A stretch of DNA of 64,000 nt, from positions 248,001 through 312,000 of the forward strand of contig NZ_JTAN02000019.1 in NCBI RefSeq assembly GCF_000949135.2, written 5' to 3'. The position numbers and the translations under genes were made by a program. Shown piece after piece: positions 1 to 64,000 of the stretch. Source of the DNA: Burkholderia sp. USMB20 (GTDB lineage: Bacteria; Pseudomonadota; Gammaproteobacteria; Burkholderiales; Burkholderiaceae). The notes under the pieces are model-generated. The model saw only the letters and a program-made list of their open reading frames with translations. It was not told where the DNA came from and made no database searches. Every line of letters begins with the position of its first letter. Position 1 is the stretch's first letter.

Positions 1-1477
1 GCACGCCGGTGTCGGGGGCGACGATGCCCGCGAGCCCCAGCTCGACGGCCGAAAGATCCATCTTGAGTGCGGTGAGCTGCTGGCCGAGGTCGTCGTGCAG
101 TTCGCGCGCGATCCGTGTCTTCTCTTCCTCCCGCACGTTCTGCAGGTTGGCGGACAGCTCGCGCAGTTCCTCGCGCGACTGCTCGAGGGCGTTTTCCGCG
201 CGTACCCGCTCGGTCACGTCGCGCAGCATGACCGTGTACAGCTTGCCGGTGCCGTCGCGAATCTGCGAGATCGACGCCTCGATCGGAAACTCGGTGCCGT
301 CGGCGCGCAAGCCGAACAGCACGCGTTGCCGCCCCATCTGGCGCTCCGACACACCCGTCACGCCGAACTGCTCGACGTGTCGCGCATGCGCGGCGCGAAA
401 GCGCTCGGGGATGAAGCGGGACAGCGGCGTACCGACCGCCTCCATCGCGCTGACGCCGAACACGTGTTCGGCGGCCGGGTTGAAGATCACGATCGTCTGA
501 CGCTCGTCGACGGTGATGACGGCCTCCATCGACGACCGGATGATGCCCATCATCCGGGCCTCGGTGGGTTGGCTGTCGCCGGCGCGGGCCAGCGCGCGTT
601 TCGCGACGACCTGCCGCACGAGCGCGGCCAGCGTCAGCGAGAGCACGGTGCCGGCCAGCAGGACGGCCGTCGCGGCGCCGGCCGGGGCAGCGCGCGGCGC
701 GCTGTAGCGCAGCGACAGCGGCGTGCCGCCGAACGTCAGCGTATCGGTTCGCGTGAGCACGTCGCGGGCGCCGGCGGCGCCGCCGACGACAAAGCCGGAA
801 CCGCCGGAATACGCGGGCGCCGCGGGATTGTCGGCCACGATTTCCACGCGCAGCGGATCGAGCAGGGAAGGATCGACGAGACGATCCGGATTCAGCGCGG
901 CATAAACGTACCCGGTCGCCGTTGCGTGCCGCGGCCCGGACGCCGTGCCGTCCTCGGCATTGGCGTAGATCGGCAGGTAAAGCGTCAGCTCCATCCGGGC
1001 GGGCGTCGCACCGGTGCCGTCCTGGATCGCGTTCGCGGCAAGCGCGACCTCGCCGGTTTCCGCCGCGCGCTGCAGCGCCTGCCGGGTCGCCTGATCGTCC
1101 TCCGCGATGCTCGGCTCGATTCTCCCGATGCTGTGGACCGGCGACTGCAATCCGTCCAGATCGAGACCGGTGAGATAGCGGCGCCATGCGGCGCCAGATG
1201 GCGGCGCAGGCAGTGCCGATGCGAACCCTCGGGCGCCGTGCAATACGGCAGCGGCGCCGAGAAGACTGCGGCGGAGCGCGGCCGTCGCGCGCGTCGCGGA
1301 TTGCTCGAACCTTGCGTGGGCGGCGTGTTGTGCGTCGTTCTGCAGTACCCGGGATGCGGCAAATGTCGCAACCAGGCCGAGCGCCAGCGTCAGCACCGCG
1401 GCCATGGCGGCATATCGCCCGGGCCGGGTCCGGTGTGGACCCGGCCCGGCCTTGAAGGGAGGCGCATTCACTGTCAT
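1..1477 (-). CDS. CHASE-PAS sensor histidine kinase, C-terminus cut off by the window edge
   Basis: The open frame reads leftward from ATG 1477 (AGGA about 9 bases upstream) and runs off the window, so about 492 N-terminal residues are visible. A first membrane segment lies near residues 21-42. A CHASE-like periplasmic region follows, then a second membrane segment near 271-290 and a PAS domain near 305-430. Next comes a HisKA_3-type dimerisation segment near 445-487, with the phospho-acceptor His in an ARELHDDLGQQL motif. That motif is typical of NarX/DegS-type kinases that work with LuxR-type response regulators. The ATPase domain is outside the window. It diverges from a run of stress-protein genes, so a role in sensing redox state or oxygen is plausible but inferred. 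The CHASE ligand cannot be deduced. Confidence 0.85.
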   Translation of the reverse strand, partial: MTVNAPPFKAGPGPHRTRPGRYAAMAAVLTLALGLVATFAASRVLQNDAQHAAHARFEQSATRATAALRRSLLGAAAVLHGARGFASALPAPPSGAAWRRYLTGLDLDGLQSPVHSIGRIEPSIAEDDQATRQALQRAAETGEVALAANAIQDGTGATPARMELTLYLPIYANAEDGTASGPRHATATGYVYAALNPDRLVDPSLLDPLRVEIVADNPAAPAYSGGSGFVVGGAAGARDVLTRTDTLTFGGTPLSLRYSAPRAAPAGAATAVLLAGTVLSLTLAALVRQVVAKRALARAGDSQPTEARMMGIIRSSMEAVITVDERQTIVIFNPAAEHVFGVSAMEAVGTPLSRFIPERFRAAHARHVEQFGVTGVSERQMGRQRVLFGLRADGTEFPIEASISQIRDGTGKLYTVMLRDVTERVRAENALEQSREELRELSANLQNVREEEKTRIARELHDDLGQQLTALKMDLSAVELGLAGIVAPDTGV

Positions 1478-1643
1478 TGCCGTTCATCCTGGCGGATTTC
1501 GTCGACGGCTGGCTGGCGGCGGGCCCGGACGCGGGGCACGAAAGGCGGGGCAGGCCGCAACTGCGATATCGCCCTGAATTGTGCGCGTTTTGCCGACGTT
1601 CGCCAATCGGGACCGACGCGCAAGAGGGCGGCGCCGCGCGGGT

Positions 1644-1657
1644 TTGACCCGCGTCAA
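1644..1657. promoter_or_regulatory. FNR/ANR-like palindrome upstream of universal stress gene
   Basis: TTGAC-N4-GTCAA is a near-match to the FNR/ANR consensus TTGAT-N4-ATCAA. Its centre is about 78 bases before the ATG at 1729. If it acts as a class II site, the transcript would start near 1692. It belongs to a set of six similar boxes between 1.6 and 19.7 kb. Confidence 0.55.
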
Positions 1658-1728
1658 CGGAGCGTCGCCTGCGAGGATCAGACTGGCTTCACGAACCGGT
1701 CGACCCCTGACGACAACTGGGAGGCGTC

Positions 1729-2178
1729 ATGTACCAAAGGATCTTTGCGGCGCTCGACGCCAGCCGTGGCGCGCGCCTCGCGCTCGACGAGGCGATCTCG
1801 CTCGCCCGCGAGTCGGGCGGTCTGGTCATCGCCATGTGCGTGGTGTCGGATGCGCCGCGGCTGGCCGACCAGCGCGACCTGGCCGGGCTGGACACGAACG
1901 AGGCCGCGGTCGCGGTCTCGGACGCGGAAACGGCGTTCCGGCTGTCCGGCGTACGCGGCATCGCGCACACGATCGACGCGCGCGGAGAGAACGTATCGGA
2001 CGTGCTGGCGCGTGCCGCCGCCGAATGCGACGCGGACCTGATCGTGATGGGCACGCATGGCCGGCGCGGTTTCCGGCGCATGTTCGTCGGCAGCGTCGCC
2101 GAATCGCTGGTGCGCATCGCGGACCGGCCGGTGCTGGTCGTACGGGAGGGGCCGGGCGCGTGTGCCGGCATGTTGTGA
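1729..2178 (+). CDS. universal stress protein, single UspA domain
   Basis: 149 residues with one UspA fold, the normal length for the family. The C-terminal ATP-binding signature G-x2-G-x9-G-S is present in a GTHGRRGFRRMFVGS stretch, so this is probably an ATP-binding member. The start ATG follows a GGGAGG Shine-Dalgarno at good spacing. It is a monocistronic unit ending in a strong hairpin terminator. The FNR-like box upstream suggests induction at low oxygen. UspA proteins are cytosolic survival factors, and the exact client is unknown. Confidence 0.9.
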   Translation: MYQRIFAALDASRGARLALDEAISLARESGGLVIAMCVVSDAPRLADQRDLAGLDTNEAAVAVSDAETAFRLSGVRGIAHTIDARGENVSDVLARAAAECDADLIVMGTHGRRGFRRMFVGSVAESLVRIADRPVLVVREGPGACAGML

Positions 2179-2195
2179 CGGTCGTGACGGGACGA

Positions 2196-2226
2196 GGGCA
2201 GCCGCGCGCGGCTGCCCCGTTTTCGT
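2196..2226 (+). terminator. Rho-independent terminator
   Basis: A perfect GC-rich inverted repeat (GGGCAGCCGCG / CGCGGCTGCCC) is followed by CGTTTTC. It lies 18 bases after the 1729-2178 stop. It abuts the 3' end of the convergent gene ending at 2231, so it may work in both directions. Confidence 0.75.
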
Positions 2227-2230
2227 TCGC

Positions 2231-3067
2231 TCAGTGAGACAGCAGGACCGGCACCGTCATCGTTTCGAGGATCGTGCGCGTCGCGCCGCCCAGCACGCGT
2301 TCGTGCATGCGCGCATGACTGTACAGGCCCATCACCAGCAGATCCGCATGCAGGTCGGTCGCCCGGTTCAGCAGCGTCGCGCCCACGCTCACCGGCCGTT
2401 CGCGCGGCGTGCTCGAGAACGACGCGCGAATGCCGTGCCGTTCGAGATACGCGGCGACGTCGACACCCGCCGGCGTCTTGTCCGGATCGGGTTGCCCGCG
2501 GGTGACCGTCTCGACGTTGACGAAGCGCGCGCGGGCGAGCAGCGGCAGCGCGTCGGCCAGCGCGCGGGCGGCTTCGCGCCCGCCGTCCCAGCCGATCAGC
2601 ACGTTCTCGCCGAGCGTGCGCACGTCGCCCGCGTAGGGCACGACGAGCGCCGGGCGTCCGCTGCCCATCACGACGTCCTCGACGAAATGACGTGCGACGT
2701 AGGTCAGCCGGTCGTCGGGGTCTTCCTGGCCGAGTACCAGAAAATCGGCATGGCGCGCGTGCAGGACCGCGGCGGCGGTCGCCTCGCCGGCCGGCGCCTG
2801 CCACTCGACTTCGTTGTGCCCCGCGCGCTCGGCGGCCGCGAGGAATCGCTCCTCGGCCTCCTTGCGCCGCTGTTCGCACAGGCGTTCGTAGACGGCCAGC
2901 TTCAGCGGTTCGTCCGGCCGCCGCAGCGGCTCGAGGAGGTCCTGGCAGACCACGTAGAGGCCGATCAGATGGGCGTTCCAGCGTCGCGCGAGCTGGAGCG
3001 CGAGGTCGACGCGCGTCGCACAGCGCTCGCTGTCGTCGAGATGGACGAGCAGGGTCTTGTAGCTCAT
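2231..3067 (-). CDS. tandem universal stress protein
   Basis: 278 residues from ATG 3067 (protein begins MSYKTLLVHLDD) with two UspA domains in tandem, near 1-140 and 150-278. The ATG overlaps the TGA of the upstream stress gene by four bases (ATGA), which argues for translational coupling and against the longer frame back to 3151. The C-terminal half ends in a GGATRTILETMTVPVLLSH-type strand, also seen in the paralogue at 4848-5687. The canonical ATP-binding glycines are altered in this half. It is the last gene of a leftward run: stress protein, ackA, stress protein, stress protein. Confidence 0.9.
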   Translation of the reverse strand: MSYKTLLVHLDDSERCATRVDLALQLARRWNAHLIGLYVVCQDLLEPLRRPDEPLKLAVYERLCEQRRKEAEERFLAAAERAGHNEVEWQAPAGEATAAAVLHARHADFLVLGQEDPDDRLTYVARHFVEDVVMGSGRPALVVPYAGDVRTLGENVLIGWDGGREAARALADALPLLARARFVNVETVTRGQPDPDKTPAGVDVAAYLERHGIRASFSSTPRERPVSVGATLLNRATDLHADLLVMGLYSHARMHERVLGGATRTILETMTVPVLLSH

Positions 3068-3567
3068 GACGGCTCCTTTTCGGTTGATGCCGCGGTGGTT
3101 TCGGCGGGCGCCTGCCCGGCGCAGCTCGCCGGTATCGTCAGGACCGGGCACGTGGCCTGACGCAGCACGCGCTCGGCCACGCTGCCGAGGAACATGCGCC
3201 GGAACCCGCGCCGGCCATGCGTGCCGATCACGACCAGGTCGGCGCCGATCTCGCCGGCGAGACCGACGATCCGGTGCGCAACGTCTTCGCCGGCCGGCGC
3301 GACGTTGGAGATCTGCGGCGTGCCGGCCACGTCGCGCGCTTTCATGCGGCGTGCCGCGTCATCCGTGACGCGCAGTCCTTCCTCGCGGAATGCATCGATC
3401 AGGATCGACGGATCGTATCCGTACGTGTCGTAGGCCGGCACCAGGAAGTCGACGACGTAGACCGGGGTCAGCCGCGCACCCGTCTGCGCCGCGAGGTTCA
3501 GCGCGGCGTCGAGTGCGCGGGACGACGTATCGCTGCCGTCGAGCGCGACCAGAATGTTCGAGTACAT
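3064..3567 (-). CDS. universal stress protein, single UspA domain
   Basis: 167 residues from ATG 3567, chosen because an AAGGGA Shine-Dalgarno sits seven bases before it; the in-frame TTG at 3582 overlaps that site. One UspA domain carries an intact G-x2-G-x9-G-S motif (GTHGRRGFRRMFLGS), nearly the same as in the 1729-2178 protein, so the two are close paralogues. It is coupled by an ATGA overlap to the tandem stress protein downstream. An FNR-like box lies about 66 bases upstream, inside the end of ackA, so this pair may have its own promoter. Confidence 0.9.
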   Translation of the reverse strand: MYSNILVALDGSDTSSRALDAALNLAAQTGARLTPVYVVDFLVPAYDTYGYDPSILIDAFREEGLRVTDDAARRMKARDVAGTPQISNVAPAGEDVAHRIVGLAGEIGADLVVIGTHGRRGFRRMFLGSVAERVLRQATCPVLTIPASCAGQAPAETTAASTEKEPS

Positions 3568-3626
3568 GACGTTTCCCTTCAACGGATGCCGATGGAACCA
3601 TCATCGGCGCGTATGCGCCGCTCGCG

Positions 3627-3640
3627 CTGATCTGGATCAA
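3627..3640. promoter_or_regulatory. FNR/ANR-like palindrome overlapping the ackA stop codon
   Basis: CTGAT-CTGG-ATCAA has one mismatch to the FNR/ANR dyad. It is centred about 66 bases upstream of the stress gene starting at 3567. Its position over the last codons of ackA suggests an internal promoter for the two downstream stress genes. Confidence 0.5.
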
Positions 3641-4839
3641 GCGTCGCGATTGGCGCGCAGCACGCGCACCGCGGCGCGCGCCGCGACCCACGCCTCGTTG
3701 GTCGGCTCGACGACCACCGTGACCGCACTCGACGCGCACGACACGACGTGCGCATGATCGGCATTCGCGCGCGCGTCGAGCGCGATGCCGAGCCAGCCGA
3801 GCGACGCGCAGATCCGCTCGCGCAACACCGCCGAGTGTTCGCCGATGCCGGCCGTGAAGACCAGCATGTCGAGGCCGCCGAGCAGCGCGGTCAGCGCGCC
3901 CGTCTCGCGCACGATGCGATGGACGTACAGCGCCAGCGCATCGCGGGCGGCTTCGTCCCCGGCCGCCTCGCGCGCGAGCAGCACGCGCGGGTCGCCCGAC
4001 GCGCCCGATACGCCCTTGAGCCCCGATTCGTGATACAGCATGTGTCCCAGCTCGTCGCCGGACAGCTTGCCGGCCTCGAGCAGGTGCAGGACGACACCGG
4101 GATCGAGCGTTCCGCAGCGGGTGCTCATCATCAATCCGTCGAGCGCGGAGAAGCCCATGGTCGTCGCGACGCTGCGGCAGTCGCGCAGCGCGCACAGGCT
4201 CGCGCCGCTGCCGAGATGGGCGGCGATCACGCGGCCGTGCGCACGGGCGCCGAACGACTCGTCGAGCGCGACGGACATGTATTCGTACGACAGCCCATGG
4301 AATCCGTAGCGGCGCACGCCCTGGTCGAACCACGCATGCGGCAGCGGCAGCAGCTGCTCGACGCGCGGCAGCGTGCGATGAAACGCCGTGTCGAACACGG
4401 CGATCTGCGGGACGTCCGGAAACGCGTCGCGCAGCACGTCGATCGCATCGAGGCTGTGCGGCTGATGCAGCGGCGCGAGCGGCGTCAGCGTGCGCAGCGC
4501 GTCCAGCACGTCGTCGTCGACGACCGTCGGCTCCACGTAGCGTGCGCCGCCGTGCACGACGCGATGCGCGATCGCGCCCAGCGCGACGTGCGGCAACTTC
4601 ACGCGGATCCACGCCGCGATCTGCGCGAGCACGGCGCGGTAGGGATCGTCCGCCGTGCCGAGCGGCAGCGAACCGTCCGGCTCGGCGTCGAAGCGGATCG
4701 ACACGCTGTTGCCGGCCGCGACCGCTTCGCCCTCGTGCAGCGGCCGCCGCGCGGGGTCGCCGTGCGGCGGGCAGGCAAAGAGCGCGAACTTCACGCTCGA
4801 CGAACCGGCATTGACGACGAGCAGGGCGAGCGTACGCAT
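3637..4839 (-). CDS. ackA: acetate kinase
   Basis: 400 residues, the usual family length. It interconverts acetyl phosphate plus ADP and acetate plus ATP. The N-terminal NAGSSSVKF phosphate-binding signature is at residues 10-18. The second family signature (FDTAFHRTLP) and the HLGSGASL and GGLDMLVFTAGIGEHS segments are all present. It starts eight bases after the stop of the upstream tandem stress protein, so the two are probably co-transcribed. Together with the phosphotransacylase at 8973-10004 it could yield ATP by substrate-level phosphorylation when oxygen is low. Confidence 0.95.
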   Translation of the reverse strand: MRTLALLVVNAGSSSVKFALFACPPHGDPARRPLHEGEAVAAGNSVSIRFDAEPDGSLPLGTADDPYRAVLAQIAAWIRVKLPHVALGAIAHRVVHGGARYVEPTVVDDDVLDALRTLTPLAPLHQPHSLDAIDVLRDAFPDVPQIAVFDTAFHRTLPRVEQLLPLPHAWFDQGVRRYGFHGLSYEYMSVALDESFGARAHGRVIAAHLGSGASLCALRDCRSVATTMGFSALDGLMMSTRCGTLDPGVVLHLLEAGKLSGDELGHMLYHESGLKGVSGASGDPRVLLAREAAGDEAARDALALYVHRIVRETGALTALLGGLDMLVFTAGIGEHSAVLRERICASLGWLGIALDARANADHAHVVSCASSAVTVVVEPTNEAWVAARAAVRVLRANRDA

Positions 4840-4847
4840 CGGCCGGC

Positions 4848-5687
4848 TCAGTGCGACATCAGGACCGGCAGCGTCATCGACGCCAGCACCGTGCGGGTGG
4901 CGCCGCCCATCACCAGCTCGCGCCAGCGCGGATGGCCGTAGGCGCCCATCACGAGGAGGTCGGAACCCGTTTCATAAGCACGCGACAGCAACGTATCGCC
5001 GACCGCGGGGCCGGCGCCGGCATCGATGTCGAGCACGTTCACGTCGCGTGCGTGGCGCGCCAGCATCAGCGCGGCGTCGGCGGCCGGAATGCGCGTGGCC
5101 GCCGCTTCCGAAGCGCCGTCGACCACGGCCGCGACCGTCGTGCGCTTCGCGTGTTCGAGAAAGGGCAGCGCGTCGTGCGCGGCGCGGGCCGCTTCCCGGC
5201 TGCCGTCCCACGCGATGAACACCCGTTCGCCGACCGACGGGAATTCGCCCGCGCACGGGACGAACAGCACCGGGCGGCCGGCGGACAACACGAGGTTCTC
5301 CGGAAACTGGTCGTCGATGTAGGTCTCGGGATCGTTCGGGTCGCTCTGGCCCGCGATCACGAGGTCGGCCAGGCGTGCGGCGCGCGGCACGGCCAGGTTC
5401 GCGCGCTCGTCGGCTCGCACCCACGCGGCCGGCACTTTCGCGCGGGCCGTCTCGGCGTGGAACAGGCGTTCCAGCGCGGCGAGCCGCTCGTCGCGCTGTT
5501 CGCGGCGCTCACGGAAGTAATCGGCGGACCCGGCCATCACGTAGAACGAATGCGGCTCCGGCGTGTAGACCGCGAACAGGCCGGTCAGGTGCGCACCGAA
5601 GCGCCGCGCGAGGCGCAATGCGAACTCGAGGCGCGAATGCGCGCGGGCGCTCGTATCGAGGTGCACGACCATGCTCTTGTAGCTCAT
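4848..5687 (-). CDS. tandem universal stress protein
   Basis: 279 residues with two UspA domains and the same MSYKSMVVHLDTS opening as the 2231-3067 paralogue. The C-terminal half has GAYGHPRWRELVMGG, a good G-x2-G/H-x9-G variant of the ATP site. It is the first gene of the leftward operon into ackA. An FNR-like box is centred about 74 bases before the ATG. Four stress proteins in 4 kb, together with ackA, mark this as a hypoxia-survival cluster (inference from family knowledge). Confidence 0.9.
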   Translation of the reverse strand: MSYKSMVVHLDTSARAHSRLEFALRLARRFGAHLTGLFAVYTPEPHSFYVMAGSADYFRERREQRDERLAALERLFHAETARAKVPAAWVRADERANLAVPRAARLADLVIAGQSDPNDPETYIDDQFPENLVLSAGRPVLFVPCAGEFPSVGERVFIAWDGSREAARAAHDALPFLEHAKRTTVAAVVDGASEAAATRIPAADAALMLARHARDVNVLDIDAGAGPAVGDTLLSRAYETGSDLLVMGAYGHPRWRELVMGGATRTVLASMTLPVLMSH

Positions 5688-5754
5688 CGGAATCGCTCCA
5701 TCGACGGGGGAACCGCCAGTGCAATCCAGTCTACGGAGCAGGGTTTCCGAGTAC

Positions 5755-5768
5755 TTGACTCAGATCAA
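5755..5768. promoter_or_regulatory. FNR/ANR-like palindrome in a divergent promoter
   Basis: TTGAC-TCAG-ATCAA differs from the FNR/ANR consensus by one base. It lies between the leftward stress/ackA operon (74 bases to its ATG) and the rightward PHB operon (116 bases to its ATG), so one site may serve both. Confidence 0.6.
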
Positions 5769-5877
5769 CGGCTCCCCTGCGCGATGCCCGCACAGTGAAG
5801 CGGTCGCGGTGCCGATCCCGGGCAGGCGGCACGAGGCGCGATGCCAACCCATTGACCGGATCGAACGAGGGACGCCG

Positions 5878-6408
5878 ATGAGTACGTACGCTTTGACGAC
5901 ACCGAACGACGCTTGCCGCGCGGGCTGCGATCTCGCGCTGCGCATGGTCGCGCTGAATAGCGACTGGCAGCATGAATGGCATGCGCTGGCAGGGCGGCGC
6001 ATCGAGCGGGACCGCGCCGCGGTTCGCCACCTGCAGCAGGCGCTGGCGGACACGAACGAGTGGCCGGCCTTCGGCGAGGCGACCCGGCAGGTGATGCGCG
6101 ACTACGCGATCGCGAGCGTCGCGATCTGGCAGGATGCCGCCGAGCTGTGCATGCGTGCGCAATACGAGAACGCCGGCGCATGGCGCACCTGGTTGCGCGA
6201 ATACGGCGCGGGCGCGATGTCGCGTTATCAGACCGACTGGCTGCCCGACCTGGGGCGACTGGCCGTGGTCAACGAAGCCAGCATGCCGTGGGCCGACTGG
6301 ATGACGGCGCTGGAGCGCGGGATCGAGGACGCGAACGACGGGGCGCCGGTTGCCGTGCGCCGCCTGAACGGCACGACCGGCGCGCAGGAGAACGACCATG
6401 TGTGCTGA
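5878..6408 (+). CDS. phasin-like PHB granule protein (tentative)
   Basis: 176 residues, starting at ATG 5878 after a GAGG Shine-Dalgarno; the frame continues further upstream but without a better start. The sequence is almost wholly helical, rich in Ala, Trp and charged residues, with no signal peptide. This matches phasins, which coat polyhydroxybutyrate granules. I cannot identify a diagnostic phasin motif, so the call rests on length, composition and its place as first gene of an operon with phbB and phaC. The stop overlaps the phbB start. Confidence 0.6.
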   Translation: MSTYALTTPNDACRAGCDLALRMVALNSDWQHEWHALAGRRIERDRAAVRHLQQALADTNEWPAFGEATRQVMRDYAIASVAIWQDAAELCMRAQYENAGAWRTWLREYGAGAMSRYQTDWLPDLGRLAVVNEASMPWADWMTALERGIEDANDGAPVAVRRLNGTTGAQENDHVC

Positions 6409-7144
6409 CCGGGTCGCGTTCGTCACGGGCGGCATGGGGGGCCTCGGCGCCGCGATCAGCCGTCGCCTGCACGATGCAGGCATGACGGTGGCGGTGTCGC
6501 ATACGGAGCGCAACGACCACGTCGCGACGTGGCTCACGCACGAACGCGAGGCGGGCAGGACGTTCCACGCGTTCGAGGTCGACGTCGCCGACTACGATTC
6601 GTGCCAGCACTGCGCGGCACGCGTGCTGGCCGAGTTCGGGCGCGTCGACGTGCTCGTCAACAACGCCGGCGTCACGCAGGACGCCACCTTCGTGAAGATG
6701 ACCAAGAGCATGTGGGACGCGGTGCTGCGCACCAACCTCGACGGCATGTTCAACATGACGAAGCCGTTCGTGCCGGGCATGATCGAGGCGGGCTTCGGGC
6801 GGATCGTGAACATCGGCTCGGTGAACGGTTCGCGCGGCGCATACGGGCAGGCGAACTACGCGGCCGCGAAGGCCGGCATCCACGGCTTCACGAAGGCGCT
6901 GGCGCTCGAGCTCGCGCGCCACGGCGTGACGGTCAACACGGTGGCCCCGGGCTATCTGGCCACCGCGATGCTCGAGACGGTGCCGAAGGAAGTGCTCGAC
7001 ACGAAGATCCTGCCGCAGATCCCGGTCGGCCGCCTCGGCAATCCCGGCGAGATCGCCGAGCTCGTCGCGTTCCTGTGTTCCGACGCGGGGGCGTTCGCGA
7101 CCGGCGCGGAATTCGATGTCAACGGCGGCATGCACATGCGATGA
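6398..7144 (+). CDS. phbB: acetoacetyl-CoA reductase (SDR family)
   Basis: 248 residues. A classical short-chain dehydrogenase that reduces acetoacetyl-CoA to (R)-3-hydroxybutyryl-CoA with NADPH. The nucleotide motif TGGMGGLG is at residues 10-17, followed by NNAG and the catalytic Ser and YAAAK (Tyr-x3-Lys). It matches PhbB end to end, including the closing NGGMHM. An AGGAGA ribosome site precedes the ATG, which overlaps the upstream stop. The stop overlaps the phaC start (ATGA), so the operon is tightly coupled. Confidence 0.92.
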   Translation: MCADRVAFVTGGMGGLGAAISRRLHDAGMTVAVSHTERNDHVATWLTHEREAGRTFHAFEVDVADYDSCQHCAARVLAEFGRVDVLVNNAGVTQDATFVKMTKSMWDAVLRTNLDGMFNMTKPFVPGMIEAGFGRIVNIGSVNGSRGAYGQANYAAAKAGIHGFTKALALELARHGVTVNTVAPGYLATAMLETVPKEVLDTKILPQIPVGRLGNPGEIAELVAFLCSDAGAFATGAEFDVNGGMHMR

Positions 7145-8970
7145 ACGCATCCGTCATGCGCATGCCGATCGAGCACGAGTCGATGCGGCCAACGGCTACG
7201 AACGCACCGGCGTCGAGTTCGGCCGGATGCACACCGGTCCGGCTGTCGCCCGCCGAACAATGGAACCGCGCCGCGCATGCGAACGTGGCCGCGATGACCT
7301 TCGGGCTGTCGCCCGTGTCGCTCGCGCTGGCCACGCTCGACTGGGGCGCGCATCTGGCCGTGTCGCCGGGAAAATGCTTCGAGCTTGCGACGCAGGCGTG
7401 GCTGGCTGCCGTGGCACCCGCGGCCAACCCGGAAGGCGAAGGCGAGGGCGAGGCCGACGATGCCGGCGCGGGCGGCTTGGCCGTGCACGCCGGGCAGGCC
7501 GATGCGCGCTTCGCCGCGCCCGCGTGGTCCGGATGGCCGTTTCGCGCGTATCGCGACGGCTTCCTGTCGATCCAGCGCTGGTGGCGCGACGCGACGCGCG
7601 GCGTGCCGGGCGTCGAACGGCACCACGAGGAGCTGGTCGGATTCGCTGCGCGACAGTGGCTCGACGCATGCTCGCCGGGCAATTTCCTCGCGACCAACCC
7701 GGTCGTGCTCGACGCGACGATGCGCAGCGGCGGCGCGAATCTCGCGGCAGGCTGGCGGCACTGGCTGGAAGACGCGCACGCGCTGCTCGAGCGCACGCAC
7801 GGCACGCGGGCCCGCGACACGCGCACCTATCTGCCGGGGCGCGACGTGGCGATCACGCCGGGCCGCGTCGTCTGGCGCAACGCGTTGTGCGAGCTGCTGC
7901 AATACGACCCGACGACGGCCGGCGTGGCACGCGAGCCGATCCTGATCGTGCCGTCGTGGATCATGAAGTACTACATCCTCGACCTGCAGCCGCACGATTC
8001 GCTGATCCGCTTCCTGGTCGATGCCGGCTACACGGTGTTTGCCGTGTCGTGGCGCAATCCGGGTGCGGAAGCGCGCGAGCTCGGGCTCGACGATTATCTG
8101 CGCGACGGGTGCATGGCGGCGCTCGGCGCCGCCGGCTCGATCTGCGGCGAAGCGGTCCACGCGGTCGGCTACTGCCTCGGCGGCACGCTGCTGGCGATCG
8201 GCGCGGCGGCGCTCGCGCGCGACGGCCGCCAACACGAGGCGTTGCGCTCCGTCACGTTGCTCGCGGCCCAGACCGATTTCAGCGAACCCGGCGAACTCGG
8301 CCTCTTCATCGACGCGAGCGAACTGTCCGCGCTCGATGCGCTGATGTGGCGGCAGGGCTACCTGGACGGCGCGCAGATGTCCGCCGCGTTCCAGCTGCTG
8401 AACGCGCGCGACCTGATCTGGTCGCGCATGATGAGCGAATACCTGCTCGGCACGCGCACGAAGCCGAACGACCTGATGTCGTGGAACGAGGACACCACGC
8501 GCATGCCGTACCGGATGCATACCGAATACCTGACGCGCCTCTTTCTCGACAACGATCTCGCGGCCGGCCGCTACTGCGTCGACGGGCGGCCGGTCGCGCT
8601 GTCGGATATCGACGTGCCGACATTCGTGGTCGGGACCGAGCGCGATCACGTGTCGCCCTGGCGTTCCGTCTACAAGCTCCATCTGCTCACGCACCACGCG
8701 CTGACGTTCGTGCTGACCTCCGGCGGCCACAATGCCGGGATCGTGTCCGAACCCGGCCATCCGGGACGCCACTATCGCTGCGCGACGCGCGAGCCCGGCG
8801 CGCCTTACCGCAACCGGCGCGACTTCGTGAGCGAAACGCCCGCGCTCGACGGATCGTGGTGGACGTGCTGGCGCGACTGGCTGCACGCGCATTCGTCGGG
8901 CGAGGTGCCCGCACGCGTGCCGGCGGCCGGCTTCGGCGCGGCGCCCGGCAGCTACGTGCTGGAGACCTGA
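7141..8970 (+). CDS. phaC: class I poly(3-hydroxyalkanoate) synthase
   Basis: 609 residues, typical for class I PhaC. It polymerises (R)-3-hydroxyacyl-CoA into PHA at the granule surface. The lipase-like box reads GYCLGG, with Cys as nucleophile. The conserved Asp and His regions follow (VGTERDHVSPWRS and SGGHNAG). The start is the ATG overlapping the phbB stop. No phaA thiolase is present nearby, so the acetoacetyl-CoA must come from elsewhere. The frame is open another 612 bases upstream, but that part is only the shadow of phbB. Confidence 0.93.
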   Translation: MNASVMRMPIEHESMRPTATNAPASSSAGCTPVRLSPAEQWNRAAHANVAAMTFGLSPVSLALATLDWGAHLAVSPGKCFELATQAWLAAVAPAANPEGEGEGEADDAGAGGLAVHAGQADARFAAPAWSGWPFRAYRDGFLSIQRWWRDATRGVPGVERHHEELVGFAARQWLDACSPGNFLATNPVVLDATMRSGGANLAAGWRHWLEDAHALLERTHGTRARDTRTYLPGRDVAITPGRVVWRNALCELLQYDPTTAGVAREPILIVPSWIMKYYILDLQPHDSLIRFLVDAGYTVFAVSWRNPGAEARELGLDDYLRDGCMAALGAAGSICGEAVHAVGYCLGGTLLAIGAAALARDGRQHEALRSVTLLAAQTDFSEPGELGLFIDASELSALDALMWRQGYLDGAQMSAAFQLLNARDLIWSRMMSEYLLGTRTKPNDLMSWNEDTTRMPYRMHTEYLTRLFLDNDLAAGRYCVDGRPVALSDIDVPTFVVGTERDHVSPWRSVYKLHLLTHHALTFVLTSGGHNAGIVSEPGHPGRHYRCATREPGAPYRNRRDFVSETPALDGSWWTCWRDWLHAHSSGEVPARVPAAGFGAAPGSYVLET

Positions 8971-8972
8971 AT

Positions 8973-10004
8973 ATGAACCTGAACCTGCATCCGGATCCGT
9001 CCGCCGGCGCGTGCCTGCCCGGCCTGTTGCCGCGCGCGGACGGCGAACTGCCAGCCCTGATCGCGCGTGCGCGCCATGCGCCGCCGCTGACGGTGGCCGT
9101 CGTGCATCCGTGCGACACGGCCAGCCTCGTCGCGCTTGCCGCGCTCAACGCGTCGCCGCTGGGCGCATCGATCGAACCGCTGATCGTCGCGCCGCGCGCG
9201 AAGGTGTTGCGCGTGGCGAGCGAGGCGGGCGTCGATCTCGCGAAATGGACGATCGAGGACGTTCCCCACAGCCACGCGGCGGCGGCCCGCGCGGTGGCAC
9301 TCGCGGCGTCGGGCCGCGCCGGCGCGCTGATGAAGGGCAGCCTGCATACGGACGAGCTGATGGGGGCCGTCGTCGCCGCGGAATCGGGCCTGCGCACCGA
9401 CAAGCGCATGTCTCACTGCTTCCTGATCGAGGCGCCGGCGTATCCGCGGCCGTTCATCCTGACCGATGCCGCGGTGAACATCGCACCGGATCTCGCGCAG
9501 AAGGCGGCCATCACGCAGAACGCGATCGACGTCGCGCATGCGCTGGGCGTCGCGCGCCCGCGCGTCGCGGTGCTGTGCGCGGTCGAGACCGTCAATCCGG
9601 CGATGCGTTCGACGCTCGACGCGGCGGCCCTCGCGAAGATGGCCGAGCGCGGGCAGATCACGGGGGCGGTCGTCGACGGCCCGCTCGCGTTCGACAACGC
9701 GATATCGCAACGGGCCGCGCGCGAGAAGGGGATCGACTCGCCGGTTGCCGGCCGTGCCGACATCCTCGTCGTGCCCGATATCGAAGCGGGCAACATGCTC
9801 GCGAAACAGCTCGAATACCTGGGCGGCGCCGCGAACGCGGGCGTCGTCGTGGGCGCGCGCGTGCCGATCGTGCTGACGAGCCGCGCCGACGGCGTCGCCG
9901 TCCGGATCGCGTCCTGCGCGCTCGCGGTGTTGCTGGCGCAAGTCCGGCATGACGCCGCCCCGATGCCTGAACAGGCCCCCCTTTCGATGGAGGAATTGCG
10001 ATGA
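8973..10004 (+). CDS. phosphate acetyl/butyryltransferase family protein
   Basis: 343 residues of the PTA/PTB family, which swaps CoA and phosphate on short acyl groups (acyl-CoA plus phosphate to acyl phosphate). Family features include MKGSLHTDELM near residue 111 and the conserved LADILVVPDIEAGNML-type segment near 263-280. It begins two bases after the phaC stop and ends in an ATGA overlap with the dehydrogenase. With ackA at 3637-4839 it would make a complete acyl-CoA to acid plus ATP route. Substrate choice (acetyl, propionyl or butyryl) cannot be told from sequence. Confidence 0.88.
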   Translation: MNLNLHPDPSAGACLPGLLPRADGELPALIARARHAPPLTVAVVHPCDTASLVALAALNASPLGASIEPLIVAPRAKVLRVASEAGVDLAKWTIEDVPHSHAAAARAVALAASGRAGALMKGSLHTDELMGAVVAAESGLRTDKRMSHCFLIEAPAYPRPFILTDAAVNIAPDLAQKAAITQNAIDVAHALGVARPRVAVLCAVETVNPAMRSTLDAAALAKMAERGQITGAVVDGPLAFDNAISQRAAREKGIDSPVAGRADILVVPDIEAGNMLAKQLEYLGGAANAGVVVGARVPIVLTSRADGVAVRIASCALAVLLAQVRHDAAPMPEQAPLSMEELR

Positions 10005-11041
10005 AAGCACTCGTGTACCACGGCCCCGGGCGCAAGGCGCTCGAACGGCGGCCCAAACCGGAACTGCAGTCGCCCACCGACGCGATCGTCCGCGTGACGC
10101 GCACGACGATCTGCGGCACCGATCTGCACATCCTCAAGGGCGACGTGCCGACGTGCGAACCGGGCCGCGTTCTCGGCCATGAAGGCGTGGGCATCGTCGA
10201 GCAGGTCGGCGCGGCGGTCGATTCGCTGAAGCCGGGCGACCACGTGCTGATTTCGTGCATCTCGTCGTGCGGACGCTGCGAGTACTGCCGCCGCGGACTG
10301 TATTCGCATTGCACGACCGGCGGCTGGATCCTCGGCAACCGGATCGACGGCACGCAGGCCGAGTTCGTGCGCATCCCGCATGCGCCGACCAGCCTGTACC
10401 GGATCCCGGCCGGCGCGGACGAGGACGCGCTCGTGATGCTGTCCGACATCCTGCCGACCGGATTCGAATGCGGCGTGCTGAACGGCAAGGTGCAGCCGGG
10501 CTGCTCGGTCGCGATCGTCGGCGCGGGGCCGATCGGGCTGGCCGCGCTGCTGACCGCGCAGTTCTATTCGCCCGCGCGGATCATCATGATCGACCCGGAC
10601 GGCAACCGGCTCGAGGTCGCGCGGCGCTTCGGCGCGACCGACTGCATCGACGGCCACGGCGGCGACCCGGTCGCGCAAGTGATGAAGCTGACCGACGGCG
10701 TGGGCGTGGATTGCGCGATCGAAGCGGTCGGCATTCCGGCGACGTTCGAGATGTGCACGGCGCTCGTGGCGCCTGGCGGGGTCGTCGCGAACGTCGGCGT
10801 GCACGGCGTCAAGGCCGATCTGCACCTCGAGAAGCTGTGGGATCGCAACATCTCGATCACGACGCGGCTCGTCGACACGGTCAGCACGCCGATGCTGCTG
10901 AAGACGGTAGGCGCCGGGCGTCTCGATCCGGCGCGCCTGATCACGCACCGGTTCTCGCTCGACGACGTGGAAAGCGCGTACGACACGTTCGGGCGCGCCG
11001 CGCAGACCCACGCGCTGAAGGTCATCATCGAAATCGGCTGA
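10001..11041 (+). CDS. zinc-dependent alcohol dehydrogenase
   Basis: 346 residues, a medium-chain dehydrogenase. The catalytic zinc ligands lie in the TTICGTDLH segment and in GHEGVGIVE. The structural zinc cluster is four Cys in CGRCEYCRRGLYSHC. The NAD-binding GAGPIG motif follows near residue 175. It is the last gene of the phasin-phbB-phaC-pta operon, where an alcohol dehydrogenase could regenerate NAD under fermentation (inference). The real substrate (ethanol, butanediol or another alcohol) is not evident. Confidence 0.9.
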   Translation: MKALVYHGPGRKALERRPKPELQSPTDAIVRVTRTTICGTDLHILKGDVPTCEPGRVLGHEGVGIVEQVGAAVDSLKPGDHVLISCISSCGRCEYCRRGLYSHCTTGGWILGNRIDGTQAEFVRIPHAPTSLYRIPAGADEDALVMLSDILPTGFECGVLNGKVQPGCSVAIVGAGPIGLAALLTAQFYSPARIIMIDPDGNRLEVARRFGATDCIDGHGGDPVAQVMKLTDGVGVDCAIEAVGIPATFEMCTALVAPGGVVANVGVHGVKADLHLEKLWDRNISITTRLVDTVSTPMLLKTVGAGRLDPARLITHRFSLDDVESAYDTFGRAAQTHALKVIIEIG

Positions 11042-11048
11042 ATGCCGG

Positions 11049-11096
11049 GCCGCGCGTGGCGGAAACCGGGTGCTTCCGCCGCCCGTCACGCGCGGC
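11049..11096. terminator. Nested inverted repeat between convergent genes
   Basis: GCCGCGCGTG (11049-11058) pairs with CACGCGCGGC (11087-11096), and inside it GGCGGAA (11058-11064) pairs with TTCCGCC (11074-11080). It lies between the rightward dehydrogenase and the leftward MBL gene. There is no T-run, so it would be an atypical bidirectional terminator or an RNA-stability hairpin. Confidence 0.45.
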
Positions 11097-11113
11097 AGGC
11101 GTTGCGCCGGCAG

Positions 11114-12517
11114 TCAGGACGACAGCGCGGTGGGTTCCCGCGTGTTGTTTGATTCAATCGCGTCCAGATCGACGCACTGCTCGTAGGTCGGCACCTCGCA
11201 CGGCCAATGCAGGCGCTCCGAGATGCGCCGGCGCATCGCATCCGCGGCAGCGGGTTCGCCATGCGTGACGAAGGTCCGCACGGGCGCGCCCTGCATCGTG
11301 CCGAGCCACTTCAGGATCTCTTCGTAGTCGGCATGGGCCGACAGCGTCGTGATCGACTCGACCTGCGCGCGCACGCGCACGTACTCGCCGTGAATCTTCA
11401 GCGTCGGCTCGTGCGCGGCGAGCGCCGCGCCGCGCGTGCCGGCGGCCTGGTAGCCTACCAGCGCGATCGTGTTGCGCGCATCGGGCGCATGGCGGCTCAG
11501 GTGATGCAGCACGCGCCCTCCGGTCGCCATCCCGCTGCCGGCGATGATGACCATCGGGCCGTGGTGTTCGGCGATCGCCTTGGACTGCTCGACCGAGCGG
11601 ATCATCGTGGCCGCGTGGCCGAGCGCATTCGCTTCGGAGGCCGTCAGCCGGTGTTCGAGGATATGGTGGCGATAGATTTCGGTCACGTCCGTCGCCATCG
11701 GGCTGTCGACGAACACCGGGACGCGCGCCATGCGGCCGGCCGCCTTCAGCCGCGCGATGTAGTGCAGGATCTCCTGCGCGCGGCCGACGGTGAAGCAGGG
11801 CATCACGACGACCCCGCCGCGCGCGAAGGTCTTGTCGAACATCTCGGCCAGCTCGTTTTCGGGATCCGACGCCGGATGCAGCCGGTCGCCGTACGTCGAT
11901 TCGACCACCAGGTAGTCGGCATGCGCGGGCGGTCGCGGCGGTTGCATGATCGGGTCGTGATACCGGCCGAGATCGCCGGAGAACGCGAGCACCTTGTGAT
12001 CCCAGTGCATCACGACGCTCGCCGCGCCGAGGATGTGCCCGGCCGGCAGCAGGCGGAACGACAGGCTGCCGCCCAGCGCGGTGCATTCGTCGAACGCGAC
12101 GGGTTGCAGCAGGCGCAGCGCGCGCTGCGCGTCGTCCAGCGTGTAGAGCGGTTGCGCGGGATGATGCTTCGAATAACCGTGCCGGTTCGCGAAGTCGGCT
12201 TCCTCCTCCTGCAGCCGCGCGCTGTCGCGCAGCATGATGTCGCAGAGTTCGGCCGTGGCCGCCGTGCAGTACACCGGCCCGCGATAGCCTTCGCGGGCCA
12301 GCACCGGGAGATAGCCGGTGTGATCGAGATGCGCGTGCGTGAGCACGACCGCGTCCAGCGTGTCGGGCGCGAACGGCAGCGCGCGCCAGTTGCGCAGCCG
12401 CAGGTTCTTGGTCCCCTGGAACAGGCCGCAATCGACCAGGACGCGCCGGCCGCCGTGCTCGAGCAGATATTTCGAGCCGGTCACGGTTTCGGTCGCACCG
12501 AGAAAAGTCAGTTTCAT
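11114..12517 (-). CDS. MBL-fold beta-CASP RNA-processing exonuclease-like protein
   Basis: 467 residues from ATG 12517, which follows a strong GGGGAGG site. The metallo-beta-lactamase zinc motif THAHLDHTG is near residues 57-65. Further zinc ligands follow, and then a beta-CASP region and a C-terminal RMMBL segment with VRTFVTHGE. The family includes bacterial homologues of CPSF73/Ysh1 that act as RNases. The substrate here is unknown. An FNR-like box is centred 71 bases upstream, which ties the gene to the low-oxygen locus. Confidence 0.88.
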   Translation of the reverse strand: MKLTFLGATETVTGSKYLLEHGGRRVLVDCGLFQGTKNLRLRNWRALPFAPDTLDAVVLTHAHLDHTGYLPVLAREGYRGPVYCTAATAELCDIMLRDSARLQEEEADFANRHGYSKHHPAQPLYTLDDAQRALRLLQPVAFDECTALGGSLSFRLLPAGHILGAASVVMHWDHKVLAFSGDLGRYHDPIMQPPRPPAHADYLVVESTYGDRLHPASDPENELAEMFDKTFARGGVVVMPCFTVGRAQEILHYIARLKAAGRMARVPVFVDSPMATDVTEIYRHHILEHRLTASEANALGHAATMIRSVEQSKAIAEHHGPMVIIAGSGMATGGRVLHHLSRHAPDARNTIALVGYQAAGTRGAALAAHEPTLKIHGEYVRVRAQVESITTLSAHADYEEILKWLGTMQGAPVRTFVTHGEPAAADAMRRRISERLHWPCEVPTYEQCVDLDAIESNNTREPTALSS

Positions 12518-12581
12518 GGGTTGCCTCCCCGGGAGTCGACGGAACAGTAAGTCGATTACATCCCGAACGCGCGCGCGGCGG

Positions 12582-12595
12582 TTGACCGAAATCAC
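12582..12595. promoter_or_regulatory. FNR/ANR-like palindrome upstream of the MBL gene
   Basis: TTGAC-CGAA-ATCAC has two mismatches to the consensus dyad. It is centred about 71 bases before the ATG at 12517, a spacing shared with the boxes before 1729, 3567 and 5687. Confidence 0.5.
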
Positions 12596-12686
12596 GAATG
12601 GCGGGATTCCGATGACGAACGGCTCGAACGCGACGCGTAAGATGCCGCTTGCGATGCCCCGAATGCAATGCGTCCGGCCGGTGCCG

Positions 12687-12872
12687 CTAACGCCCGGGCG
12701 GCGCCGGATCCAGCTGCGCGACGAACGCCACGATGCCCGACACCAGCGCAACGATCGCGTACGGCACGACCCGCTCGTCGATCAGCATCGCATGCACGAC
12801 GCCCAGCAGCGACGCGAGTGCGATGAATACGCAGAGCGTCGCGAACGCGTTTCGGTATCGCAGGCCCATCAT
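12687..12872 (-). CDS. small two-helix membrane protein
   Basis: 61 residues starting at the first of two adjacent ATGs, after a GGGAGA ribosome site. Two hydrophobic stretches (about 10-28 and 35-54) suggest a hairpin in the inner membrane with a short charged loop between them. The frame can be extended upstream, but that part lacks a ribosome site. I do not recognise a family. A perfect FNR dyad 110 bases upstream suggests low-oxygen expression. It may be missed by gene finders because of its size. Confidence 0.6.
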   Translation of the reverse strand: MMGLRYRNAFATLCVFIALASLLGVVHAMLIDERVVPYAIVALVSGIVAFVAQLDPAPPGR

Positions 12873-12975
12873 GACGTTCTCCCGGGAAGCGGCCGCCGTG
12901 GACGGCGTTGCCGTCGGCGCATGCCATCGGTTGCGCAAGACATGTGCCATGATCGCGTGCCGCGCGCCGGCGCGA

Positions 12976-12989
12976 TTGATCTGTATCAA
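12976..12989. promoter_or_regulatory. Perfect FNR/ANR dyad
   Basis: TTGAT-CTGT-ATCAA is an exact match to the FNR/ANR/CRP-family half-sites. It is upstream of the small membrane gene (12872) and just beyond the end of the leftward ABC operon (13026), so the small gene is the only plausible target. Confidence 0.7.
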
Positions 12990-13025
12990 CCGACGAATCC
13001 CGGCATCACGGAATCGACGCGCCGC

Positions 13026-14150
13026 TCAAGTCATCTGACCAATCGTCTTGCGGAAGCGCGTCAGCGACAGCAGGAACAGCACGCAACCGATCGCGAACAG
13101 CGCCGCGAACTGGGCCCACACCGCCTCGAACCCGGCACCGCGATACAGGATGCGTTGCGCGAGTTCGACGAAATGCGTGGTCGGCGCGGCCAGCATGATG
13201 TCCTGCACGACGGGCGGCATGCTTTCGCGCGGCGTCAGGCCGCCCGACAACAATTGCAGCGGCAGCAGCACGAGGACGAGCAGCATGCCGAACTGCGGCA
13301 TGCTGCGCACGAGCGTCGCGAGAAAGATCCCCATCGACGTCGTCGCGAACAGGTGCAACGCCATGCCGGCCACGAACAGCGGCACCGATCCCGGAATCGG
13401 CACGTGCAGCGCGCCGCCCACGACGAACGTCAGCGACGCGACGGCCGCCGCCGCGACGACGAGCCCCATCGACCAGACCTTCGCGAGCATGATTTCCGCC
13501 GCGGTCACCGGCATGACGAGCAGATGCTCGATCGTGCCGTGCTCGCGCTCGCGAATCAGCGCGGCGCCGGTGAGGATCATCGACAGCATCGTCACGTTGT
13601 TGATCAGTTCCATCAGCGCGCCGAACCAGACTTCGTCGAGATTCGGGTTGAAGCGCATCCGCATCGCGAGATCGACGGGCGGCAAGGACGTGCCGCGATG
13701 GCGCCGCACGAACGCATCGATCTCGCCCGACACGATCTGCTGCACGTAACCGCCGCCGGTGAACGCCTGCGTCATGCGGGTCGCATCGACGTTGAGCTGG
13801 ACCGTCGCGTGACGGCCGGCGAGCACGTCGCGCTGGAAGTCCGGCGGAATGTCGAGCGAGAACGTGTAGTCGCCGTTGTCGAGCCCGCGATCGGCCGCGC
13901 CGGCGTCGACGAGCGGGGGCGGCGCGAACTGCGGCGGGAAGAACGCCGCCGCGATGCGCGCCGACAGCGGCGACGCATCCTCGTCGACGATCGCGATCGG
14001 CACCTTGTGCAGCGTTTCCGGGCGCGCGGTGGCCGCGACGTAGATCGACGCGCTGAACGTGTAGACGATCAGCGCGAGCAGGATCGGGTCGCGGGCGAGG
14101 CTCCACAGTTCCTTGACCCCGAGCCGGAAAATGACGAGCAGGCGCGACAT
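13026..14150 (-). CDS. ABC-2 type permease, YhhJ-like
   Basis: 374 residues, the same length as E. coli YhhJ. An N-terminal membrane helix is followed by a large periplasmic loop (about 45-175) and five further membrane segments, the ABC2_membrane_3 layout. The loop holds the [13 protein letters not shown] and [17 protein letters not shown] segments typical of this family. It starts three bases beyond the stop of the preceding permease segment and closes the operon OMF, HlyD-like, RbbA-like, YhhJ-like. It probably pairs with the RbbA permease half as a heterodimeric exporter. Confidence 0.9.
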
Positions 14151-14152
14151 GG

Positions 14153-15277
14153 TCAACGCTCCTGCTTGCGCAGCAGCACGCCGGTCATGACCAGGATGAC
14201 CGGCGCGGCCGCGAGCATCGGCCAGAACTGGGACGACAGGTCGGCCAGCCCGAGCGCCTTGTTGTAGACGCCGCGGCTGATCGCGAGCATGTAGGTGGCC
14301 GGATAGACGGTGCCGACCCACTTGCCGCTGCCCTCGAGCGACGACAGCGGCGTGAGCAGGCCCGAGAACTGCACGACGGGAATCAGCGTGCCGACGATCG
14401 TCATGAAGATCGCGGCGATCTGGCTGCGGGTAAACGTCGACGCGAACAGCCCGATGCCGGTGGCCACGACGTTGAAGATCAGCACCGCGGCCGCCAGCGT
14501 CGCGAAACTGCCCTTGATCCGCACGCCGAACACGAGGTCGGCCAGCACGACCATCAGCAGGAAGTTCAGCATGGCCAGCATCACGTACGGCGCCTGCTTG
14601 CCGAGCAGGAATTCGGCCCGCGTGACGGGCGTCACGTACAGGTTGACGATCGACCCGAGCTCCCGTTCCCGCACGACGGCGAGCGCCGTCAGCATCGCGG
14701 GCAGCATCAGCAGCAGCATCGGCATGATCGCGGGAATCATGGCCGGCAGGCTCTTGACGTCCGGGTTGTAGCGATAGCGGATCGCGATGTCGACGGCCGG
14801 CGCGAGCGACACGCCGAGCCGGCGCTTCGCCTGGTCGCGCAGCCAGTTTTCGTGCATGCCGGCCACGTAGCCGCGGATCGTCTCCGCGCGCATCGGCATC
14901 GCGCCGTCGACCCATGCGCCGATCTCCACGCGGCGGCCGCGCGCGACGTCGCGCGCGAAACCGGGCGGGATCTCGAGCGCGAGCGACAGCTGGCCGTTGC
15001 GCATGCGGCGCTCGATGTCGCGGTCGTCGGCGAGCGGCGCGCGCGGCACGAAGTAGCGGGAACCGGCGAGGTTCTGCGCATAGTCCTGGCTCAGGATCGA
15101 CTGATCGCGGTCGAGCACCGCGAACGTCAGGTTGTCGACGTCGAGACTGATCCCGATGCTGATCACGCACATCAGCACGAGCGAGCCGAACAGCGCCAGC
15201 GTCGCGCGCAACGGGTCGCGTCGCAGCTCCAGCACTTCGCGCCACAGATAGCTGCCGGCGCGCGCCGGCTGAACCAT
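14153..15277 (-). CDS. rbbA: RbbA C-terminal permease part, separated from the ATPase part by a frameshift
   Basis: 374 residues if started at ATG 15277. It matches the C-terminal permease third of E. coli RbbA/YhiH, including LELRRDP near the start, the FAVLDRDQ and GSRYF loop, [13 protein letters not shown] and [17 protein letters not shown]-like motifs, and a closing RKQER. In E. coli this is fused to two ATPase domains (911 residues in all). Here the frame is displaced from the ATPase frame within a Pro/Ala/Gly-rich linker near 15280-15330. No clear ribosome site precedes 15277. A true frameshift, recoding, or an assembly error is possible. Confidence 0.8.
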
Positions 15278-16979
15278 GCCGCCCACGACCGCCGCCGGCC
15301 GCCGCGGGTGGCGCGGTCGCCGCGGGCGGCGCGGCGAGCCAGGTCGGCGTCGGACGGCGCATCGCGGCGACCGTCCGCCCATCCGCTTTCTGCGCGTCGC
15401 TCAGGTAGCCGATGAACGCGTCCTCGAGCGTGGCGGCGCCGCGCAGGCGCACCAGTTCCTCGGGCGCGGCGCTCGCGAGCACGCGGCCCGCATGCATCAG
15501 CGAGATGCGGTCGCAGCGCGCGGCCTCGTTCATGAAGTGCGTCGAAATGAAGATGGTGACGCGATCGTTGCGCGCGAGCTCGATCATCAGCCGCCAGAAG
15601 TCGTCCCGCGCGACCGGATCCACGCCCGACGTCGGTTCGTCGAGGATCAGCAGCTCGGGCTTGTGCACCATCGCCACCGCGAGCGAGAGCCGCTGCCGCA
15701 TGCCGAGCGGCAGGCGCTCGGGCAGCGCGTCGAGGGCGTCGGCCAGCCCGAAGCGCGCGACCATTTCGGTCACGCGCGCGGGCACGTCCGCCTCCGGCAC
15801 GCCGAACAGGCGCGCGTGCAGCACGAGGTTCTGCCGGACGGTCAGTTCGCCGTAGAGCGAAAACCCTTGCGACATGTAGCCGACGCGCCGGCGCGTGTCG
15901 ATGTCGTTCGCGGCGACCGGGCGGCCGAACAGCGTCGCCGTGCCGTCCGACGCGGGCAGCAGGCCGGTGAGCATCTTCATGGTCGTCGACTTGCCGCAGC
16001 CGTTGGAGCCGAGAAAGCCGAAGATTTCGCCGCGGCGGATCTGCAGGCTCACGTGGTCGACCGCGACGAAATCGCCGAACCGCATCGTCAGCCCGTCCGC
16101 CTCGATCGCGTAGCCGGCCGCCCGATCGGCCTGGAACGGCGCGATCACGACCGGCTGGTGTCCGTGCCGGCGCGCCTCCGGGAGCAGCGCGATGAACGCG
16201 GCTTCCAGCGTGTCGCAACCGGTGCGCTCCAACAGCTCGCCGGGGCTGCCGGTTGCCAGCACGCGGCCGGCGTCCATCGCGATCAGCCGGTCGAACCGGC
16301 GGGCCTCGTCCATGTACGCGGTGGCGACCAGCACGCTCATCGCCGGGCGGGCGGCGCGAATGCGGCCGATCAGCTCCCAGAACTGCGCGCGCGACAGCGG
16401 ATCGACGCCGGTCGTCGGCTCGTCGAGGATCAGCAGGTCGGGATCGTGGATCAACGCGCAGCACAGGCCGAGCTTCTGCTTCATGCCGCCGGACAACTTG
16501 CCGGCCGGGCGGTCCAGGAACGGCTGCAGCCCGGTGCTGCGCGTCAGCGCGTCGATCCTTCGGCGCCGCTCCGCCGCATCGTGGCCGAACAGGCGCGCGA
16601 AGAACTGCAGGTTTTCCTCGACCGACAGCGTCGCGTACAGGTTGCGGCCAAGGCCTTGCGGCATGTAGGCGATGCGCCGGCACACGCGCGCGCGATGGCG
16701 GCGCGACGACAGGTCGCCGTCGAGCGTCCATACGCGGCCCTGCTGGATCGCGCGCGCGCCGGAAACGAGCGCGAGCAGGCTCGACTTGCCGACGCCGTCC
16801 GGCCCGATCAGCCCGATCATGCGGCCGGCCGGGATATCGAGCGTCAGGTCGTCGAGCGCGGCCTTGTCGCCGTAGCGCAGCGAGACGCCGGACAGCCGTG
16901 CGACCCAGCCCGGATCGGCCGACACCGGCGCAGCGCCGGTCGCGCCGGCATCCGTCTCGACGGGCGGCGCCGCTTTCAT
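15278..16979 (-). CDS. rbbA: RbbA N-terminal part with two ABC ATPase domains, no stop in its own frame
   Basis: About 565 residues from ATG 16979, coupled by ATGA to the HlyD gene. The first ATPase (about 28-260) has Walker [20 protein letters not shown] and [11 protein letters not shown]. The second (about 290-520) has GSNGCGKST, a degenerate [10 protein letters not shown] signature as in E. coli RbbA, and [11 protein letters not shown]. After the linker sequence [14 protein letters not shown] this frame enters the permease gene out of phase and meets no stop until 13026. So the product as read would not be a functional RbbA unless the frame shifts. Confidence 0.85.
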
Positions 16980-18049
16980 TGCGGCACCCTGATCGCGAGG
17001 CGATCCGGCCAGCCCGCGTGCGGGTCGGTCTTCAGCCACGCCACGCCCGGCAAGCCGGTCTTGACGAGCTTCAGGTGGCGCTGCAACAGGTCGCGATCGA
17101 TGCGTGCCTTCACCCGGAACATCAGCTTCTGCCGCTCGGTGGCCGTTTCGACCGTCTTCGGCGTGAACTGCGCGGTGCTCGACACATAGGACACGCGGGC
17201 CGGAATCACGTATTCCGGTGCCGCATCGAGCACGATCCGCACGTCGGCGCCGAGCGGGACCCGGCCGACGGCCGCTTCGGGCAGGAAGAACGTCATGTAC
17301 ACGTCGGACAGGTCGACGACGTTGAGCACCTTGCCGCCTGCCGGCAGGACTTCGCCCGACTCGGCGATCCGGTACTGGACGCGCCCGTCGCGCGGCGAGG
17401 TCAGTTCGCTGTCCGAAAGGTCGGCCCGCACGCGCGCCACGGTCGCCTGCGCGGCCGTCACGGCCGAGCGCGCCGCGACGAGCTGGGCCTGCGTGGCGTC
17501 GATCGCGGCCTGAGCGGCTTCCACCTGGGCCCGCGCGGCATTCACGGTCGCGCGCAGGCTGCCGGCGCGCGCGCGATCGTCGTCCAGTTCCTGCATCGAC
17601 GACGCGCCGTCGCGCGACAGCGTTTCGGACCGCGCGAGCCGCCGCGTGGCCGCGTCCAGCTCGCTTTCCCGCTGCACGACGACGGCCGCGGCCGCGGCCT
17701 TGTCGCTGCGGCGCTGCGCGACCTGCGCGTCGATGCTCGCCGCGGTGTTCACCGCCTGCTGCTCGCGCGCCCGTGCCTCGTCGAGCTGCGCCTGCAGGAC
17801 GACGACGTCCATGCGTGCGAGCGGCTGGCCGGCCGTCACGAAGTCGCCTTCGTCGACGAGCATCGCGGTAATGCGCCCCGGCAGCTTGGTCGCGACGTCG
17901 ATTTCGGTCGCCTCGATGCGGCCGTTGCCGCTGACGAGCCCCGCGTCCGCCTGGCCGTCGTGCCAGCGCGTCCACCCGTAATACGCGAGGCCGATCGCAA
18001 GCACGGCCGCACCGATACCGATCAGAAGAGGGCGCGGGATGGTTTTCAT
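16976..18049 (-). CDS. HlyD/EmrA-type periplasmic adaptor, YhiI-like
   Basis: 357 residues from ATG 18049, overlapping the upstream stop by four bases. An N-terminal membrane anchor (about 7-25) precedes a biotinyl-lipoyl half-domain ([18 protein letters not shown]), a long coiled coil (about 85-220) and the second lipoyl half and beta-barrel ([12 protein letters not shown]). The protein links an inner-membrane ABC pump with an outer-membrane factor. The order OMF, adaptor, RbbA, YhhJ copies the E. coli yhiI-rbbA-yhhJ set, with the OMF added. Confidence 0.92.
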
Positions 18050-19539
18050 GGTGTGTTGTCCGAGTCTGTCGAAAGGGGCGCCGTTGCCGCGGCAGTCTTG
18101 CCGGTGTCGATCACGCCGCCGCCGAGCGCGCCGTACAGCGCGACGCGGCTCGACAGCAGCGCACGACGGGTCGTGACCAGCTGCTGCTCGGCGTTCATCA
18201 GGTCCCGCTGCGCATCGAGCACCTCGAGGAAGCGGGTCGCCCCGCTGTCGTAGCGCAGCTTCGCGAGGCGCGCCCGCTCGGCCTGCGACGCCAGCGTGGC
18301 GCGCTCGATGGCGACCTGGTCGGCGAGCCAATGGCGCGCGGCGAGCGCATCGGACACGTCGCGGAACGCGCGCTGCAGCGTCTGTTCGTAGCGGGCGAGC
18401 GCTTCTTCGCGTTGCGCGCGCGCCAGTGCGAGATTCGACCGGTTGCGGCCGCCGTCGACGAGCGGCAGCGTGACGTTGGGAATCACCGACCACACGCCGG
18501 ACCCCGACGACAGCAGGTCGTGCAGCGCGCTGCTTCCCGAACCGATCGCACTCGTCAACGCGATGCGCGGAAAGAATGCCGCGCGCGCCGCGCCGATGTT
18601 CGCGCGGCTCGCCTGCAGTTCGCGCTCCGCCGCAATCACGTCCGGGCGCCGGGTCAGCAGCGACGAGGGCAGGCCGGGGGTTAGCGACGGCAGCACCGCG
18701 CCGTCGTCGAGCGCGAGCGGCGTGGCGCCCAGCGCCGGCGGCGCACCGACGAGCAACGCCAGCGCATCGGCTGCCGTCGCGCGGGCCTGCTGCAACTGCA
18801 CGCCGAGCGATTCCGCCTGCTGCAGCAGGATCTCCGATTGCGTGAGATCGAGGCGCGAGATCGCGCCGGCCGCGTGACGAAGCCGGAAAATCCGCAGCGA
18901 TTCGCGGCGGGTGTCGATCGTCGCGCGGGTCAGCGCGATGCGTTCGTCGATCTCGCACAGGGTCAGATACGCGTCCGCGACACCGGTGACGACGCTCAGC
19001 GTCACCGCCTGCCTGGCTGCGTCGCTCGCGAGGTAGCGCTGAAGCGCTGCTTCCTTCAGGTTGCGCACGCGGCCCCAGAAATCGATCTCCCATTGCGTCT
19101 CGGCCAGCTGGACTTGATAGACCTGGCCGATGACGGGCGCCGGAGTGAGAAAGCCGCCCGGCGTGCGAAACCGCGCGTAGGCCGCGCCCGCACCGATGGT
19201 CGGCCATTGATCCGCGCCGCGGATGCCGTACACCGCGCGAGCCTGCTCGACGCGTGCGACCGCCGCGCGCAGATCCCGGTTGTCGGCGAGCGCCTGGCCG
19301 ATCAGTGCGCGCAGGCGCGGGTCGACGAAGTAAGCCTGCCAGTCGGGCACGGGCGCGGCGGGTGTCGCGTCGGCGGACGGCTCCGGAAAGGACGCGGGAA
19401 TCGGTGCGGCGGGACGCTCGTCCGGTGGCGCAAGCGACAGGCAGCCCGACAGCAGCCCCATGCCCGCCGCCAGCGCAATGGCACGCATGCGCCGCACGAC
19501 GGCAGGATGACAGCGAACGGGAGGCGCGGCAGCGCGCAT
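18046..19539 (-). CDS. NodT/OprM-type outer-membrane efflux lipoprotein
   Basis: 497 residues with two OEP repeats, the normal OprM length. A lipobox LLSGC puts the lipidated Cys at residue 33 from the 19539 start; an alternative ATG at 19488 (MRAIALAAG) would leave a 15-residue signal. Motifs such as [11 protein letters not shown] and [30 protein letters not shown] are diagnostic. It is first in the leftward ABC operon and provides the outer-membrane channel. An FNR-like box lies about 111 bases upstream. Confidence 0.92.
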
Positions 19540-19643
19540 GGAATGCCTCGTCGAATACGGAAATGCGGGAATTCGGGATGGCGCCGCCCGCGGGGCGTCG
19601 CCGATTCGGATTCACTTATATCCGACGATTACCGGGTTTCCCC

Positions 19644-19657
19644 TTGATCTGGGTCAC
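19644..19657. promoter_or_regulatory. FNR/ANR-like palindrome upstream of the efflux operon
   Basis: TTGAT-CTGG-GTCAC has two mismatches to the dyad. It is centred 111 bases before ATG 19539, the same distance as the perfect box before 12872. The rest of 19540-19982 (about 440 bases) has no supported gene; it holds the divergent promoters of the efflux operon and the amino-acid importer. Confidence 0.5.
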
Positions 19658-19982
19658 TTGGGCGGGGATGCGTTTCGAGGGGCTGCTCGCTTGACGCGCG
19701 TGCCCGATCAATGCCCAGGAACCGGCATGCGCCCCATGCACCGGCCCCGCTTCGCGGAATGAACCGGTTAGGTAATTTGGTGCGCCGGCGCGCGCTGCGA
19801 GGGCAGCCGCTGGCGCCGGTGCCGGCCCACGCACCGAAATGGGGAATGCGGTGCGCCGGAATTTCCGTCGACTGCCGGTAAGGCAAGCGTTTCACGGCGG
19901 TGGCCCGGTTTTTGCTGGAGTACCCGCGGCCGCGCAACGGTTGCGCGCTGCCCGACGACATACCAGACAAGGAAGATTCACC

Positions 19983-20789
19983 GTGAGCCCGACGACTCGA
20001 CCGTTCCCCCGACGCACCTGGCTGGCTGCGCTGATCGCCGCCCCCGTGATGGCGCTGTTCGCCGCTGCGCCGGCGCATGCCGACGCGCTCGACACCATCG
20101 CGAAAAACGGCGCGCTGCGCGTCGCGGTGCCCGAAGACTATCCGCCGTTCGGCTCGGTCGGCACGGACATGCAGCCGCAGGGCTACGACATCGACATGGC
20201 CGAACTCCTCGCCAAGTCGCTCGGCGTGAAACTGAAGCTCGTGCCCGTGAACAGTGCGAACCGGATTCCGTACCTGACGACCAACAAGGTCGACATGGTG
20301 ATCTCGTCGCTCGGCAGGACACCTGAGCGCGAGAAGGTCATCGACTTCTCGAGCGCGTACGCACCGTATTTCCAGGGCGTGTTCGGGCCGGCCGACGTGA
20401 AGGTGAGCGCGCCCGCCGACCTGAACGGCAAGACGGTCGGCGCCACCCGCGGCGCGCTCGAGGAGATCGCGCTGTCGCAGCTCGCGCCGAACGCGACGAT
20501 CAAGCGCTTCGAGGACAACAACGCGACGATCCAGGCGTTCCTGTCGGGGCAGGTGCAATTGATCGCGGCCGGCAACATCGTCGCGGCGGCGATTCTCGCG
20601 AAGAATCCGCCGCGCCGGCCCGAGGTCAAGTTCGTGATCAAGAATTCGCCGTGCTTCGTCGGCGTCAACAAGAACGAACCGCGCCTGCTCGCGAAGATCG
20701 ACGACACGATCGCCCATGCGAAGCAGGACGGCACGCTGGGCGCGATGTCGAAGAAGTGGCTCGGCCAGCCGTTGCCGGCCGGACTGTGA
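19983..20789 (+). CDS. amino-acid ABC transporter substrate-binding protein (family 3)
   Basis: 268 residues from GTG 19983, chosen because AAGGA lies nine bases upstream and the protein then opens with a clean signal peptide (RRTWLAALIAAPVMALFAAAPAHA, cleaved near residue 32-34). The SBP_bac_3 fold shows the GALRVAVPEDYPPFG entry and the DMVISSLGRTPEREKVIDFS signature. It binds a polar amino acid in the periplasm and delivers it to the two permeases and ATPase that follow. The ligand is not predictable here. Confidence 0.92.
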   Translation: MSPTTRPFPRRTWLAALIAAPVMALFAAAPAHADALDTIAKNGALRVAVPEDYPPFGSVGTDMQPQGYDIDMAELLAKSLGVKLKLVPVNSANRIPYLTTNKVDMVISSLGRTPEREKVIDFSSAYAPYFQGVFGPADVKVSAPADLNGKTVGATRGALEEIALSQLAPNATIKRFEDNNATIQAFLSGQVQLIAAGNIVAAAILAKNPPRRPEVKFVIKNSPCFVGVNKNEPRLLAKIDDTIAHAKQDGTLGAMSKKWLGQPLPAGL

Positions 20790-20878
20790 CGAATCGCAGT
20801 GTCGCCTGATACATCGCCGCGGCCGGCATCGCCGGCGCGGCGGGTGTCGTTGTCCGAACCCGAATTTACTCCATCGTC

Positions 20879-21565
20879 ATGAGCTACCAGCTTCAATTCG
20901 GCGAGCTCGCCGAATACGCCGGCGTGTTCGCGAGCGGCGCGGCGATCACGCTCGCGCTCACCGCGGTCGCGACCGTGCTCGGCGTGGCGCTCGGCGTGCT
21001 CGGCGCGGCCGCGTACAGCGCCGACGCGCGCGCGGCCGTGCGGCTGCGCCCGCTGATCGGCGCGTACGTCGAGGCGATCCGCAACACGCCGTTCGTCGTC
21101 CAGCTGTTCTTCATCTTCTTCGGCTTGCCCGCGCTCGGCGTGCACATCGACGAATACACGGCCGCGATCCTCGCGATGACGCTCAATCTCGGCGCGTACT
21201 CGGTCGAGATCGTGCGCGCGGGCGTCGCCGCCGTCCCGAAAGGGCATCTGGAGGCGGCGTCCGCGCTTGCGATGTCGCGCGCGCAGATGCTGCGCCACGT
21301 CGTGCTGCCGCAGGCGCTCGCCAAGGTGTTTCCGGCGCTGTCGAGCCAGATCGTGATCACGATGCTCGGCTCGGCGGTCGTGTCGCAGATCTCGGTGGCC
21401 GACCTGACCTATGCGGCCGGCTACATTCAGTCGCGCAACTTCCGCGCGTTCGAGACGTACTTCGTCATCGCGCTCGCGTATCTGGCGATGGCGCTGCTGC
21501 TGCGTGCCACGCTCGGCTCGATGGGGCGCCGCCTGTTCTCCCGTCGCGTGCGAGGTGCGCGATGA
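20879..21565 (+). CDS. amino-acid ABC transporter permease
   Basis: 228 residues, HisM/GlnP type. It has five membrane segments and the EAIRNTPFVVQLFF and EAASALAMSRAQMLRHVVLPQA coupling motifs (EAA loop). It follows the binding protein by 89 bases, and its stop overlaps the next permease start (ATGATCGAC), so the two permeases are made in step. Confidence 0.93.
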   Translation: MSYQLQFGELAEYAGVFASGAAITLALTAVATVLGVALGVLGAAAYSADARAAVRLRPLIGAYVEAIRNTPFVVQLFFIFFGLPALGVHIDEYTAAILAMTLNLGAYSVEIVRAGVAAVPKGHLEAASALAMSRAQMLRHVVLPQALAKVFPALSSQIVITMLGSAVVSQISVADLTYAAGYIQSRNFRAFETYFVIALAYLAMALLLRATLGSMGRRLFSRRVRGAR

Positions 21566-22212
21566 TCGACTTCACGTTCGGGCAGATTCTCGCGAACCTG
21601 CTGCTGGCCGCGCGCTGGACGATCGTACTGTCGATCGTGTCGTTCCTGTCCGGCGGCCTCGTCGGCCTCGGGCTGCTCGTGATGCGCGTGTCGAGCTCCA
21701 CGCTGCTGCGCGGCATCGCGAAGCTGTACATCGAGATATTCCAGGGCACTCCGTTGCTGATGCAACTGTTCATCGTGTTCTTCGGCCTGCCGCTCGTCGG
21801 GCTCGACGTGCCGCCGTGGATCGCGGCCACCGCAGGGCTCACGTTCTTCACCAGCGCGTATCTCGCGGAGATCTGGCGCGGCTGCGTCGAGGCGGTGCCG
21901 AAAGGGCAGTGGGAGGCGTCGGCGAGCCTGGCCATGAGCTACGTCGAGCAGTTGCGTCACGTGATCCTGCCGCAGGCCGCGCGCATCGCGATCGCACCGA
22001 CGGTCGGCTTCGGCGTGCAGGCCGTGAAGGATACGGCACTCGTGTCGATCATCGGCTTCACCGAGCTGACGAAGGTCGGCATCGCGATCTCGAACGCGAC
22101 GTTCCGGCCGTTCGTCGTGTACGGCCTCGTCGCGCTGATCTATTTCGCGCTCTGTTATCCGCTTACCCGTTATGCGCGCACGTTGCAAAGGAGATGGCAT
22201 GCCGCTCGTTGA
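21562..22212 (+). CDS. amino-acid ABC transporter permease
   Basis: 216 residues from ATG 21562. A second HisM/GlnP-type permease with EIFQGTPLLMQLF and EASASLAMSYVEQLRHVILPQA. It likely forms a heterodimer with the preceding permease. The last 14 bases overlap the ATPase gene, whose AAGGAG ribosome site lies within this gene. Confidence 0.93.
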   Translation: MIDFTFGQILANLLLAARWTIVLSIVSFLSGGLVGLGLLVMRVSSSTLLRGIAKLYIEIFQGTPLLMQLFIVFFGLPLVGLDVPPWIAATAGLTFFTSAYLAEIWRGCVEAVPKGQWEASASLAMSYVEQLRHVILPQAARIAIAPTVGFGVQAVKDTALVSIIGFTELTKVGIAISNATFRPFVVYGLVALIYFALCYPLTRYARTLQRRWHAAR

Positions 22213-22948
22213 AACCCGTGGTCTCGAAAAGAACTTCGGCACCCATCATGTGCTCAAGGGCATCGATTTCTCCGTCGAGCGCGGGCAGGTCGTCTCGATC
22301 ATCGGCCGCAGCGGCTCGGGCAAGAGCACGCTGCTGCGCACGCTCAACGGACTCGAGAGCATCGACGCGGGCACGATCTCGATCGACGGCGAACGCGTCG
22401 ATGCGCGGCACGCGGACCTGCGTGCGCTGCGGCTGAAGGTCGGGATGGTGTTCCAGCAGTACAACTTGTTTCCGCACCTGAGCGCCGGGCAGAACGTGAT
22501 GCTCGCGCAGTCGGTCGTGAAAAAGTCGCATCGCCAGCAGGCGCGCGCGATCGCGGAACTGATGCTCGAGCGCGTCGGCCTCGGCGACAAGTTCGACGCG
22601 TTTCCGGAACAGCTGTCGGGCGGCCAGCAGCAGCGCGTCGCGATCGCGCGTGCGCTCGCGATGAAGCCGAGCGTGCTGCTGTGCGACGAAATCACGTCCG
22701 CGCTCGATCCCGAGCTCGTCGGCGAGGTGCTGGGCGTCGTCGCGCAGCTTGCGCGCGAGGACATGACGCTGATCATGGTCACGCACGAGATGAACTTCGC
22801 GCGTGCGGTGAGCGACCGGATCGTGTTCATGCATCAGGGCAGGGTGTGGGAGAGCGGGACGGCCGAAGAGATTTTCGAGCGGCCGCAGACGGTGGAGCTG
22901 ACGCGGTTCCTGGGCAGCGTCCGGAACACGGAAGCGGTTGCGCGCTGA
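22199..22948 (+). CDS. amino-acid ABC transporter ATP-binding protein
   Basis: 249 residues from ATG 22199, with AAGGAG seven bases upstream. GlnQ/HisP type: Walker [11 protein letters not shown]-loop [12 protein letters not shown], signature [15 protein letters not shown] and Walker [14 protein letters not shown] (Cys-Asp-Glu in place of the usual Phe-Asp-Glu). It energises the importer 19983-22212 from the cytoplasmic face. Confidence 0.94.
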
Positions 22949-23048
22949 TTCGCGACGCCCGCGGGGTGCTGACACGGTCGCCCCGATCGTCGACAATCCG
23001 GCTCGTGCGCCGCGCCCGCGTGTGCCAAGCCAGCCGAGAGAGTCTTCC

Positions 23049-23570
23049 ATGTCCGTAATATCCGTCAGGACCGCCCACCTCGACGATGCGCAGGCGATCG
23101 CCGATTTTCACGTCAAGGTCTGGCGGCATACCTATCGCGATCTCGCGCCGGCGCAGGCGCACGCCGTCCTCGACGAGCGCCATCGCGGCAGGACATGGCG
23201 GGAAAAGCTGGCGTCGAACGAGCGCGACCAGCTGGTGCTCGTGGCGGAAACGGACGGCACGATCGTCGGCATCGGCGCGCCGTCGGAGCCGATCTTCGGC
23301 GGCCGTGGCGAGATCAAGTTCCTGTACGTCGATCCCGGGTTCAAGCGTCGCGGCATCGGCCGCACGCTGCTCGCCCGGCTCGCAACGCATCTGCAAACGA
23401 TGCGGTACCAGGGCGCGGCGTTGAGCGTCGTCAAGGGAAACGACGCCGCGATCGCCTTTTACGCGTCGTTGAACGGCCGGCTGGCCGGCGAGTACGTCGA
23501 CGCGGGGCCGATCTGGCGATCGCAGAACATCGTGATGGTGTGGGACGACCTGACGAGTCTCGTTTCCTGA
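23049..23570 (+). CDS. GNAT family N-acetyltransferase
   Basis: 173 residues from ATG 23049. The GNAT acetyl-CoA site is clear: EIKFLYVDPGFKRRGIGRTLL gives the V-x-P-x-x-R-x-x-G-I/L-G signature, followed by a late strand and NDAAIAFYASLNG. It lies 100 bases after the ABC ATPase, possibly in the same transcript. Substrate unknown; such enzymes may modify an amine, a peptide N-terminus or a small toxin. Confidence 0.88.
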   Translation: MSVISVRTAHLDDAQAIADFHVKVWRHTYRDLAPAQAHAVLDERHRGRTWREKLASNERDQLVLVAETDGTIVGIGAPSEPIFGGRGEIKFLYVDPGFKRRGIGRTLLARLATHLQTMRYQGAALSVVKGNDAAIAFYASLNGRLAGEYVDAGPIWRSQNIVMVWDDLTSLVS

Positions 23571-23603
23571 CTTCCCGCCTCGTCGCAAACACGTGCGCGC
23601 ATC

Positions 23604-23690
23604 ACGGCGCTGCTGGCGAAGTTTCAGGCGCTGGCGGGCATGGCGCTCGAGCAGCGTGCGCAGATCGATGCATTGAGCGACACGTGCCTG
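23604..23690 (+). pseudogene. short remnant resembling the N-terminus of an IS66-type transposase
   Basis: One frame reads ITALLAKFQALAGMALEQRAQIDALS, a helical segment like the coiled-coil start of IS66 TnpC proteins. It has no start or ribosome site, and the frame loses this character after about 30 codons. The assignment rests on my recollection of the family and is weak. Confidence 0.25.
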
Positions 23691-23727
23691 TCTAGAGCGA
23701 CGAGAAGCGGCAAGGGCGGCGGGAGCG

Positions 23728-24672
23728 TCACCGACCGACGGAATGGCGTTGTTGGTCGTGATACTCGTCATGGCTCCAGACGATGCGCTCCATCAATGTG
23801 ACGAACGCATCGCGTTCTGCATCGTCGAGCCCGTGCAGCATTCGTTCGTTCGAGCGTTCGGTCGCTTCGAACAACGTTGCATACAGCGCGTCGCCGGCCG
23901 CCGTCAGGTACAACACCTTCGCACGGCGATCGGAAGGGCTCGGCTCCCGCACGATCAAGCCTTTCAGTTCCAGGCGTTCGAGCACACCGGATAGCGTGTT
24001 GCGGTCGAAACCGATGGTTTGCGACAACGTGATCTGGTCGATGCCGGGGCATGCAAGCACGGACACCAATGCCCCAAACTGAACGGGCGTGATGTCATGG
24101 CCGTCGGTTTCCTCGAGAAAGACCGTCACGGCGAACTGCTGAAGGCGCCGCATCAAATAGAGAGGGCGGTTGAGCAGCGCTGCGGCGAGGGAAGGGTCGG
24201 AATTGGATCGCGCCATCGGCACGCGCGACGCTTCGTTCGTATCGCGTATGACACGGGCCAGCATGGCAGCGAAACCTTTGCGGTCGCGTGCGGGCAGTGC
24301 GTCGAGCATCCGGGCGTCAGCGCGATCTGCGCAGATCACCAATTTTTGATACAAGGCCAGACCGGAGCCCGTAGGCCGGATGAGCTTCGCGCGGCGATCG
24401 TTCTCGTCGGTTTTGCGGGCGATCAGCTTTTTGCTTTCGAGGCGCGTGAGCACGCCCGAGACCGTAGAGCGGTCAAAACCCGTCGCGGACGTGATGCCAA
24501 GCTGATCGGTGCCCGGTGACACGACGACGGCCGTCAGCACACAAAACTGATCGAACGTTGCGTCGAGTCCGTCGGCTTCTTCAAGAAACAATCGTGTGGC
24601 GAGCGTTTGCAGCCGGCGAATCAGGTGCCCCGGCTTCTTGTGCAGAACTTCTGCGAGTGTCTTCTGTGGCAT
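23728..24672 (-). CDS. tandem-duplicated MarR-family regulator
   Basis: 314 residues, about twice the length of a normal MarR protein. Residues about 15-150 and 165-305 are two homologous winged-helix units. The first has GITSATGFDRSTVSGVLTRLE and the second LSQTIGFDRNTLSGVLERLE as recognition helices, each followed by a D-R-R-A-K wing. MarR proteins normally act as homodimers, so this chain is likely a single-chain pseudo-dimer. It is transcribed with the upstream dehydrogenase gene and away from the catabolic operon it probably controls. Confidence 0.88.
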   Translation of the reverse strand: MPQKTLAEVLHKKPGHLIRRLQTLATRLFLEEADGLDATFDQFCVLTAVVVSPGTDQLGITSATGFDRSTVSGVLTRLESKKLIARKTDENDRRAKLIRPTGSGLALYQKLVICADRADARMLDALPARDRKGFAAMLARVIRDTNEASRVPMARSNSDPSLAAALLNRPLYLMRRLQQFAVTVFLEETDGHDITPVQFGALVSVLACPGIDQITLSQTIGFDRNTLSGVLERLELKGLIVREPSPSDRRAKVLYLTAAGDALYATLFEATERSNERMLHGLDDAERDAFVTLMERIVWSHDEYHDQQRHSVGR

Positions 24673-24826
24673 GAAGCGGACGGCGCTGCATGAATTTGAA
24701 CCGGCCGATCATAGCATGGCGGCTTCGATGCGACGTCCTGTGATCAATTCGGGGCGAGAGCGCATCGAGATGATGGCCGTAATCGTGCCATATTGCCGGT
24801 CAGCTTCCGTCGGCCAGTCGAACACC

Positions 24827-25858
24827 TCACGCGTGGGCGATCATGTAAGCGTCGTCGATCAGCCGGACCGCCTTCAGGCAGTCGGCCACGCCGACGGGCG
24901 GCGGACGCCCATCGCGCCACGCAGACAGAATATCCGCCAGCGTACGTGAAGCAGGATTCTCGGACGGAAGGTCGACAAAATTCTCCTCGCCGTCCGCAGT
25001 GACGATTCGGATATTGCCGTCCTTCGCCATCAGCAACGCGTCGCGCCCCGCAATCTTCCATTCTCCGTCTGCGCCATCGAGCAACTTGTCGCGACCGGCG
25101 CCGGGTGCGGCGCCTTCGGTCGTGCGGCGCGGATAGGTATTGCCGACCTCGATCGTGCCGCAAATACCGTCGGGCGTGCGCAGCAGGACGGTTGCGTAGT
25201 CCTCGACTGGCGTGTCCAGCGCGCGATGACCGATCTGTGCGCCGGTTACGTGCGCCGTGCCTCCCGTCAGCGACAGAAAGATGTCGAGGCCGTGCATGCC
25301 CAGATTACGCAAGCAACCGCCGCCCGACGCGGCCGGATCCAGCATCCACGGACAGTCCCATGCCGGATAGCGCGCCGACGTGAAACGGTTGGTTCGAATG
25401 TACAAGTGGGACAGGGGGCCGAACTGTCCGTTCTCGAGCATTCGGCGTGCGTGGCGGGCAAATGCCGACAGCCGCTGCGGCATCGGGACGGCAACGAAAG
25501 CGCCCGTCGCCCGTACCCTGGCAGCGATCGACTCGACCTCGGCGGCATTCAACCCCATCGGCTTCTCCATCACGAACGGAAGACCGCGATCGAGCAGATC
25601 ATGCGCGATTCGAGCCATTCGGTCATGGCGTCCGAGTGCGACCACGAAGTCGGGCTGCAGCGTGTCGAGCATCCGGGCCGCGGCCTCGAACGCTGGCGGA
25701 TTCCCGACTTCGGCGGCTCGCCTTCGTGCAACGTCAAGTCGATCGTCCTGCACGCCGACCAGTTCGACGCCAGGCATGCATGCCAGGTGGCGTAGATAGG
25801 CGGCGTCATAAATCGAATGCCAATGGCTCACACCCAGCGCAGCAATACGAATAGTCAT
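24827..25858 (-). CDS. Gfo/Idh/MocA family oxidoreductase
   Basis: 343 residues from ATG 25858 (MTIRIAALGVSHWH), chosen over the upstream extension because that part lacks domain sequence. An N-terminal Rossmann fold is followed by the conserved EKPMGLNAAEVE lysine motif near residue 97 and GGGCLRNLGMHGLD, which carries the family's Asp/His pair. Pht4, the dihydrodiol dehydrogenase of phthalate degradation, belongs to this family. With a Pht5-like decarboxylase at 29236 a similar role is possible, but sugar or inositol dehydrogenase is an alternative. Confidence 0.85.
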   Translation of the reverse strand: MTIRIAALGVSHWHSIYDAAYLRHLACMPGVELVGVQDDRLDVARRRAAEVGNPPAFEAAARMLDTLQPDFVVALGRHDRMARIAHDLLDRGLPFVMEKPMGLNAAEVESIAARVRATGAFVAVPMPQRLSAFARHARRMLENGQFGPLSHLYIRTNRFTSARYPAWDCPWMLDPAASGGGCLRNLGMHGLDIFLSLTGGTAHVTGAQIGHRALDTPVEDYATVLLRTPDGICGTIEVGNTYPRRTTEGAAPGAGRDKLLDGADGEWKIAGRDALLMAKDGNIRIVTADGEENFVDLPSENPASRTLADILSAWRDGRPPPVGVADCLKAVRLIDDAYMIAHA

Positions 25859-25975
25859 CTTCCAGGTCTCCTCTTCGATGGCAGGTGAGCGTCGTGCAAA
25901 CGCTTCGCTTGCGCGCGCCACCGGAACGTCAGATCAGCCGGCTCAACTGTAACGGAGTCGTATCGTGATTCCTTG

Positions 25976-26003
25976 TTGACATTGATCCGCCTTGTGATAA
26001 TCT
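25976..26003 (+). promoter_or_regulatory. Sigma-70 promoter for the catabolic operon
   Basis: TTGACA at 25976-25981 and an extended -10 (TGA-TAATCT, hexamer 25998-26003) are 16 bases apart, in a stretch clearly richer in A/T than its surroundings. It reads rightward toward the hydrolase ATG at 26077. Confidence 0.65.
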
Positions 26004-26005
26004 GC

Positions 26006-26054
26006 GTACGTACTATATGGAATAAGCCGAACAGGTGCAAGTCGGCACGTACGT
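26006..26054. promoter_or_regulatory. Paired palindromes, candidate MarR operators
   Basis: GTACGTAC (26006-26013) and ACGTACGT (26047-26054) are perfect 8-base palindromes 41 bases apart, just downstream of the promoter. Their placement would block transcription, as expected for a MarR repressor. Two sites fit a four-headed (tandem) regulator dimer, but that is inference. Confidence 0.45.
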
Positions 26055-26076
26055 CAGACAGATGGAGGAGAGTGAA

Positions 26077-26931
26077 ATGTTTCTGTGTCGTTTCAATCAT
26101 GACCGGCTCGGCGTCGTCGAAAGCGGTCTCGTTTACGATGTGACAGCGGCCCTCGATGTGTTGCCGTCCGAGCGATGGCCGCAGTCGTTTGGCGATGCGC
26201 TGTACCGGCACTGGGATCTCGTGCTCGACGCAATTCGTGATGTCAGGCCGCTCGCTGCCACGGTGCCGGCGGATTCCGTGACCTGGGCCGCGCCGGTCGC
26301 CACGCCGAGCAAGATCGTTTGTGCACCGGTCAATTATCTCGATCACAAGAACGAAGCCGATGCGGACCCCGCAAATTTCTATCGCCATCTGAATAAAATT
26401 CAGGAGGCCGGATTATTTTTGAAGTCGACGAGCGCTTTGGTCGGACCATCCGATGGCGTGCGGTTGCGGCATCTGGATCGTCGAAACGATCACGAAATCG
26501 AACTCGCGGTCGTCATTGGCCGCTCCGCAGATCGTGTGAGCCGCGATGATGCGCTGTCTTATGTCGCGGGCTACGCGATCGGCCTTGACATGACGGTGCG
26601 CGGGCCCGAGGAGCGCTCGTTTCGCAAGTCGGTCGACACGTTTGCGGTCCTCGGGCCCTGGCTGGTGACGGCCGATGAACTGTACGATCCGTCGCGGCTC
26701 GACATTGAGCTGAAAGTCAACGGCGAGTCGCGGCAGCGGGCCAATACGCAAGACCTGATCGTGGACGTGCCGGGGCTGATCGAGATGGCGTCGCGGTTCT
26801 ACACGCTGTTTCCCGGCGATGTCATCCTGACCGGCACACCTGCGGGTGTCGGGCCCGTTGTGCCCGGCGACGTGATCGACGCGTCGATTTCGCGCATCGG
26901 TTCGATGTCCGTCCCGGTCCGTGTGGCTTGA
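26077..26931 (+). CDS. fumarylacetoacetate hydrolase family protein
   Basis: 284 residues from ATG 26077 after GGAGAG; the earlier GTG at 26035 lacks a ribosome site. The FAH fold shows metal ligands in DHEIELAVVIGR and the GLDMTVRG segment, plus the closing LTGTPAGVGPVVPGD motif. Such enzymes hydrolyse fumarylpyruvate, maleylpyruvate or acylpyruvates. Directly upstream of a gentisate-type dioxygenase, its probable job is to cleave the ring-fission product to pyruvate and fumarate or maleate. Confidence 0.9.
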   Translation: MFLCRFNHDRLGVVESGLVYDVTAALDVLPSERWPQSFGDALYRHWDLVLDAIRDVRPLAATVPADSVTWAAPVATPSKIVCAPVNYLDHKNEADADPANFYRHLNKIQEAGLFLKSTSALVGPSDGVRLRHLDRRNDHEIELAVVIGRSADRVSRDDALSYVAGYAIGLDMTVRGPEERSFRKSVDTFAVLGPWLVTADELYDPSRLDIELKVNGESRQRANTQDLIVDVPGLIEMASRFYTLFPGDVILTGTPAGVGPVVPGDVIDASISRIGSMSVPVRVA

Positions 26932-26957
26932 TCGGACCAACGATTCGGATCAAGAAC

Positions 26958-27971
26958 ATGAAACCATACGAAGCACTCCTTGCGCGGATGAACGACTTGC
27001 ACACTGCGCCGCTCTGGGAGTTGTACATGAAAATCGCGAGCCGCGAGCCGCGCCGCACCGACCAGCCGATGCACTGGCGTTGGGATGCGTTGTCCGGCGT
27101 GATCGAGACGGCCGCACGCGAAGTCTCGCTCGAAACAGCGGAGCGCCGCGTCGTGCTGTTCGCGAACCCCGCGTTCGCACCGAAGGTCGTTACGACCACC
27201 AACCTGCAGGCCGGATTCCAGATTCTCGAGCCGGGCGAATCGGCTCGGCCACACCGGCACAGCGCCTCGGCGCTGCGGTTCATCATGTCGAGCAAGGGCG
27301 GCGCCACGCTGGTCAACGGGCAACGTTGCCCGATGGTGCCCGGCGACCTCATCACGAATCCCGCCTGGTGCTGGCATGAACACGTGAATGACACGGACGA
27401 GCGAATCGTCTGGTTCGACGGCCTCGACGTACCGTTTGTCCAGTATCTCGACGGCTTTTTCTTCGAAGAAGCACTTGAGGGCTTCACTCCGCCGCTGGAC
27501 GCGTCGGCGCTTCCGGACGCGTCGCTTGTCGCCGGCGGCTTCGTTCCGGAGCCTACGGGCGCCGCGGTGCCGTTTTCGCCGCTGTACCGCTACGCCGGCG
27601 ACCACATGTCGGCCGCGCTCTCGGCGATGCCGGCCGGGTCGGACGGCACGAAGCGCATGCGTTACGTCAACCCTTTGACGGGTGGCGCGATCATGCCGAC
27701 GCTCGACTGCTACATGCTCGAACTCAGCGGGCATGCGCAGACGCGCGCATCGCGCAGCACGTCGAGTGCGATCTGCCTTGTCGTCGACGGCGAAGGGCGG
27801 TCGACGATCGGCGATACGACGATCGACTGGCGCAAGCACGACGTCTTCACGGTTCCTCATTGGCATTGGGTGACGCACCGGGCGGTCTCGGCTGCCCCCG
27901 CCCGGCTTTTCATGATGACCGACCGGGATCTGCTCTCGAGGCTGCATCTTCTGATCGAGCAGAACGAATAG
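26958..27971 (+). CDS. gentisate 1,2-dioxygenase-like bicupin
   Basis: 337 residues from ATG 26958; a TTG at 26928 overlapping the previous stop is an alternative. It is a double-cupin dioxygenase with the Fe(II) His cluster in PHRHSASALRF near residue 96-106 and WCWHEH near 138. The second cupin has VPHWHWVTHR. The family cleaves gentisate, salicylate or 1-hydroxy-2-naphthoate between C1 and C2. The linked FAH hydrolase fits gentisate-type chemistry. Exact substrate cannot be fixed by sequence alone. Confidence 0.87.
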   Translation: MKPYEALLARMNDLHTAPLWELYMKIASREPRRTDQPMHWRWDALSGVIETAAREVSLETAERRVVLFANPAFAPKVVTTTNLQAGFQILEPGESARPHRHSASALRFIMSSKGGATLVNGQRCPMVPGDLITNPAWCWHEHVNDTDERIVWFDGLDVPFVQYLDGFFFEEALEGFTPPLDASALPDASLVAGGFVPEPTGAAVPFSPLYRYAGDHMSAALSAMPAGSDGTKRMRYVNPLTGGAIMPTLDCYMLELSGHAQTRASRSTSSAICLVVDGEGRSTIGDTTIDWRKHDVFTVPHWHWVTHRAVSAAPARLFMMTDRDLLSRLHLLIEQNE

Positions 27972-28042
27972 CCACACGATGCGCGTTCGCGCATGCCGTC
28001 AACGCCGGAACAGGCGAATACGACAATATCAGGAGACTTTTG

Positions 28043-29200
28043 ATGCAATCGACGATGATGCGGAGAAGGGTGCGCTTGCTGACGGCAAGCATCGCGGTCG
28101 CTGCGGTGTGCGACGTTCAGATCCCGGCTGCCCATGCGCAGAGCACTGTGACGTTGTATGGATTGCTATCCGAAGGGATCGGCTACGTCAGTAACGAAGG
28201 GGGCAAATCCAACATCAAGCTCATCCCCGGCACGCTGCAGAACAACCGGATCGGCTTGAAGGGCAGCGAGGACCTGGGCGATGGATGGAAGGCGATCTTT
28301 ACCCTCGAGAACGGCTTTGACGTGACCAACGGCAAGTTTCAACAGGGTGGTCGCATGTTCGGGCGCCAGGCGTTTGTCGGCCTGGCCAGCGCGAAGTGGG
28401 GCACGTTGACTGCCGGCCGTCAGTACGACGCCGTATTCGACTATCTGACCGGATTCGAGGCTGCTGTCGTCGCGGCGGGCCTGGGCGCGCACATTGGCGA
28501 CAACGACAACGTGTTCGGCAGCTACAGGCAGAACAATTCGATCAAGTATCAAACGCCCGTGATCGCGGGCCTGCGCGCCGAGGTGCTGTATGCGCTGAGC
28601 AACGCCGCCGGCCAATGGGCAGTGAACCGCACGATCAGTGCCGGTCTGTCGTACGAGCGTGGTGGTTGGCGGTTTGCCGCTGCATTTCTGAATATGGACC
28701 GGCCCGGTGTCGGCGGCAACGCGGGCGGGGCGGTTACCGACGACTACGCAGGCGCGCCGTTCGTCCTGTTCCATGCGAGTCCGTTGAATCCGAGCATCGG
28801 TGTGCGGCGACAGCGCGAATTCGGCGCGGGCGGTCAATATTCGGCGGGCACGTGGCGCGTGGCAGCCATGGCGACGGACGTGCGCTACGACTATCTCGAC
28901 GGAACCAGCCTGCGCCTCGACAACTTCGATGTCAACGGATCGTACTACCTCATGCCCGATCTGATGGTGTCGGCCGCATACATCTACACATCGGGGAAGT
29001 ACGGCGGAGGCTACGAGCGCGCGCCGCACTGGAACGCGGGTCAACTGAGCATCGACTATTTCCTGTCGAAGCGCACTGACCTCTATCTGTACGGCAATTA
29101 CCAGAAGGCGGCCGGCGCGACCGCCGACATCTATCTGTTCGCCCCATCCTCGAGCCAGAACCAAACGGCAATCGTCGCCGGCATCCGGCACAAATTCTGA
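28043..29200 (+). CDS. Gram-negative porin
   Basis: 385 residues from ATG 28043 with AGGAGA upstream. A signal peptide ends at AAHAQS near residue 33, followed by the standard VTLYGLLSEGIGYVSN first strand and the closing GIRHKF with terminal Phe required for outer-membrane assembly. It is a 16-strand trimeric porin of the OmpC/porin_4 type common in Burkholderia. Its place inside the operon suggests that it lets the aromatic substrate cross the outer membrane. Confidence 0.93.
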   Translation: MQSTMMRRRVRLLTASIAVAAVCDVQIPAAHAQSTVTLYGLLSEGIGYVSNEGGKSNIKLIPGTLQNNRIGLKGSEDLGDGWKAIFTLENGFDVTNGKFQQGGRMFGRQAFVGLASAKWGTLTAGRQYDAVFDYLTGFEAAVVAAGLGAHIGDNDNVFGSYRQNNSIKYQTPVIAGLRAEVLYALSNAAGQWAVNRTISAGLSYERGGWRFAAAFLNMDRPGVGGNAGGAVTDDYAGAPFVLFHASPLNPSIGVRRQREFGAGGQYSAGTWRVAAMATDVRYDYLDGTSLRLDNFDVNGSYYLMPDLMVSAAYIYTSGKYGGGYERAPHWNAGQLSIDYFLSKRTDLYLYGNYQKAAGATADIYLFAPSSSQNQTAIVAGIRHKF

Positions 29201-29235
29201 TTTCCTGAGCCTGCTTCTACCTGGAGGGATCTAGC

Positions 29236-30225
29236 ATGAAAGTTCCGATTACGGTCGCTTGTTGGGAATACGACCGGACCCGTGCCCTGTTCGACGGTCG
29301 CGTTACGATCGAAGGCTGCGACGCGAATTTGCTGAACCTGCCTGTCGAGGAGACCTTCTTCCGTGCGCTGAACGCGGCGGAATTCGACGTCACCGAACTC
29401 TCGTTCAGCAGCTATACGATGCTGCGCTCGCGCGGCGAGTGCCCCTATGTTGCAATCCCGGTGTTCCTGTCGCGCTCGTTCCGGCATTCCGGTATCTACA
29501 TCCGAACCGATCTCGGGATTGAGCGCCCGGAGGATCTTGCTGGCCGCCCGATCGGCACGCCCGAATATCAGTTGACCGCAGGTGTCTGGCAACGGGGGCT
29601 CTTGCAGGACCGATACGGTGTTGCACCGTCTGCCATCGAGTGGTGGACGGGCGGTGTCGAGGAACCCGGTCGTCGAGAGAAGGTGCCGTTCGCCGCGCCG
29701 ATGGGCACGCATGTCAAATGCATTCCGGATAACGAAACATTGACAGAATGGCTGCGAGACGGACGCATTCATGCATTGATCGCACCGCGTGAACCGCAGT
29801 GCTTCATCGATCGAGAGCCGAACATCGGTAGGCTGTTCCCGGACTTCGCGACCGTCGAACGGGACTATTTCGACGACACGAAGATTTTTCCGATCATGCA
29901 TGTGGTTTGCATCCGTGAGTCCATCGTGGCCGAGCATGCATGGTTGCCGTCGAGCGTATTCAAGGCGTTCGCGCAGGCGAAGCGTATCGCGGAAAGCGAA
30001 TTGCGGCAGCAGGCGGCTTTGAAGGTCATGCTGCCGTGGCTGGTCTCGGAATACGAGAGCACGGTCGCCCGTATGGGACACAACTGGTGGTCGTACGGCA
30101 TCCGTGGCAACGAGCGATCGCTCGATGCCTTCGTCCGCTATCACCACGAGCAGGGATTGTCCGGGAAATGCATGGCGATGGAGGATTTGTTCGCGGCCTC
30201 CACGCTCGATGCGGCCCGGATCTGA
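29236..30225 (+). CDS. 4,5-dihydroxyphthalate decarboxylase-like protein
   Basis: 329 residues, cytosolic (no signal peptide), start ATG 29236 after GGAGG. It opens with ITVACWEYDRTRALFDGRVTIEGCD and contains FDVTELSFSSY and GRPIGTPEYQLTAGVWQRG, which I recognise from the Pht5 (4,5-dihydroxyphthalate decarboxylase) family. The fold is that of periplasmic binding proteins. Here it may decarboxylate a dihydroxylated aromatic acid before ring opening. No phthalate dioxygenase is present in the window, so the real substrate is open. Confidence 0.8.
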   Translation: MKVPITVACWEYDRTRALFDGRVTIEGCDANLLNLPVEETFFRALNAAEFDVTELSFSSYTMLRSRGECPYVAIPVFLSRSFRHSGIYIRTDLGIERPEDLAGRPIGTPEYQLTAGVWQRGLLQDRYGVAPSAIEWWTGGVEEPGRREKVPFAAPMGTHVKCIPDNETLTEWLRDGRIHALIAPREPQCFIDREPNIGRLFPDFATVERDYFDDTKIFPIMHVVCIRESIVAEHAWLPSSVFKAFAQAKRIAESELRQQAALKVMLPWLVSEYESTVARMGHNWWSYGIRGNERSLDAFVRYHHEQGLSGKCMAMEDLFAASTLDAARI

Positions 30226-30250
30226 CATGGATATGAAAGGAGGAGACATC

Positions 30251-31597
30251 ATGGAGACGGAAAAGATCGACGTCGGCGCCTTGATCGACGCTTGGGGTAT
30301 CACGGCATGGCAGATCGGGATCGTCGCTATCTGCATGATCGTGACGCTGCTCGACGGCTTCGACCAGTTTTCGCTCGGATTCGTCGCGCCCGCCATCAAG
30401 AACGAGTGGCAACTGAGCCCGCAACAGTTGTCCTACCTGTTCACCGCCAGCTTGTTGGCCAGCGTTGCCGGCGTGCTCGGCGGTCCGTTGGCCGACCGCG
30501 TCGGCCGACGCTGGCTCGTCATCGGTTCAACGGCCTCGTTCGGGCTTTTCACGTTGCTGAGTTGCACGGCGACGAACGCGGAGCAGTTCTTTGCGTGGCG
30601 GATGCTGACGGGTCTCGGGCTGGGCGCGGCGGTACCGAACGCGATTGCGCTCTGTGCGGAAATTTCGCCCAAGCGCGTGCGCTCCACGGTGGTCGTATTG
30701 CTGATTTGCGCGGTGCCCTTCGGAGCTGCGCTCGCTGGTTTCGTATCTTCGCAGCTGCAAAGCCACTACGGGTGGCGGTCGCTATATGTCGTCGGCGGCG
30801 TCTTGCCACTGCTGGCCGCATTGCTTCTGACCGGCGTATTGCCCGAATCGATTCGCATGCTTGCGTTGCGAGGCACGTCCGGCGCGCAACTTCGCATTCG
30901 GGCAACGCTGCGGAACATCAACCCGCACTGGAATCCGCCCGACACGGTCAGTTTTTACGTACCCGAGGAAGGGCTGAGCCGAAACCCTGTCGCGAGCCTG
31001 TTCGAACCGGGACGCGCCTCCGGGACGGTGGCGCTCTGGCTCGTGATGGCGATGAATCTGCTGGAGATTACGTTCCTGGGCGTGTGGCTACCCTCGCTGA
31101 TTCTGCGTGCCGGGCTCGACGGTGCGGTGCCGAGCCATGTGACGTCCGTGATGCTGATTGGCGCGACGATCGGCTCCGTGCTGGTCGGGCGCATCGTTGA
31201 CAGGTTCGGCACGTTTTCGATTCTGGTTCCTGTACATCTTGCCGGTGCGGTAGCGGTGGCGTCGATGGGCGTCGCGATGGGAAACATCGAAGCGATGTAC
31301 TGCGCTGCATTCATGATCGGCCTGTTCGTCAACGGTGGGCAAGGCGGCGCCGACGGCATGCTCACTGCGTTCTATCCGACATCGATGCGCTCGACCGGCA
31401 TCAGCTGGGCGCTGGGCGCCGGGCGTCTCGCATCGATAGGCGGTCCGCTGCTTGGTGGATTGATGCTGTCCGCGGGGCTGTCCACGCAGGCGATCTTCAT
31501 GCTCGCGGGTGTGCCGGTCATCGTTTCGGCGCTGACGATCCAGGCGATGTGGCGACGCGCATCCCGTCAGTTGGAGGCAAAACCGGCAGGGCAATGA
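30251..31597 (+). CDS. MFS transporter, aromatic acid:H+ symporter type
   Basis: 448 residues from ATG 30251, after AAGGAGG. Twelve membrane segments. The first membrane segment carries LLDGFDQFSLGFVAPAI, the D-G-x-D pattern of the AAHS subfamily (PcaK, BenK), and loop 2-3 has GPLADRVGRRWLV. Such carriers import hydroxybenzoates or related acids with protons. It follows the decarboxylase by 25 bases in the same operon. Confidence 0.9.
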   Translation: METEKIDVGALIDAWGITAWQIGIVAICMIVTLLDGFDQFSLGFVAPAIKNEWQLSPQQLSYLFTASLLASVAGVLGGPLADRVGRRWLVIGSTASFGLFTLLSCTATNAEQFFAWRMLTGLGLGAAVPNAIALCAEISPKRVRSTVVVLLICAVPFGAALAGFVSSQLQSHYGWRSLYVVGGVLPLLAALLLTGVLPESIRMLALRGTSGAQLRIRATLRNINPHWNPPDTVSFYVPEEGLSRNPVASLFEPGRASGTVALWLVMAMNLLEITFLGVWLPSLILRAGLDGAVPSHVTSVMLIGATIGSVLVGRIVDRFGTFSILVPVHLAGAVAVASMGVAMGNIEAMYCAAFMIGLFVNGGQGGADGMLTAFYPTSMRSTGISWALGAGRLASIGGPLLGGLMLSAGLSTQAIFMLAGVPVIVSALTIQAMWRRASRQLEAKPAGQ

Positions 31598-31649
31598 AAT
31601 GGCGCTTCGGCGCGGCCTTGAAAGAACATTGGTGAGAATGGAGTGAGCT

Positions 31650-32900
31650 ATGTACGATGAAGCAGAGGACGTTATTGTTATTGGCGGCGGGATTGGCGGC
31701 TTGACACTTGCGCTCGCACTGCACGAGAAGGGCGTGCGTTGCCGGGTATTCGAAGCAGTGCCTCAACTCAAGCCGCTCGGCGTTGGCCTGAACCTGTTGC
31801 CGCATGCCATGCGTGAACTGGACAAGCTGGGACTGATGGACGAGCTATGCAACAAGGGAATCGAGACGCGCGAATACAGCTTCTACACCCAGCATGGACA
31901 ACTGGTCGACCACGAGCTGCGCGGACGCTTCGCTGGCCTGGACTGGCCGCAAGTATCGATCCATCGCGGTGACCTGCACATGACGCTGTACGACGCAGCA
32001 TGCAAGCGTCTCGGGGACGATGCAATCGTGCTCGGTCAACGATTCGTCGGGTTCGATCAGGACGATCGCGGCGTGACTGCGTACTTCGAGGACGCGATGG
32101 ACGATGGACGTGTTTCGTCAGCACGAGGTAAGGTGCTCGTCGCGTGCGATGGCGTACATTCGGTCGTCCGGCGGATATTCCATCCCAGGGAGGCGCGGCC
32201 GCGCTACCAGGGTTCGACGCAGTATCGCGGCGTCACGCGCTGGAAGCCGTTCCAGTCAGGCGCGAGCATGTGCTACATCGGCACGTTCCGCACCGGCAAG
32301 CTGATTACCTATCCGATTCGCGACAACATCGACGGTGAAGGCCGTCAGCTCATGAACTGGGTGATCGAGTATGCGCGTCCGGAAGAGCATCAGCGCGACT
32401 GGAACCGCGAAGGCAAGCTCGAGGATTTCATTCACCTCTTCGAGCATTGCAGGTTCGACTGGCTCGATGTGCCTGCCATGCTGCGTGCAGCAGACGCGAT
32501 CTACGAGTATCCGATGGTCGACCAGGACCCTCTTTCGTTCTGGACGCAAGGGCGCGTCACGCTTCTGGGCGATGCCGCGCATCCGATGATGCCGCGCGGA
32601 TCGAATGGTGCCGCGCAGGCAATCATCGACGCAACAACGCTTGCAGAACTGCTTGGAGAAAGCGATAACTGGCCCGCTGCATTGCAGATTTATGAAGCGC
32701 GCCGACTGCAGGCGACGTCCGACATCGTGCTGGCCAATCGCGAGATCGCACCCGATGCGATTTTGCTGGTGGTCGACGAGCGCACGGGAGGACGTCCTTT
32801 CAACAACATCGACGATGTCATTTCACGCGACGAACTGAAGCAGTGGCAACTGAGGTACAAGCAGGTCGCCGGTTTCAGTGCGGACACACTTGCTCGTTGA
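31650..32900 (+). CDS. FAD-dependent aromatic monooxygenase
   Basis: 416 residues, class A flavoprotein hydroxylase. The GGGIGGLTLALAL ADP-binding fold is at residues 12-24. The central ACDGVHSVVRR motif and the GDAAHPMMPRGSNGAAQAIID FAD ribityl site follow. This type hydroxylates phenolic rings, for example 3-hydroxybenzoate to gentisate. It is the last gene of the operon. A logical role is to form the para- or ortho-dihydroxylated ring that the dioxygenase opens. Confidence 0.88.
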   Translation: MYDEAEDVIVIGGGIGGLTLALALHEKGVRCRVFEAVPQLKPLGVGLNLLPHAMRELDKLGLMDELCNKGIETREYSFYTQHGQLVDHELRGRFAGLDWPQVSIHRGDLHMTLYDAACKRLGDDAIVLGQRFVGFDQDDRGVTAYFEDAMDDGRVSSARGKVLVACDGVHSVVRRIFHPREARPRYQGSTQYRGVTRWKPFQSGASMCYIGTFRTGKLITYPIRDNIDGEGRQLMNWVIEYARPEEHQRDWNREGKLEDFIHLFEHCRFDWLDVPAMLRAADAIYEYPMVDQDPLSFWTQGRVTLLGDAAHPMMPRGSNGAAQAIIDATTLAELLGESDNWPAALQIYEARRLQATSDIVLANREIAPDAILLVVDERTGGRPFNNIDDVISRDELKQWQLRYKQVAGFSADTLAR

Positions 32901-33339
32901 GGAAGTCGGAAGTAACCGCGGTCAGGGAACCGGCCGCGGTCGCCTCTCATGTCGATGAAGGTTGAGACGGAGACGGGAGCCGCCGATTCGCATACGCAAA
33001 ACGATGGCGCGAATACTCGTCGACCCAGCGCTCGAAGTCGTGCCGCGGCCGGTTTCGGGGACGGCATGAGCCACAACATCGTCGAAGCCTCGGTGCAGGC
33101 TGTTATCGGCATGGCGAAGCGTCTGCTGCAGCAACGCCGCGTTCAGGCTTGACGGTGCCGGGCGCCAGGCGCGCGCTCATCGCTGCGGTCATCGGTGCGT
33201 CAGCTCGACGCGTAACGGAGCGCCGAATCCGGCGCTCCAACGCGCATGCCGATACTGCCCGTCGCTCGGCGAAGCGGTGTCGACGACGCACTGGACGGCC
33301 GCAATTGCCGCGCAATCTCCCGGCCGGACCGACATCGAT
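32901..33339. other. Intergenic stretch with no supported gene
   Basis: About 440 bases between the monooxygenase and the convergent caspase-FGE gene. A 67-codon frame at 32949-33152 lacks a ribosome site and has mixed codon use. Part of it (HNIVEASVQAVIGMAKRLL) looks protein-like, so a decayed gene end is possible. Nothing else is supportable. Confidence 0.4.
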
Positions 33340-35301
33340 CTACTTCAAGTCCCGCGCCACACGAAACCCGTTTGCCGAATAACGTACGCTGCTGTCGTAC
33401 TTGAAGCGTGTCGAAACGGGCATGTAGCCTGCACCATCCCGCCACGAGCCGCCGCGGATGACGCGGACCTGGCAATTCGGCTCGTCCCATGAGCGGCCGT
33501 CGGCAGGCGCATTCCTGTACGAGTTGTGCCAGCAATCGCTGACCCATTCCCATACGCTGCCGCCCATGTCGTAGAAGCCGAGCGGATTGGCCGCGAACGA
33601 GCCGACGTTGTCCGGTGCGTCGGCATGCCAAGGCTGACCGCAGTCCTTGCAGTTGGCGTTGCCCGGGCGCATCTCGTTGCCCCACCAGTAGCGCGTCGCG
33701 GTGCCGCCCCGGGCCGCGAATTCCCATTCGGCCTCGGTCGGCAGCCGGTAAGACTTGCCGCTGATTTTCGACAGCCACTTGACGTACAGTTGCGCATCGT
33801 CCCAGCTCAGGTCGCGCACCGGCGCGTTCGCCGCCGTGTTGCTGTCGTTGGGCAGGCGCGGGCAGGCGCCCGCGTCGCGGCATGCGTTCCACTGCGCAAC
33901 GGTCACGCCGTACTTCGCCAGCGCAAAGGCGTGATCGAGCGTCACGCGATGCGCAGGCTTTTCCGACGGATCGCCCGAATTGCTGCCCATCGTGAAAGCC
34001 CCCGGACTGACCGCCAGCATGGCGGGGCAGGCAGGGCAATCGTGGATTTCATTGGCGGCCGTCGCGCCGCCTTTCTGCGGCGGTGCCGACGGTGCCGACG
34101 GGGCAGCGGGCGGCGGCGCTTTCGGCGTCGAGCCGGACGTGTGCGCGGGCTGCGCCGGCGCAGGTGCCGGAGCCGGAGCCGAAACGGCGGCGGGGGCCGG
34201 CGCGGCGCTCGCCGTCTGCGCGGGCGCGGACGCCGCGGGCACCTTGGGCGCGGCCGCGCGCAGTCGTGCGAGACGAGCCTGCGCCAACTGCGCGAAGCGG
34301 CCGTTCGGGTAGGTCTTCAGATAGGCTTCGTAGTCGCCCGCCTCCTTGCTGTCCTTGATCGACTCCCAGAACGTGATTTCGTACTGTTCGGCGCTGTCTT
34401 TCGGCATCACGCCGCGGCTATCGAGCGCCACGACGCCGACGTCGGCCAGCAGGTCGGATCGTTGCGCCGTGCCGCCGCCGGCATGCGCCCCGGCGGCTCC
34501 TGCGCGACGCGCCCCGGTGAACGCCAACGTCGCGGCCGCACCGGACAGGGAAGACGCGATCCACGGCGTCTGCCGATGCCCGGTCGCGCGTTCGACCATC
34601 GCGCCGGCACGGTCGAAGACCTGTGCGATACCGAGCCCCGGCACCGCGAGCGACTGCAGCAGCGCTGCCGTGTAGACACCATGCGCCGTACCGTCGGCGG
34701 CTCCTGCGCCGGGCGCTGCCGCGTATGCGACGAGCGTATGCGGCGGCGGCTTGCGGGCCGCCACCTGTCCGGCACCGGGGGGCGCGATCAGACAGGAATC
34801 CAGAATGATCAGATCAATCCGGTCGCCGCGCGGCCGCGACGTCGCATCGAACACGGTTTGCAGGTCGATACCCGTTCGCGACAGGCTGGCCGGCGCGCCG
34901 ACGTCGGTATCGACCGGCGCAAGCCACGTCGTTCCGCCGACGCTGGCGCCGTGGCCCGCAAAATAGACCAGCCCGGTGCCGCTGGCCGCGCTGCGGCGTT
35001 CGAACGCGGCAAGCCCGTCGAGCATTTGCTGCCGGGTGGCGTTGCGCAACGTGATGACGTCGAAGCCGAGCGCGCGCAGCGCGGCGCTCATTGCATCGGC
35101 GTCATGGACGGGATTGGCGAGCGGATGATCGCGATAGGCGCCGTTGCCGATCACGAGCGCGACGCGCTGCGGTTCGACTGACGGGGCGCGCGCGGACGCT
35201 GACGGCGGTGCGGGAAAAGCATGCATGTCCTCGCCGGAGCACGTGCTCGATGCCACCGAGATCGACGCAAACAGGCATGCGGGCAGGAGTATTCGCCACA
35301 T
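33340..35301 (-). CDS. caspase-like (C14) protein fused to a formylglycine-generating-enzyme domain
   Basis: 653 residues from ATG 35301. An N-terminal secretion signal (about 1-20) is followed by a caspase fold (about 45-270) with the catalytic dyad His117 (YFAGHG) and Cys170 (LDSC). A helical stretch near 350-395 and a long Pro/Ala linker (about 395-440) come next. A SUMF1/FGE-sulfatase domain fills about 455-653, with GSNSGDPSEKPAHRV, RLPTEAEWEFAARGG and VIRGGSWRDGA. Such fusions are seen in Proteobacteria but poorly characterised. It lies beside a kinase/FHA/exporter cluster; in type VI secretion the FGE-domain protein TagR controls kinase PpkA, a suggestive parallel only. Confidence 0.85.
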   Translation of the reverse strand: MWRILLPACLFASISVASSTCSGEDMHAFPAPPSASARAPSVEPQRVALVIGNGAYRDHPLANPVHDADAMSAALRALGFDVITLRNATRQQMLDGLAAFERRSAASGTGLVYFAGHGASVGGTTWLAPVDTDVGAPASLSRTGIDLQTVFDATSRPRGDRIDLIILDSCLIAPPGAGQVAARKPPPHTLVAYAAAPGAGAADGTAHGVYTAALLQSLAVPGLGIAQVFDRAGAMVERATGHRQTPWIASSLSGAAATLAFTGARRAGAAGAHAGGGTAQRSDLLADVGVVALDSRGVMPKDSAEQYEITFWESIKDSKEAGDYEAYLKTYPNGRFAQLAQARLARLRAAAPKVPAASAPAQTASAAPAPAAVSAPAPAPAPAQPAHTSGSTPKAPPPAAPSAPSAPPQKGGATAANEIHDCPACPAMLAVSPGAFTMGSNSGDPSEKPAHRVTLDHAFALAKYGVTVAQWNACRDAGACPRLPNDSNTAANAPVRDLSWDDAQLYVKWLSKISGKSYRLPTEAEWEFAARGGTATRYWWGNEMRPGNANCKDCGQPWHADAPDNVGSFAANPLGFYDMGGSVWEWVSDCWHNSYRNAPADGRSWDEPNCQVRVIRGGSWRDGAGYMPVSTRFKYDSSVRYSANGFRVARDLK

Positions 35302-35626
35302 GTTGAGCCCCCCAGGGTGCGCCGTCGGACCCGATGCCGAAGGCGGAGCGCAGCCATTGCCGGGTGTTCGGTCGCGGCGAGCGCAATGCCGGCTTGCGGC
35401 AGGCACGGGCGCGGCCGGGACACATTCAAGATAGCACGTGCGCCTGGCGGCGATCACCGGATCCACCCGCGGGTCTCGCAAAAAACAGACATACGCATCC
35501 GCGCATCGCGGCCGGCCCGTTACCCTGGAACATCGTTATGTGTCTTCCTGTCGATTACGTCCTAAGCTGTTAGACACGCTCCACTGTCCGACGCCGCGCG
35601 CCGCCATCCACGCGAGGAGCAACACG
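35302..35626. other. Divergent intergenic region
   Basis: About 325 bases between the leftward caspase-FGE gene and the rightward DUF4399 genes. It must hold both promoters. I see no sigma-54 match. An A/T-richer stretch near 35530-35580 is the likely promoter area for the DUF4399 pair. Confidence 0.4.
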
Positions 35627-36055
35627 ATGCGAAGAAGGGCTACCTTGTTGGCTTTGGCCGCCACCGTCCTGGCGCCGAGGATCGCGTTCGCCGCCGGGCG
35701 TACGCCTTCGCCGCCCGGCGCCGAGGCCTACATCATCTGGCCGTCCGACGGTGCAACGATCACGGGCGGCAAGTTCTGGGTGCGCATGGGCCTGCGCAAC
35801 ATGGGCATCTGCCCGAAAGGCATCGAGCGGCCCAACGTGGGCCACCATCATCTGCTCATCGACACCGATCTCCCGCCGCTGGACCAGCCGATACCGTCGG
35901 ACCGGAATCACCTCCATTACGGTGCCGGTCAAACCGAGGCGCGCATCGAGCTGCCACCCGGCAAGCACACGCTGCAGCTGCTGATGGGCGACCACGACCA
36001 CGTGCCGCACGATCCGCCGGTGTACTCGAAGAAGATCACGATCACGGTCAAGTAG
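35627..36055 (+). CDS. DUF4399 periplasmic protein
   Basis: 142 residues from ATG 35627 after GAGGAG. A signal peptide of about 22 residues ends at AFAAG. The mature part is a single DUF4399 domain with VGHHHLLIDTDLPPLD, IPSDRNHLHYGAGQTEA, PGKHTLQLLMGDHDHVPHDPPVYS and ITITVK. The His-rich conserved motifs suggest metal binding. Function unknown. A paralogue follows 42 bases later. Confidence 0.85.
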   Translation: MRRRATLLALAATVLAPRIAFAAGRTPSPPGAEAYIIWPSDGATITGGKFWVRMGLRNMGICPKGIERPNVGHHHLLIDTDLPPLDQPIPSDRNHLHYGAGQTEARIELPPGKHTLQLLMGDHDHVPHDPPVYSKKITITVK

Positions 36056-36097
36056 CGCGCCATGCCGCGCCTGCCGCACGAACCGGGAATTGCCGCC

Positions 36098-36523
36098 ATG
36101 AACAAGCTCATCCTCTTCGCCGTTGCCGTGACGTTGCTATGGACGGGGGCGGCGACCGCAGAGACCAGCACGCATCCCCCGAAGGCCGTCGTCTACATCG
36201 GCTGGCCCAACGATGGCCAGGTGATGCCGGCCGGACGTCCGTTCCGGGTGTGGTTCGGCTTGCGCGACATGGGTGTCGCGCCGTCGCATGTGCAGTTTCC
36301 GAACACGGGCCACCATCACCTGCTGGTCGATACGGACCTGCCGCCGATGGACCAGCCGATTCCGTCCGACCGCAATCACCTGCATTTCGGCGCGGGCGAG
36401 ACCGAGACCACGCTGGAGCTTCCGCCGGGCAAGCACACGCTGCAGCTCTTGATGGGCGACGCCAACCACGTGCCGCACAATCCCCCCGTCTACTCGAAGA
36501 AAATCACGATCTACGTGAAGTGA
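36098..36523 (+). CDS. DUF4399 periplasmic protein, paralogue
   Basis: 141 residues from ATG 36098 (signal MNKLILFAVAVTLLWTGAATA); an ATG at 36062 is possible but would spoil the signal peptide. It shares most conserved residues with the preceding protein (GHHHLLVDTDLPPMDQPIPSDRNHLHFGAGETET and so on), so the two arose by tandem duplication. The pair precedes the exporter operon by 375 bases and may or may not belong to it. Confidence 0.85.
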   Translation: MNKLILFAVAVTLLWTGAATAETSTHPPKAVVYIGWPNDGQVMPAGRPFRVWFGLRDMGVAPSHVQFPNTGHHHLLVDTDLPPMDQPIPSDRNHLHFGAGETETTLELPPGKHTLQLLMGDANHVPHNPPVYSKKITIYVK

Positions 36524-36898
36524 CGTCGCGCACGCCGATCGGCGATCGCGTGACGTACGCGTGCTCGCGCTCACGCGCTCACGCGAGCAGGCGAGCGCCG
36601 GACGGCGACGCGGCCGCCGGTCGCGCCAAGTGTCGGCGCACACCCGACATCCCGAGCCTGAACTGTCTGCGACGCCCCATCACGCACCGTTGATCCGGGT
36701 GCCGCGCACACGTCGCCCGCACGCCCGTCTTCGTGGCCCGGACCCGCGCCGGCAAGCCTGCCGGCACGATTGCCGCCGACCCCGCGAGCGGCTGGCACGC
36801 CCCATGCGAGATGAGACGCGAGCGTGCCACGCTGCAGCATCGACACCAACACATCCCCGATCCCGCATCGTCGCCGCGTTCCGCCCAAGGAGTCGATC
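36524..36898 (+). other. Long leader region before the exporter operon
   Basis: 375 bases with no gene. It holds a sigma-54 promoter match at 36793-36808 and, before it, C/G-rich sequence with short repeats (for example gctcacgcgctcacgcgagca). Upstream activator sites for the sigma-54 enhancer protein would be expected here, but I cannot name one. Confidence 0.5.
36793..36808 (+). promoter_or_regulatory. Sigma-54 (-24/-12) promoter of the exporter operon
   Basis: TGGCACG-CCCC-ATGCG matches TGGCACG-N4-TTGCA with the invariant GG and GC separated by exactly ten bases. Transcription would start near 36818, giving an untranslated leader of about 80 bases before GTG 36899. The core 15 bases are the same as in the promoter of peptide gene 59946-60206. 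Confidence 0.75.
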
Positions 36899-38374
36899 GT
36901 GAACACCTGCCTGTCGCCGACTGCCACGCGCACCCGCCGCGGCCTCATGCGTTCGCTGGCCCGCATCGCCGGTTCCGCCGGCGCATGCGCGGCGTTGCTG
37001 TCCGGCTGCATGGACCTGAACATGCCCGTCTACCAGCGCCCCGAGATGCCGGCAAAGACCACCTGGGCGCATGCGCACGGGCCGGTATCCGCGTCGGACG
37101 CGGTCAACGCCGAATGGTGGAAGAGCTTCGACGATCCGACGCTCGACGCGCTCATCGACAAGGCCATCGCCGGCAACGTCGATATCAAGGTGCTGGCGGC
37201 GCGCATCGGGGTAGCCGGCGCGCAGGTCGGCGAAGTCCGGGCGGGCGCGCTGCCGAGCGTCGACCTCGGCGCGGGCGTGGACTTCGAGAAGAACACGCAT
37301 CAAACGCTGTCGAAGTCCTACAACCTCGGCAGCCAGGTGAACTGGGAGATCGACATCTGGGGCAAGGTCGAGAAAGGCGTGCAGGCGCAGAAGGCCGAAT
37401 ACCGCGCGACCGAGGCCGACTGGCGCGCCGGCTACCTGACGCTCGTCGCCGACGTGTCGAGCACGTATTTCCGGATCCTCCAGTTCGACGACCAGATCGA
37501 GCAGGAACAGCGCACGCTCGACAAGAACCGGAAGATCCTCGCGATCTACCAGTCGATGCTGGCGAACGGCATCGCGCCGCAGACCGAAGTGCTGCGGCAG
37601 AGCGCGGAGATCAACGGGCTGGCGAACGAACTGATCGAACTGCACCGCTCGCGCGACACGGCCGAGAACGCGCTCGCGACGCTGCTGGGCGTGCCGGCCG
37701 GCGAATTCAGGATGCCTGCCGGCCATCTCCGGCAGCGCGTCAAGCTGCCGGACGTGCCGATGGGGCTGCCCGCGCAACTGCTGGCGCGCCGGCCGGATGT
37801 CGTCGCCGCGCAGTATCGCGTGCTCGAATCGTATGACGAAGTGGGCGCGGCGAAGCTGGCGCAGCTGCCGTCGATCAGCCTGACGGGGCGGGGCGGCACC
37901 GCGGCGTTCGCGCTGTCGGATCTCTTCAAGGCCTTCACGTTCAGCTTCCTGCCGAGCATCAACCTGCCGATGTTCGACCCGGGCGTGCGCGCGCACATCA
38001 AGACGACCGAGGCGCAGACCAAGGTCGCCGAGCAGCAGTACCGGCAGACCGTGTTTACCGCGTTCAAGGAGGTGGAAAATGCACTCGTCGATCTCGACGC
38101 GCACAAGCAGCAGCGCATACAGCTTCAGCAGCAGAGCACGCGTCTGCGCACCGTCGCAGCGCAGGTCGAGGCGCAGCTCAAGGAAGGGCTCGTCTCGCAA
38201 CTCGAGGTGCTCGAATCGGAGCGTTCGGTGGCATCCGCGGAACTCGCGCTGCTCGCCAATCATCAGCAGATTCTGAGCGACACGGTCACGCTCTACAAGG
38301 CGATCGGCGGCGGCTGGCGCGCGGTCGAAATCTCGAATGCAGGCAGCGAGCCGACCGGCCACGCGCTGCAATGA
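36899..38374 (+). CDS. outer-membrane factor of an export system (NodT-type lipoprotein)
   Basis: 491 residues from GTG 36899, chosen for the AAGGAG six bases upstream. The signal has a lipobox LLSGC with Cys at about residue 38. Two OEP repeats with VNWEIDIWGKVEKGVQAQ and RRPDVVAAQYRVLESYDEVGAAKLAQLPSI. It supplies the TolC-like duct for the HlyD and C39-ABC proteins encoded downstream. The stop overlaps the start of the FHA gene (ATGA). It is a distant paralogue of 18046-19539. Confidence 0.9.
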   Translation: MNTCLSPTATRTRRGLMRSLARIAGSAGACAALLSGCMDLNMPVYQRPEMPAKTTWAHAHGPVSASDAVNAEWWKSFDDPTLDALIDKAIAGNVDIKVLAARIGVAGAQVGEVRAGALPSVDLGAGVDFEKNTHQTLSKSYNLGSQVNWEIDIWGKVEKGVQAQKAEYRATEADWRAGYLTLVADVSSTYFRILQFDDQIEQEQRTLDKNRKILAIYQSMLANGIAPQTEVLRQSAEINGLANELIELHRSRDTAENALATLLGVPAGEFRMPAGHLRQRVKLPDVPMGLPAQLLARRPDVVAAQYRVLESYDEVGAAKLAQLPSISLTGRGGTAAFALSDLFKAFTFSFLPSINLPMFDPGVRAHIKTTEAQTKVAEQQYRQTVFTAFKEVENALVDLDAHKQQRIQLQQQSTRLRTVAAQVEAQLKEGLVSQLEVLESERSVASAELALLANHQQILSDTVTLYKAIGGGWRAVEISNAGSEPTGHALQ

Positions 38375-40425
38375 ACACGCCAGCCCTGCGCAGCCGCGCG
38401 ATCGGCGCCAGCCGATTGACTACCGCCATCCGTCGCCTAAACTTTTTTCACGATCGTGCCGCCACGTGCGTTGGCGGTGCGGCTTCACTCAGGTGGTTCG
38501 AAAGCGCGTCGCGTTGCCTGCGCCGCGTCTCCATTGGCGGGCGCATGTCGATCGTTGGCCGAATCATGGTTCCAGACGCCGCTTCGATTGCCGAGAAACA
38601 CGCCGCGCTCGACCGGCAGTTCGACATCGTGCTCAAGCCGGTTTCGCATCCGGAGCTGAGCGAGATCCGGATCGACCACGCGCTGTTCGCCGTCGGGCGG
38701 ACCAACACGCCGTTCGCGTCCGCCAGGCCCGAACTGGTGGCCGACCTGTCGCGCCGCCATGCGCGCATCTTCTTCGAAGGCAGCGCGGCCTACGTCGCCG
38801 ATCTCGGCAGCAAGAACGGTACGGCCGTCAACGGTGTCGAGGTCGGCGACAAGCCGCACCTGCTGCGCGACGGCGACGAACTGCGCTTCGCCGGCGCGCT
38901 CGCGTACCGTGCCGCGTTCGTGCCGCGCGCGACGCATCGGCCGGCGCGGCCGGCCGTCGTCACGCTGGCGCCGGAGCGCGGCGATCTCGGCCTGCAACCG
39001 GTCATCATTACCGCCTTCCCGTTCCTCGTGAGCAAGACCGACGACACGTTCGCCTGCTACCGGGACGCGTATCCGCATCAGGTCAACTATCTGTCGCGGC
39101 GTCATGCGCACATCTACGTGCAGGACGGCGACGTCTTCGTGGAAGACCTCGGCAGCACGAACGGCACGTTCGTCGACGGCCGGCGCCTCGACGAGCATGC
39201 GGTGCCGCTCGGCGACGGCGCGCTGCTCGCGTTCGGCGGCGATCATTTCGTCTATCGCGTCGGGGTGCAGCGCGAGCCGGGGCCGGACTCCACCGTGACG
39301 GCCGCATCGTCGCCCGGCGCCGCCGCGCATGCGGCCGCCGCGGACCCCGACCGGACCACTTTCGTCGATACCGCGCATTCGTTCCTCGACATCTTCTGCA
39401 CGGTGCCGGCCGTTCAGCCGGACGACGAGGTCAACCCGCACGCCGCGCATGGCGCCGCCGAAACCGCGCACGACGCGCGCCGCCGGCGCGGCAGGATCGA
39501 AGTCTTCCTGTCGGAGCTGAGCGAGGCGTTCGGCGGCAGCGGGCACGTCAACCTGCGCCGGCTCGCCGGGTGGAGCGGCGCACTGCTCGCGGCGGTCGGC
39601 CTGCTGGTCGCGACGCTGTATTTCCAGGACGCGCCGCTGCGCGAGATGCACGCGCTGCTGGCGCGCGGCGACGCCGCGCAGGCGGCGCAACTCGCCGACC
39701 GCCATCTGGCCAGCCATCCCGACGACCCGGCGTTCGTCGCGCTGGGCACCGAGGCGCTCGTCCGGTCGAAAGTGCCGGACTGGATCGCCGCGATGAACGC
39801 GCGCGCCTTCGACCGCGCCCGTGCCGTCGTGCAGGACATGCGCACGCTGGCGCGCCACAACGCCGACGCGCGCCCGCTCGTCGACGAAGTCGCGTGGATC
39901 GGCGAGCTGCAGGCGTTCGTCGCCGGGCGCGGCGGGGCGGAAGCGCCGATCCGCATCTATCGCGACGAAGCGCCGATCAAGGCGCTGACCGGCCGCTGGA
40001 ACGACGACCCGGGTGCGCATCAGCGGCTGCTCGACCGGATTTCGTCATACGTTCCCGCGTTCGGCGTGCTGTATGCCGACGCGCTCAGTCAGCTGCGCCG
40101 GCTGCAAAGCGACAACTCCGTCTACGTGGCCGCGCTCGAGCGGCTGCAGCGCGCGATCGCGTCGGCGCTTGACGACGACCGCCTCGACGGTCTCCCCGCG
40201 CTGCTCGCCGACGACGAGCAGCGCTATCCGCGCCTCGGCGGCCTCGACGCGGTGCGGGCCGACCTGCAGCAGTACCTGCAGTTCGAGAGCGACGCGCGGG
40301 CCGGCCACGGGCCGGCCGTACTGGATCGCCTCAAGCAGTTCCGCTTCGCGACGCCGCAATTCGCCGCCCATGTCGCGACGCTGGAGCGGCTCGCTTCGTC
40401 GGGAGGGCGCAGTGAAGCTCGATAG
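38371..40425 (+). CDS. double-FHA membrane protein
   Basis: 684 residues if started at the ATGA overlap; ATG 38545 or 38566 would give a protein that begins nearer the first domain and may be the true start. Two FHA domains (about 80-180 and 205-305) both keep the phosphothreonine-binding core: LSRRHARIFF...DLGSKNGT and LSRRHAHIYV...DLGSTNGT. A low-complexity linker, one membrane helix (about 405-422) and an alpha-helical, TPR-like C-terminal part follow. FHA domains read Thr phosphorylation, so this links the exporter to the kinase at 50230. Confidence 0.85.
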   Translation: MNTPALRSRAIGASRLTTAIRRLNFFHDRAATCVGGAASLRWFESASRCLRRVSIGGRMSIVGRIMVPDAASIAEKHAALDRQFDIVLKPVSHPELSEIRIDHALFAVGRTNTPFASARPELVADLSRRHARIFFEGSAAYVADLGSKNGTAVNGVEVGDKPHLLRDGDELRFAGALAYRAAFVPRATHRPARPAVVTLAPERGDLGLQPVIITAFPFLVSKTDDTFACYRDAYPHQVNYLSRRHAHIYVQDGDVFVEDLGSTNGTFVDGRRLDEHAVPLGDGALLAFGGDHFVYRVGVQREPGPDSTVTAASSPGAAAHAAAADPDRTTFVDTAHSFLDIFCTVPAVQPDDEVNPHAAHGAAETAHDARRRRGRIEVFLSELSEAFGGSGHVNLRRLAGWSGALLAAVGLLVATLYFQDAPLREMHALLARGDAAQAAQLADRHLASHPDDPAFVALGTEALVRSKVPDWIAAMNARAFDRARAVVQDMRTLARHNADARPLVDEVAWIGELQAFVAGRGGAEAPIRIYRDEAPIKALTGRWNDDPGAHQRLLDRISSYVPAFGVLYADALSQLRRLQSDNSVYVAALERLQRAIASALDDDRLDGLPALLADDEQRYPRLGGLDAVRADLQQYLQFESDARAGHGPAVLDRLKQFRFATPQFAAHVATLERLASSGGRSEAR

Positions 40426-41821
40426 TCTGCTCAAGCGCGCGCGCCAGGCGCCGCCGCCGGAGCCGCCACGCTCGCTGGGCGAGGCGCTGGAGGATCACAG
40501 CGTCGAAGGGATCGCGATCCTGACGGCGCGGCCGTGGCGGCTCACGCAGGCGACCATCATCGCGATGGTCGGGCTCGTCGTGTGTGCGCTGCTGTGGTCG
40601 TTCGTCGGCCGCGCCGACGTCATCGTGACGGCGCCGGGCGCGCTCGCGCCGGAGTCCGAGGTGCGCCGCATCTACGCGCCCGTCGACGGCGAGCTGGTGG
40701 ACATCTACATCGCCGAAGGCCAGCCGGTCGAAAAGAACGACGTGATCGGCCGGATCAACGCGCGCGGCGCGATCGAGGCGGCGACCAACGCGCTCGATGC
40801 GCGCCTCAAGCTCGACGACGCGGAGCGCGAATGGAAGCAGTTTCCGGACAAGAAGCAGCTGATGGAGCGCAAGGCCGACGCGCTGAAGCAACAGATCGAG
40901 GTCGAGGAGCACCTGCACCAGAACCGCATTGCCGAAGGCACCAGCAAGCTCGCGCAATCGCAGCACGCGCAGATCGACGAAGCGCGCAGCAATATCGACA
41001 ACGCCCGCCACGCACTCGATCTCGCGAAGGACGAACAGGACAAGTACGCGCGCCTGTTCGCGCTGCCGGGCGGCGGCGGCGTGTCGCAGAGCCAGGTGGA
41101 ACAGAAGCGCAGCGCCTACCTGCAGGCCCAGGACAGCTACCGCGTCGCGCAGGCGCGGCTCACGCAGCTCGAGGCGCAGCAGAGCCACGAGTTCGCGCAG
41201 GCGAAGGCGCAACTCGAAGGCAGCGGCGAGACGCTCGCCGGGCTGCGCATCCAGTACGACGCGACCGTGCGCGACATCGCGAACACCGAAGAGAAGCTGC
41301 GTCTGCAGGTGCAGACGGCGCGCCTCGCCGCGGATGCCGCCGCGCGGATCCGCTTCGAGAACATCGACAAGGACAATTTCCTGCTCGTGCTGGCGCCCGT
41401 CTCCGGCGTGATCACCGATGTGACCACGACGCAGCCCGGCGACAAGATCCTCGCCAACACGCCGCTCGGCAGCATCGCGCCGTCGGATGCGCGGCCGGTG
41501 GTGAAGGTCGCGATCGCGGAGCAGGACCGCGCGTTCCTTCACGAGGGCCTGCCCGTGAAGCTCAAGTTCAATGCGTTTCCGTATCAGCGCTACGGCGTGA
41601 TCGACGGCACGCTCGAATACATTTCGCCGGCGACGAAGCCGCAGGCGCAGACGAAGGAACCCGTCTACGAGGGCCGGGTGGCGCTCGTGCGCAACGCGTA
41701 CACGATCGCCGGCACGACCTACCCGCTGCGCTACGGCATGACGGCCACGGCGGAAATCGTGGTGCGCGAGCGCCGCCTGATCGGGTTCGCGCTGGACCCG
41801 TTCAGGCAGATCGCGGGCTGA
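40412..41821 (+). CDS. HlyD-type membrane fusion protein
   Basis: 469 residues from GTG 40412 (GGGAGGG upstream), overlapping the FHA gene by 14 bases. A cytosolic tail of about 45 residues precedes the membrane helix (about 49-66). The lipoyl halves (YAPVDGELVDIYIAEGQPVEKNDVIG and LAPVSGVITDVTTTQPGD) flank a long coiled coil. The beta-barrel and the final FALDPFRQI segment close the protein. It bridges the C39-ABC exporter and the outer-membrane factor. Confidence 0.9.
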   Translation: MKLDSLLKRARQAPPPEPPRSLGEALEDHSVEGIAILTARPWRLTQATIIAMVGLVVCALLWSFVGRADVIVTAPGALAPESEVRRIYAPVDGELVDIYIAEGQPVEKNDVIGRINARGAIEAATNALDARLKLDDAEREWKQFPDKKQLMERKADALKQQIEVEEHLHQNRIAEGTSKLAQSQHAQIDEARSNIDNARHALDLAKDEQDKYARLFALPGGGGVSQSQVEQKRSAYLQAQDSYRVAQARLTQLEAQQSHEFAQAKAQLEGSGETLAGLRIQYDATVRDIANTEEKLRLQVQTARLAADAAARIRFENIDKDNFLLVLAPVSGVITDVTTTQPGDKILANTPLGSIAPSDARPVVKVAIAEQDRAFLHEGLPVKLKFNAFPYQRYGVIDGTLEYISPATKPQAQTKEPVYEGRVALVRNAYTIAGTTYPLRYGMTATAEIVVRERRLIGFALDPFRQIAG

Positions 41822-41922
41822 CGGGCGCCGCCACGGCGTAGTGGAACGCAGGCAAGCGGTGAGGCGAGGCACCGGCGGCGCATCAGGGCGAACCGCCGCT
41901 GACAGGGATCAAGGGGAACGAG

Positions 41923-42675
41923 ATGACGGCAATAGTGCGTATCGACGACGAGGTGATCGGCACCGACGACTTCATCCGCGTGCTGAAGCTCAGCGGGCAG
42001 TTCGAGGGCCTCGTCGAACAGCAGGTTCGCGACCGGCTGACGGTGATCGCGGCAAGGAAGATGGGCATGCAGGTCACGCCGGAAGAAATCCAGGAGCGTG
42101 CCGACCAGTTTCGCCGCGTGCGCGGGCTGCACCGCGCCGCGGACATGAACCGCTACCTGGACGTGTTCGGCGTCAGTCTCGACGAGTTCGAGCGCTTCAT
42201 CACCGATACGCTGTACCAAGAAAAGACGCTCGACACGGTGTGCAGCGATGCGGCCGTCGACGCGTACTTCAAGCTCAATTCGCCGAAGTTCGACAGCATC
42301 GAGGTCAGCCACATCGTGCTCGATTCGGAAGGCAAGGCGCGCGAGATGATGGCGATCCTCGAGGACGACCCGAGCTGCTTCGGCGACATGGCGCGCGAGC
42401 ATTCGATCGCCGACACGAGCGAGCGCGGCGGCGTGATCGGCAAGGTGCTGCGCGGCTCGCTGAAGACGGATATCGAGGCCAAGGTGTTCAACGCGCACGT
42501 GGGCGACCTGCTCGGGCCGTTCGCGGCGCCCGACGGCGCGTTCTTCGAGATCTTCTCGGTGACCGCGAAACACCCGGCCGCGCTCGACGCCGACGTCGCG
42601 TCGGAGGTGCGCCGCCTGCTGCGCGAGGAGTGGCTCGCCGAGCGCGCGCAGGAACACATCATCGAGGCACGCTGA
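41923..42675 (+). CDS. parvulin-type peptidyl-prolyl isomerase (PpiC-like)
   Basis: 250 residues from ATG 41923 with AAGGGGAACG upstream. The N-terminal SurA-like helical part (about 1-115) precedes a rotamase domain (about 120-220) with VSHIVLDSEGKA, CFGDMAREHSIADTSERGGVIGKV and FGPFAAPDGAFFEI. No signal peptide, so it should stay in the cytosol. A cytosolic chaperone could keep peptide substrates unfolded and ready for C39 cleavage and export; this use is inferred. Parvulins accompany similar exporters in cyanobacteria as far as I recall. Confidence 0.85.
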   Translation: MTAIVRIDDEVIGTDDFIRVLKLSGQFEGLVEQQVRDRLTVIAARKMGMQVTPEEIQERADQFRRVRGLHRAADMNRYLDVFGVSLDEFERFITDTLYQEKTLDTVCSDAAVDAYFKLNSPKFDSIEVSHIVLDSEGKAREMMAILEDDPSCFGDMAREHSIADTSERGGVIGKVLRGSLKTDIEAKVFNAHVGDLLGPFAAPDGAFFEIFSVTAKHPAALDADVASEVRRLLREEWLAERAQEHIIEAR

Positions 42676-42693
42676 TCACGGAGAACCGCATCG

Positions 42694-45600
42694 ATGGACG
42701 CACAAGCCCCCGCCCCGGCCAGCACCCCGTCGCTCGCGGCGTTTCTCGCGTCGGTGGAGCCGCTGTCGCTCTTCTCGCACGACGAACTCGATCGCATGGC
42801 CGCCCATGCGCAGGTGCGCACCTATGGGTTCGGCGACACCGTCTGCAATCGCGGCGACCTCGCCGAGGGCCTGTATGTGCTGCGCAGCGGGTCCGTGCGC
42901 CTGATCGCCGACGAGCGCGGCAAGGAAACCAGCGTCGGCGTGCGCAAGGAACGCGAGGTGTTCGGTGAAATGGCGATGCTGCGCGAATACTGGCACGAGG
43001 TGTCGGTGCGCGCGTCGACGAAGACCGAGGTGCTGTGCATCCCGCGCAGCGCGATCGAACCGATCCTGCGCGACAACCCGGCCGCGCAGTCGTTCGTGAC
43101 GAGCTATGTCGCGATCAGCTCGGCCGGCGGTTTCGTGACGCGGCTGTTCGACCTGCGCGGCAAGCTGACGCGCGCCGAGCTCGAGGAATACGTGTCGAGC
43201 GTCGGCGTGAAGCGCGTGCCGGCCGGCAAGGAGATCGTCCGGCAGGGCCCGGGCGGCGACCTGCGGCTGTACGTCGTGCGCCAGGGCGAGGTCAGCGTCT
43301 CGTGCCGCGAGGACGGCAACGACTATCCGCTCGCGACGCTCGGCGCGGGCGAGATCTTCGGCGAGCGCGCGTGCCTGCTGCGGCAGGAGCAGGTGGCGAC
43401 CGTCACCGCCGTCACCGATACGCGCCTGCTCGTCATTCCGGAAAAGACCGTGCACTTCATGCTCGAGCGCAACCCGAAATTGCGCGAGGTGCTCGAGGAG
43501 CGCATCCGCTTCGTCGACCAGGAACTGCAGCGGCAGAAGAAGCTCGCCGAACGGCGCCGCCATCCGCTGCAGATCGACATCGGCGCCGACGCCGCGTTCG
43601 GCGAGCGCATGATCAAGCGTTTCGTGCTGGTCGAGCAGGCGGAGGAAATGGATTGCGGGGCCGCGTGCCTCGCGATGATCTGCCGTCACTACGGCGTCGC
43701 GATGACGCTCGGCAAGCTGCGCGATCTGGCGAACGTGACGACCCAGGGCGCGACGCTCGACAGTCTCGCGCGCACCGGCGAGGCGGTCGGCTTCGCGACG
43801 CGCGGCGTGCAGTGCACGTACGAGGCGCTGCTCGGGTTCGACCTGCCGTTCATCGTGCACTGGGAGGGCTACCACTACGTCGTCGTGTACGGCGTGTCGA
43901 AGTCGTGGGTGCGGATCGCCGATCCGGCGCTCGGCTTCAGGAAGCTGAGCGTCGAGGCGTTCGAGCGAGGCTGGAGCGGCACCTGCCTGCTGTTTACCGC
44001 GAGCGGGCCGGCCGCGGCGCCGGTCGAGTCACGCTCGCCCTGGGTGCGCTTCATCGGCTATCTGCGCCCTTACCGGAAGATCCTCGCGCACCTGTTCCTC
44101 GCGACGTTCGTGATCCAGATGCTGGGCGTCATACCGCCGCTCATCATCCAGAACATCCTCGACGGGGTCGTCGTGCACCAGAACGTGAGCCTGCTGCACC
44201 TGCTGATCGCCGGGCTCGTCGTTTCGCACGTGTTCACGCAATTGATGACCACGATCCGCGCGCATCTCTCCAACTTCATGGTGCGCAGCCTCGACTTCGC
44301 GATGATGTCGCAGTTCTACAAACACACGATGTCGCTGCCGTATTCGTTCTTCGCGCGCCGCAAGAGCGGGGACGTGTTCGCGCGCTTCCAGGAGAACCAG
44401 ACGATCCGGGCGTTCCTGACGGAGTCCACCGTGACCACCGCGCTCAATCTGCTGATGATCTTCATCTACTTCACGATCATGTTCCTCTACAACGTGAAGA
44501 TGACGCTGGTGCTGATCGCGTTCGTGATCCCGATCATGGCGCTCACGGCGCTCGCGACGCCGAAGCTGAAAGGCTATGCGCGCGAGGTGTTCGCCGCGTC
44601 CACCGATGCGAAGTCGCTGCTGATGGAGACGCTCGGCGGCGTCGAGACCGTGAAGGGCATGGGCATCGAGCGCTCGGTACGGCTGAAGTGGGAGCGCAAG
44701 TATGCGAAGGCGCTCGACGTCCAGTACCGCGCGCAGGCATTCAACATCCTGGTCGCGCTGGGCAGCCAGTTGCTGAATGCGGCGACCACCATCGTGATCC
44801 TGTGGGTCGGCGCGAACCTCGTGCTCGCCCATGAACTCAGCATCGGGCAACTGATCGCCTTCAATGCGTTCATGGGCAGCGTGCTGGCGCCGCTGATGGG
44901 GCTCGTCGGCATGTGGAGCCTGATGAACGACGCGGCGGTGGCAATGGAACGGCTCGGCGACGTCCTCGACCTCGAACCCGAACAGCAGCCGTCCGGACTG
45001 GCCTCGCGCGTGCTGCTGCCCGACCTGCAGGGCGACATCGGCTTCGAGGGCGTGTATTTCCGCTACGGCGGCAACGAAACACCTTACGTGCTCGAGAACA
45101 TCAACTGCACGATCAAGCGCGGCGAGATGGTGGCCATCGTCGGGCGCAGCGGTTCGGGAAAAACCACGCTGGCGAAGCTGCTGGTGGGATTCTATGCGCC
45201 CACGGACGGCAAGATCGTGGTCGACGGATACGACATGAGCGCGATCGACAAGGCGTACTACCGCCAGCAGATCGGCTATGTGATGCAGTCCAATCTGGTG
45301 TTTTCCGGCTCGATTGCCGAGAACATCGCCTGCGGCGACACGAGCCCCGACTGGCGCCGCATGGAGGAGGTCGCCCGGATGGCCGACGCGCATGCCTTCA
45401 TCAGCAAATTGCCGCTCGGCTACGAGCAGGTGGTGGGCGAGCGCGGCGTGGGCCTGTCGGGCGGCCAGATCCAGCGGCTCTGCATCGCGCGCGCGCTGTA
45501 TCACGACCCGCGCCTGCTCGTGTTCGACGAGGCGACGTCGTCGCTCGACACGCAGTCGGAGAGCAACATCCTCGCGAACATGCACGAGATCCTGCAAGGG

Positions 45601-45765
45601 CGCACGGCGGTGATCATCGCGCACCGGCTCAGCACCATCATGCGGGCCGACAAGATCCTCGTGCTGTACGAAGGCGCGATCGTCGAACAGGGCTCGCACG
45701 ACGAGCTGGTCGCCCTTCAGGGCATGTATTACCAGCTCGTGCAGAAACAGCTGGGCGCATCATGA
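42694..45765 (+). CDS. C39 peptidase-ABC exporter with two N-terminal cyclic-nucleotide-like domains
   Basis: 1023 residues. Two cNMP-binding-like domains (about 20-135 and 150-270) come first. In both, the phosphate-binding Arg of the GE-x-A-x-L...R-x-A motif is replaced (by His and Gln), so classical cAMP binding is doubtful. The C39 domain (about 308-435) has Gln315, Cys321 (MDCGAAC), His394 (YHYVVVYG) and Asp410: a complete protease site that cuts after GG. A six-helix ABC membrane part (about 450-735) and an ATPase (Walker A near 816-823, LSGGQIQRL, FDEATSSLD) finish it. It removes leaders and exports the peptides. Confidence 0.93.
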   Translation: MDAQAPAPASTPSLAAFLASVEPLSLFSHDELDRMAAHAQVRTYGFGDTVCNRGDLAEGLYVLRSGSVRLIADERGKETSVGVRKEREVFGEMAMLREYWHEVSVRASTKTEVLCIPRSAIEPILRDNPAAQSFVTSYVAISSAGGFVTRLFDLRGKLTRAELEEYVSSVGVKRVPAGKEIVRQGPGGDLRLYVVRQGEVSVSCREDGNDYPLATLGAGEIFGERACLLRQEQVATVTAVTDTRLLVIPEKTVHFMLERNPKLREVLEERIRFVDQELQRQKKLAERRRHPLQIDIGADAAFGERMIKRFVLVEQAEEMDCGAACLAMICRHYGVAMTLGKLRDLANVTTQGATLDSLARTGEAVGFATRGVQCTYEALLGFDLPFIVHWEGYHYVVVYGVSKSWVRIADPALGFRKLSVEAFERGWSGTCLLFTASGPAAAPVESRSPWVRFIGYLRPYRKILAHLFLATFVIQMLGVIPPLIIQNILDGVVVHQNVSLLHLLIAGLVVSHVFTQLMTTIRAHLSNFMVRSLDFAMMSQFYKHTMSLPYSFFARRKSGDVFARFQENQTIRAFLTESTVTTALNLLMIFIYFTIMFLYNVKMTLVLIAFVIPIMALTALATPKLKGYAREVFAASTDAKSLLMETLGGVETVKGMGIERSVRLKWERKYAKALDVQYRAQAFNILVALGSQLLNAATTIVILWVGANLVLAHELSIGQLIAFNAFMGSVLAPLMGLVGMWSLMNDAAVAMERLGDVLDLEPEQQPSGLASRVLLPDLQGDIGFEGVYFRYGGNETPYVLENINCTIKRGEMVAIVGRSGSGKTTLAKLLVGFYAPTDGKIVVDGYDMSAIDKAYYRQQIGYVMQSNLVFSGSIAENIACGDTSPDWRRMEEVARMADAHAFISKLPLGYEQVVGERGVGLSGGQIQRLCIARALYHDPRLLVFDEATSSLDTQSESNILANMHEILQGRTAVIIAHRLSTIMRADKILVLYEGAIVEQGSHDELVALQGMYYQLVQKQLGAS

Positions 45766-47090
45766 AACTCTTCGACCCGCACGGATTCGGCAACTCCGCG
45801 GTCTCGTATGCCGGCCTGCTCGAGAAGATCGAGATCCTGCGCTCGATGCTGCGCTGGGCGCCCAAGCTCGAGCGTGTCGACATCGAAAAGCTGCTCAATC
45901 AGGCGAACGTGCTGCGCGACGAAGTCATGCAGATGTCGCGCAAGGAGCGCTTCGTCGAGGCCGCCGTGGCCGCGCCGCAGGCGCCCGACGCAGCCGATTC
46001 GGCCGACGCGCCGGAGGCGCCCGCGCCCGCGGTGCAACGACGGCGGCAGGCGTTGATCGAGCGCAGCTTCATCTTCGAGGGCATTTTCGGCGACAACCCG
46101 AAGCTGCTCGCCGCACTCGAAATCGCCGAGAAGGCCGCGCCGACCGATCTGCCGGTGCTGATCGACGGCGAGAGCGGGACCGGCAAGGAGCTGATGGCGA
46201 AAGTCATCCACGCGAACGGGGCGCGCGCCGACCGGCCCTACATCTCGGTGAACTGCGGCGCGATTCCCGACAACCTGCTCGAATCCGAGCTGTTCGGCCA
46301 CCGGCGCGGCGCGTTCACCGGCGCGTCGAACGATCGCAAGGGCAAGTTCGAGAGCGCGCACACCGGCACGATCTTCCTCGACGAAATCGGCGAATTGCCG
46401 CTGTCGGGCCAGGTCAAGCTGCTGCGCGTGCTGGAATCGCACGAGATCCAGCGGGTCGGCTCGGACGAGCCGATCAGCGTCGACACGCGCATCGTCGCCG
46501 CCACCAACAAGAATCTGCGGCAATTGAGCGAGCAGGGGCTCTTTCGCGAGGACCTGTTCTATCGCCTGAGCGTCATTCATCTGACCTTGCCCGCGCTGCG
46601 CGAGCGTCGCGACGAAATCCCGCTCCTGCTCGCGTACTTCGGCGACGAGGCGGCAGGGGCGCTGAAGCGCAGGCCACTCAAGACGACGCCGAAGCTGCGC
46701 GACTTCCTGCTGACGTACGCGTATCCGGGCAACATCCGCGAACTGCGCAACCTCGTCTACCGTCTGTCGTGCCTCGCCGGCGAGGTCGCGGATATCGAGC
46801 ACCTGCCCGAGGACATCCGGCCGAAAACCGGGGCGGCCGCCGTTCGCGCGACCGATGACGGCACGTCGGGCAGGCCGATGTCGCTCAGCGACGCGAAGCG
46901 TGCGGCAAGCGACGAGGCGGAGCGTGCGTTTCTCGAACGCGGGTTGCAGGAGACCGGCGGCACCGTGGCCGAACTGGCGCGCCGTTGCGAGATGAACCGG
47001 TCGCACCTGCAGATGCTGCTCAAGAAGCACGGCATCCGTTCGAAAGCGTTCCGTCATCAGGACCCCGCGACGCCCGACAAGGACGCGTAG
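45762..47090 (+). CDS. sigma-54 dependent activator without a receiver domain
   Basis: 442 residues from the ATG overlapping the exporter stop. The N-terminal 95 residues are a helical region with an Ala/Pro linker, not a receiver, PAS or GAF domain. The AAA+ domain (about 100-335) has Walker A GESGTGKE, the sigma-54-contacting GAFTGA loop, Walker B IFLDEIGE and the R-finger region. A Fis-type helix-turn-helix ends the protein (about 385-425). It should activate the -24/-12 promoters found before the exporter operon and peptide genes. How it senses a signal is unclear. Confidence 0.93.
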   Translation: MKLFDPHGFGNSAVSYAGLLEKIEILRSMLRWAPKLERVDIEKLLNQANVLRDEVMQMSRKERFVEAAVAAPQAPDAADSADAPEAPAPAVQRRRQALIERSFIFEGIFGDNPKLLAALEIAEKAAPTDLPVLIDGESGTGKELMAKVIHANGARADRPYISVNCGAIPDNLLESELFGHRRGAFTGASNDRKGKFESAHTGTIFLDEIGELPLSGQVKLLRVLESHEIQRVGSDEPISVDTRIVAATNKNLRQLSEQGLFREDLFYRLSVIHLTLPALRERRDEIPLLLAYFGDEAAGALKRRPLKTTPKLRDFLLTYAYPGNIRELRNLVYRLSCLAGEVADIEHLPEDIRPKTGAAAVRATDDGTSGRPMSLSDAKRAASDEAERAFLERGLQETGGTVAELARRCEMNRSHLQMLLKKHGIRSKAFRHQDPATPDKDA

Positions 47091-47105
47091 GCGTCGCGCG
47101 ATCGT

Positions 47106-47876
47106 TCAGCGTCGCACGGAAGGATTGGCGAGCGTCCGGTCCGACGCATCGGGATCGGACGCGCGGATCACGACCGCGGTGACGTTGTCCCGGCCGCCCG
47201 CGCGCAACGCGAGGGCGACGAGCTCGTCCGTTGCGCGCGCGCAATCGCCGCAGGCGAGGGCGGCCGAGATGTCGGCTTCGTCGAGCTCGTTGCTCAGGCC
47301 GTCGCTGCACAGCAGAAACATGTCGCCGTCGCATACGTCGATGCGTCGTTCGTCGAGCTGCAGTTGCTCGGCGGCGCCGACCGCGCGCGTGATCACGTGC
47401 TGCGACGGGTGATGGCGCGCCTGCTGTGCGCTCAGGTGGCCCTGCGCCTGCAGTTCCGCGACGTGGCTGTGATCGAGCGTGAGCTGCGTCAGGCGCGCGT
47501 CGCGGTACAGGTAGATCCGGCTGTCGCCGGCCCACAGCCAGCCGCATTGGCGGCCGCTCGCCAGCAGCACCGCCACCGTGCTGCCGATCATGCGCACGCC
47601 GCGCCGGGCGGCCGATTCGCGCAATTGCGCGTTGACGGCATCGAGCGCGGTACGCGCCGCCGCGATGAAGTCCGCCAGCGTGGCCGGGGCGGCCAGCCGA
47701 TCCAGCGCCTGCACGATCATCCGGCTCGCGAGGTCGCCGGCCGAATGTCCGCCCATGCCGTCCGCAACGGCCCACAGGCCACGGTGCGGCAACGCGAGGC
47801 AATCGTCTTCGTTGATCTCGCGAACCCGGCCCACGTCGGTGCGTGACGCCGAAGTCCATTGCAGTTCTGCGCTCAC
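47106..47876 (-). CDS. PP2C-type Ser/Thr phosphatase
   Basis: 256 residues with all Mg/Mn ligands: NEDD, ADGMGGH near residue 40, GDSRIY, SDGLSNE and RDNVTAVV. Close in length and layout to PppA/Stp phosphatases. No membrane segment. It converges with the activator gene (15 bases between stops). It should reverse phosphorylation made by the kinase at 50230-51507, with the FHA protein as reader, a kinase-phosphatase-FHA trio as in type VI secretion control. Confidence 0.92.
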   Translation of the reverse strand: MSAELQWTSASRTDVGRVREINEDDCLALPHRGLWAVADGMGGHSAGDLASRMIVQALDRLAAPATLADFIAAARTALDAVNAQLRESAARRGVRMIGSTVAVLLASGRQCGWLWAGDSRIYLYRDARLTQLTLDHSHVAELQAQGHLSAQQARHHPSQHVITRAVGAAEQLQLDERRIDVCDGDMFLLCSDGLSNELDEADISAALACGDCARATDELVALALRAGGRDNVTAVVIRASDPDASDRTLANPSVRR

Positions 47877-47960
47877 GGCGCGCCATTCCTTTTCGTTCAG
47901 GGCGGGTTCATGCCGATCAGGGCTTGTGAACGCGCGTTGCCGGCCGGCTTGAAACCGGCG

Positions 47961-48245
47961 CTAGACGAGCCGGTTCCTGCCGTCCGCGCCGACCCCGACC
48001 ACGATGTTCGCGCCAGGCGCCGAGTTCGCGACGTCGATGTTCTGGATCTGGTTGAGAACCTGGTTCGCGTAGAACGTGTTGTACGTCTGATAGAGGTTGA
48101 CGACCGGCCCGAACGCAGGCGCCGGCGGCGTGTACGGCTGGATCCAGCCGAATACCCACGGCGCGCCTGCGCCGCGGATGAACGACATCGTCTTGCGGTC
48201 GATGTCGCGCTGCATGTGAAGGTCGGTAATTGCGAGCGTGGTCAT
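47961..48245 (-). CDS. leader peptide precursor with GA cleavage site (peptide D)
   Basis: 94 residues from ATG 48245 (GGAGA upstream). The first 26 residues align without gaps with three other small proteins in this window: Leu4, Ile6, Asp8-Leu9, Arg17, Met20, Ile23, Gly25. Here the second Gly is Ala26. The predicted mature peptide is 68 residues, free of Cys, with a Pro/aromatic start, a Tyr/Asn/Gln-rich middle and a Val/Gly-rich end (NIVVGVGADGRNRLV). A sigma-54 promoter lies 48 bases upstream. Likely substrate of the C39 exporter. Confidence 0.8.
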   Translation of the reverse strand: MTTLAITDLHMQRDIDRKTMSFIRGAGAPWVFGWIQPYTPPAPAFGPVVNLYQTYNTFYANQVLNQIQNIDVANSAPGANIVVGVGADGRNRLV

Positions 48246-48292
48246 GATGCGTCTCCGAATGGGGCTTGCCGACGAACCGGGTACCCGATACG

Positions 48293-48308
48293 TGCAAACC
48301 TCGTGCCA
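48293..48308 (-). promoter_or_regulatory. Sigma-54 promoter of peptide D
   Basis: On the minus strand TGGCACG-AGGT-TTGCA is an exact match to the -24/-12 consensus with ten bases between GG and GC. Expected start near 48282, about 37 bases before the ATG. It is the best sigma-54 promoter in the window. The other bases between 48246 and 48644 show no gene. Confidence 0.85.
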
Positions 48309-48644
48309 TGCGCGACACGACCCGCGTGCGTGGCCCGGGCGCGGGCGTCGATCCGCCCGGGCGCCACGCGCGGCAAGGCAAGGCGCGATCGACACGCGTT
48401 GTTTGCATCCTAGTGCGTCGCGGCCTCGTCCCGCAATGGTTGTACGCGAGCCAACAGTCGGGGCCACGAACGTGGCCGCGAAACCGACACGTGCTCCGGC
48501 ACATGCAGACGGCGGTCGGGCGCGCCAACTGGTGCTGTCTCACCAACAAAATCCCCGGCAAACGGTTGGCCGCGCGGCGACAGCGCAGTGCGCGGTTCGC
48601 CGGGCGCTTCCCGCCAGGCCTTGCACGGCGGGCGCCGCGAAGAG

Positions 48645-48660
48645 TGGCACGCTTGATGCA
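48645..48660 (+). promoter_or_regulatory. Sigma-54 promoter of the LRAT-like gene
   Basis: TGGCACG-CTTG-ATGCA, one mismatch to consensus, GG and GC ten bases apart. It reads rightward, opposite to the peptide D promoter 340 bases away. The start would fall near 48671, about 57 bases before ATG 48728. Confidence 0.75.
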
Positions 48661-48727
48661 GGTTAGTTGGCAACCGGCCGACCCATGAGCAACACGGGCG
48701 GCCGCCAACCTGCAGACGGAGCCCGTC

Positions 48728-49249
48728 ATGGAACGCGACCTTCAACCAGTGAACAGCATTGCGGACGCAAGCGCGCAGGCAGCTTTGCTGTCCGGCGGCG
48801 TCGATGCACTGCCGCTCGGCGCGCACCTGGTTTCCGATCGCGGCGCCTACAGCCATCACGGCATCTACGTCGGCGACGGGCGCGTCGTCCACTACGCGGG
48901 GCTGTGCACGTCGCTGCATCGCGGCCCGATCGAGGAAGTCACGCTCGAACGCTTCGCCGCCGGTCACGCGGTGCGCGTCGTGCCGCATCCGTACGCCGCC
49001 TATGCGGGACGCACCGCGGTGCTGCGCGCGCGTTCGCGTCTGGGCGAAAACCGCTATCGCCTGCTCACGAACAACTGCGAGCACTTCTGCACGTGGTGCG
49101 TGGAAGGGACGGGCCACAGCGAGCAGGTTCGCACCTGCGTCATGCATCCGCGGACGGCCGTCCGGTTCGCGCTGTCCGTCTGCCGCGCGCTGCTCGCGGC
49201 GCGGCGCGCGGGCGGACGAGGTGCCGCGGCCGCCATCGCCGCCGCATGA
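48728..49249 (+). CDS. LRAT/NlpC-P60-superfamily acyltransferase-like protein
   Basis: 173 residues, start after CGGAG. The permuted papain-like fold of lecithin:retinol acyltransferase is shown by YSHHGIYVGDGRVVHY (His44 and His55) and NNCEHFCTWC (catalytic Cys117). The family moves acyl groups or acts as a thiol phospholipase/hydrolase. A helical Ala/Arg-rich tail (about 140-173) may touch membranes. The sigma-54 promoter and position among peptide genes suggest a role in modifying, or giving immunity to, the exported peptides; this is inference. Confidence 0.82.
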   Translation: MERDLQPVNSIADASAQAALLSGGVDALPLGAHLVSDRGAYSHHGIYVGDGRVVHYAGLCTSLHRGPIEEVTLERFAAGHAVRVVPHPYAAYAGRTAVLRARSRLGENRYRLLTNNCEHFCTWCVEGTGHSEQVRTCVMHPRTAVRFALSVCRALLAARRAGGRGAAAAIAAA

Positions 49250-49291
49250 GCGACGTCCCGGCGCGTTCGACATCGTCATCAGGGGGCTCAA

Positions 49292-49534
49292 ATGAACGGA
49301 ACCGAATCCTCGCTGCGCATGCAGGTCGACAAGTGGCTCGCGCCGAGCGCGCGCGTGCCGGCGCGCATCGTGCGCTTCAGCCGCCTGCCGGCGCAACGGC
49401 GGCGCTTCGTCTGCGTCGAGGCCGTGCATCCGGCCGGCACGATCGCGATCTTCTTCTTTCGTCACGACGACGGCTCGTGGTGCGTGTTCCCGCCGGCCGA
49501 TCGGCGGCCCGCGATGATGTCGCAGGCGGCCTGA
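49292..49534 (+). CDS. small hypothetical protein after the LRAT gene
   Basis: 80 residues, start after AGGGGG, 42 bases downstream of the LRAT-like gene and probably co-transcribed. The sequence folds as alternating short strands (RIVRFSRL, RRFVCVEAV, GTIAIFFFRHDDGSWCVFPP). No signal peptide, no leader motif, no family I recognise. Position suggests a helper or immunity partner; unproven. Confidence 0.6.
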   Translation: MNGTESSLRMQVDKWLAPSARVPARIVRFSRLPAQRRRFVCVEAVHPAGTIAIFFFRHDDGSWCVFPPADRRPAMMSQAA

Positions 49535-49563
49535 CCGTGCATGCGCGGCCGGGTGGTGTGCCG

Positions 49564-49782
49564 TCAGCGCAACAGGGTCGGGCGCGCCGGGGACGCCGCC
49601 GTTTCGGCCGCCGGTGCTTGCTTCAACGCAGCCCCGCGGGCGTCGGTGTGCAGATAGGGGAAAGGCTGCGGCGCGAGCATCGTCTGATGCGCACGGACCC
49701 GCGCGCCACCGCTGATGGCGGCCATCGCCTGGCGGTCGAGGTCGACGCTTTCGGGAAGATCGTTGATGACGAGCACGCCCAT
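49564..49782 (-). CDS. leader peptide precursor with GG site (peptide C)
   Basis: 72 residues from ATG 49782 (GGAG upstream). Residues 1-26 keep the shared leader pattern: Leu4, Ile6, Asp8-Leu9, Leu15-Asp16-Arg17, Met20, Ile23 and Gly25-Gly26. The predicted mature part is 46 residues, Cys-free, Ala/Pro-rich, with QTMLAPQPFPYLHTD near its start. It converges with the 49292-49534 gene. Unlike the other peptides I find no good sigma-54 match upstream. Confidence 0.72.
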   Translation of the reverse strand: MGVLVINDLPESVDLDRQAMAAISGGARVRAHQTMLAPQPFPYLHTDARGAALKQAPAAETAASPARPTLLR

Positions 49783-50229
49783 GGTTGACTCCGCGAAATC
49801 GGATGGAAGAGGGGCAGCCATGCAGCATCGTGCGATGTGCCGACGTACCGGGAATCTGTCCAGTATAGGTTCGCCGCACGACCGCGCGCGCTGGAAAATC
49901 GACCGGGCAGCGCGGGTGCGCATGGACGGCGAAAACCTGAAGCCGGTTCGCGATCGATCGACGTGAATTCTAGTTCCGGCACCGATTGCACAGGGCGTGA
50001 CCGCAGACTAGTATGATTTGTTAGACGTCCTGTCAGAAGGCCTGCGGCCGGTGCGGCGCGCAGCCGGATTCGTCTGATGATGACGTGGCAGCGTGCGCAG
50101 CTTCGATGGTGTCCGGTGCATCACCGGCATGTCGCGCTGCACGGGTACGTCATCGACGGTCCTTGCCCTGGCGGCGCCGCGGGACGCCGAAGCGGGTCGG
50201 CAAGCTGAAGCTGAGTAGACGGCATACGA
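49783..50229. other. Divergent region between peptide C and the kinase gene
   Basis: About 450 bases. The part at 49980-50035 is A/T-richer and contains tagtatgatttgttagac, a possible sigma-70 promoter for the kinase. A weak TGGC-N8-TTCC element precedes peptide C. No gene is supported here. Confidence 0.4.
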
Positions 50230-51507
50230 ATGATGAGCTTTGCGCAGCTGATTCAGACATTCCAGAGCGGGACGCTGTCGCAGGAAGCGTTCTTCTCGGA
50301 GATCGACCGTGTGCTGGCGACCGATCAGGTCGATTGCGCGCGGTTGCGCGAAGTGCTCGACCAGACGCAAACCACGCAGCCGTTGTCGGACGATATCTAT
50401 GCGGAAGTGCTGAAACGCCTCGAGCGGTGTCGCGACAGAACGGCATCCGCGGGCGACGCGACCCGGATCCAGGAGAGCCCGCTTCGGCCGGACGCGCGTC
50501 CGGGCATCGCGCCCGGGCCGTCGGGCGACGCACTGTCCATTGACGGCGAGCGCGTGAAAGGCATCGGCGATACGCTGAACGGGCGCTTCGTGCTGGAGGA
50601 GTGCCTGGGCGTCGGCGGCATGGGTACCGTGTACAAGGCGCTCGACCTGCGCAAGCTGGAGGCGTCGGATCGCAAGCCGCACATCGCGATCAAGGTGCTC
50701 AATGTGCAGTTTCGCGGCCAGCCGACGTCGCTGATCGCGCTTCAGCGTGAGGCCCGCAAGGCGCAGACGCTCGCCCATCGCAACATCGTCACCGTCTACG
50801 ACTTCGATCGGGACGGTCCGCTCGTCTACCTCACGATGGAGTATCTGTCGGGCCGGCCGCTCAGCAAGGTGCTGCGCGCGCCGGACTTCAAGGGCATGCC
50901 GCTCGATGCCGCGTTGCCGATCATCGCCGGCATGGGCCAGGCGCTCGCCTACGCGCACGAGCGCGGCTTCGTTCACTGCGATTTCAAGCCCGCCAACGTG
51001 TTCCTGACCGACCGCGGTGAGGTGAAGGTGATCGACTTCGGGATTGCGCGCGCATTCCAGCGCCGCGACGAGGATCCCGACGTGACCGTGTTCGACCCGG
51101 CGAGCCTCGGCGGCATCACGCCGGCCTATGCGAGCCCGGAGATGTTCGAGCATCTCGAGCCGGATCCGCGTGACGACGTCTACGCGCTCGCCTGCGTCAC
51201 CTACGAATTGCTGACCGGGCACCATCCGTTCAATCGGCTGTCGGCCACCCAGGCGCGTCACGACCACTTGCGGCCCGAGCGTCATCCCGGTCTCGATCGC
51301 ACGCAATGGCGAACCTTGAGCGCCGCGTTGTCGTTCGACCGCGCGGCGCGCACGCCCAGCGTCAACCAGTTCCTGGAAGGCATGGGCGTGCTCAAGCCAC
51401 CCGCCCGGGCATCGGGCGTACGCGTGGGGGTGGCCGTGGGCGCTTGCACGGCGGCGGCGATCGCCGTGCTCTGGTACGGCTACCAGGCGCTTTCGCGCAG
51501 CAGGTGA
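50230..51507 (+). CDS. Ser/Thr protein kinase with C-terminal membrane anchor
   Basis: 425 residues. After a helical N-terminal part (about 1-110) comes a Hanks-type kinase domain (about 118-385). It has the glycine loop LGVGGMGTVYKA, Lys155 in IAIKVL, the catalytic loop HCDFKPAN (His249-Cys250-Asp251, an HCD in place of HRD), DFG at 269-271 and PAYASPE. One membrane helix near 402-419 would hold it in the inner membrane, with a short end. With PP2C (47106) and the FHA protein (38371) it makes a phospho-signalling set around the exporter. The stop may be premature; see the next gene. Confidence 0.88.
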   Translation: MMSFAQLIQTFQSGTLSQEAFFSEIDRVLATDQVDCARLREVLDQTQTTQPLSDDIYAEVLKRLERCRDRTASAGDATRIQESPLRPDARPGIAPGPSGDALSIDGERVKGIGDTLNGRFVLEECLGVGGMGTVYKALDLRKLEASDRKPHIAIKVLNVQFRGQPTSLIALQREARKAQTLAHRNIVTVYDFDRDGPLVYLTMEYLSGRPLSKVLRAPDFKGMPLDAALPIIAGMGQALAYAHERGFVHCDFKPANVFLTDRGEVKVIDFGIARAFQRRDEDPDVTVFDPASLGGITPAYASPEMFEHLEPDPRDDVYALACVTYELLTGHHPFNRLSATQARHDHLRPERHPGLDRTQWRTLSAALSFDRAARTPSVNQFLEGMGVLKPPARASGVRVGVAVGACTAAAIAVLWYGYQALSRSR

Positions 51508-51690
51508 CGGGCGCCCTGGCAACGGATACGTCGCGCACGCGACCGCCGGCGGCGGGAATGGCCGGACGGCGAGCGCCGGTGCCGGCAGCGCCCCGCGGCC
51601 GCCGCGAACGCGCGCCCGCTGCTGGCCAGGCGCGCCGCCGGGCGCACCGGCACCGGCACGACACCCGCACCCGGCGATCTCGCTGCGGCC

Positions 51691-52350
51691 GTGACGGCTG
51701 CGCTGGCGCGCGTACCGTGTTCGGCGCTGGTTGCATCGGTGCAGGATCGCGTGCTGCAGGTGCGCGGTTATACGGAAGCCGGTGTCGGCATCGGCCGCGT
51801 GCGCAGCTCACTCGGCGGCCTGGCGGGCGGCCAGGCGGCGAGGCTCGACGTGCGTCCCGTCGACGCCCGCGATTGCGAGGTCGTGAGCGCGCTGGCGCCG
51901 TACTGGCGGTCGAATCAGGCATCGTCACACGCCGCGTCGCTCCGCACGCGAGCGCCGGACGCGCATCTCGCGGAAGGCAGCCCGCTCGTCATCGACATCA
52001 CGACACCCGGTTACGAGTCGTATGTGAACGTCGATTACTACGTGCTGAACGGCAGCGTCGTGCATCTCGTGCCGAGCAGCCGCGAACGCGACAACCAGGC
52101 GCCGCCGAATTACGCCGCGACGATCGGCAGCATGGGCGAGTGGGTGATCGGGCCGCCGTTCGGCACCGAGATGATCGTGCTCCTCGTCACGCCCGCGCCG
52201 CTGTTCGACGGGTTACGGCCTTCATCCGAGCCGCGCGCCGCCTATCTCGCGGCAATCGGGCGGCAATTGAAGCTGTTCGAGGCCAAATACGGCGAGGGGC
52301 GCATTGCCGCCGATTTCATCCAGATCACGACGCATGCCAACGGCCGCTGA
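51691..52350 (+). CDS. DUF4384-type domain protein, possibly the detached end of the kinase
   Basis: 219 residues if GTG 51691 is the start, but no ribosome site precedes it. It lies in the same phase as the kinase, 183 bases past its TGA. The domain (about 90-200) has DITTPGYESYVNVDYYVLNGSVVHLVPSS and EWVIGPPFGTEMIVLLV, as in DUF4384 domains found after Ser/Thr kinases or caspases. The gap is a Pro/Ala/Arg-rich stretch with coding-like codon use in shifting frames. One kinase-DUF4384 protein broken by indels is likely, though two real proteins are possible. Confidence 0.6.
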   Translation: MTAALARVPCSALVASVQDRVLQVRGYTEAGVGIGRVRSSLGGLAGGQAARLDVRPVDARDCEVVSALAPYWRSNQASSHAASLRTRAPDAHLAEGSPLVIDITTPGYESYVNVDYYVLNGSVVHLVPSSRERDNQAPPNYAATIGSMGEWVIGPPFGTEMIVLLVTPAPLFDGLRPSSEPRAAYLAAIGRQLKLFEAKYGEGRIAADFIQITTHANGR

Positions 52351-52367
52351 GCGGGCCGATGCGCCGG

Positions 52368-52826
52368 TCAGCGGCCCAGCGCTTGCGCCGCCTGGTGAAT
52401 GGCGCGGCGGATGCGGGGAAACGTGCCGCACCGGCATGCGATGTTCTTCATGGCTTCGTCGATCTGGTGGTCGTCGGGGCGAGGGCAGCGCATCAGCAGC
52501 GCGGTGGCGGCAATCAGCTGGGCGCTCTGGCAATAGCCGCATTGCACGACGTCGACGGCAATCCACGCGTTCTTCAGCGCCCGCGCTTCGACGCCGTCCA
52601 GCCCTTCGATGGTGGTGATGCGCGCGCCGTTCAGCGTACCGACCGGCAGCTGGCACGCGGGCACGGCCTGATCGTTCAGGAGCACCGTGCACGCACCGCA
52701 GACGCCGACACCGCAGCCGAACTTCGTGCCGGTCAGCTTCCGTTCGCACCGAATCACCCAGAGCAGCGGCGTGTCGGGCTCGGTATCGAGGTCAGCGGTT
52801 TCCCCGTTGATACGGACTGACACCAT
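52368..52826 (-). CDS. (2Fe-2S) small subunit of a molybdenum oxidoreductase
   Basis: 152 residues from ATG 52826. The N-terminal plant-type cluster is CGVGVCGACTVL plus a later Cys; the C-terminal helical cluster is CGYCQSAQ...CRCGTFPRI. This is the IorA/CoxS type. It follows the large subunit, overlapping its end by 73 bases in another frame, and feeds electrons from the Mo site to an unknown acceptor. No cytochrome c gene is next to it. Confidence 0.92.
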   Translation of the reverse strand: MVSVRINGETADLDTEPDTPLLWVIRCERKLTGTKFGCGVGVCGACTVLLNDQAVPACQLPVGTLNGARITTIEGLDGVEARALKNAWIAVDVVQCGYCQSAQLIAATALLMRCPRPDDHQIDEAMKNIACRCGTFPRIRRAIHQAAQALGR

Positions 52827-55138
52827 CGGTCGTCTCCTTGCCCGGGCGGGCTCGGCTTGATGAGCGGCAGGGTGCGATGACGCACGCCCGTGAGCGCATA
52901 CAGCGCATTCGCCACGGCCGCCGCGATCGGCGGCGTGCCCGCTTCGCCGACGCCGTGCGGCTCGGTCCCGCCGGCCAGGACTTGCGTGACGATCTCGGGG
53001 CAAGTCTCCATGTTGACCAGCGGATAGCTGTCGAAATACTGCTGCGCGACTTGCCCGTTCTCGATCGTGATCGCCTGCTCCAGCGCGGCCGACAATCCGA
53101 AGATGATCCCGCTCTCCATCTGCTGCTCGACCAGGTTCGGATTCACGGCCAGCCCGCAGTCGATCACGCAGAACACGCGCGTCACGCGAAAGCCGTCACC
53201 GTCCTGCCGGAGTTCGGCGACTTGCGCGACCACGCTGCCGAACGATTCGTGCATCGCCACGCCGCGTGCGCGCCGCGCGCCGGTCTCGTCACGCCACGCG
53301 AGCGGCGAACGCCAGCCGGATAGCGCGACGAGCGCCCGCAACACGGCCACGTGGCGCTGGTGCGCCGGCTGCTTCAGCATGTCGAGCCGAAACTGGATCG
53401 GGTCCTTGCGAGCCAGCGCCGCCATCTCGTCGATGAAGCTCTCGACGAAGAATGCCTGATGCGAGTGTCCGACGGAGCGCCAGTAGCCAACGGGGACCGG
53501 GAGCGTCACCGTATTGTGCTGGACGAGAATGTTCGCGCATTCATAGGGCAGGTCGAATGCGCCTTCCGCCGTGGTGGCGTCGGGCAGCCATTTCGCGGCG
53601 AGGCCCGGCATGCCGAAGGTGCGCGGCATCGCCTGCGCGCTGATCGACTGGCTCGCCGACACCCCTTTCCAGGCAACCAGCCTGCCGCTCGCATCGACGG
53701 CGCCGCTGTATCTCGCCACGCAGGCCGGGCGGTAGAAGTCGTGCGTCATGTCCTGCGGGCGCGACCAGATCGTCTGGACGGGCCGCCCCTTCGCATGAAG
53801 CGCGATGGCGGCCGCCTGCGTGATGAAGTCGACCTCGAGCCGCCTGCCGAAGGCCCCGCCGATCAATTGCTGGTTCACGACCACCTTGTCTTCGTCCAGG
53901 CCCAGCAGCGCCGCGACTGCCCGGCGTGCCACCATCGGAACCTGCGTGCCGCACCAGATCGTTGCCGCGTCGTCGTCGACCCGCACCGTGCAATTCATCG
54001 GTTCCAGCGGCCCGTGAGCCAGGTACGGCACTTCGTACTGCGCGACGAACGGCTTCGCGTGGCCCAGCGCCGCATCGGCATCGCCGGCGGCGTAGAACAC
54101 GTGGCGCCCGTCATCGCCGTCGAGGGCGCGCGTCAACGCCGCGCGGACGTCCGCGGTATTCACGCCCGCAGCCGGCCCGTGATCCCATGTGACCGGCAAC
54201 CCGCACAACGTCCGCATGGCGATGAAGGGATTGTCGGCAATGACGGCAACGCCTCCCGTTCCGCCGTGGTATGGCGCGATCGTGAAGACACCGGTCACGC
54301 CCTTCAGGCCGCCGACCCTGGACCGGTCGACCGCCAGCGCCGTTCCGCCGAGTGTCGGGCACATCGCGACGCTCGCATACAGGAGCTTGTCCGGAAGCAC
54401 GTCGATGCCATAGCGCGCGCTGCCGTCGAGCTTCGCGTGCGCCTCGATGCGGCCCAGCCGTTTCCCGACCAGCATGAAAGTCTTCGGGTCCTTCAGAGCG
54501 ACATGTGCCGGGCGCGGCACGTCCCGCGCGCGCTCGACCAGTTCGCCGTACGTCGCCGAGCGCCCCGACCGATGCAGCACCACGCCGGCTTTCGTCTCGC
54601 ATTCGGCGACGGGCACCTGCCAAAGCTGCGCCGCGGCGCTGCGCAACATGATGCGGGCCGTGGCGCCCGCTTCGCGCATGGGCCCCCACAGATCGATCAT
54701 GCTCGTCGATCCGCCCGTTACCATCGAACCCAGATAGCGTGCGCCGTGGCGCACCAGGGCCGCCGCGCCGCGCGCGAGCAGGCTGTCGTCATCGGGACGA
54801 AACGGCAGGCCGTCGGCCAGTGATTCGCGGTCCTTGTAGATCGTGTCGAGCGGGGACATGACGATGCGCGCGCGCGACCAGTCCGCATCCAGCTCTTCGG
54901 CCAGCAACATGGCCGCGCCGGTATGTATCCCCTGGCCCATTTCGGATTTGCTCATGACGATCGTCACGTCGTTAGCGGAACTGATCATCACCCAGCCGTT
55001 CAGCGGCACATCGACGCGCGACATCGCCAGCTGCGCGGGTATGGCCAGCCGGTCGTCGCGGCGCCACCACGCCCAGCCGATCACCAGCGTGCCCGCCACG
55101 CCCGCACTGCCCAGCACGAAGGTTCTGCGCGTCAACAT
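52754..55138 (-). CDS. molybdopterin-binding large subunit, isoquinoline 1-oxidoreductase/aldehyde dehydrogenase type
   Basis: 794 residues from ATG 55138; a GTG at 55171 is an alternative. A Tat signal (TRRTFVLGSAG, then a hydrophobic stretch) sends the folded enzyme to the periplasm. Mo-cofactor motifs: SEMGQGIHTG, GGAFGRRLEVDF, and the catalytic Glu in GVGEAGTPP near residue 755. The order of subunits (large then small) and absence of a FAD subunit match IorAB-like enzymes. The last 30 residues (after LPLIKPSPP) go beyond the usual end and overlap the small-subunit gene. Confidence 0.9.
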   Translation of the reverse strand: MLTRRTFVLGSAGVAGTLVIGWAWWRRDDRLAIPAQLAMSRVDVPLNGWVMISSANDVTIVMSKSEMGQGIHTGAAMLLAEELDADWSRARIVMSPLDTIYKDRESLADGLPFRPDDDSLLARGAAALVRHGARYLGSMVTGGSTSMIDLWGPMREAGATARIMLRSAAAQLWQVPVAECETKAGVVLHRSGRSATYGELVERARDVPRPAHVALKDPKTFMLVGKRLGRIEAHAKLDGSARYGIDVLPDKLLYASVAMCPTLGGTALAVDRSRVGGLKGVTGVFTIAPYHGGTGGVAVIADNPFIAMRTLCGLPVTWDHGPAAGVNTADVRAALTRALDGDDGRHVFYAAGDADAALGHAKPFVAQYEVPYLAHGPLEPMNCTVRVDDDAATIWCGTQVPMVARRAVAALLGLDEDKVVVNQQLIGGAFGRRLEVDFITQAAAIALHAKGRPVQTIWSRPQDMTHDFYRPACVARYSGAVDASGRLVAWKGVSASQSISAQAMPRTFGMPGLAAKWLPDATTAEGAFDLPYECANILVQHNTVTLPVPVGYWRSVGHSHQAFFVESFIDEMAALARKDPIQFRLDMLKQPAHQRHVAVLRALVALSGWRSPLAWRDETGARRARGVAMHESFGSVVAQVAELRQDGDGFRVTRVFCVIDCGLAVNPNLVEQQMESGIIFGLSAALEQAITIENGQVAQQYFDSYPLVNMETCPEIVTQVLAGGTEPHGVGEAGTPPIAAAVANALYALTGVRHRTLPLIKPSPPGQGDDRWCQSVSTGKPLTSIPSPTRRCSG

Positions 55139-55419
55139 GAGGTGGCCGCCGACATGTGTTGATCGAGTCACGGCGCCGCCGGCGAATCACGCCACGCGCC
55201 TCCGGCATTCAATGTTTCGAACACAATCCGACATTTCATTGCAGCTGCAATCACCTATATTAGTCACTGATCTCGGCAACCGAGAACCTGAATGTGAGGT
55301 TCGTTTGAAACAAGCGCTGAAGAGGCGGCCTGCAGCGACCGGATCGACATGCGTGGGGTTCCGGGACGCGAAGCGCATCGAGCCGGCCGCTTCGAACGCA
55401 CCACCGCCGGAGGCCGTCG
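55139..55419. other. Divergent promoter region
   Basis: 281 bases between the leftward Mo-enzyme genes and the rightward 55420 gene. An A/T-rich island at 55205-55310 (cacctatattagtcactgat) should hold sigma-70 promoters. No sigma-54 site is seen. Confidence 0.4.
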
Positions 55420-57765
55420 ATGCTCGTCGATGAGGTTCACGCGTTGCTGCTCGGATTGCCGGCGCCGTGGCGAGCAGCGTTCGAACGTCACGGTCTCGAC
55501 CTGTCCGATTCGGGCACGCCCGAGGAGACGGCGAAGCGACTGAGCCGGCCGCTGCCGATCGACTGGGACGATCCGCGCATTCACGATCTCTGCCCGGACA
55601 CCACGCGGGCGATCGAGCCCGGCGACCCGGCACGCAGTCTCGTCTATCACCTGCTCGCACTGTCCACGTGCCCGGCGCCGGATGCCGGCGTGCGCCTCGA
55701 GGCAATCGACTTGCTGGAGAACTACATCGATTCGCTGGCGCCGTTGCCGCCCGACTGGCAGACGCTGGACATCGCGGTGCTGGCTTATCAGTACCGGCCC
55801 GCGCGCCGTACCGGACATCAGCAGCATGCGGACCTCGTGTTCTCGCGACTCGGCATTGCCCGCAACGGCGACGTCGACGCAAGCTACGACGAGCAGACCC
55901 GCAGCTTCGTGCCGCACGTGCCGGACGGGATCGAGCATGTCCGCGCGATGCCGGCGCGCTATGGCGCGTTTCTCGTGCGCCGGGTCACCGGCCCCGGCAC
56001 GCTCGCGCTGATCGAGGGCAGGCAAGCGGGCGACGATCGGCGCACCTTCATCGAACCGGTGCGCAAGCTGTTTCCCGATGAATGCCTGCCCGGACGCCGG
56101 TTGACGTTGCAATATGGCCACTGCCATCGCGGCGAGAAGCTGAAGCGGGCCGTCGAGGCGCGCTGGGGCGTGCGGCCGTCGCCGTCGGGCGATCTGGGCG
56201 GCGCACCGTATGCGATCTGCTCCGAGGACGCCGGCACGGCACCGCCTGCCGGCGCGAGCACCCCGGCAGTCGCACTGAAGCGTTCGGGCGCGGCCGTGCT
56301 CCTGATCCCGGCCGCGCGGCCGCTGATCGAGCCGGTGAACGCCGCCAACTTCGGCGTGCACGGCTTCGGCGTGCCGGCTCGATGGCGGCTGGCCCCGCTC
56401 GCCAACCGGCGCTTCACGACGATGAGAATCATCACGAATCTGTGGAAGCTGGTGCTGGCCGCCGTCGACGACGTGCGGCAGCACTATTTTCCGCATTTCG
56501 CGCCCGCCTGGCTTCGATTTCCCGAACCGCGCAATGCACCGGAGTTCATCAACATCCGGCACAAGGCGCATGAGGACGGCTCCTGCACGGATATGCGCGC
56601 GCATCCCGTCGACCGACAGGCATTCCTCGGGGAAGTCGGCAAAGGCGGCTATCGCGCGCAGCTGTTTCTGGATCACTGCAGCGAAGGCGTCGTGACGATC
56701 CGTATCGCCGAGCTGGCGGGACACGCGGTACACCCGGCCTATTCGGTCGTTGCCGCGCCGGATTTCTACCCGTACGCCGACCAGGCGGAATTGCAGCGCT
56801 GGTTCAAGGACCGGCGGATCGATCCGAAGTCGCAGTTCAGGAGCGGCTCGCCGATATCGCTCAGCGCCGAGCGCCTGCCGGCCAATCCCCATCACGTCGA
56901 TCCGTTCAGCCATACGCAGGCGTTTTCGCCGCGTGACGAGACGGTCGCCGTCGCGTTCAGCCGGGCGGCACGCTCGGCGCGGCGGCGGGACCGGGACGTG
57001 CAGATGCCGCGCATGACCTCGTTCCTGTCGGACGCGTCTTCGGGCGTGTTTGCGCCCGGCTGGGACGTCACCTATGCGGGCAACCGGCGCGGCATCTTCC
57101 TCGCCACCTTCGGGCTCGGCAGCCCGTTCGCCGAAGATATCAAGCTGTGCGCGGCCTCCAACAGCTTCTGGCCCGCCGTGAGCCCCGATGCGTCCAGAAC
57201 CTTCAACCGGAGCGACGCGCCGACCGCGATCCCGATGCTCGACCATGAACTCGGCCTGCATCCGTGTCATCCGCTGGTCACGCGCGGCGACGAGTCGAAC
57301 ACGCGGCGCGGATGGGACGGCGAATACGGCCCGTACCTGACGCCCGACGGCAGCGTGGATTACGCGGACATCGAACGCTCGGACTACGTCGCCAACGCGC
57401 TGCACGGCGAGATGCTGTACGGCGCGTTCGAGCATGTCGATTCGGCCGAGCTGATCCGGCGCATCGGTGCATTGCGCCATGCCGTCGCCGCATGCGACCA
57501 CGGACAAACGCCGTCGCATACGAAGCTGTGGCTGGTATCCGCGCGGGCACTTCGCGAAGCCGACGCTGCGGACGCGTCGGGCGTTGCCGCGCGCTATCGC
57601 TTTCTTTTCGTTCTGCCTGCTGCCGATGCGACGCCGGCGCAGCACATGCCGGGACGGCTGCGCGTGCGCTACGGTGAGGCGATCCGTTGCGATGCGACCG
57701 AGGCCCGGGTGATCGGCCCCGTGCTGCGCAGCGCACCGGGGCCGGACGCGCTCGGGCTTTACTGA
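55420..57765 (+). CDS. large protein of unrecognised family, partner of a flavoprotein
   Basis: 781 residues, start ATG 55420 after GGAGG. No signal peptide or membrane segment. Sequence blocks include DPARSLVYHLLALSTCP (about 68-84), LENYIDSLAPLP, FINIRHKAHEDGSCTDMRAH, GVFAPGWDVTYAGNRRGIF and IKLCAASNSFWPAVSPDASRTF (about 585-606). The last two recall LodA/GoxA-type Cys-Trp-quinone oxidases, and the next gene is a LodB-like flavoprotein. However, the LodA N-terminal HPAIGIARVGNS-type opening is absent. I therefore leave the function open. Conserved Cys/Trp in the WPA region should be examined. Confidence 0.6.
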   Translation: MLVDEVHALLLGLPAPWRAAFERHGLDLSDSGTPEETAKRLSRPLPIDWDDPRIHDLCPDTTRAIEPGDPARSLVYHLLALSTCPAPDAGVRLEAIDLLENYIDSLAPLPPDWQTLDIAVLAYQYRPARRTGHQQHADLVFSRLGIARNGDVDASYDEQTRSFVPHVPDGIEHVRAMPARYGAFLVRRVTGPGTLALIEGRQAGDDRRTFIEPVRKLFPDECLPGRRLTLQYGHCHRGEKLKRAVEARWGVRPSPSGDLGGAPYAICSEDAGTAPPAGASTPAVALKRSGAAVLLIPAARPLIEPVNAANFGVHGFGVPARWRLAPLANRRFTTMRIITNLWKLVLAAVDDVRQHYFPHFAPAWLRFPEPRNAPEFINIRHKAHEDGSCTDMRAHPVDRQAFLGEVGKGGYRAQLFLDHCSEGVVTIRIAELAGHAVHPAYSVVAAPDFYPYADQAELQRWFKDRRIDPKSQFRSGSPISLSAERLPANPHHVDPFSHTQAFSPRDETVAVAFSRAARSARRRDRDVQMPRMTSFLSDASSGVFAPGWDVTYAGNRRGIFLATFGLGSPFAEDIKLCAASNSFWPAVSPDASRTFNRSDAPTAIPMLDHELGLHPCHPLVTRGDESNTRRGWDGEYGPYLTPDGSVDYADIERSDYVANALHGEMLYGAFEHVDSAELIRRIGALRHAVAACDHGQTPSHTKLWLVSARALREADAADASGVAARYRFLFVLPAADATPAQHMPGRLRVRYGEAIRCDATEARVIGPVLRSAPGPDALGLY

Positions 57766-57776
57766 AGGGAACCGCG

Positions 57777-58748
57777 ATGAATGCGATCGACGTGCTCGTG
57801 GTCGGCGACGGGCCTGCCGGATGCGCTGCCGCGATCGCGGCAGCAAGAGTGGGCGGCAACGTGTGGATGCTGGGCCACGGGCGTTCGCGGGCGGCGCCGG
57901 AATGCGTGTCCGGCGCCGCGCTCGCGCTGCTCGATCGACTGGCGCCGAGCCTCGCGCGGCAACCGCATACATGGCTCGATGATGTGGCCGATGCGCAGCG
58001 GGGACGTGCGGTCATCCGCAGCCGGCTCGACGACGGCCTGCGTGCCGAAGCGCTGGCTGCCGGCGTTCGCTATGCGCGTGCGCCCGCCGGCGGGTTTCTC
58101 GCGCGTGTCGAACACGGCGCGGTCATGGGCATCACGCACGGCGACGGCGATGTCGGCGCAAGCACCGTGATCGATGCAACCGGCGTCAACGGGTGGCTGC
58201 GTCGCGCGATGCGGCTCGAGGTGGCGACCGACTCTTCGCTGTTCTGGCTTCGCCGCGGCTACGCGCGCGGGCCAGGCACGCACCCCGGCACATATTGGAA
58301 CATCGCGCGCGGCGGCTGGCTGTGGATGAGGGCGACGTCCACGTTCCGGATCTGGACGTCGCTATCGACGCTGCGCGATGGCGAGATCGCGTGGCCGGCG
58401 GACACGACACCCGTCGGACCGATGTGGCGCGAGGGCAGACGCTGGCAGTGCGTGCGCCGGACCGCGGGCCCGGGCTATATCGTGTGCGGCGATGCGGCGG
58501 GTTATCTCGACCCCGCGACAGGAGACGGTTTGCGTTTCGCCATCGCTTCCGGCCTGCGCGCGGGCGCAATGGCCGTCGACGTTTCGCGTCATCCCGGTCG
58601 GGCAAGCGTGCTGGCCGCGCTGTACTGCGACTGGGTGACAGACAGCTACGAGCGCAGCAGAGCCGTGTTGGCACGGAGTTACGCGCGTGCGGGGCTCGAT
58701 CTCGGATGGCGCGACGCAGTCCGCTGCGCGGCAGTGGATGCGGCATGA
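57777..58748 (+). CDS. FAD-dependent oxidoreductase, LodB/tryptophan-halogenase-like
   Basis: 323 residues from ATG 57777 with AAGGGA upstream, 11 bases after the previous stop, so surely co-transcribed. The dinucleotide fold VVGDGPAGCAAAIAAA is at residues 7-22 and the second FAD motif GDAAGYLDPATGDGLRFAI near 240-258. It lacks the long C-terminal part of true halogenases. LodB-like flavoproteins form the quinone cofactor in LodA-like partners; a matching role on the 55420 protein is possible. A bidirectional hairpin terminator follows. Confidence 0.78.
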   Translation: MNAIDVLVVGDGPAGCAAAIAAARVGGNVWMLGHGRSRAAPECVSGAALALLDRLAPSLARQPHTWLDDVADAQRGRAVIRSRLDDGLRAEALAAGVRYARAPAGGFLARVEHGAVMGITHGDGDVGASTVIDATGVNGWLRRAMRLEVATDSSLFWLRRGYARGPGTHPGTYWNIARGGWLWMRATSTFRIWTSLSTLRDGEIAWPADTTPVGPMWREGRRWQCVRRTAGPGYIVCGDAAGYLDPATGDGLRFAIASGLRAGAMAVDVSRHPGRASVLAALYCDWVTDSYERSRAVLARSYARAGLDLGWRDAVRCAAVDAA

Positions 58749-58776
58749 AGGCCGGTTGCGCTTTCACCATGCAAAG

Positions 58777-58804
58777 AAGCCCGCCAGCGGGAGCTGGCGG
58801 GCTT
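58777..58804. terminator. Bidirectional hairpin terminator
   Basis: Perfect 12-base stem AAGCCCGCCAGC / GCTGGCGGGCTT with a four-base loop. On the minus strand it is followed by CTTTGC and terminates peptide A; on the plus strand it follows the flavoprotein gene by 28 bases. A sequence copy sits at 59823-59854. Confidence 0.75.
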
Positions 58805-58896
58805 GAAACGCCGCAGGACGAACCCGCGGCGGGCTGAGGAACTTCGGTACGACTCGATCGAAACACTGCTGCGACTGCAAGCAAGCATCGCGAAAC

Positions 58897-59157
58897 TTAC
58901 AGGCCCAGCTTCGCGATGACCTGGCCGCCGAGGTTGTTGATCGAGTTGGTCACGCTGGTGAGATCCTGGTGGGTCGATGCATCGACCTGCGTCACCGGCG
59001 CCGTGATGGTATTGGCGCTGGCGAACGAGAATCCGCCGCCGGTCACGATGTTGTTGATACCTGCGTTCTGGAACACGCTACCCCCGCTGACGGAAGCCAT
59101 TTCCTTGCGGCTGAGTTCGTGGGCGTGGGACAGATCGTTGATCATCAGTGCGGACAT
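58897..59157 (-). CDS. leader peptide precursor with GG site (peptide A)
   Basis: 86 residues from ATG 59157, with AAGGAG nine bases upstream. Leader residues 1-26 (Leu4, Ile6, Asp8-Leu9, Leu15, Arg17, Met20, Val23, Gly25-Gly26) fit C39 processing. The predicted 60-residue mature peptide (SVFQNAGINNIVTGGGFSF onward) has no Cys, Trp, Tyr or Pro-rich part. It is rich in Asn, Thr, Ser, Val and Gly, and closes with NSINNLGG and KLGL. It is 86-residue collinear with peptide B, differing at only a few sites. A sigma-54 promoter precedes it and a hairpin follows it. Confidence 0.82.
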   Translation of the reverse strand: MSALMINDLSHAHELSRKEMASVSGGSVFQNAGINNIVTGGGFSFASANTITAPVTQVDASTHQDLTSVTNSINNLGGQVIAKLGL

Positions 59158-59222
59158 GGTCAATCTCCTTGAGTGTGCTGCGGTTTGGAAAGAGCACGTT
59201 TCGTTGCGCTCGCAGCTATCAA

Positions 59223-59238
59223 TGCACGGCGCGTGCCA
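59223..59238 (-). promoter_or_regulatory. Sigma-54 promoter of peptide A
   Basis: Minus strand TGGCACG-CGCC-GTGCA: one mismatch to the -24/-12 consensus, GG-N10-GC spacing kept. Start expected near 59212, about 55 bases before the ATG. The leader below it (GCTGCGAGCGCAACGAAA) is shared with peptide B. Confidence 0.75.
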
Positions 59239-59822
59239 GGCTCTGCTCATGCGCGCGGGAAACACATCCAACCTCATGAAAACAAACGAAATTCAATCCG
59301 CTCGACGCCATTTCACCGGGTTCGCCGGGCAAGATCGGAGCACGGCGGTGTCGGGTTCTTCCAGACGGTTTCCGCGTCTGCTGTTCTATCCCGGCCAACA
59401 GGAACGGGACGTGACGCTGGCGATTCGCGTCGAAGGCATCGACGGGCAGCCGCAGCGTGTGAGCGCCTGCGCAGGAAAGCCCTCGACGCGATGCTGCGCC
59501 GACGGTCGGCGGCAACCGGCATTGGCGCAACGATCGTCACGAGGTACTTCGGATCACTGAATTTATCGCGTACCATCCGGAATGGCACAACGCATCGGGA
59601 CTGCCGCGCCGACGGCCAACGGGGCATCGATGCGACCACGCGGCACCATGACTGGCGCCGCGGCGCCATCCGCCTCGACGAGGCGAAGCGGATCCGCGTG
59701 CAGGGAAGGGAGGTCGAAGGCGCGGCGGGATCAGCCCGGCCGCTGATGGGCGCGGGCGGTGCTGTTGACGGGGCGTCGGCCCGTCTGCCCGTTCATGCCG
59801 GCTTCGTTTTTATCATGCAGGG

Positions 59823-59854
59823 AAGCCCGCCAGGGAACACGGCCTGGCGGGCTT
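59823..59854. terminator. Hairpin terminator after peptide B
   Basis: AAGCCCGCCAGG / CCTGGCGGGCTT, 12-base stem and eight-base loop. The same stem core as at 58777-58804, with a compensatory change of the last base pair, so the pairing is under selection. Confidence 0.65.
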
Positions 59855-59945
59855 TGAACGCCGCGAGGACAACCCCGCGGCGGGCTGGAGCGTTTCGGTC
59901 GACGCTGTCGGACACGGTTGCCGCTGAGCGGACATCCGGCGCAGC

Positions 59946-60206
59946 TTAGAGGCCCAGCTTGCCGACGACCAGGCCGCCGAGGTTGTTGATCGAATTGGTC
60001 ACGCTGGTGAGATCCAGGTGGGTCGATGCATCGACCTGGGTGACCGGGGCCGTGATGGTATTGGGGCTCGCGAACGAGAAGCCGCCGCCGGTTGCGATGT
60101 TGTTGATTCCGTAGTTCTGGAACACGCTACCACCGCGGACGGAAGCCATTTCCTTGCGGCTGAGTTCGTGGGCGCGGGACAGGTCGCTGATCATCAGTGC
60201 GGACAT
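59946..60206 (-). CDS. leader peptide precursor with GG site (peptide B)
   Basis: 86 residues from ATG 60206 (TAGGAGA upstream). A tandem paralogue of peptide A, identical apart from about ten residues (for example ISDLSRAHE for INDLSHAHE in the leader, NYGINNIATGGG for NAGINNIVTGGG and LVVGKLGL for QVIAKLGL). The GG at 25-26 is kept. The two may act together as a two-peptide bacteriocin, or differ in target. Own sigma-54 promoter and own terminator, so expression is separate. Confidence 0.82.
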   Translation of the reverse strand: MSALMISDLSRAHELSRKEMASVRGGSVFQNYGINNIATGGGFSFASPNTITAPVTQVDASTHLDLTSVTNSINNLGGLVVGKLGL

Positions 60207-60273
60207 GATAAATCTCCTAAGTTTGCTGCGGTTTTGGAAGAGAGCACGTTTTCGTTGCGCTCGCAGCTACAAA

Positions 60274-60289
60274 TGCATGGGGCGTGCCA
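60274..60289 (-). promoter_or_regulatory. Sigma-54 promoter of peptide B
   Basis: Minus strand TGGCACG-CCCC-ATGCA: one mismatch to consensus, GG-N10-GC spacing. It is the same over 15 bases as the exporter-operon promoter at 36793. The rest of 60207-60576 shows no gene; it also carries the rightward start region of the GMC gene. Confidence 0.78.
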
Positions 60290-60576
60290 GCCCGCGTCAC
60301 GCCTGCGCGATGGGCGCTTAACCCGATGAAAACAAAGGACATTTCATCCAGATCCCGATAATTCGCCGCGTGCGCCGGGCAAGCTCGCGGAAAGACGATG
60401 TCGGGTGTTGCCAAACAATTTGCCGGGCAACTGTTTCGCGTCATCCAACACGAAGGCGGCCTGGCTGCCCGCATTGGCTTCGCTCGGTCCGGCCTCGCGA
60501 TGCCGCCGGAAATCCGCGGATGCTTCGGGTCGTGCGTATCGGAACCGTGGCGCACCTGCGTCAGGAGATCGTCGTC

Positions 60577-62172
60577 ATGAGCGCGCTTGAATACGATGTC
60601 GTCGTGGTCGGCAGTGGCTTCGGGGGCGCGGTGGCGGCCTGCCGCCTCGCGGAAGCGGGATGGAGGGTGCTGGTGCTGGAGCGTGGCCGGCGCTGGACGC
60701 CGAAAACGTATCCGCGCGACGAGACCGACCCGTGGCTCTGGAACCAGCAGAACCCGCAACGCTTCCACGGCTGGGCCGACCTGCGTGTTTTTTCCGACAT
60801 GTCGGTGGTGACGGCCGCGGGCGTCGGCGGCGGGTCGCTGATCTACGCCAACGTCTCGGTCGAGGCCAAACCCGACGCGTTCGAGCATGGCTGGCCGCCG
60901 GAGATCACGTACGAGGCGCTCGAGCCTTATTACCGGCGCGTGGGCTGGATGCTGTCGGTCCAGGAGGTGCCCGACAACCAGATCAGCGAACGCACCCGCT
61001 TGTTGCGCGATGCGGCCGACGCCTGCGGCTGGGGCGATCGGTATCGCAAGTTGCCGCTCGCCGTGTCGTTTTCGTCGACTTACGATCCGTCCTTGCCCGA
61101 CGCGCGCGACGACCGGCATTCCGTCAGGCACGTCAACGTGCACGGGGTATCGCAAGGCACGTGCGTACACTGCGGCAATTGCGACATCGGATGCCAGGTG
61201 TCGGCGAAGAACACGCTCGATCTCAACTATCTGGCCGTGGCCGAGCGCCATGGCGCAACGATCCTGCCGCTGCACGTCGTGCACAAGCTCGAGCCGCTCG
61301 GCCAGGGATGGCGCGTGCATTTCAACGTCATCGATCCGGCCGCGGGCAGTTTCATGCCCGGATACGTCACCGCGACCAGGGTGATCGTCAGCGCCGGATC
61401 GATCGGCAGCACCGAGCTGCTGCTGCGCTGTCGCGACGCGCATCGCACGCTGCCGAATCTATCGCCGCGGCTCGGCTGGGGCTGGGCCTTCAACGGCGAC
61501 TTCGTGACGCCGGCCTTCTACGGCAGCCGGAAGATCTCGCCGTCGCACGGCGTCACCATTTCCGCCGCGATCGACCTGCTCGACGGGGCTGCCGACGGTG
61601 GTCAGCCTTTGTTCGTCGAGGATGGCGGCGTGCCCAACCTTGCGCATGATTTCGTGCGCCGCCACCTGCAGCGCTCGCACGGCACGGCGATGCGCACGTT
61701 CTGGCGCGCCTTCGCGCGCCATTTCGATTGCGACGACCCGGTCGAGAACATGATGCCCTGGTTCGGCCAGGCGATCGATCCGGGAGACGGGCGCATGCGT
61801 CTCGGTCGCTGCTGGTTTGCGCCGTGGCGTCGCGTGTTGCGGCTCGACTGGTCGTACACGCGATCGCAGGCGGTGGTCGATGCGATGGTCGACACGCACC
61901 GGCGCCTGTCGGCCGCCACGGGCGGCGAACCCTTCGTCCCTCCGACGTGGAGCGACTTCCACAGGCTGATCACCCCGCATCCGCTCGGTGGTTGCAACAT
62001 GGGGCTCACGCACGCGGATGGCGTGGTAAACGCGGACGGAAAAGTATTCGGTTACGACGGGCTCTACGTGATGGACGGTGCGACGATCCCGCGCGCGCTC
62101 GGGCTGAATCCGTCGCGCACGATCGCCGCATTGGCCGAGCGCAACGTCGCCGTGTTGCTTGGCCGGCGTTAA
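60577..62172 (+). CDS. GMC-family oxidoreductase, cholesterol-oxidase-like
   Basis: 531 residues from ATG 60577 (AGGAGA upstream); the frame opens earlier, but the FAD fold begins right at this start. VVVGSGFGGAVAACRLAEAG at residues 7-26 binds FAD. GVGGGSLIYANV follows, then a Cys-rich HCGNCDIGC segment and the C-terminal catalytic HPLGGCNMG and DGATIPRALGLNPS. No signal peptide. It oxidises an alcohol, possibly a sterol-like or long-chain one; the substrate cannot be told. It is divergent from peptide B, with no proof of a shared role. Confidence 0.88.
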   Translation: MSALEYDVVVVGSGFGGAVAACRLAEAGWRVLVLERGRRWTPKTYPRDETDPWLWNQQNPQRFHGWADLRVFSDMSVVTAAGVGGGSLIYANVSVEAKPDAFEHGWPPEITYEALEPYYRRVGWMLSVQEVPDNQISERTRLLRDAADACGWGDRYRKLPLAVSFSSTYDPSLPDARDDRHSVRHVNVHGVSQGTCVHCGNCDIGCQVSAKNTLDLNYLAVAERHGATILPLHVVHKLEPLGQGWRVHFNVIDPAAGSFMPGYVTATRVIVSAGSIGSTELLLRCRDAHRTLPNLSPRLGWGWAFNGDFVTPAFYGSRKISPSHGVTISAAIDLLDGAADGGQPLFVEDGGVPNLAHDFVRRHLQRSHGTAMRTFWRAFARHFDCDDPVENMMPWFGQAIDPGDGRMRLGRCWFAPWRRVLRLDWSYTRSQAVVDAMVDTHRRLSAATGGEPFVPPTWSDFHRLITPHPLGGCNMGLTHADGVVNADGKVFGYDGLYVMDGATIPRALGLNPSRTIAALAERNVAVLLGRR

Positions 62173-62556
62173 GCGAAGGTGTTCCGGATCGGCGACGGTT
62201 GACGGGGCATCCTGATCGTCACAATGGATCGCGTGGAAACGCGCGCCGAACGCATCGGGATCGGACCGAATATCGATATGATTTCCACGCGCGTCCCGTT
62301 CGGCGGTCCTGCCTTTGCGAATCGGCAGGTATTGCAGGAGGCAAACACCTATTGTTCGTTGCAAGACGGAGCGATATTGCTTCATCACGAGCCACCGAGT
62401 GATTCTGCGCTGCACGGTGGCTACGGCGAGGCGGAGATTGCATTTGATCGTCTGCAGGCAGGAGAACCGATGCTCAAGCGCCCGGCATCAAGGGCGATGC
62501 GACAAATGGCGTTGTGTCGAACCAGGTCGAGGTTACCAAGGTCAGGGAGAGTCCAA
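62173..62556. other. Intergenic stretch with inverted repeat
   Basis: 384 bases. GCGTGGAAA near 62230 pairs with TTTCCACGC near 62282, a possible hairpin. The upstream extension of the next frame (from 62224) has no signal sequence and is probably untranslated. No other gene is seen. Confidence 0.4.
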
Positions 62557-63570
62557 ATGGGACAGTGCCGTCGCAACTATGCGCGCTTCGTCGTCGCCAG
62601 CTCGATCGCCGGTCTGGTCATTCTGGCAGGCGCGGGCCACGCGCAAGCCGAGGACAGTCCTGCGAGCTCGCCGGCCGGCTTCAAGCCAGCGGAAAGAAAG
62701 ATCGACGTCTATGCGGTGTATGGCGACGGACGCGCGACCGAGGGTGGCGACATGCATTGGCGTGCGTACGAAGTCGGTTTCGGCGACGTCCTGAACGACT
62801 ACTTCTCCGTCTATCTCGCGTACCTGAACGAGGGCCATCCGCTGAATCACCACCGCGATGGCTTCGCCGCGCTGGGTTCGTTTCGTTGGCCGCTCGGCAA
62901 TCGCTTCGCGCTCGAATTGTCGGCCGGGCCGTATTTCAGCATGGACACGACACACGTCGACAACCAGCCGCGCAACGACAAGCGATGGGGCGTGCGTGCG
63001 TCTGCAGCGGTGCGGTATTACGTCGTTCCCGAACGCTTCTTCCTCAAGGTGCAGTACAACCACGTGCAGATGATCGGCGGATTCAACTCCGACGCGGTGC
63101 TCTTCGGCATCGGCGCGGATTTTGGCGGCGATCCGGGACCGGCGTTTTCGGACGGCAAGACGCAGGTCGGCGTGTGGGCCGGAACGTCACAGACGAACCG
63201 TCCGCAAGTGCCGATCGAAAAGGGCTACATGGTCGAAGTCAAGCGGCCGCTCGGCAATGCGTGGGCCTATTCGGCGAGCTTCATCTACGAGGGCAACAAC
63301 GGCGTCGCCGGGCGAAGAGGCGTGGCAGCGCAAGTCTGGTACGTCGCGCCGATCAGGAGCAAATGGACGCTTTCGGCAGGCGTAGGTCCGTATCTGTCGC
63401 GTGATCGGGACGAGGCCTCGAGCACAACGAGGCTCAACGCGTTGCTCAGCGCACAGGTGACGTATCAGGTCACGCCCGCTTGGGCGGCGAGCTTGCGCTT
63501 CAATCGCGTCGCAACCGGCAACGACAAGGATCAGGACATGTTCATGGTCGGCGTGGCACGCAATTTCTAG
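62557..63570 (+). CDS. outer-membrane beta-barrel protein
   Basis: 337 residues from ATG 62557 with GGGAGAG upstream. A signal peptide ends at GAGHAQA near residue 30. The rest alternates strands with aromatic girdles (VYAVYGDGR, YFSVYLAYLNEG, FALELSAGPYF, FFLKVQYNHVQMIGG) and ends in VGVARNF with terminal Phe. The strand pattern is like that of small acyl-hydrolase or transporter barrels such as PagL-type proteins, but I do not see a clear catalytic His-x-Ser. Function unknown. Confidence 0.75.
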   Translation: MGQCRRNYARFVVASSIAGLVILAGAGHAQAEDSPASSPAGFKPAERKIDVYAVYGDGRATEGGDMHWRAYEVGFGDVLNDYFSVYLAYLNEGHPLNHHRDGFAALGSFRWPLGNRFALELSAGPYFSMDTTHVDNQPRNDKRWGVRASAAVRYYVVPERFFLKVQYNHVQMIGGFNSDAVLFGIGADFGGDPGPAFSDGKTQVGVWAGTSQTNRPQVPIEKGYMVEVKRPLGNAWAYSASFIYEGNNGVAGRRGVAAQVWYVAPIRSKWTLSAGVGPYLSRDRDEASSTTRLNALLSAQVTYQVTPAWAASLRFNRVATGNDKDQDMFMVGVARNF

Positions 63571-64000
63571 CACTTGTTTTCAAGCGCAGGCGCATTCTGT
63601 TCACAGAGCGTTGCTCGACAAGGCAAAGAACCCGGCGGTCAGCGAGTGGTACGGCGGCACGGGCAGCGCGCTCGAGCACGGGTGGCGCCTCGACGTTCCC
63701 GCGATGCGAATCGAGACGCATGCCCATGCGCGGGCCGGTGCGGCCGTCACCTATATCGTGAACGCAGGCGGCGCTGCGTTGCGATCGAGACGCACCAATG
63801 CGCGTGACTTTCACACCGTCCACCGATCCCAAGTCGATCGGCTGTCCCTGTCGCCGCGTTTGCCTTCGGGGAGATCAGACTCCGGAAATTCGAGTAACGC
63901 GGCGCAACGGGACGACCGGCGAGTGAATTCGGGGTCAGTGTGCCGGCTCATGGCTCGATCGCCGCGTACAATACGCACGAGCGCCCGTGCAAGGTCTCGC
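63571..64000 (+). other. Terminal stretch with a possible gene fragment
   Basis: 430 bases without a complete gene. One frame at about 63605-63780 reads protein-like (LLDKAKNPAVSEWYGGTGSALEHGWRLDVPAMRI then HAHARAGAAVTYIVNAGG) but has no start or ribosome site, and its character is lost after 63790. It may be the remnant of a deleted enzyme gene. Confidence 0.3.

Follow-up and report, generated by a model that had tools for sequence, protein, structure and literature searches.

Class II microcins (MccV, CvaAB-TolC) carry a double-glycine leader that a C39 ABC exporter, working with HlyD and TolC partners, cuts off, and in the Fap functional amyloid of Pseudomonas an amyloid substrate is paired with a C39-type peptidase. 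In Nostoc PCC 7120, HetC binds ppGpp in vitro and has been proposed to export a signalling peptide; the accessible part of that report mentions no leader-peptide gene near hetC and identifies no substrate (PMC10986499). Here we analyzed a 64,000-nucleotide stretch of Burkholderia sp. USMB20 DNA (the window; Table 1), in which an exporter with cNMP domains ahead of the C39 and ABC domains is accompanied by a family of small leader peptides. Our best reading is regulated type I export of small matrix- or amyloid-like peptides, which we favor over a bacteriocin system.

Exporter operon and leader peptides

The initial annotation reported an intact exporter in this region, and domain searches bear this out. 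An intact catalytic Q-C-H-D motif was found in the C39 domain of 83 of 84 sequences. The start of the outer-membrane factor probably lies downstream of the listed GTG, since the latter is only ~15 bp past the -12 element of the operon. The PpiC-type isomerase has a weak match, under the cut-off, to the TIGR04500 peptide-maturation family, and the sigma-54 activator contains an AAA+ domain (residues 100-266) and a weak Fis-type HTH (377-409), with no Pfam match in its first ~99 residues. In loci L035, L043, L068 and L081, the HlyD, FHA and TolC genes were not found beside the exporter.

Table 1. Features of the exporter locus in the window; loci are those in which a counterpart was found
Feature	Position	Strand	Remarks
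Caspase-domain and FGE-sulfatase-domain protein	33340..35481	-	73/83 loci
Two DUF4399 proteins	35438-36055, 36062-36523	+	each in 74/83 loci
Two palindromes TGTYGG-N7-CCRACA, exporter operon	36631..36682	+	
Sigma-54 promoter-like site of exporter operon	36793..36808	+	TGGCACGCCCCATGCG; read directly
Outer-membrane factor	36824..38374	+	two OEP stretches; 78/83 loci
FHA-domain protein	38371..40425	+	78/83 loci
HlyD-type periplasmic adaptor	40427..41821	+	78/83 loci
PpiC-type peptidyl-prolyl isomerase	41923..42675	+	83/83 loci
Exporter (1023 aa)	42694..45765	+	two cNMP_binding, Peptidase_C39, ABC membrane, ABC ATPase
Sigma-54 activator	45786..47090	+	80/83 loci
PP2C-type phosphatase	47106..47876	-	71/83 loci
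Peptide A (94 aa)	47961..48245	-	leader 1-26 ending GA, cargo 27-94
Sigma-54 promoter-like site of peptide A	48293..48308	-	TGGCACGAGGTTTGCA
Sigma-54 promoter-like site before LRAT gene	48645..48660	+	
LRAT-type papain-like thiol enzyme	48728..49249	+	HH, HY, NCEHF motifs; 66/83 loci
Conserved 80-aa protein	49292..49534	+	directly 3' of LRAT gene
Peptide B (72 aa)	49564..49782	-	leader ending GG, Arg-rich cargo ending PTLLR
Ser/Thr protein kinase	50230..51507	+	25/83 loci within stored flank; also stretches L087, L091, L092
DUF4384-like protein	51691..52350	+	just under Pfam cut-off; 24/83 loci
Peptide C1 (86 aa)	58897..59157	-	leader ending GG, cargo with SVFQN.GINN ... APVTQVDAS
Sigma-54 promoter-like site of peptide C1	59223..59238	-	
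Two palindromes upstream of peptide C1	59349..59400	.	two mismatches each
Peptide C2 (86 aa)	59946..60206	-	near-copy of C1
Sigma-54 promoter-like site of peptide C2	60274..60289	-	
Two palindromes upstream of peptide C2	60399..60450	.	one and two mismatches

Four minus-strand peptides with a common ungapped 26-residue leader ending in GG or GA had also been described, and all four translate accordingly. They have in common Leu4, Ile6, Asp8-Leu9, Leu/Ile15, Arg17, Met20, Val/Ile23, Gly25 and Gly/Ala26, with pairwise leader identities of 9-13/26 except for C1 and C2 (23/26). The reported cargo lengths (60, 60, 46 and 68 residues) and the lack of Cys (found in 0/4 window cargos) were likewise reproduced, whereas the claimed near-total difference among the cargos fails for C1 and C2, which are identical at 53 of 60 positions, so that the window holds three cargo types. 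In the single relative whose annotation was examined, the peptides are annotated as hypothetical proteins.

A leader HMM was run on 78,144 start-codon candidates from 86 sequences (the window and 85 loci). It returned 234 matches above 14 bits, 231 of them at 24 bits or more, and only five matches scored from 10 to below 20 bits, a separation that points to more than chance. A related 3.17-Mb replicon of B. stagnalis, searched at E ≤0.01, yielded four leader matches at equivalent positions, each with E ≤2.9e-12.

Leader and exporter co-occur genome by genome. Both are present in the identical 12 of 65 Burkholderia genomes; among 117 genomes of Paraburkholderia, the genus of LB400, the leader was found in 90 and the exporter in 89, namely the same 89 plus genome G218, which has the leader without an exporter match. 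In the order sample the centre genome has both, and neither was found in the 149 other genomes. When loci were picked by the exporter alone, 74 of 80 contained leader peptides within the stored stretch; in genome G004 some leader peptides also lie far away from the exporter. The leader is thus enriched near C39 exporters, and the proposed link between a conserved leader and a C39 exporter stands; the variable cargo in the same proposal finds no support, the cargo classes being conserved across genera. With N-terminal leaders of the double-glycine type (GG, GA or GS) and a genetically linked cognate exporter whose C39 peptidase is intact, the four peptides are, judging from sequence, very probably substrates of this exporter.

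Sigma-54 promoter-like sites and upstream palindromes

Of the 234 peptide genes, 163 have a site of the -24/-12 type ahead of them, always at a distance of 50-109 bp from the start; the corresponding rates are 1.66% in random windows and 2.6% in reverse complements. A stricter motif was found in 105 of 231 distinct upstream regions versus 56 of 10,000 random windows. A strict form, TGGCAY-N6-TGCW, is present at four places in the window, ahead of peptides A, C1 and C2 and of the LRAT gene. Sites above background characterize classes A, N and part of C (classes are described below), as well as the exporter operon of the window. No site of their own was detected for class B (0/27 genes, including peptide B of the window) or class D (0/19). 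In the loci, 172 sites reach a score of 14 or more; 38 of them precede neither a peptide gene nor an LRAT gene, and six of the 38 are just ahead of tolC. Three such sites occur elsewhere in the window (12949, 19901 and 38382).

Upstream of these sites lies a palindrome, which scores at least 10/12 at 160 of 162 sites (random, 5.7%) and at least 11 at 123 (random, 2.65%), at distances clustering near 115, 128 and 160 bp. Of the two palindromes of the exporter operon, that at 36631-36649 is the sole perfect match in the window and that at 36664-36682 has two mismatches; measured from the -24 element they sit 162 and 129 bp upstream, the perfect one at a spacing that matches the clusters. Palindromes with up to two mismatches number 20 in the window versus 9.2 expected; chance also predicts matches with two mismatches. 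The palindrome of peptide A reaches only 10/12, at an unusual distance. In soil relatives of Burkholderia, the leader-peptide family and the exporter probably share a control switch, and we hold with good confidence that the exporter operon and the peptide genes form a putative sigma-54 regulon.

Cargo classes and alternative functions

The cargos fall into about five classes (A, B, C, D and N) that are conserved across genera. Peptide A belongs to class A, whose relatives adjoin exporters in several genera, and its cargo shows conserved PWV.GW ... VVNLY ... NQ..NQ.Q. Purifying selection acts on the mature regions of classes A and C (pN/pS 0.13-0.24), and constraint is weaker in B (0.49) and N (0.46). 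Mature N+Q content is 21.3% in A, 17.0% in C, 22.4% in D and 19.6% in N versus 5.6% in 17 other window proteins; these four classes are Asn/Gln-rich and nearly uncharged, as in curli-type subunits, and class B, being Arg-rich, departs from that composition. In profile comparison class C matches neither A nor N, and the similarity between A and D is partly compositional (score 29.5 versus 21.9 for the reversed control). Beta-type periodicity is clear in class D only.

A multi-peptide class II microcin or bacteriocin system, whose exported cargos would kill relatives, also agrees with the double-glycine leader, the C39 exporter, HlyD and the TolC-type channel, with the small size of the cargos and with the occurrence of several peptides at each locus. 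Peptide C1 has weak NCBIfam matches that include bacteriocin families (E 0.002-0.08, all below cut-off) and nearly reaches the bacteriocin signal domain (14.9 versus 15.7 bits); no curated bacteriocin family was matched over cut-off by the four window peptides. This system is unlikely, however, given the conservation of the cargo classes across genera, the purifying selection on A and C, and a leader as widespread as 90 of 117 sampled Paraburkholderia genomes. In up to seven relatives compared, no conserved membrane-protein-like ORF was found beside peptides A and B, which together with cargo conservation would speak against bacteriocins: the best-conserved unassigned ORF there, encoding the 80-aa protein (intact in 7/7 Burkholderia loci), looks soluble, lacking a clear membrane segment. 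In 6/7 loci a 50-aa frame antisense to this ORF is also intact. Near C1 and C2, in the single comparable relative (L003), ORF 60344-60451 is matched intact (52%) and has no membrane segment.

A second alternative is that the cargos are exported cell-to-cell or developmental signals, as put forward for HetC, an exporter of the same cNMP-C39-ABC layout, in the accessible part of its report (PMC10986499). The regulators encoded at the locus would fit a tightly timed signal. Cargos of 44-68 aa, in multiple classes and tandem copies, are nevertheless atypical for signals; mean cargo lengths here span just that range, several classes and tandem copies occur, and no receptor gene was recognised among the conserved neighbours scanned. 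We regard signalling as distinctly unlikely.

The LRAT-type enzyme and its 80-aa neighbour, which has no Pfam match, adjoin the peptides, which makes a modifying enzyme possible; neither they nor the sigma-54 sites were noted in the initial annotation. LanM, YcaO and radical-SAM enzymes were absent from the proteins scanned (a subset of the ORFs), among which the LRAT-type enzyme is present. A new RiPP family, in which this pair would act on the cargos ahead of export, by acylation or some other modification, is consistent with the frequency of the LRAT gene (Table 1), with its HH, HY and NCEHF motifs, which are kept across the 66 sequences compared (parts of two motifs served to select them), and with matches to the 80-aa protein in 67/85 loci. 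The LRAT gene of the window also has a sigma-54 site ahead of it, as do 23 of 62 LRAT genes examined (random 400-bp windows, 3%), but 39 of the 62 have no detected site, the LRAT gene was not found in some peptide-bearing loci (e.g. L034, L068, L076 and L081), and we know of no modification chemistry for an LRAT-type enzyme in such a setting. Modification of this kind seems improbable.

The matrix- or amyloid-like reading draws on composition and on locus L091, in which three leader peptides have Curlin_rpt as their best Pfam match (E 0.0029-0.0082, below the cut-off of 20.7 bits). Their cargo resembles a single curlin repeat, with sub-threshold matches in this one species, and they account for three of the four curlin matches at E ≤1 in its 4.2-Mb genome. 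Class C aligns with these peptides around VTQVD. The four window peptides have no curlin match at E 0.1, genomes G001, G005 and G006 lack curlin matches, and the curlin-like motif is not in excess in classes A and D; curlin repeats over the Pfam cut-off were not found in leader peptides. Above-cut-off matches in G004 were rejected as leader peptides, being located in a separate 404-aa frame. We tentatively regard the cargo as possibly structural or amyloid-like.

Proposed mechanism and comparison with known systems

With the leader family, exporter co-occurrence, promoter-like and upstream sites, class conservation and composition all read from the sequence, we assign a probability of roughly 0.5 to the whole explanation, namely one dedicated type I export system with a sigma-54 switch, gating and matrix-like cargo. 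The activator encoded behind the exporter would most likely bind the palindromic upstream sites and co-induce the exporter operon and the peptide genes from the -24/-12 promoters. The C39 domain of the exporter would cut the precursors after the GG or GA of the leader, and the cargo would exit via the HlyD adaptor and the TolC-like channel of the same operon, export probably being gated by the kinase, phosphatase, FHA protein and cNMP domains. The Asn/Gln-rich uncharged cargos would most likely assemble outside as curlin- or amyloid-like surface or matrix material, and the small basic B peptide would have a different role. A fuller version, a new surface-matrix route in which many small curlin-like subunits, each bearing its own double-glycine leader, would be processed and secreted by a C39 ABC exporter gated by signals, with a sigma-54 switch private to the system and possible LRAT modification, appears doubtful.

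In the cyanobacterial Picosynechococcus pAQ7 module, too, a PpiC gene immediately precedes an ABC exporter with a peptidase domain, and HlyD follows, but that exporter is ~30% identical and a large extracellular nuclease is encoded nearby. The double-glycine leader, C39 ABC exporter and HlyD and TolC partners are common to MccV/CvaAB-TolC, from which this locus differs in its conserved cargo classes, sigma-54 sites and cNMP domains and in that no immunity candidate was found among the ORFs compared. Curli (CsgA/CsgB; Curlin_rpt, PF07012) resemble it in Asn/Gln/Gly-rich, low-charge cargo and, for L091, a single repeat-like unit; the secretion route differs, and curlin matches are below cut-off here, with none for the window peptides. 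In the Fap system an amyloid substrate likewise goes together with a C39-type peptidase, and C1 weakly matches the FapA chaperone family (E 0.076), but here the peptidase is fused to the ABC exporter. Neither curli nor Fap families were matched among the neighbours scanned. If the fuller version is true, amyloid-like subunits would here be secreted by a path distinct from curli and Fap; if the cargos assemble, it would be a new way of building extracellular matrix, and otherwise still an unnamed secreted-peptide family.

HetC, as far as the accessible part of its report goes, shares the domain order cNMP, C39, ABC, a Gram-negative host and possibly nucleotide-gated export (PMC10986499); it differs in that here leader peptides adjoin the exporter, which is accompanied by FHA, PP2C, kinase and sigma-54 genes. 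That part names no HetC substrate (PMC10986499), whereas the exporter described here, which has the same layout, is associated with a multi-copy family of candidate substrates. Such candidates, and probably a regulon of its own, go with the exporter in 89 of 117 sampled Paraburkholderia genomes, so that its export, gating and regulation can be tested directly, for example in the environmental laboratory strain P. xenovorans LB400.

Leader peptides and the exporter locus

All four window peptides exist as the initial annotation described them, with an ungapped common leader and no Cys in the cargos, the parts that follow the leader. Its statement that the cargos differ from one another was wrong for peptides C1 and C2, in which 53 of 60 cargo residues are identical. 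A scan of contigs with the cNMP-C39 region gave 276 relatives, and the best 80 of these were kept as loci L006-L085. A leader HMM was run on 86 sequences (the window, five plasmid regions and the 80 scan loci); 80 of the 86 contain such peptides, 234 in all. The leader was predicted to be enriched near such exporters, and this was borne out in 74 of the 80 scan loci and by genome-wide co-occurrence in Burkholderia and Paraburkholderia. Four of the six scan loci without a leader peptide are short stretches (L009, L010, L013 and L058); in the genomes of the other two, leader peptides lie on the same contig 2-6 kb past the stored stretch (L035) or on a different contig (L043). The profile used for genome searches (A7), one row of which is one residue short, had no match in one searched sequence, W03, so the peptides of the Caballeronia plasmid L001, which carry a shorter leader variant, were missed.

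In Burkholderia, 12 of 65 genomes have the leader, and these 12 are also the ones with the exporter. Among 117 Paraburkholderia genomes, the leader was found in 90 and the exporter in 89, the exception being G218; the exporter match of another, G166, is partial. In P. xenovorans LB400, seven of the eight leader matches lie at 2,846,972-2,879,368 on the contig with the exporter at 2,851,134, and the eighth is weak (E 0.0013); in genome G004, some leader peptides are distant from the exporter. The leader was detected in 26 of 195 genomes of the family of G007 and in 3 of 398 genomes of the phylum sample including the centre genome, two of the three already found in other samples. Neither leader nor exporter was present in the 149 genomes of the order sample besides the centre genome. 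Chance coincidence of the leaders was ruled out because of the gap in leader-HMM scores and the genome-wide co-occurrence with the exporter. In the plasmid collection the region had one near match, a replicon of Burkholderia stagnalis (88.6% over 96% of 16.5 kb), which makes Burkholderia the most likely source of the window.

Coordinates of features and loci with a match. Positions refer to the window unless a locus is named. Counts out of 83 are by tblastn in the loci chosen for the exporter (L003-L085), which were picked by exporter and share ancestry, so that counts are not independent events; stored flanks end before some of the last genes.
Feature	Position	Strand	Loci
Caspase-domain/FGE-sulfatase-domain fusion protein, beside exporter operon	33340-35481	-	73/83
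Two adjacent DUF4399 proteins, before exporter operon	35438-36523	+	74/83 each
TolC-like protein			78/83
FHA protein			78/83
HlyD			78/83
PpiC			83/83
cNMP-C39-ABC exporter	42694-45765	+	83/83, by choice of loci
Sigma-54 activator			80/83
PP2C			71/83
LRAT-type enzyme			66/83
Kinase			25/83 (some flanks cut off)
DUF4384			24/83 (some flanks cut off)
Peptide A	47961-48245	-	
80-aa protein	49292-49534	+	67/85
Peptide B	49564-49782	-	
781-aa protein	55420-57765	+	
Flavoprotein	57768-58748	+	
Peptide C1	58897-59157	-	
Peptide C2	59946-60206	-	
Class A peptide gene, apparently truncated at 40 aa	L034 14571-14693	-	
Class C tandem arrays, Caballeronia plasmid (8 found)	L001 8954-9803 and 19998-21864		
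Class C tandem array, Caballeronia plasmid (4 found)	L002 19998-22600		

Of 84 sequences, 83 retain an intact C39 Q-C-H-D motif. At four loci (L035, L043, L068 and L081), tblastn found no TolC, FHA or HlyD gene beside the exporter. The motifs of the LRAT-type enzyme are kept in all 66 sequences compared, which were picked partly by parts of those motifs. Behind its gene lies an 80-aa protein without a Pfam match, intact in 7/7 Burkholderia loci; in the loci whose coordinates were compared (e.g. L007, L017, L066), its distance from the LRAT match is a few hundred bases, and it is a possible partner of the enzyme. None of 24 intergenic ORFs at 47877-60579 resembled a conserved membrane immunity protein, with one relative compared near C1 and C2. 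Overall, the evidence supports a dedicated export system of the C39/type I kind that serves several conserved substrates.

Also in the window is a 781-aa protein that matched nothing in Pfam at E 0.1 or in NCBIfam at E 0.01. Its downstream neighbour is a flavoprotein that resembles the QhpG and LodB maturases below cut-off; together the two look like a LodA/LodB-type quinone enzyme. The pair was matched in the B. stagnalis locus (L003) alone among the 83 stored loci, most of which end short of that place.

Conserved cargo classes

The cargos fall into about five classes that recur across genera. The initial annotation had described them as variable; hypervariability was rejected, as the classes are conserved across genera and mature pN/pS is low in A and C.

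Cargo classes, assigned by hand-made patterns that were altered between successive analyses; pN/pS values of the mature part are uncorrected proportions from 4 to 8 sequences per set.
Class	Pattern	Genes with sigma-54 site	pN/pS
A	PWV.GW...VVNLY...NQ..NQ.Q	69/73	0.24 and 0.13 (two genera)
B	Arg-rich, often ending TLLR	0/27	0.49
C	FQN.GIN...APVTQVDAS	10/19	0.22
D	Q.Q.V.V.ALNN.G.IGAGF	0/19	
N	Q.IGQ.QN..NN.GNN.AF	84/96	0.46

The mutual match of profiles A, N and D beats 150/150 column shuffles, with a reversed A-D control that is high too; by profile comparison, class C gave no match to A or N. Mature parts of A, C, D and N have few charges and contain 17-22% Asn plus Gln, compared to 5.6% in 17 other window proteins and 4.8% in the Arg-rich class B. 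Among 143 class N cargos, 37 contain Cys. Hydrophobic periodicity is weak in all classes but D, which also has a raised alpha-type signal. One class A gene, from an Oxalobacteraceae metagenome bin, appears truncated. The two Caballeronia plasmids carry tandem class C arrays, with no close exporter relative within the 40-kb stretch.

Sigma-54 sites and an upstream palindrome

Sites of the -24/-12 type (score at least 13.5 of 15 against the consensus) were found 50-109 bp before the start of 163 of 234 peptide genes; background rates were 1.66% in random 250-bp windows and 2.6% in reverse complements. In full-set loci (e.g. L014-L024), B and D genes lie downstream of N on the same strand and therefore may share its promoter; window peptide B has no N or D ahead of its gene, and no promoter was found for it. 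Class C runs of Caballeronia have a site before the first gene that is mostly missing from later copies. In the window, the four occurrences of the strict motif stand ahead of peptides A, C1 and C2 and the LRAT gene, and a looser score adds three sites elsewhere. Over all loci, 172 sites score at least 14, and 134 of these stand before a peptide or LRAT gene.

Upstream of these sites, the palindrome TGTYGG-N7-CCRACA has at least 10 of 12 matches at 160/162 sites, compared to 5.7% at random, a figure that is partly circular since the motif was derived from the same peptide promoters. Distances cluster near 115, 128 and 160 bp; the palindromes of C1 and C2 fit this spacing, and that of peptide A is weak and off spacing. 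The window exporter operon carries two palindromes spaced 33 bp apart: a perfect one 162 bp upstream of the operon's own -24/-12 site, and another at 129 bp. This promoter lay outside the set of promoters used for derivation and is probably related to that set, because an N peptide precedes tolC in related loci. With up to two mismatches, 20 palindromes were found in the window against 9.2 expected. The tandem arrangement was matched in six of ten genomes and in none of the controls; four genomes gave no match. By position arithmetic, four of the six matched genomes have it near an exporter operon or peptide gene and two elsewhere. The conserved sigma-54 activator would be the obvious candidate to bind the upstream sites, and the export system and its substrates are probably under a single sigma-54 switch.

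Possible role of the cargos and comparison with HetC

No peptide family in Pfam or NCBIfam and no solved structure was matched significantly by the cargo peptides. Judged by E value, the best family matches were curlin (0.003) and TIGR04149 (0.0004, in 14 of the 39 members of class N scanned). For three short peptides of Noviherbaspirillum massiliense, Curlin_rpt was the top Pfam match, below cut-off (E 0.0029, 0.0046 and 0.0082); at E up to 1, that genome has just one curlin match besides these three. Among four further genomes, three had no curlin match; those of G004 over the cut-off lie in an unrelated 404-aa frame. Class C aligns with the N. massiliense peptides around VTQVD. A relaxed curlin-like motif exceeded shuffles in classes C (11/19 vs. 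1.4) and N (48/143 vs. 7.8), with no excess in A and D.

We prefer a structural, amyloid-like role for cargos A, C, D and N in view of their composition, the conserved positions of Asn and Gln, the copies in tandem and the relative that resembles curlin; this is a tentative reading to which we give a probability of about 0.4. Judged by titles and the beginnings of abstracts, none of the open-licence matches listed describes this leader-peptide family. By layout, the closest characterized exporter found is HetC, which is reported to have no known substrate and to bind ppGpp in vitro (PMC10986499).
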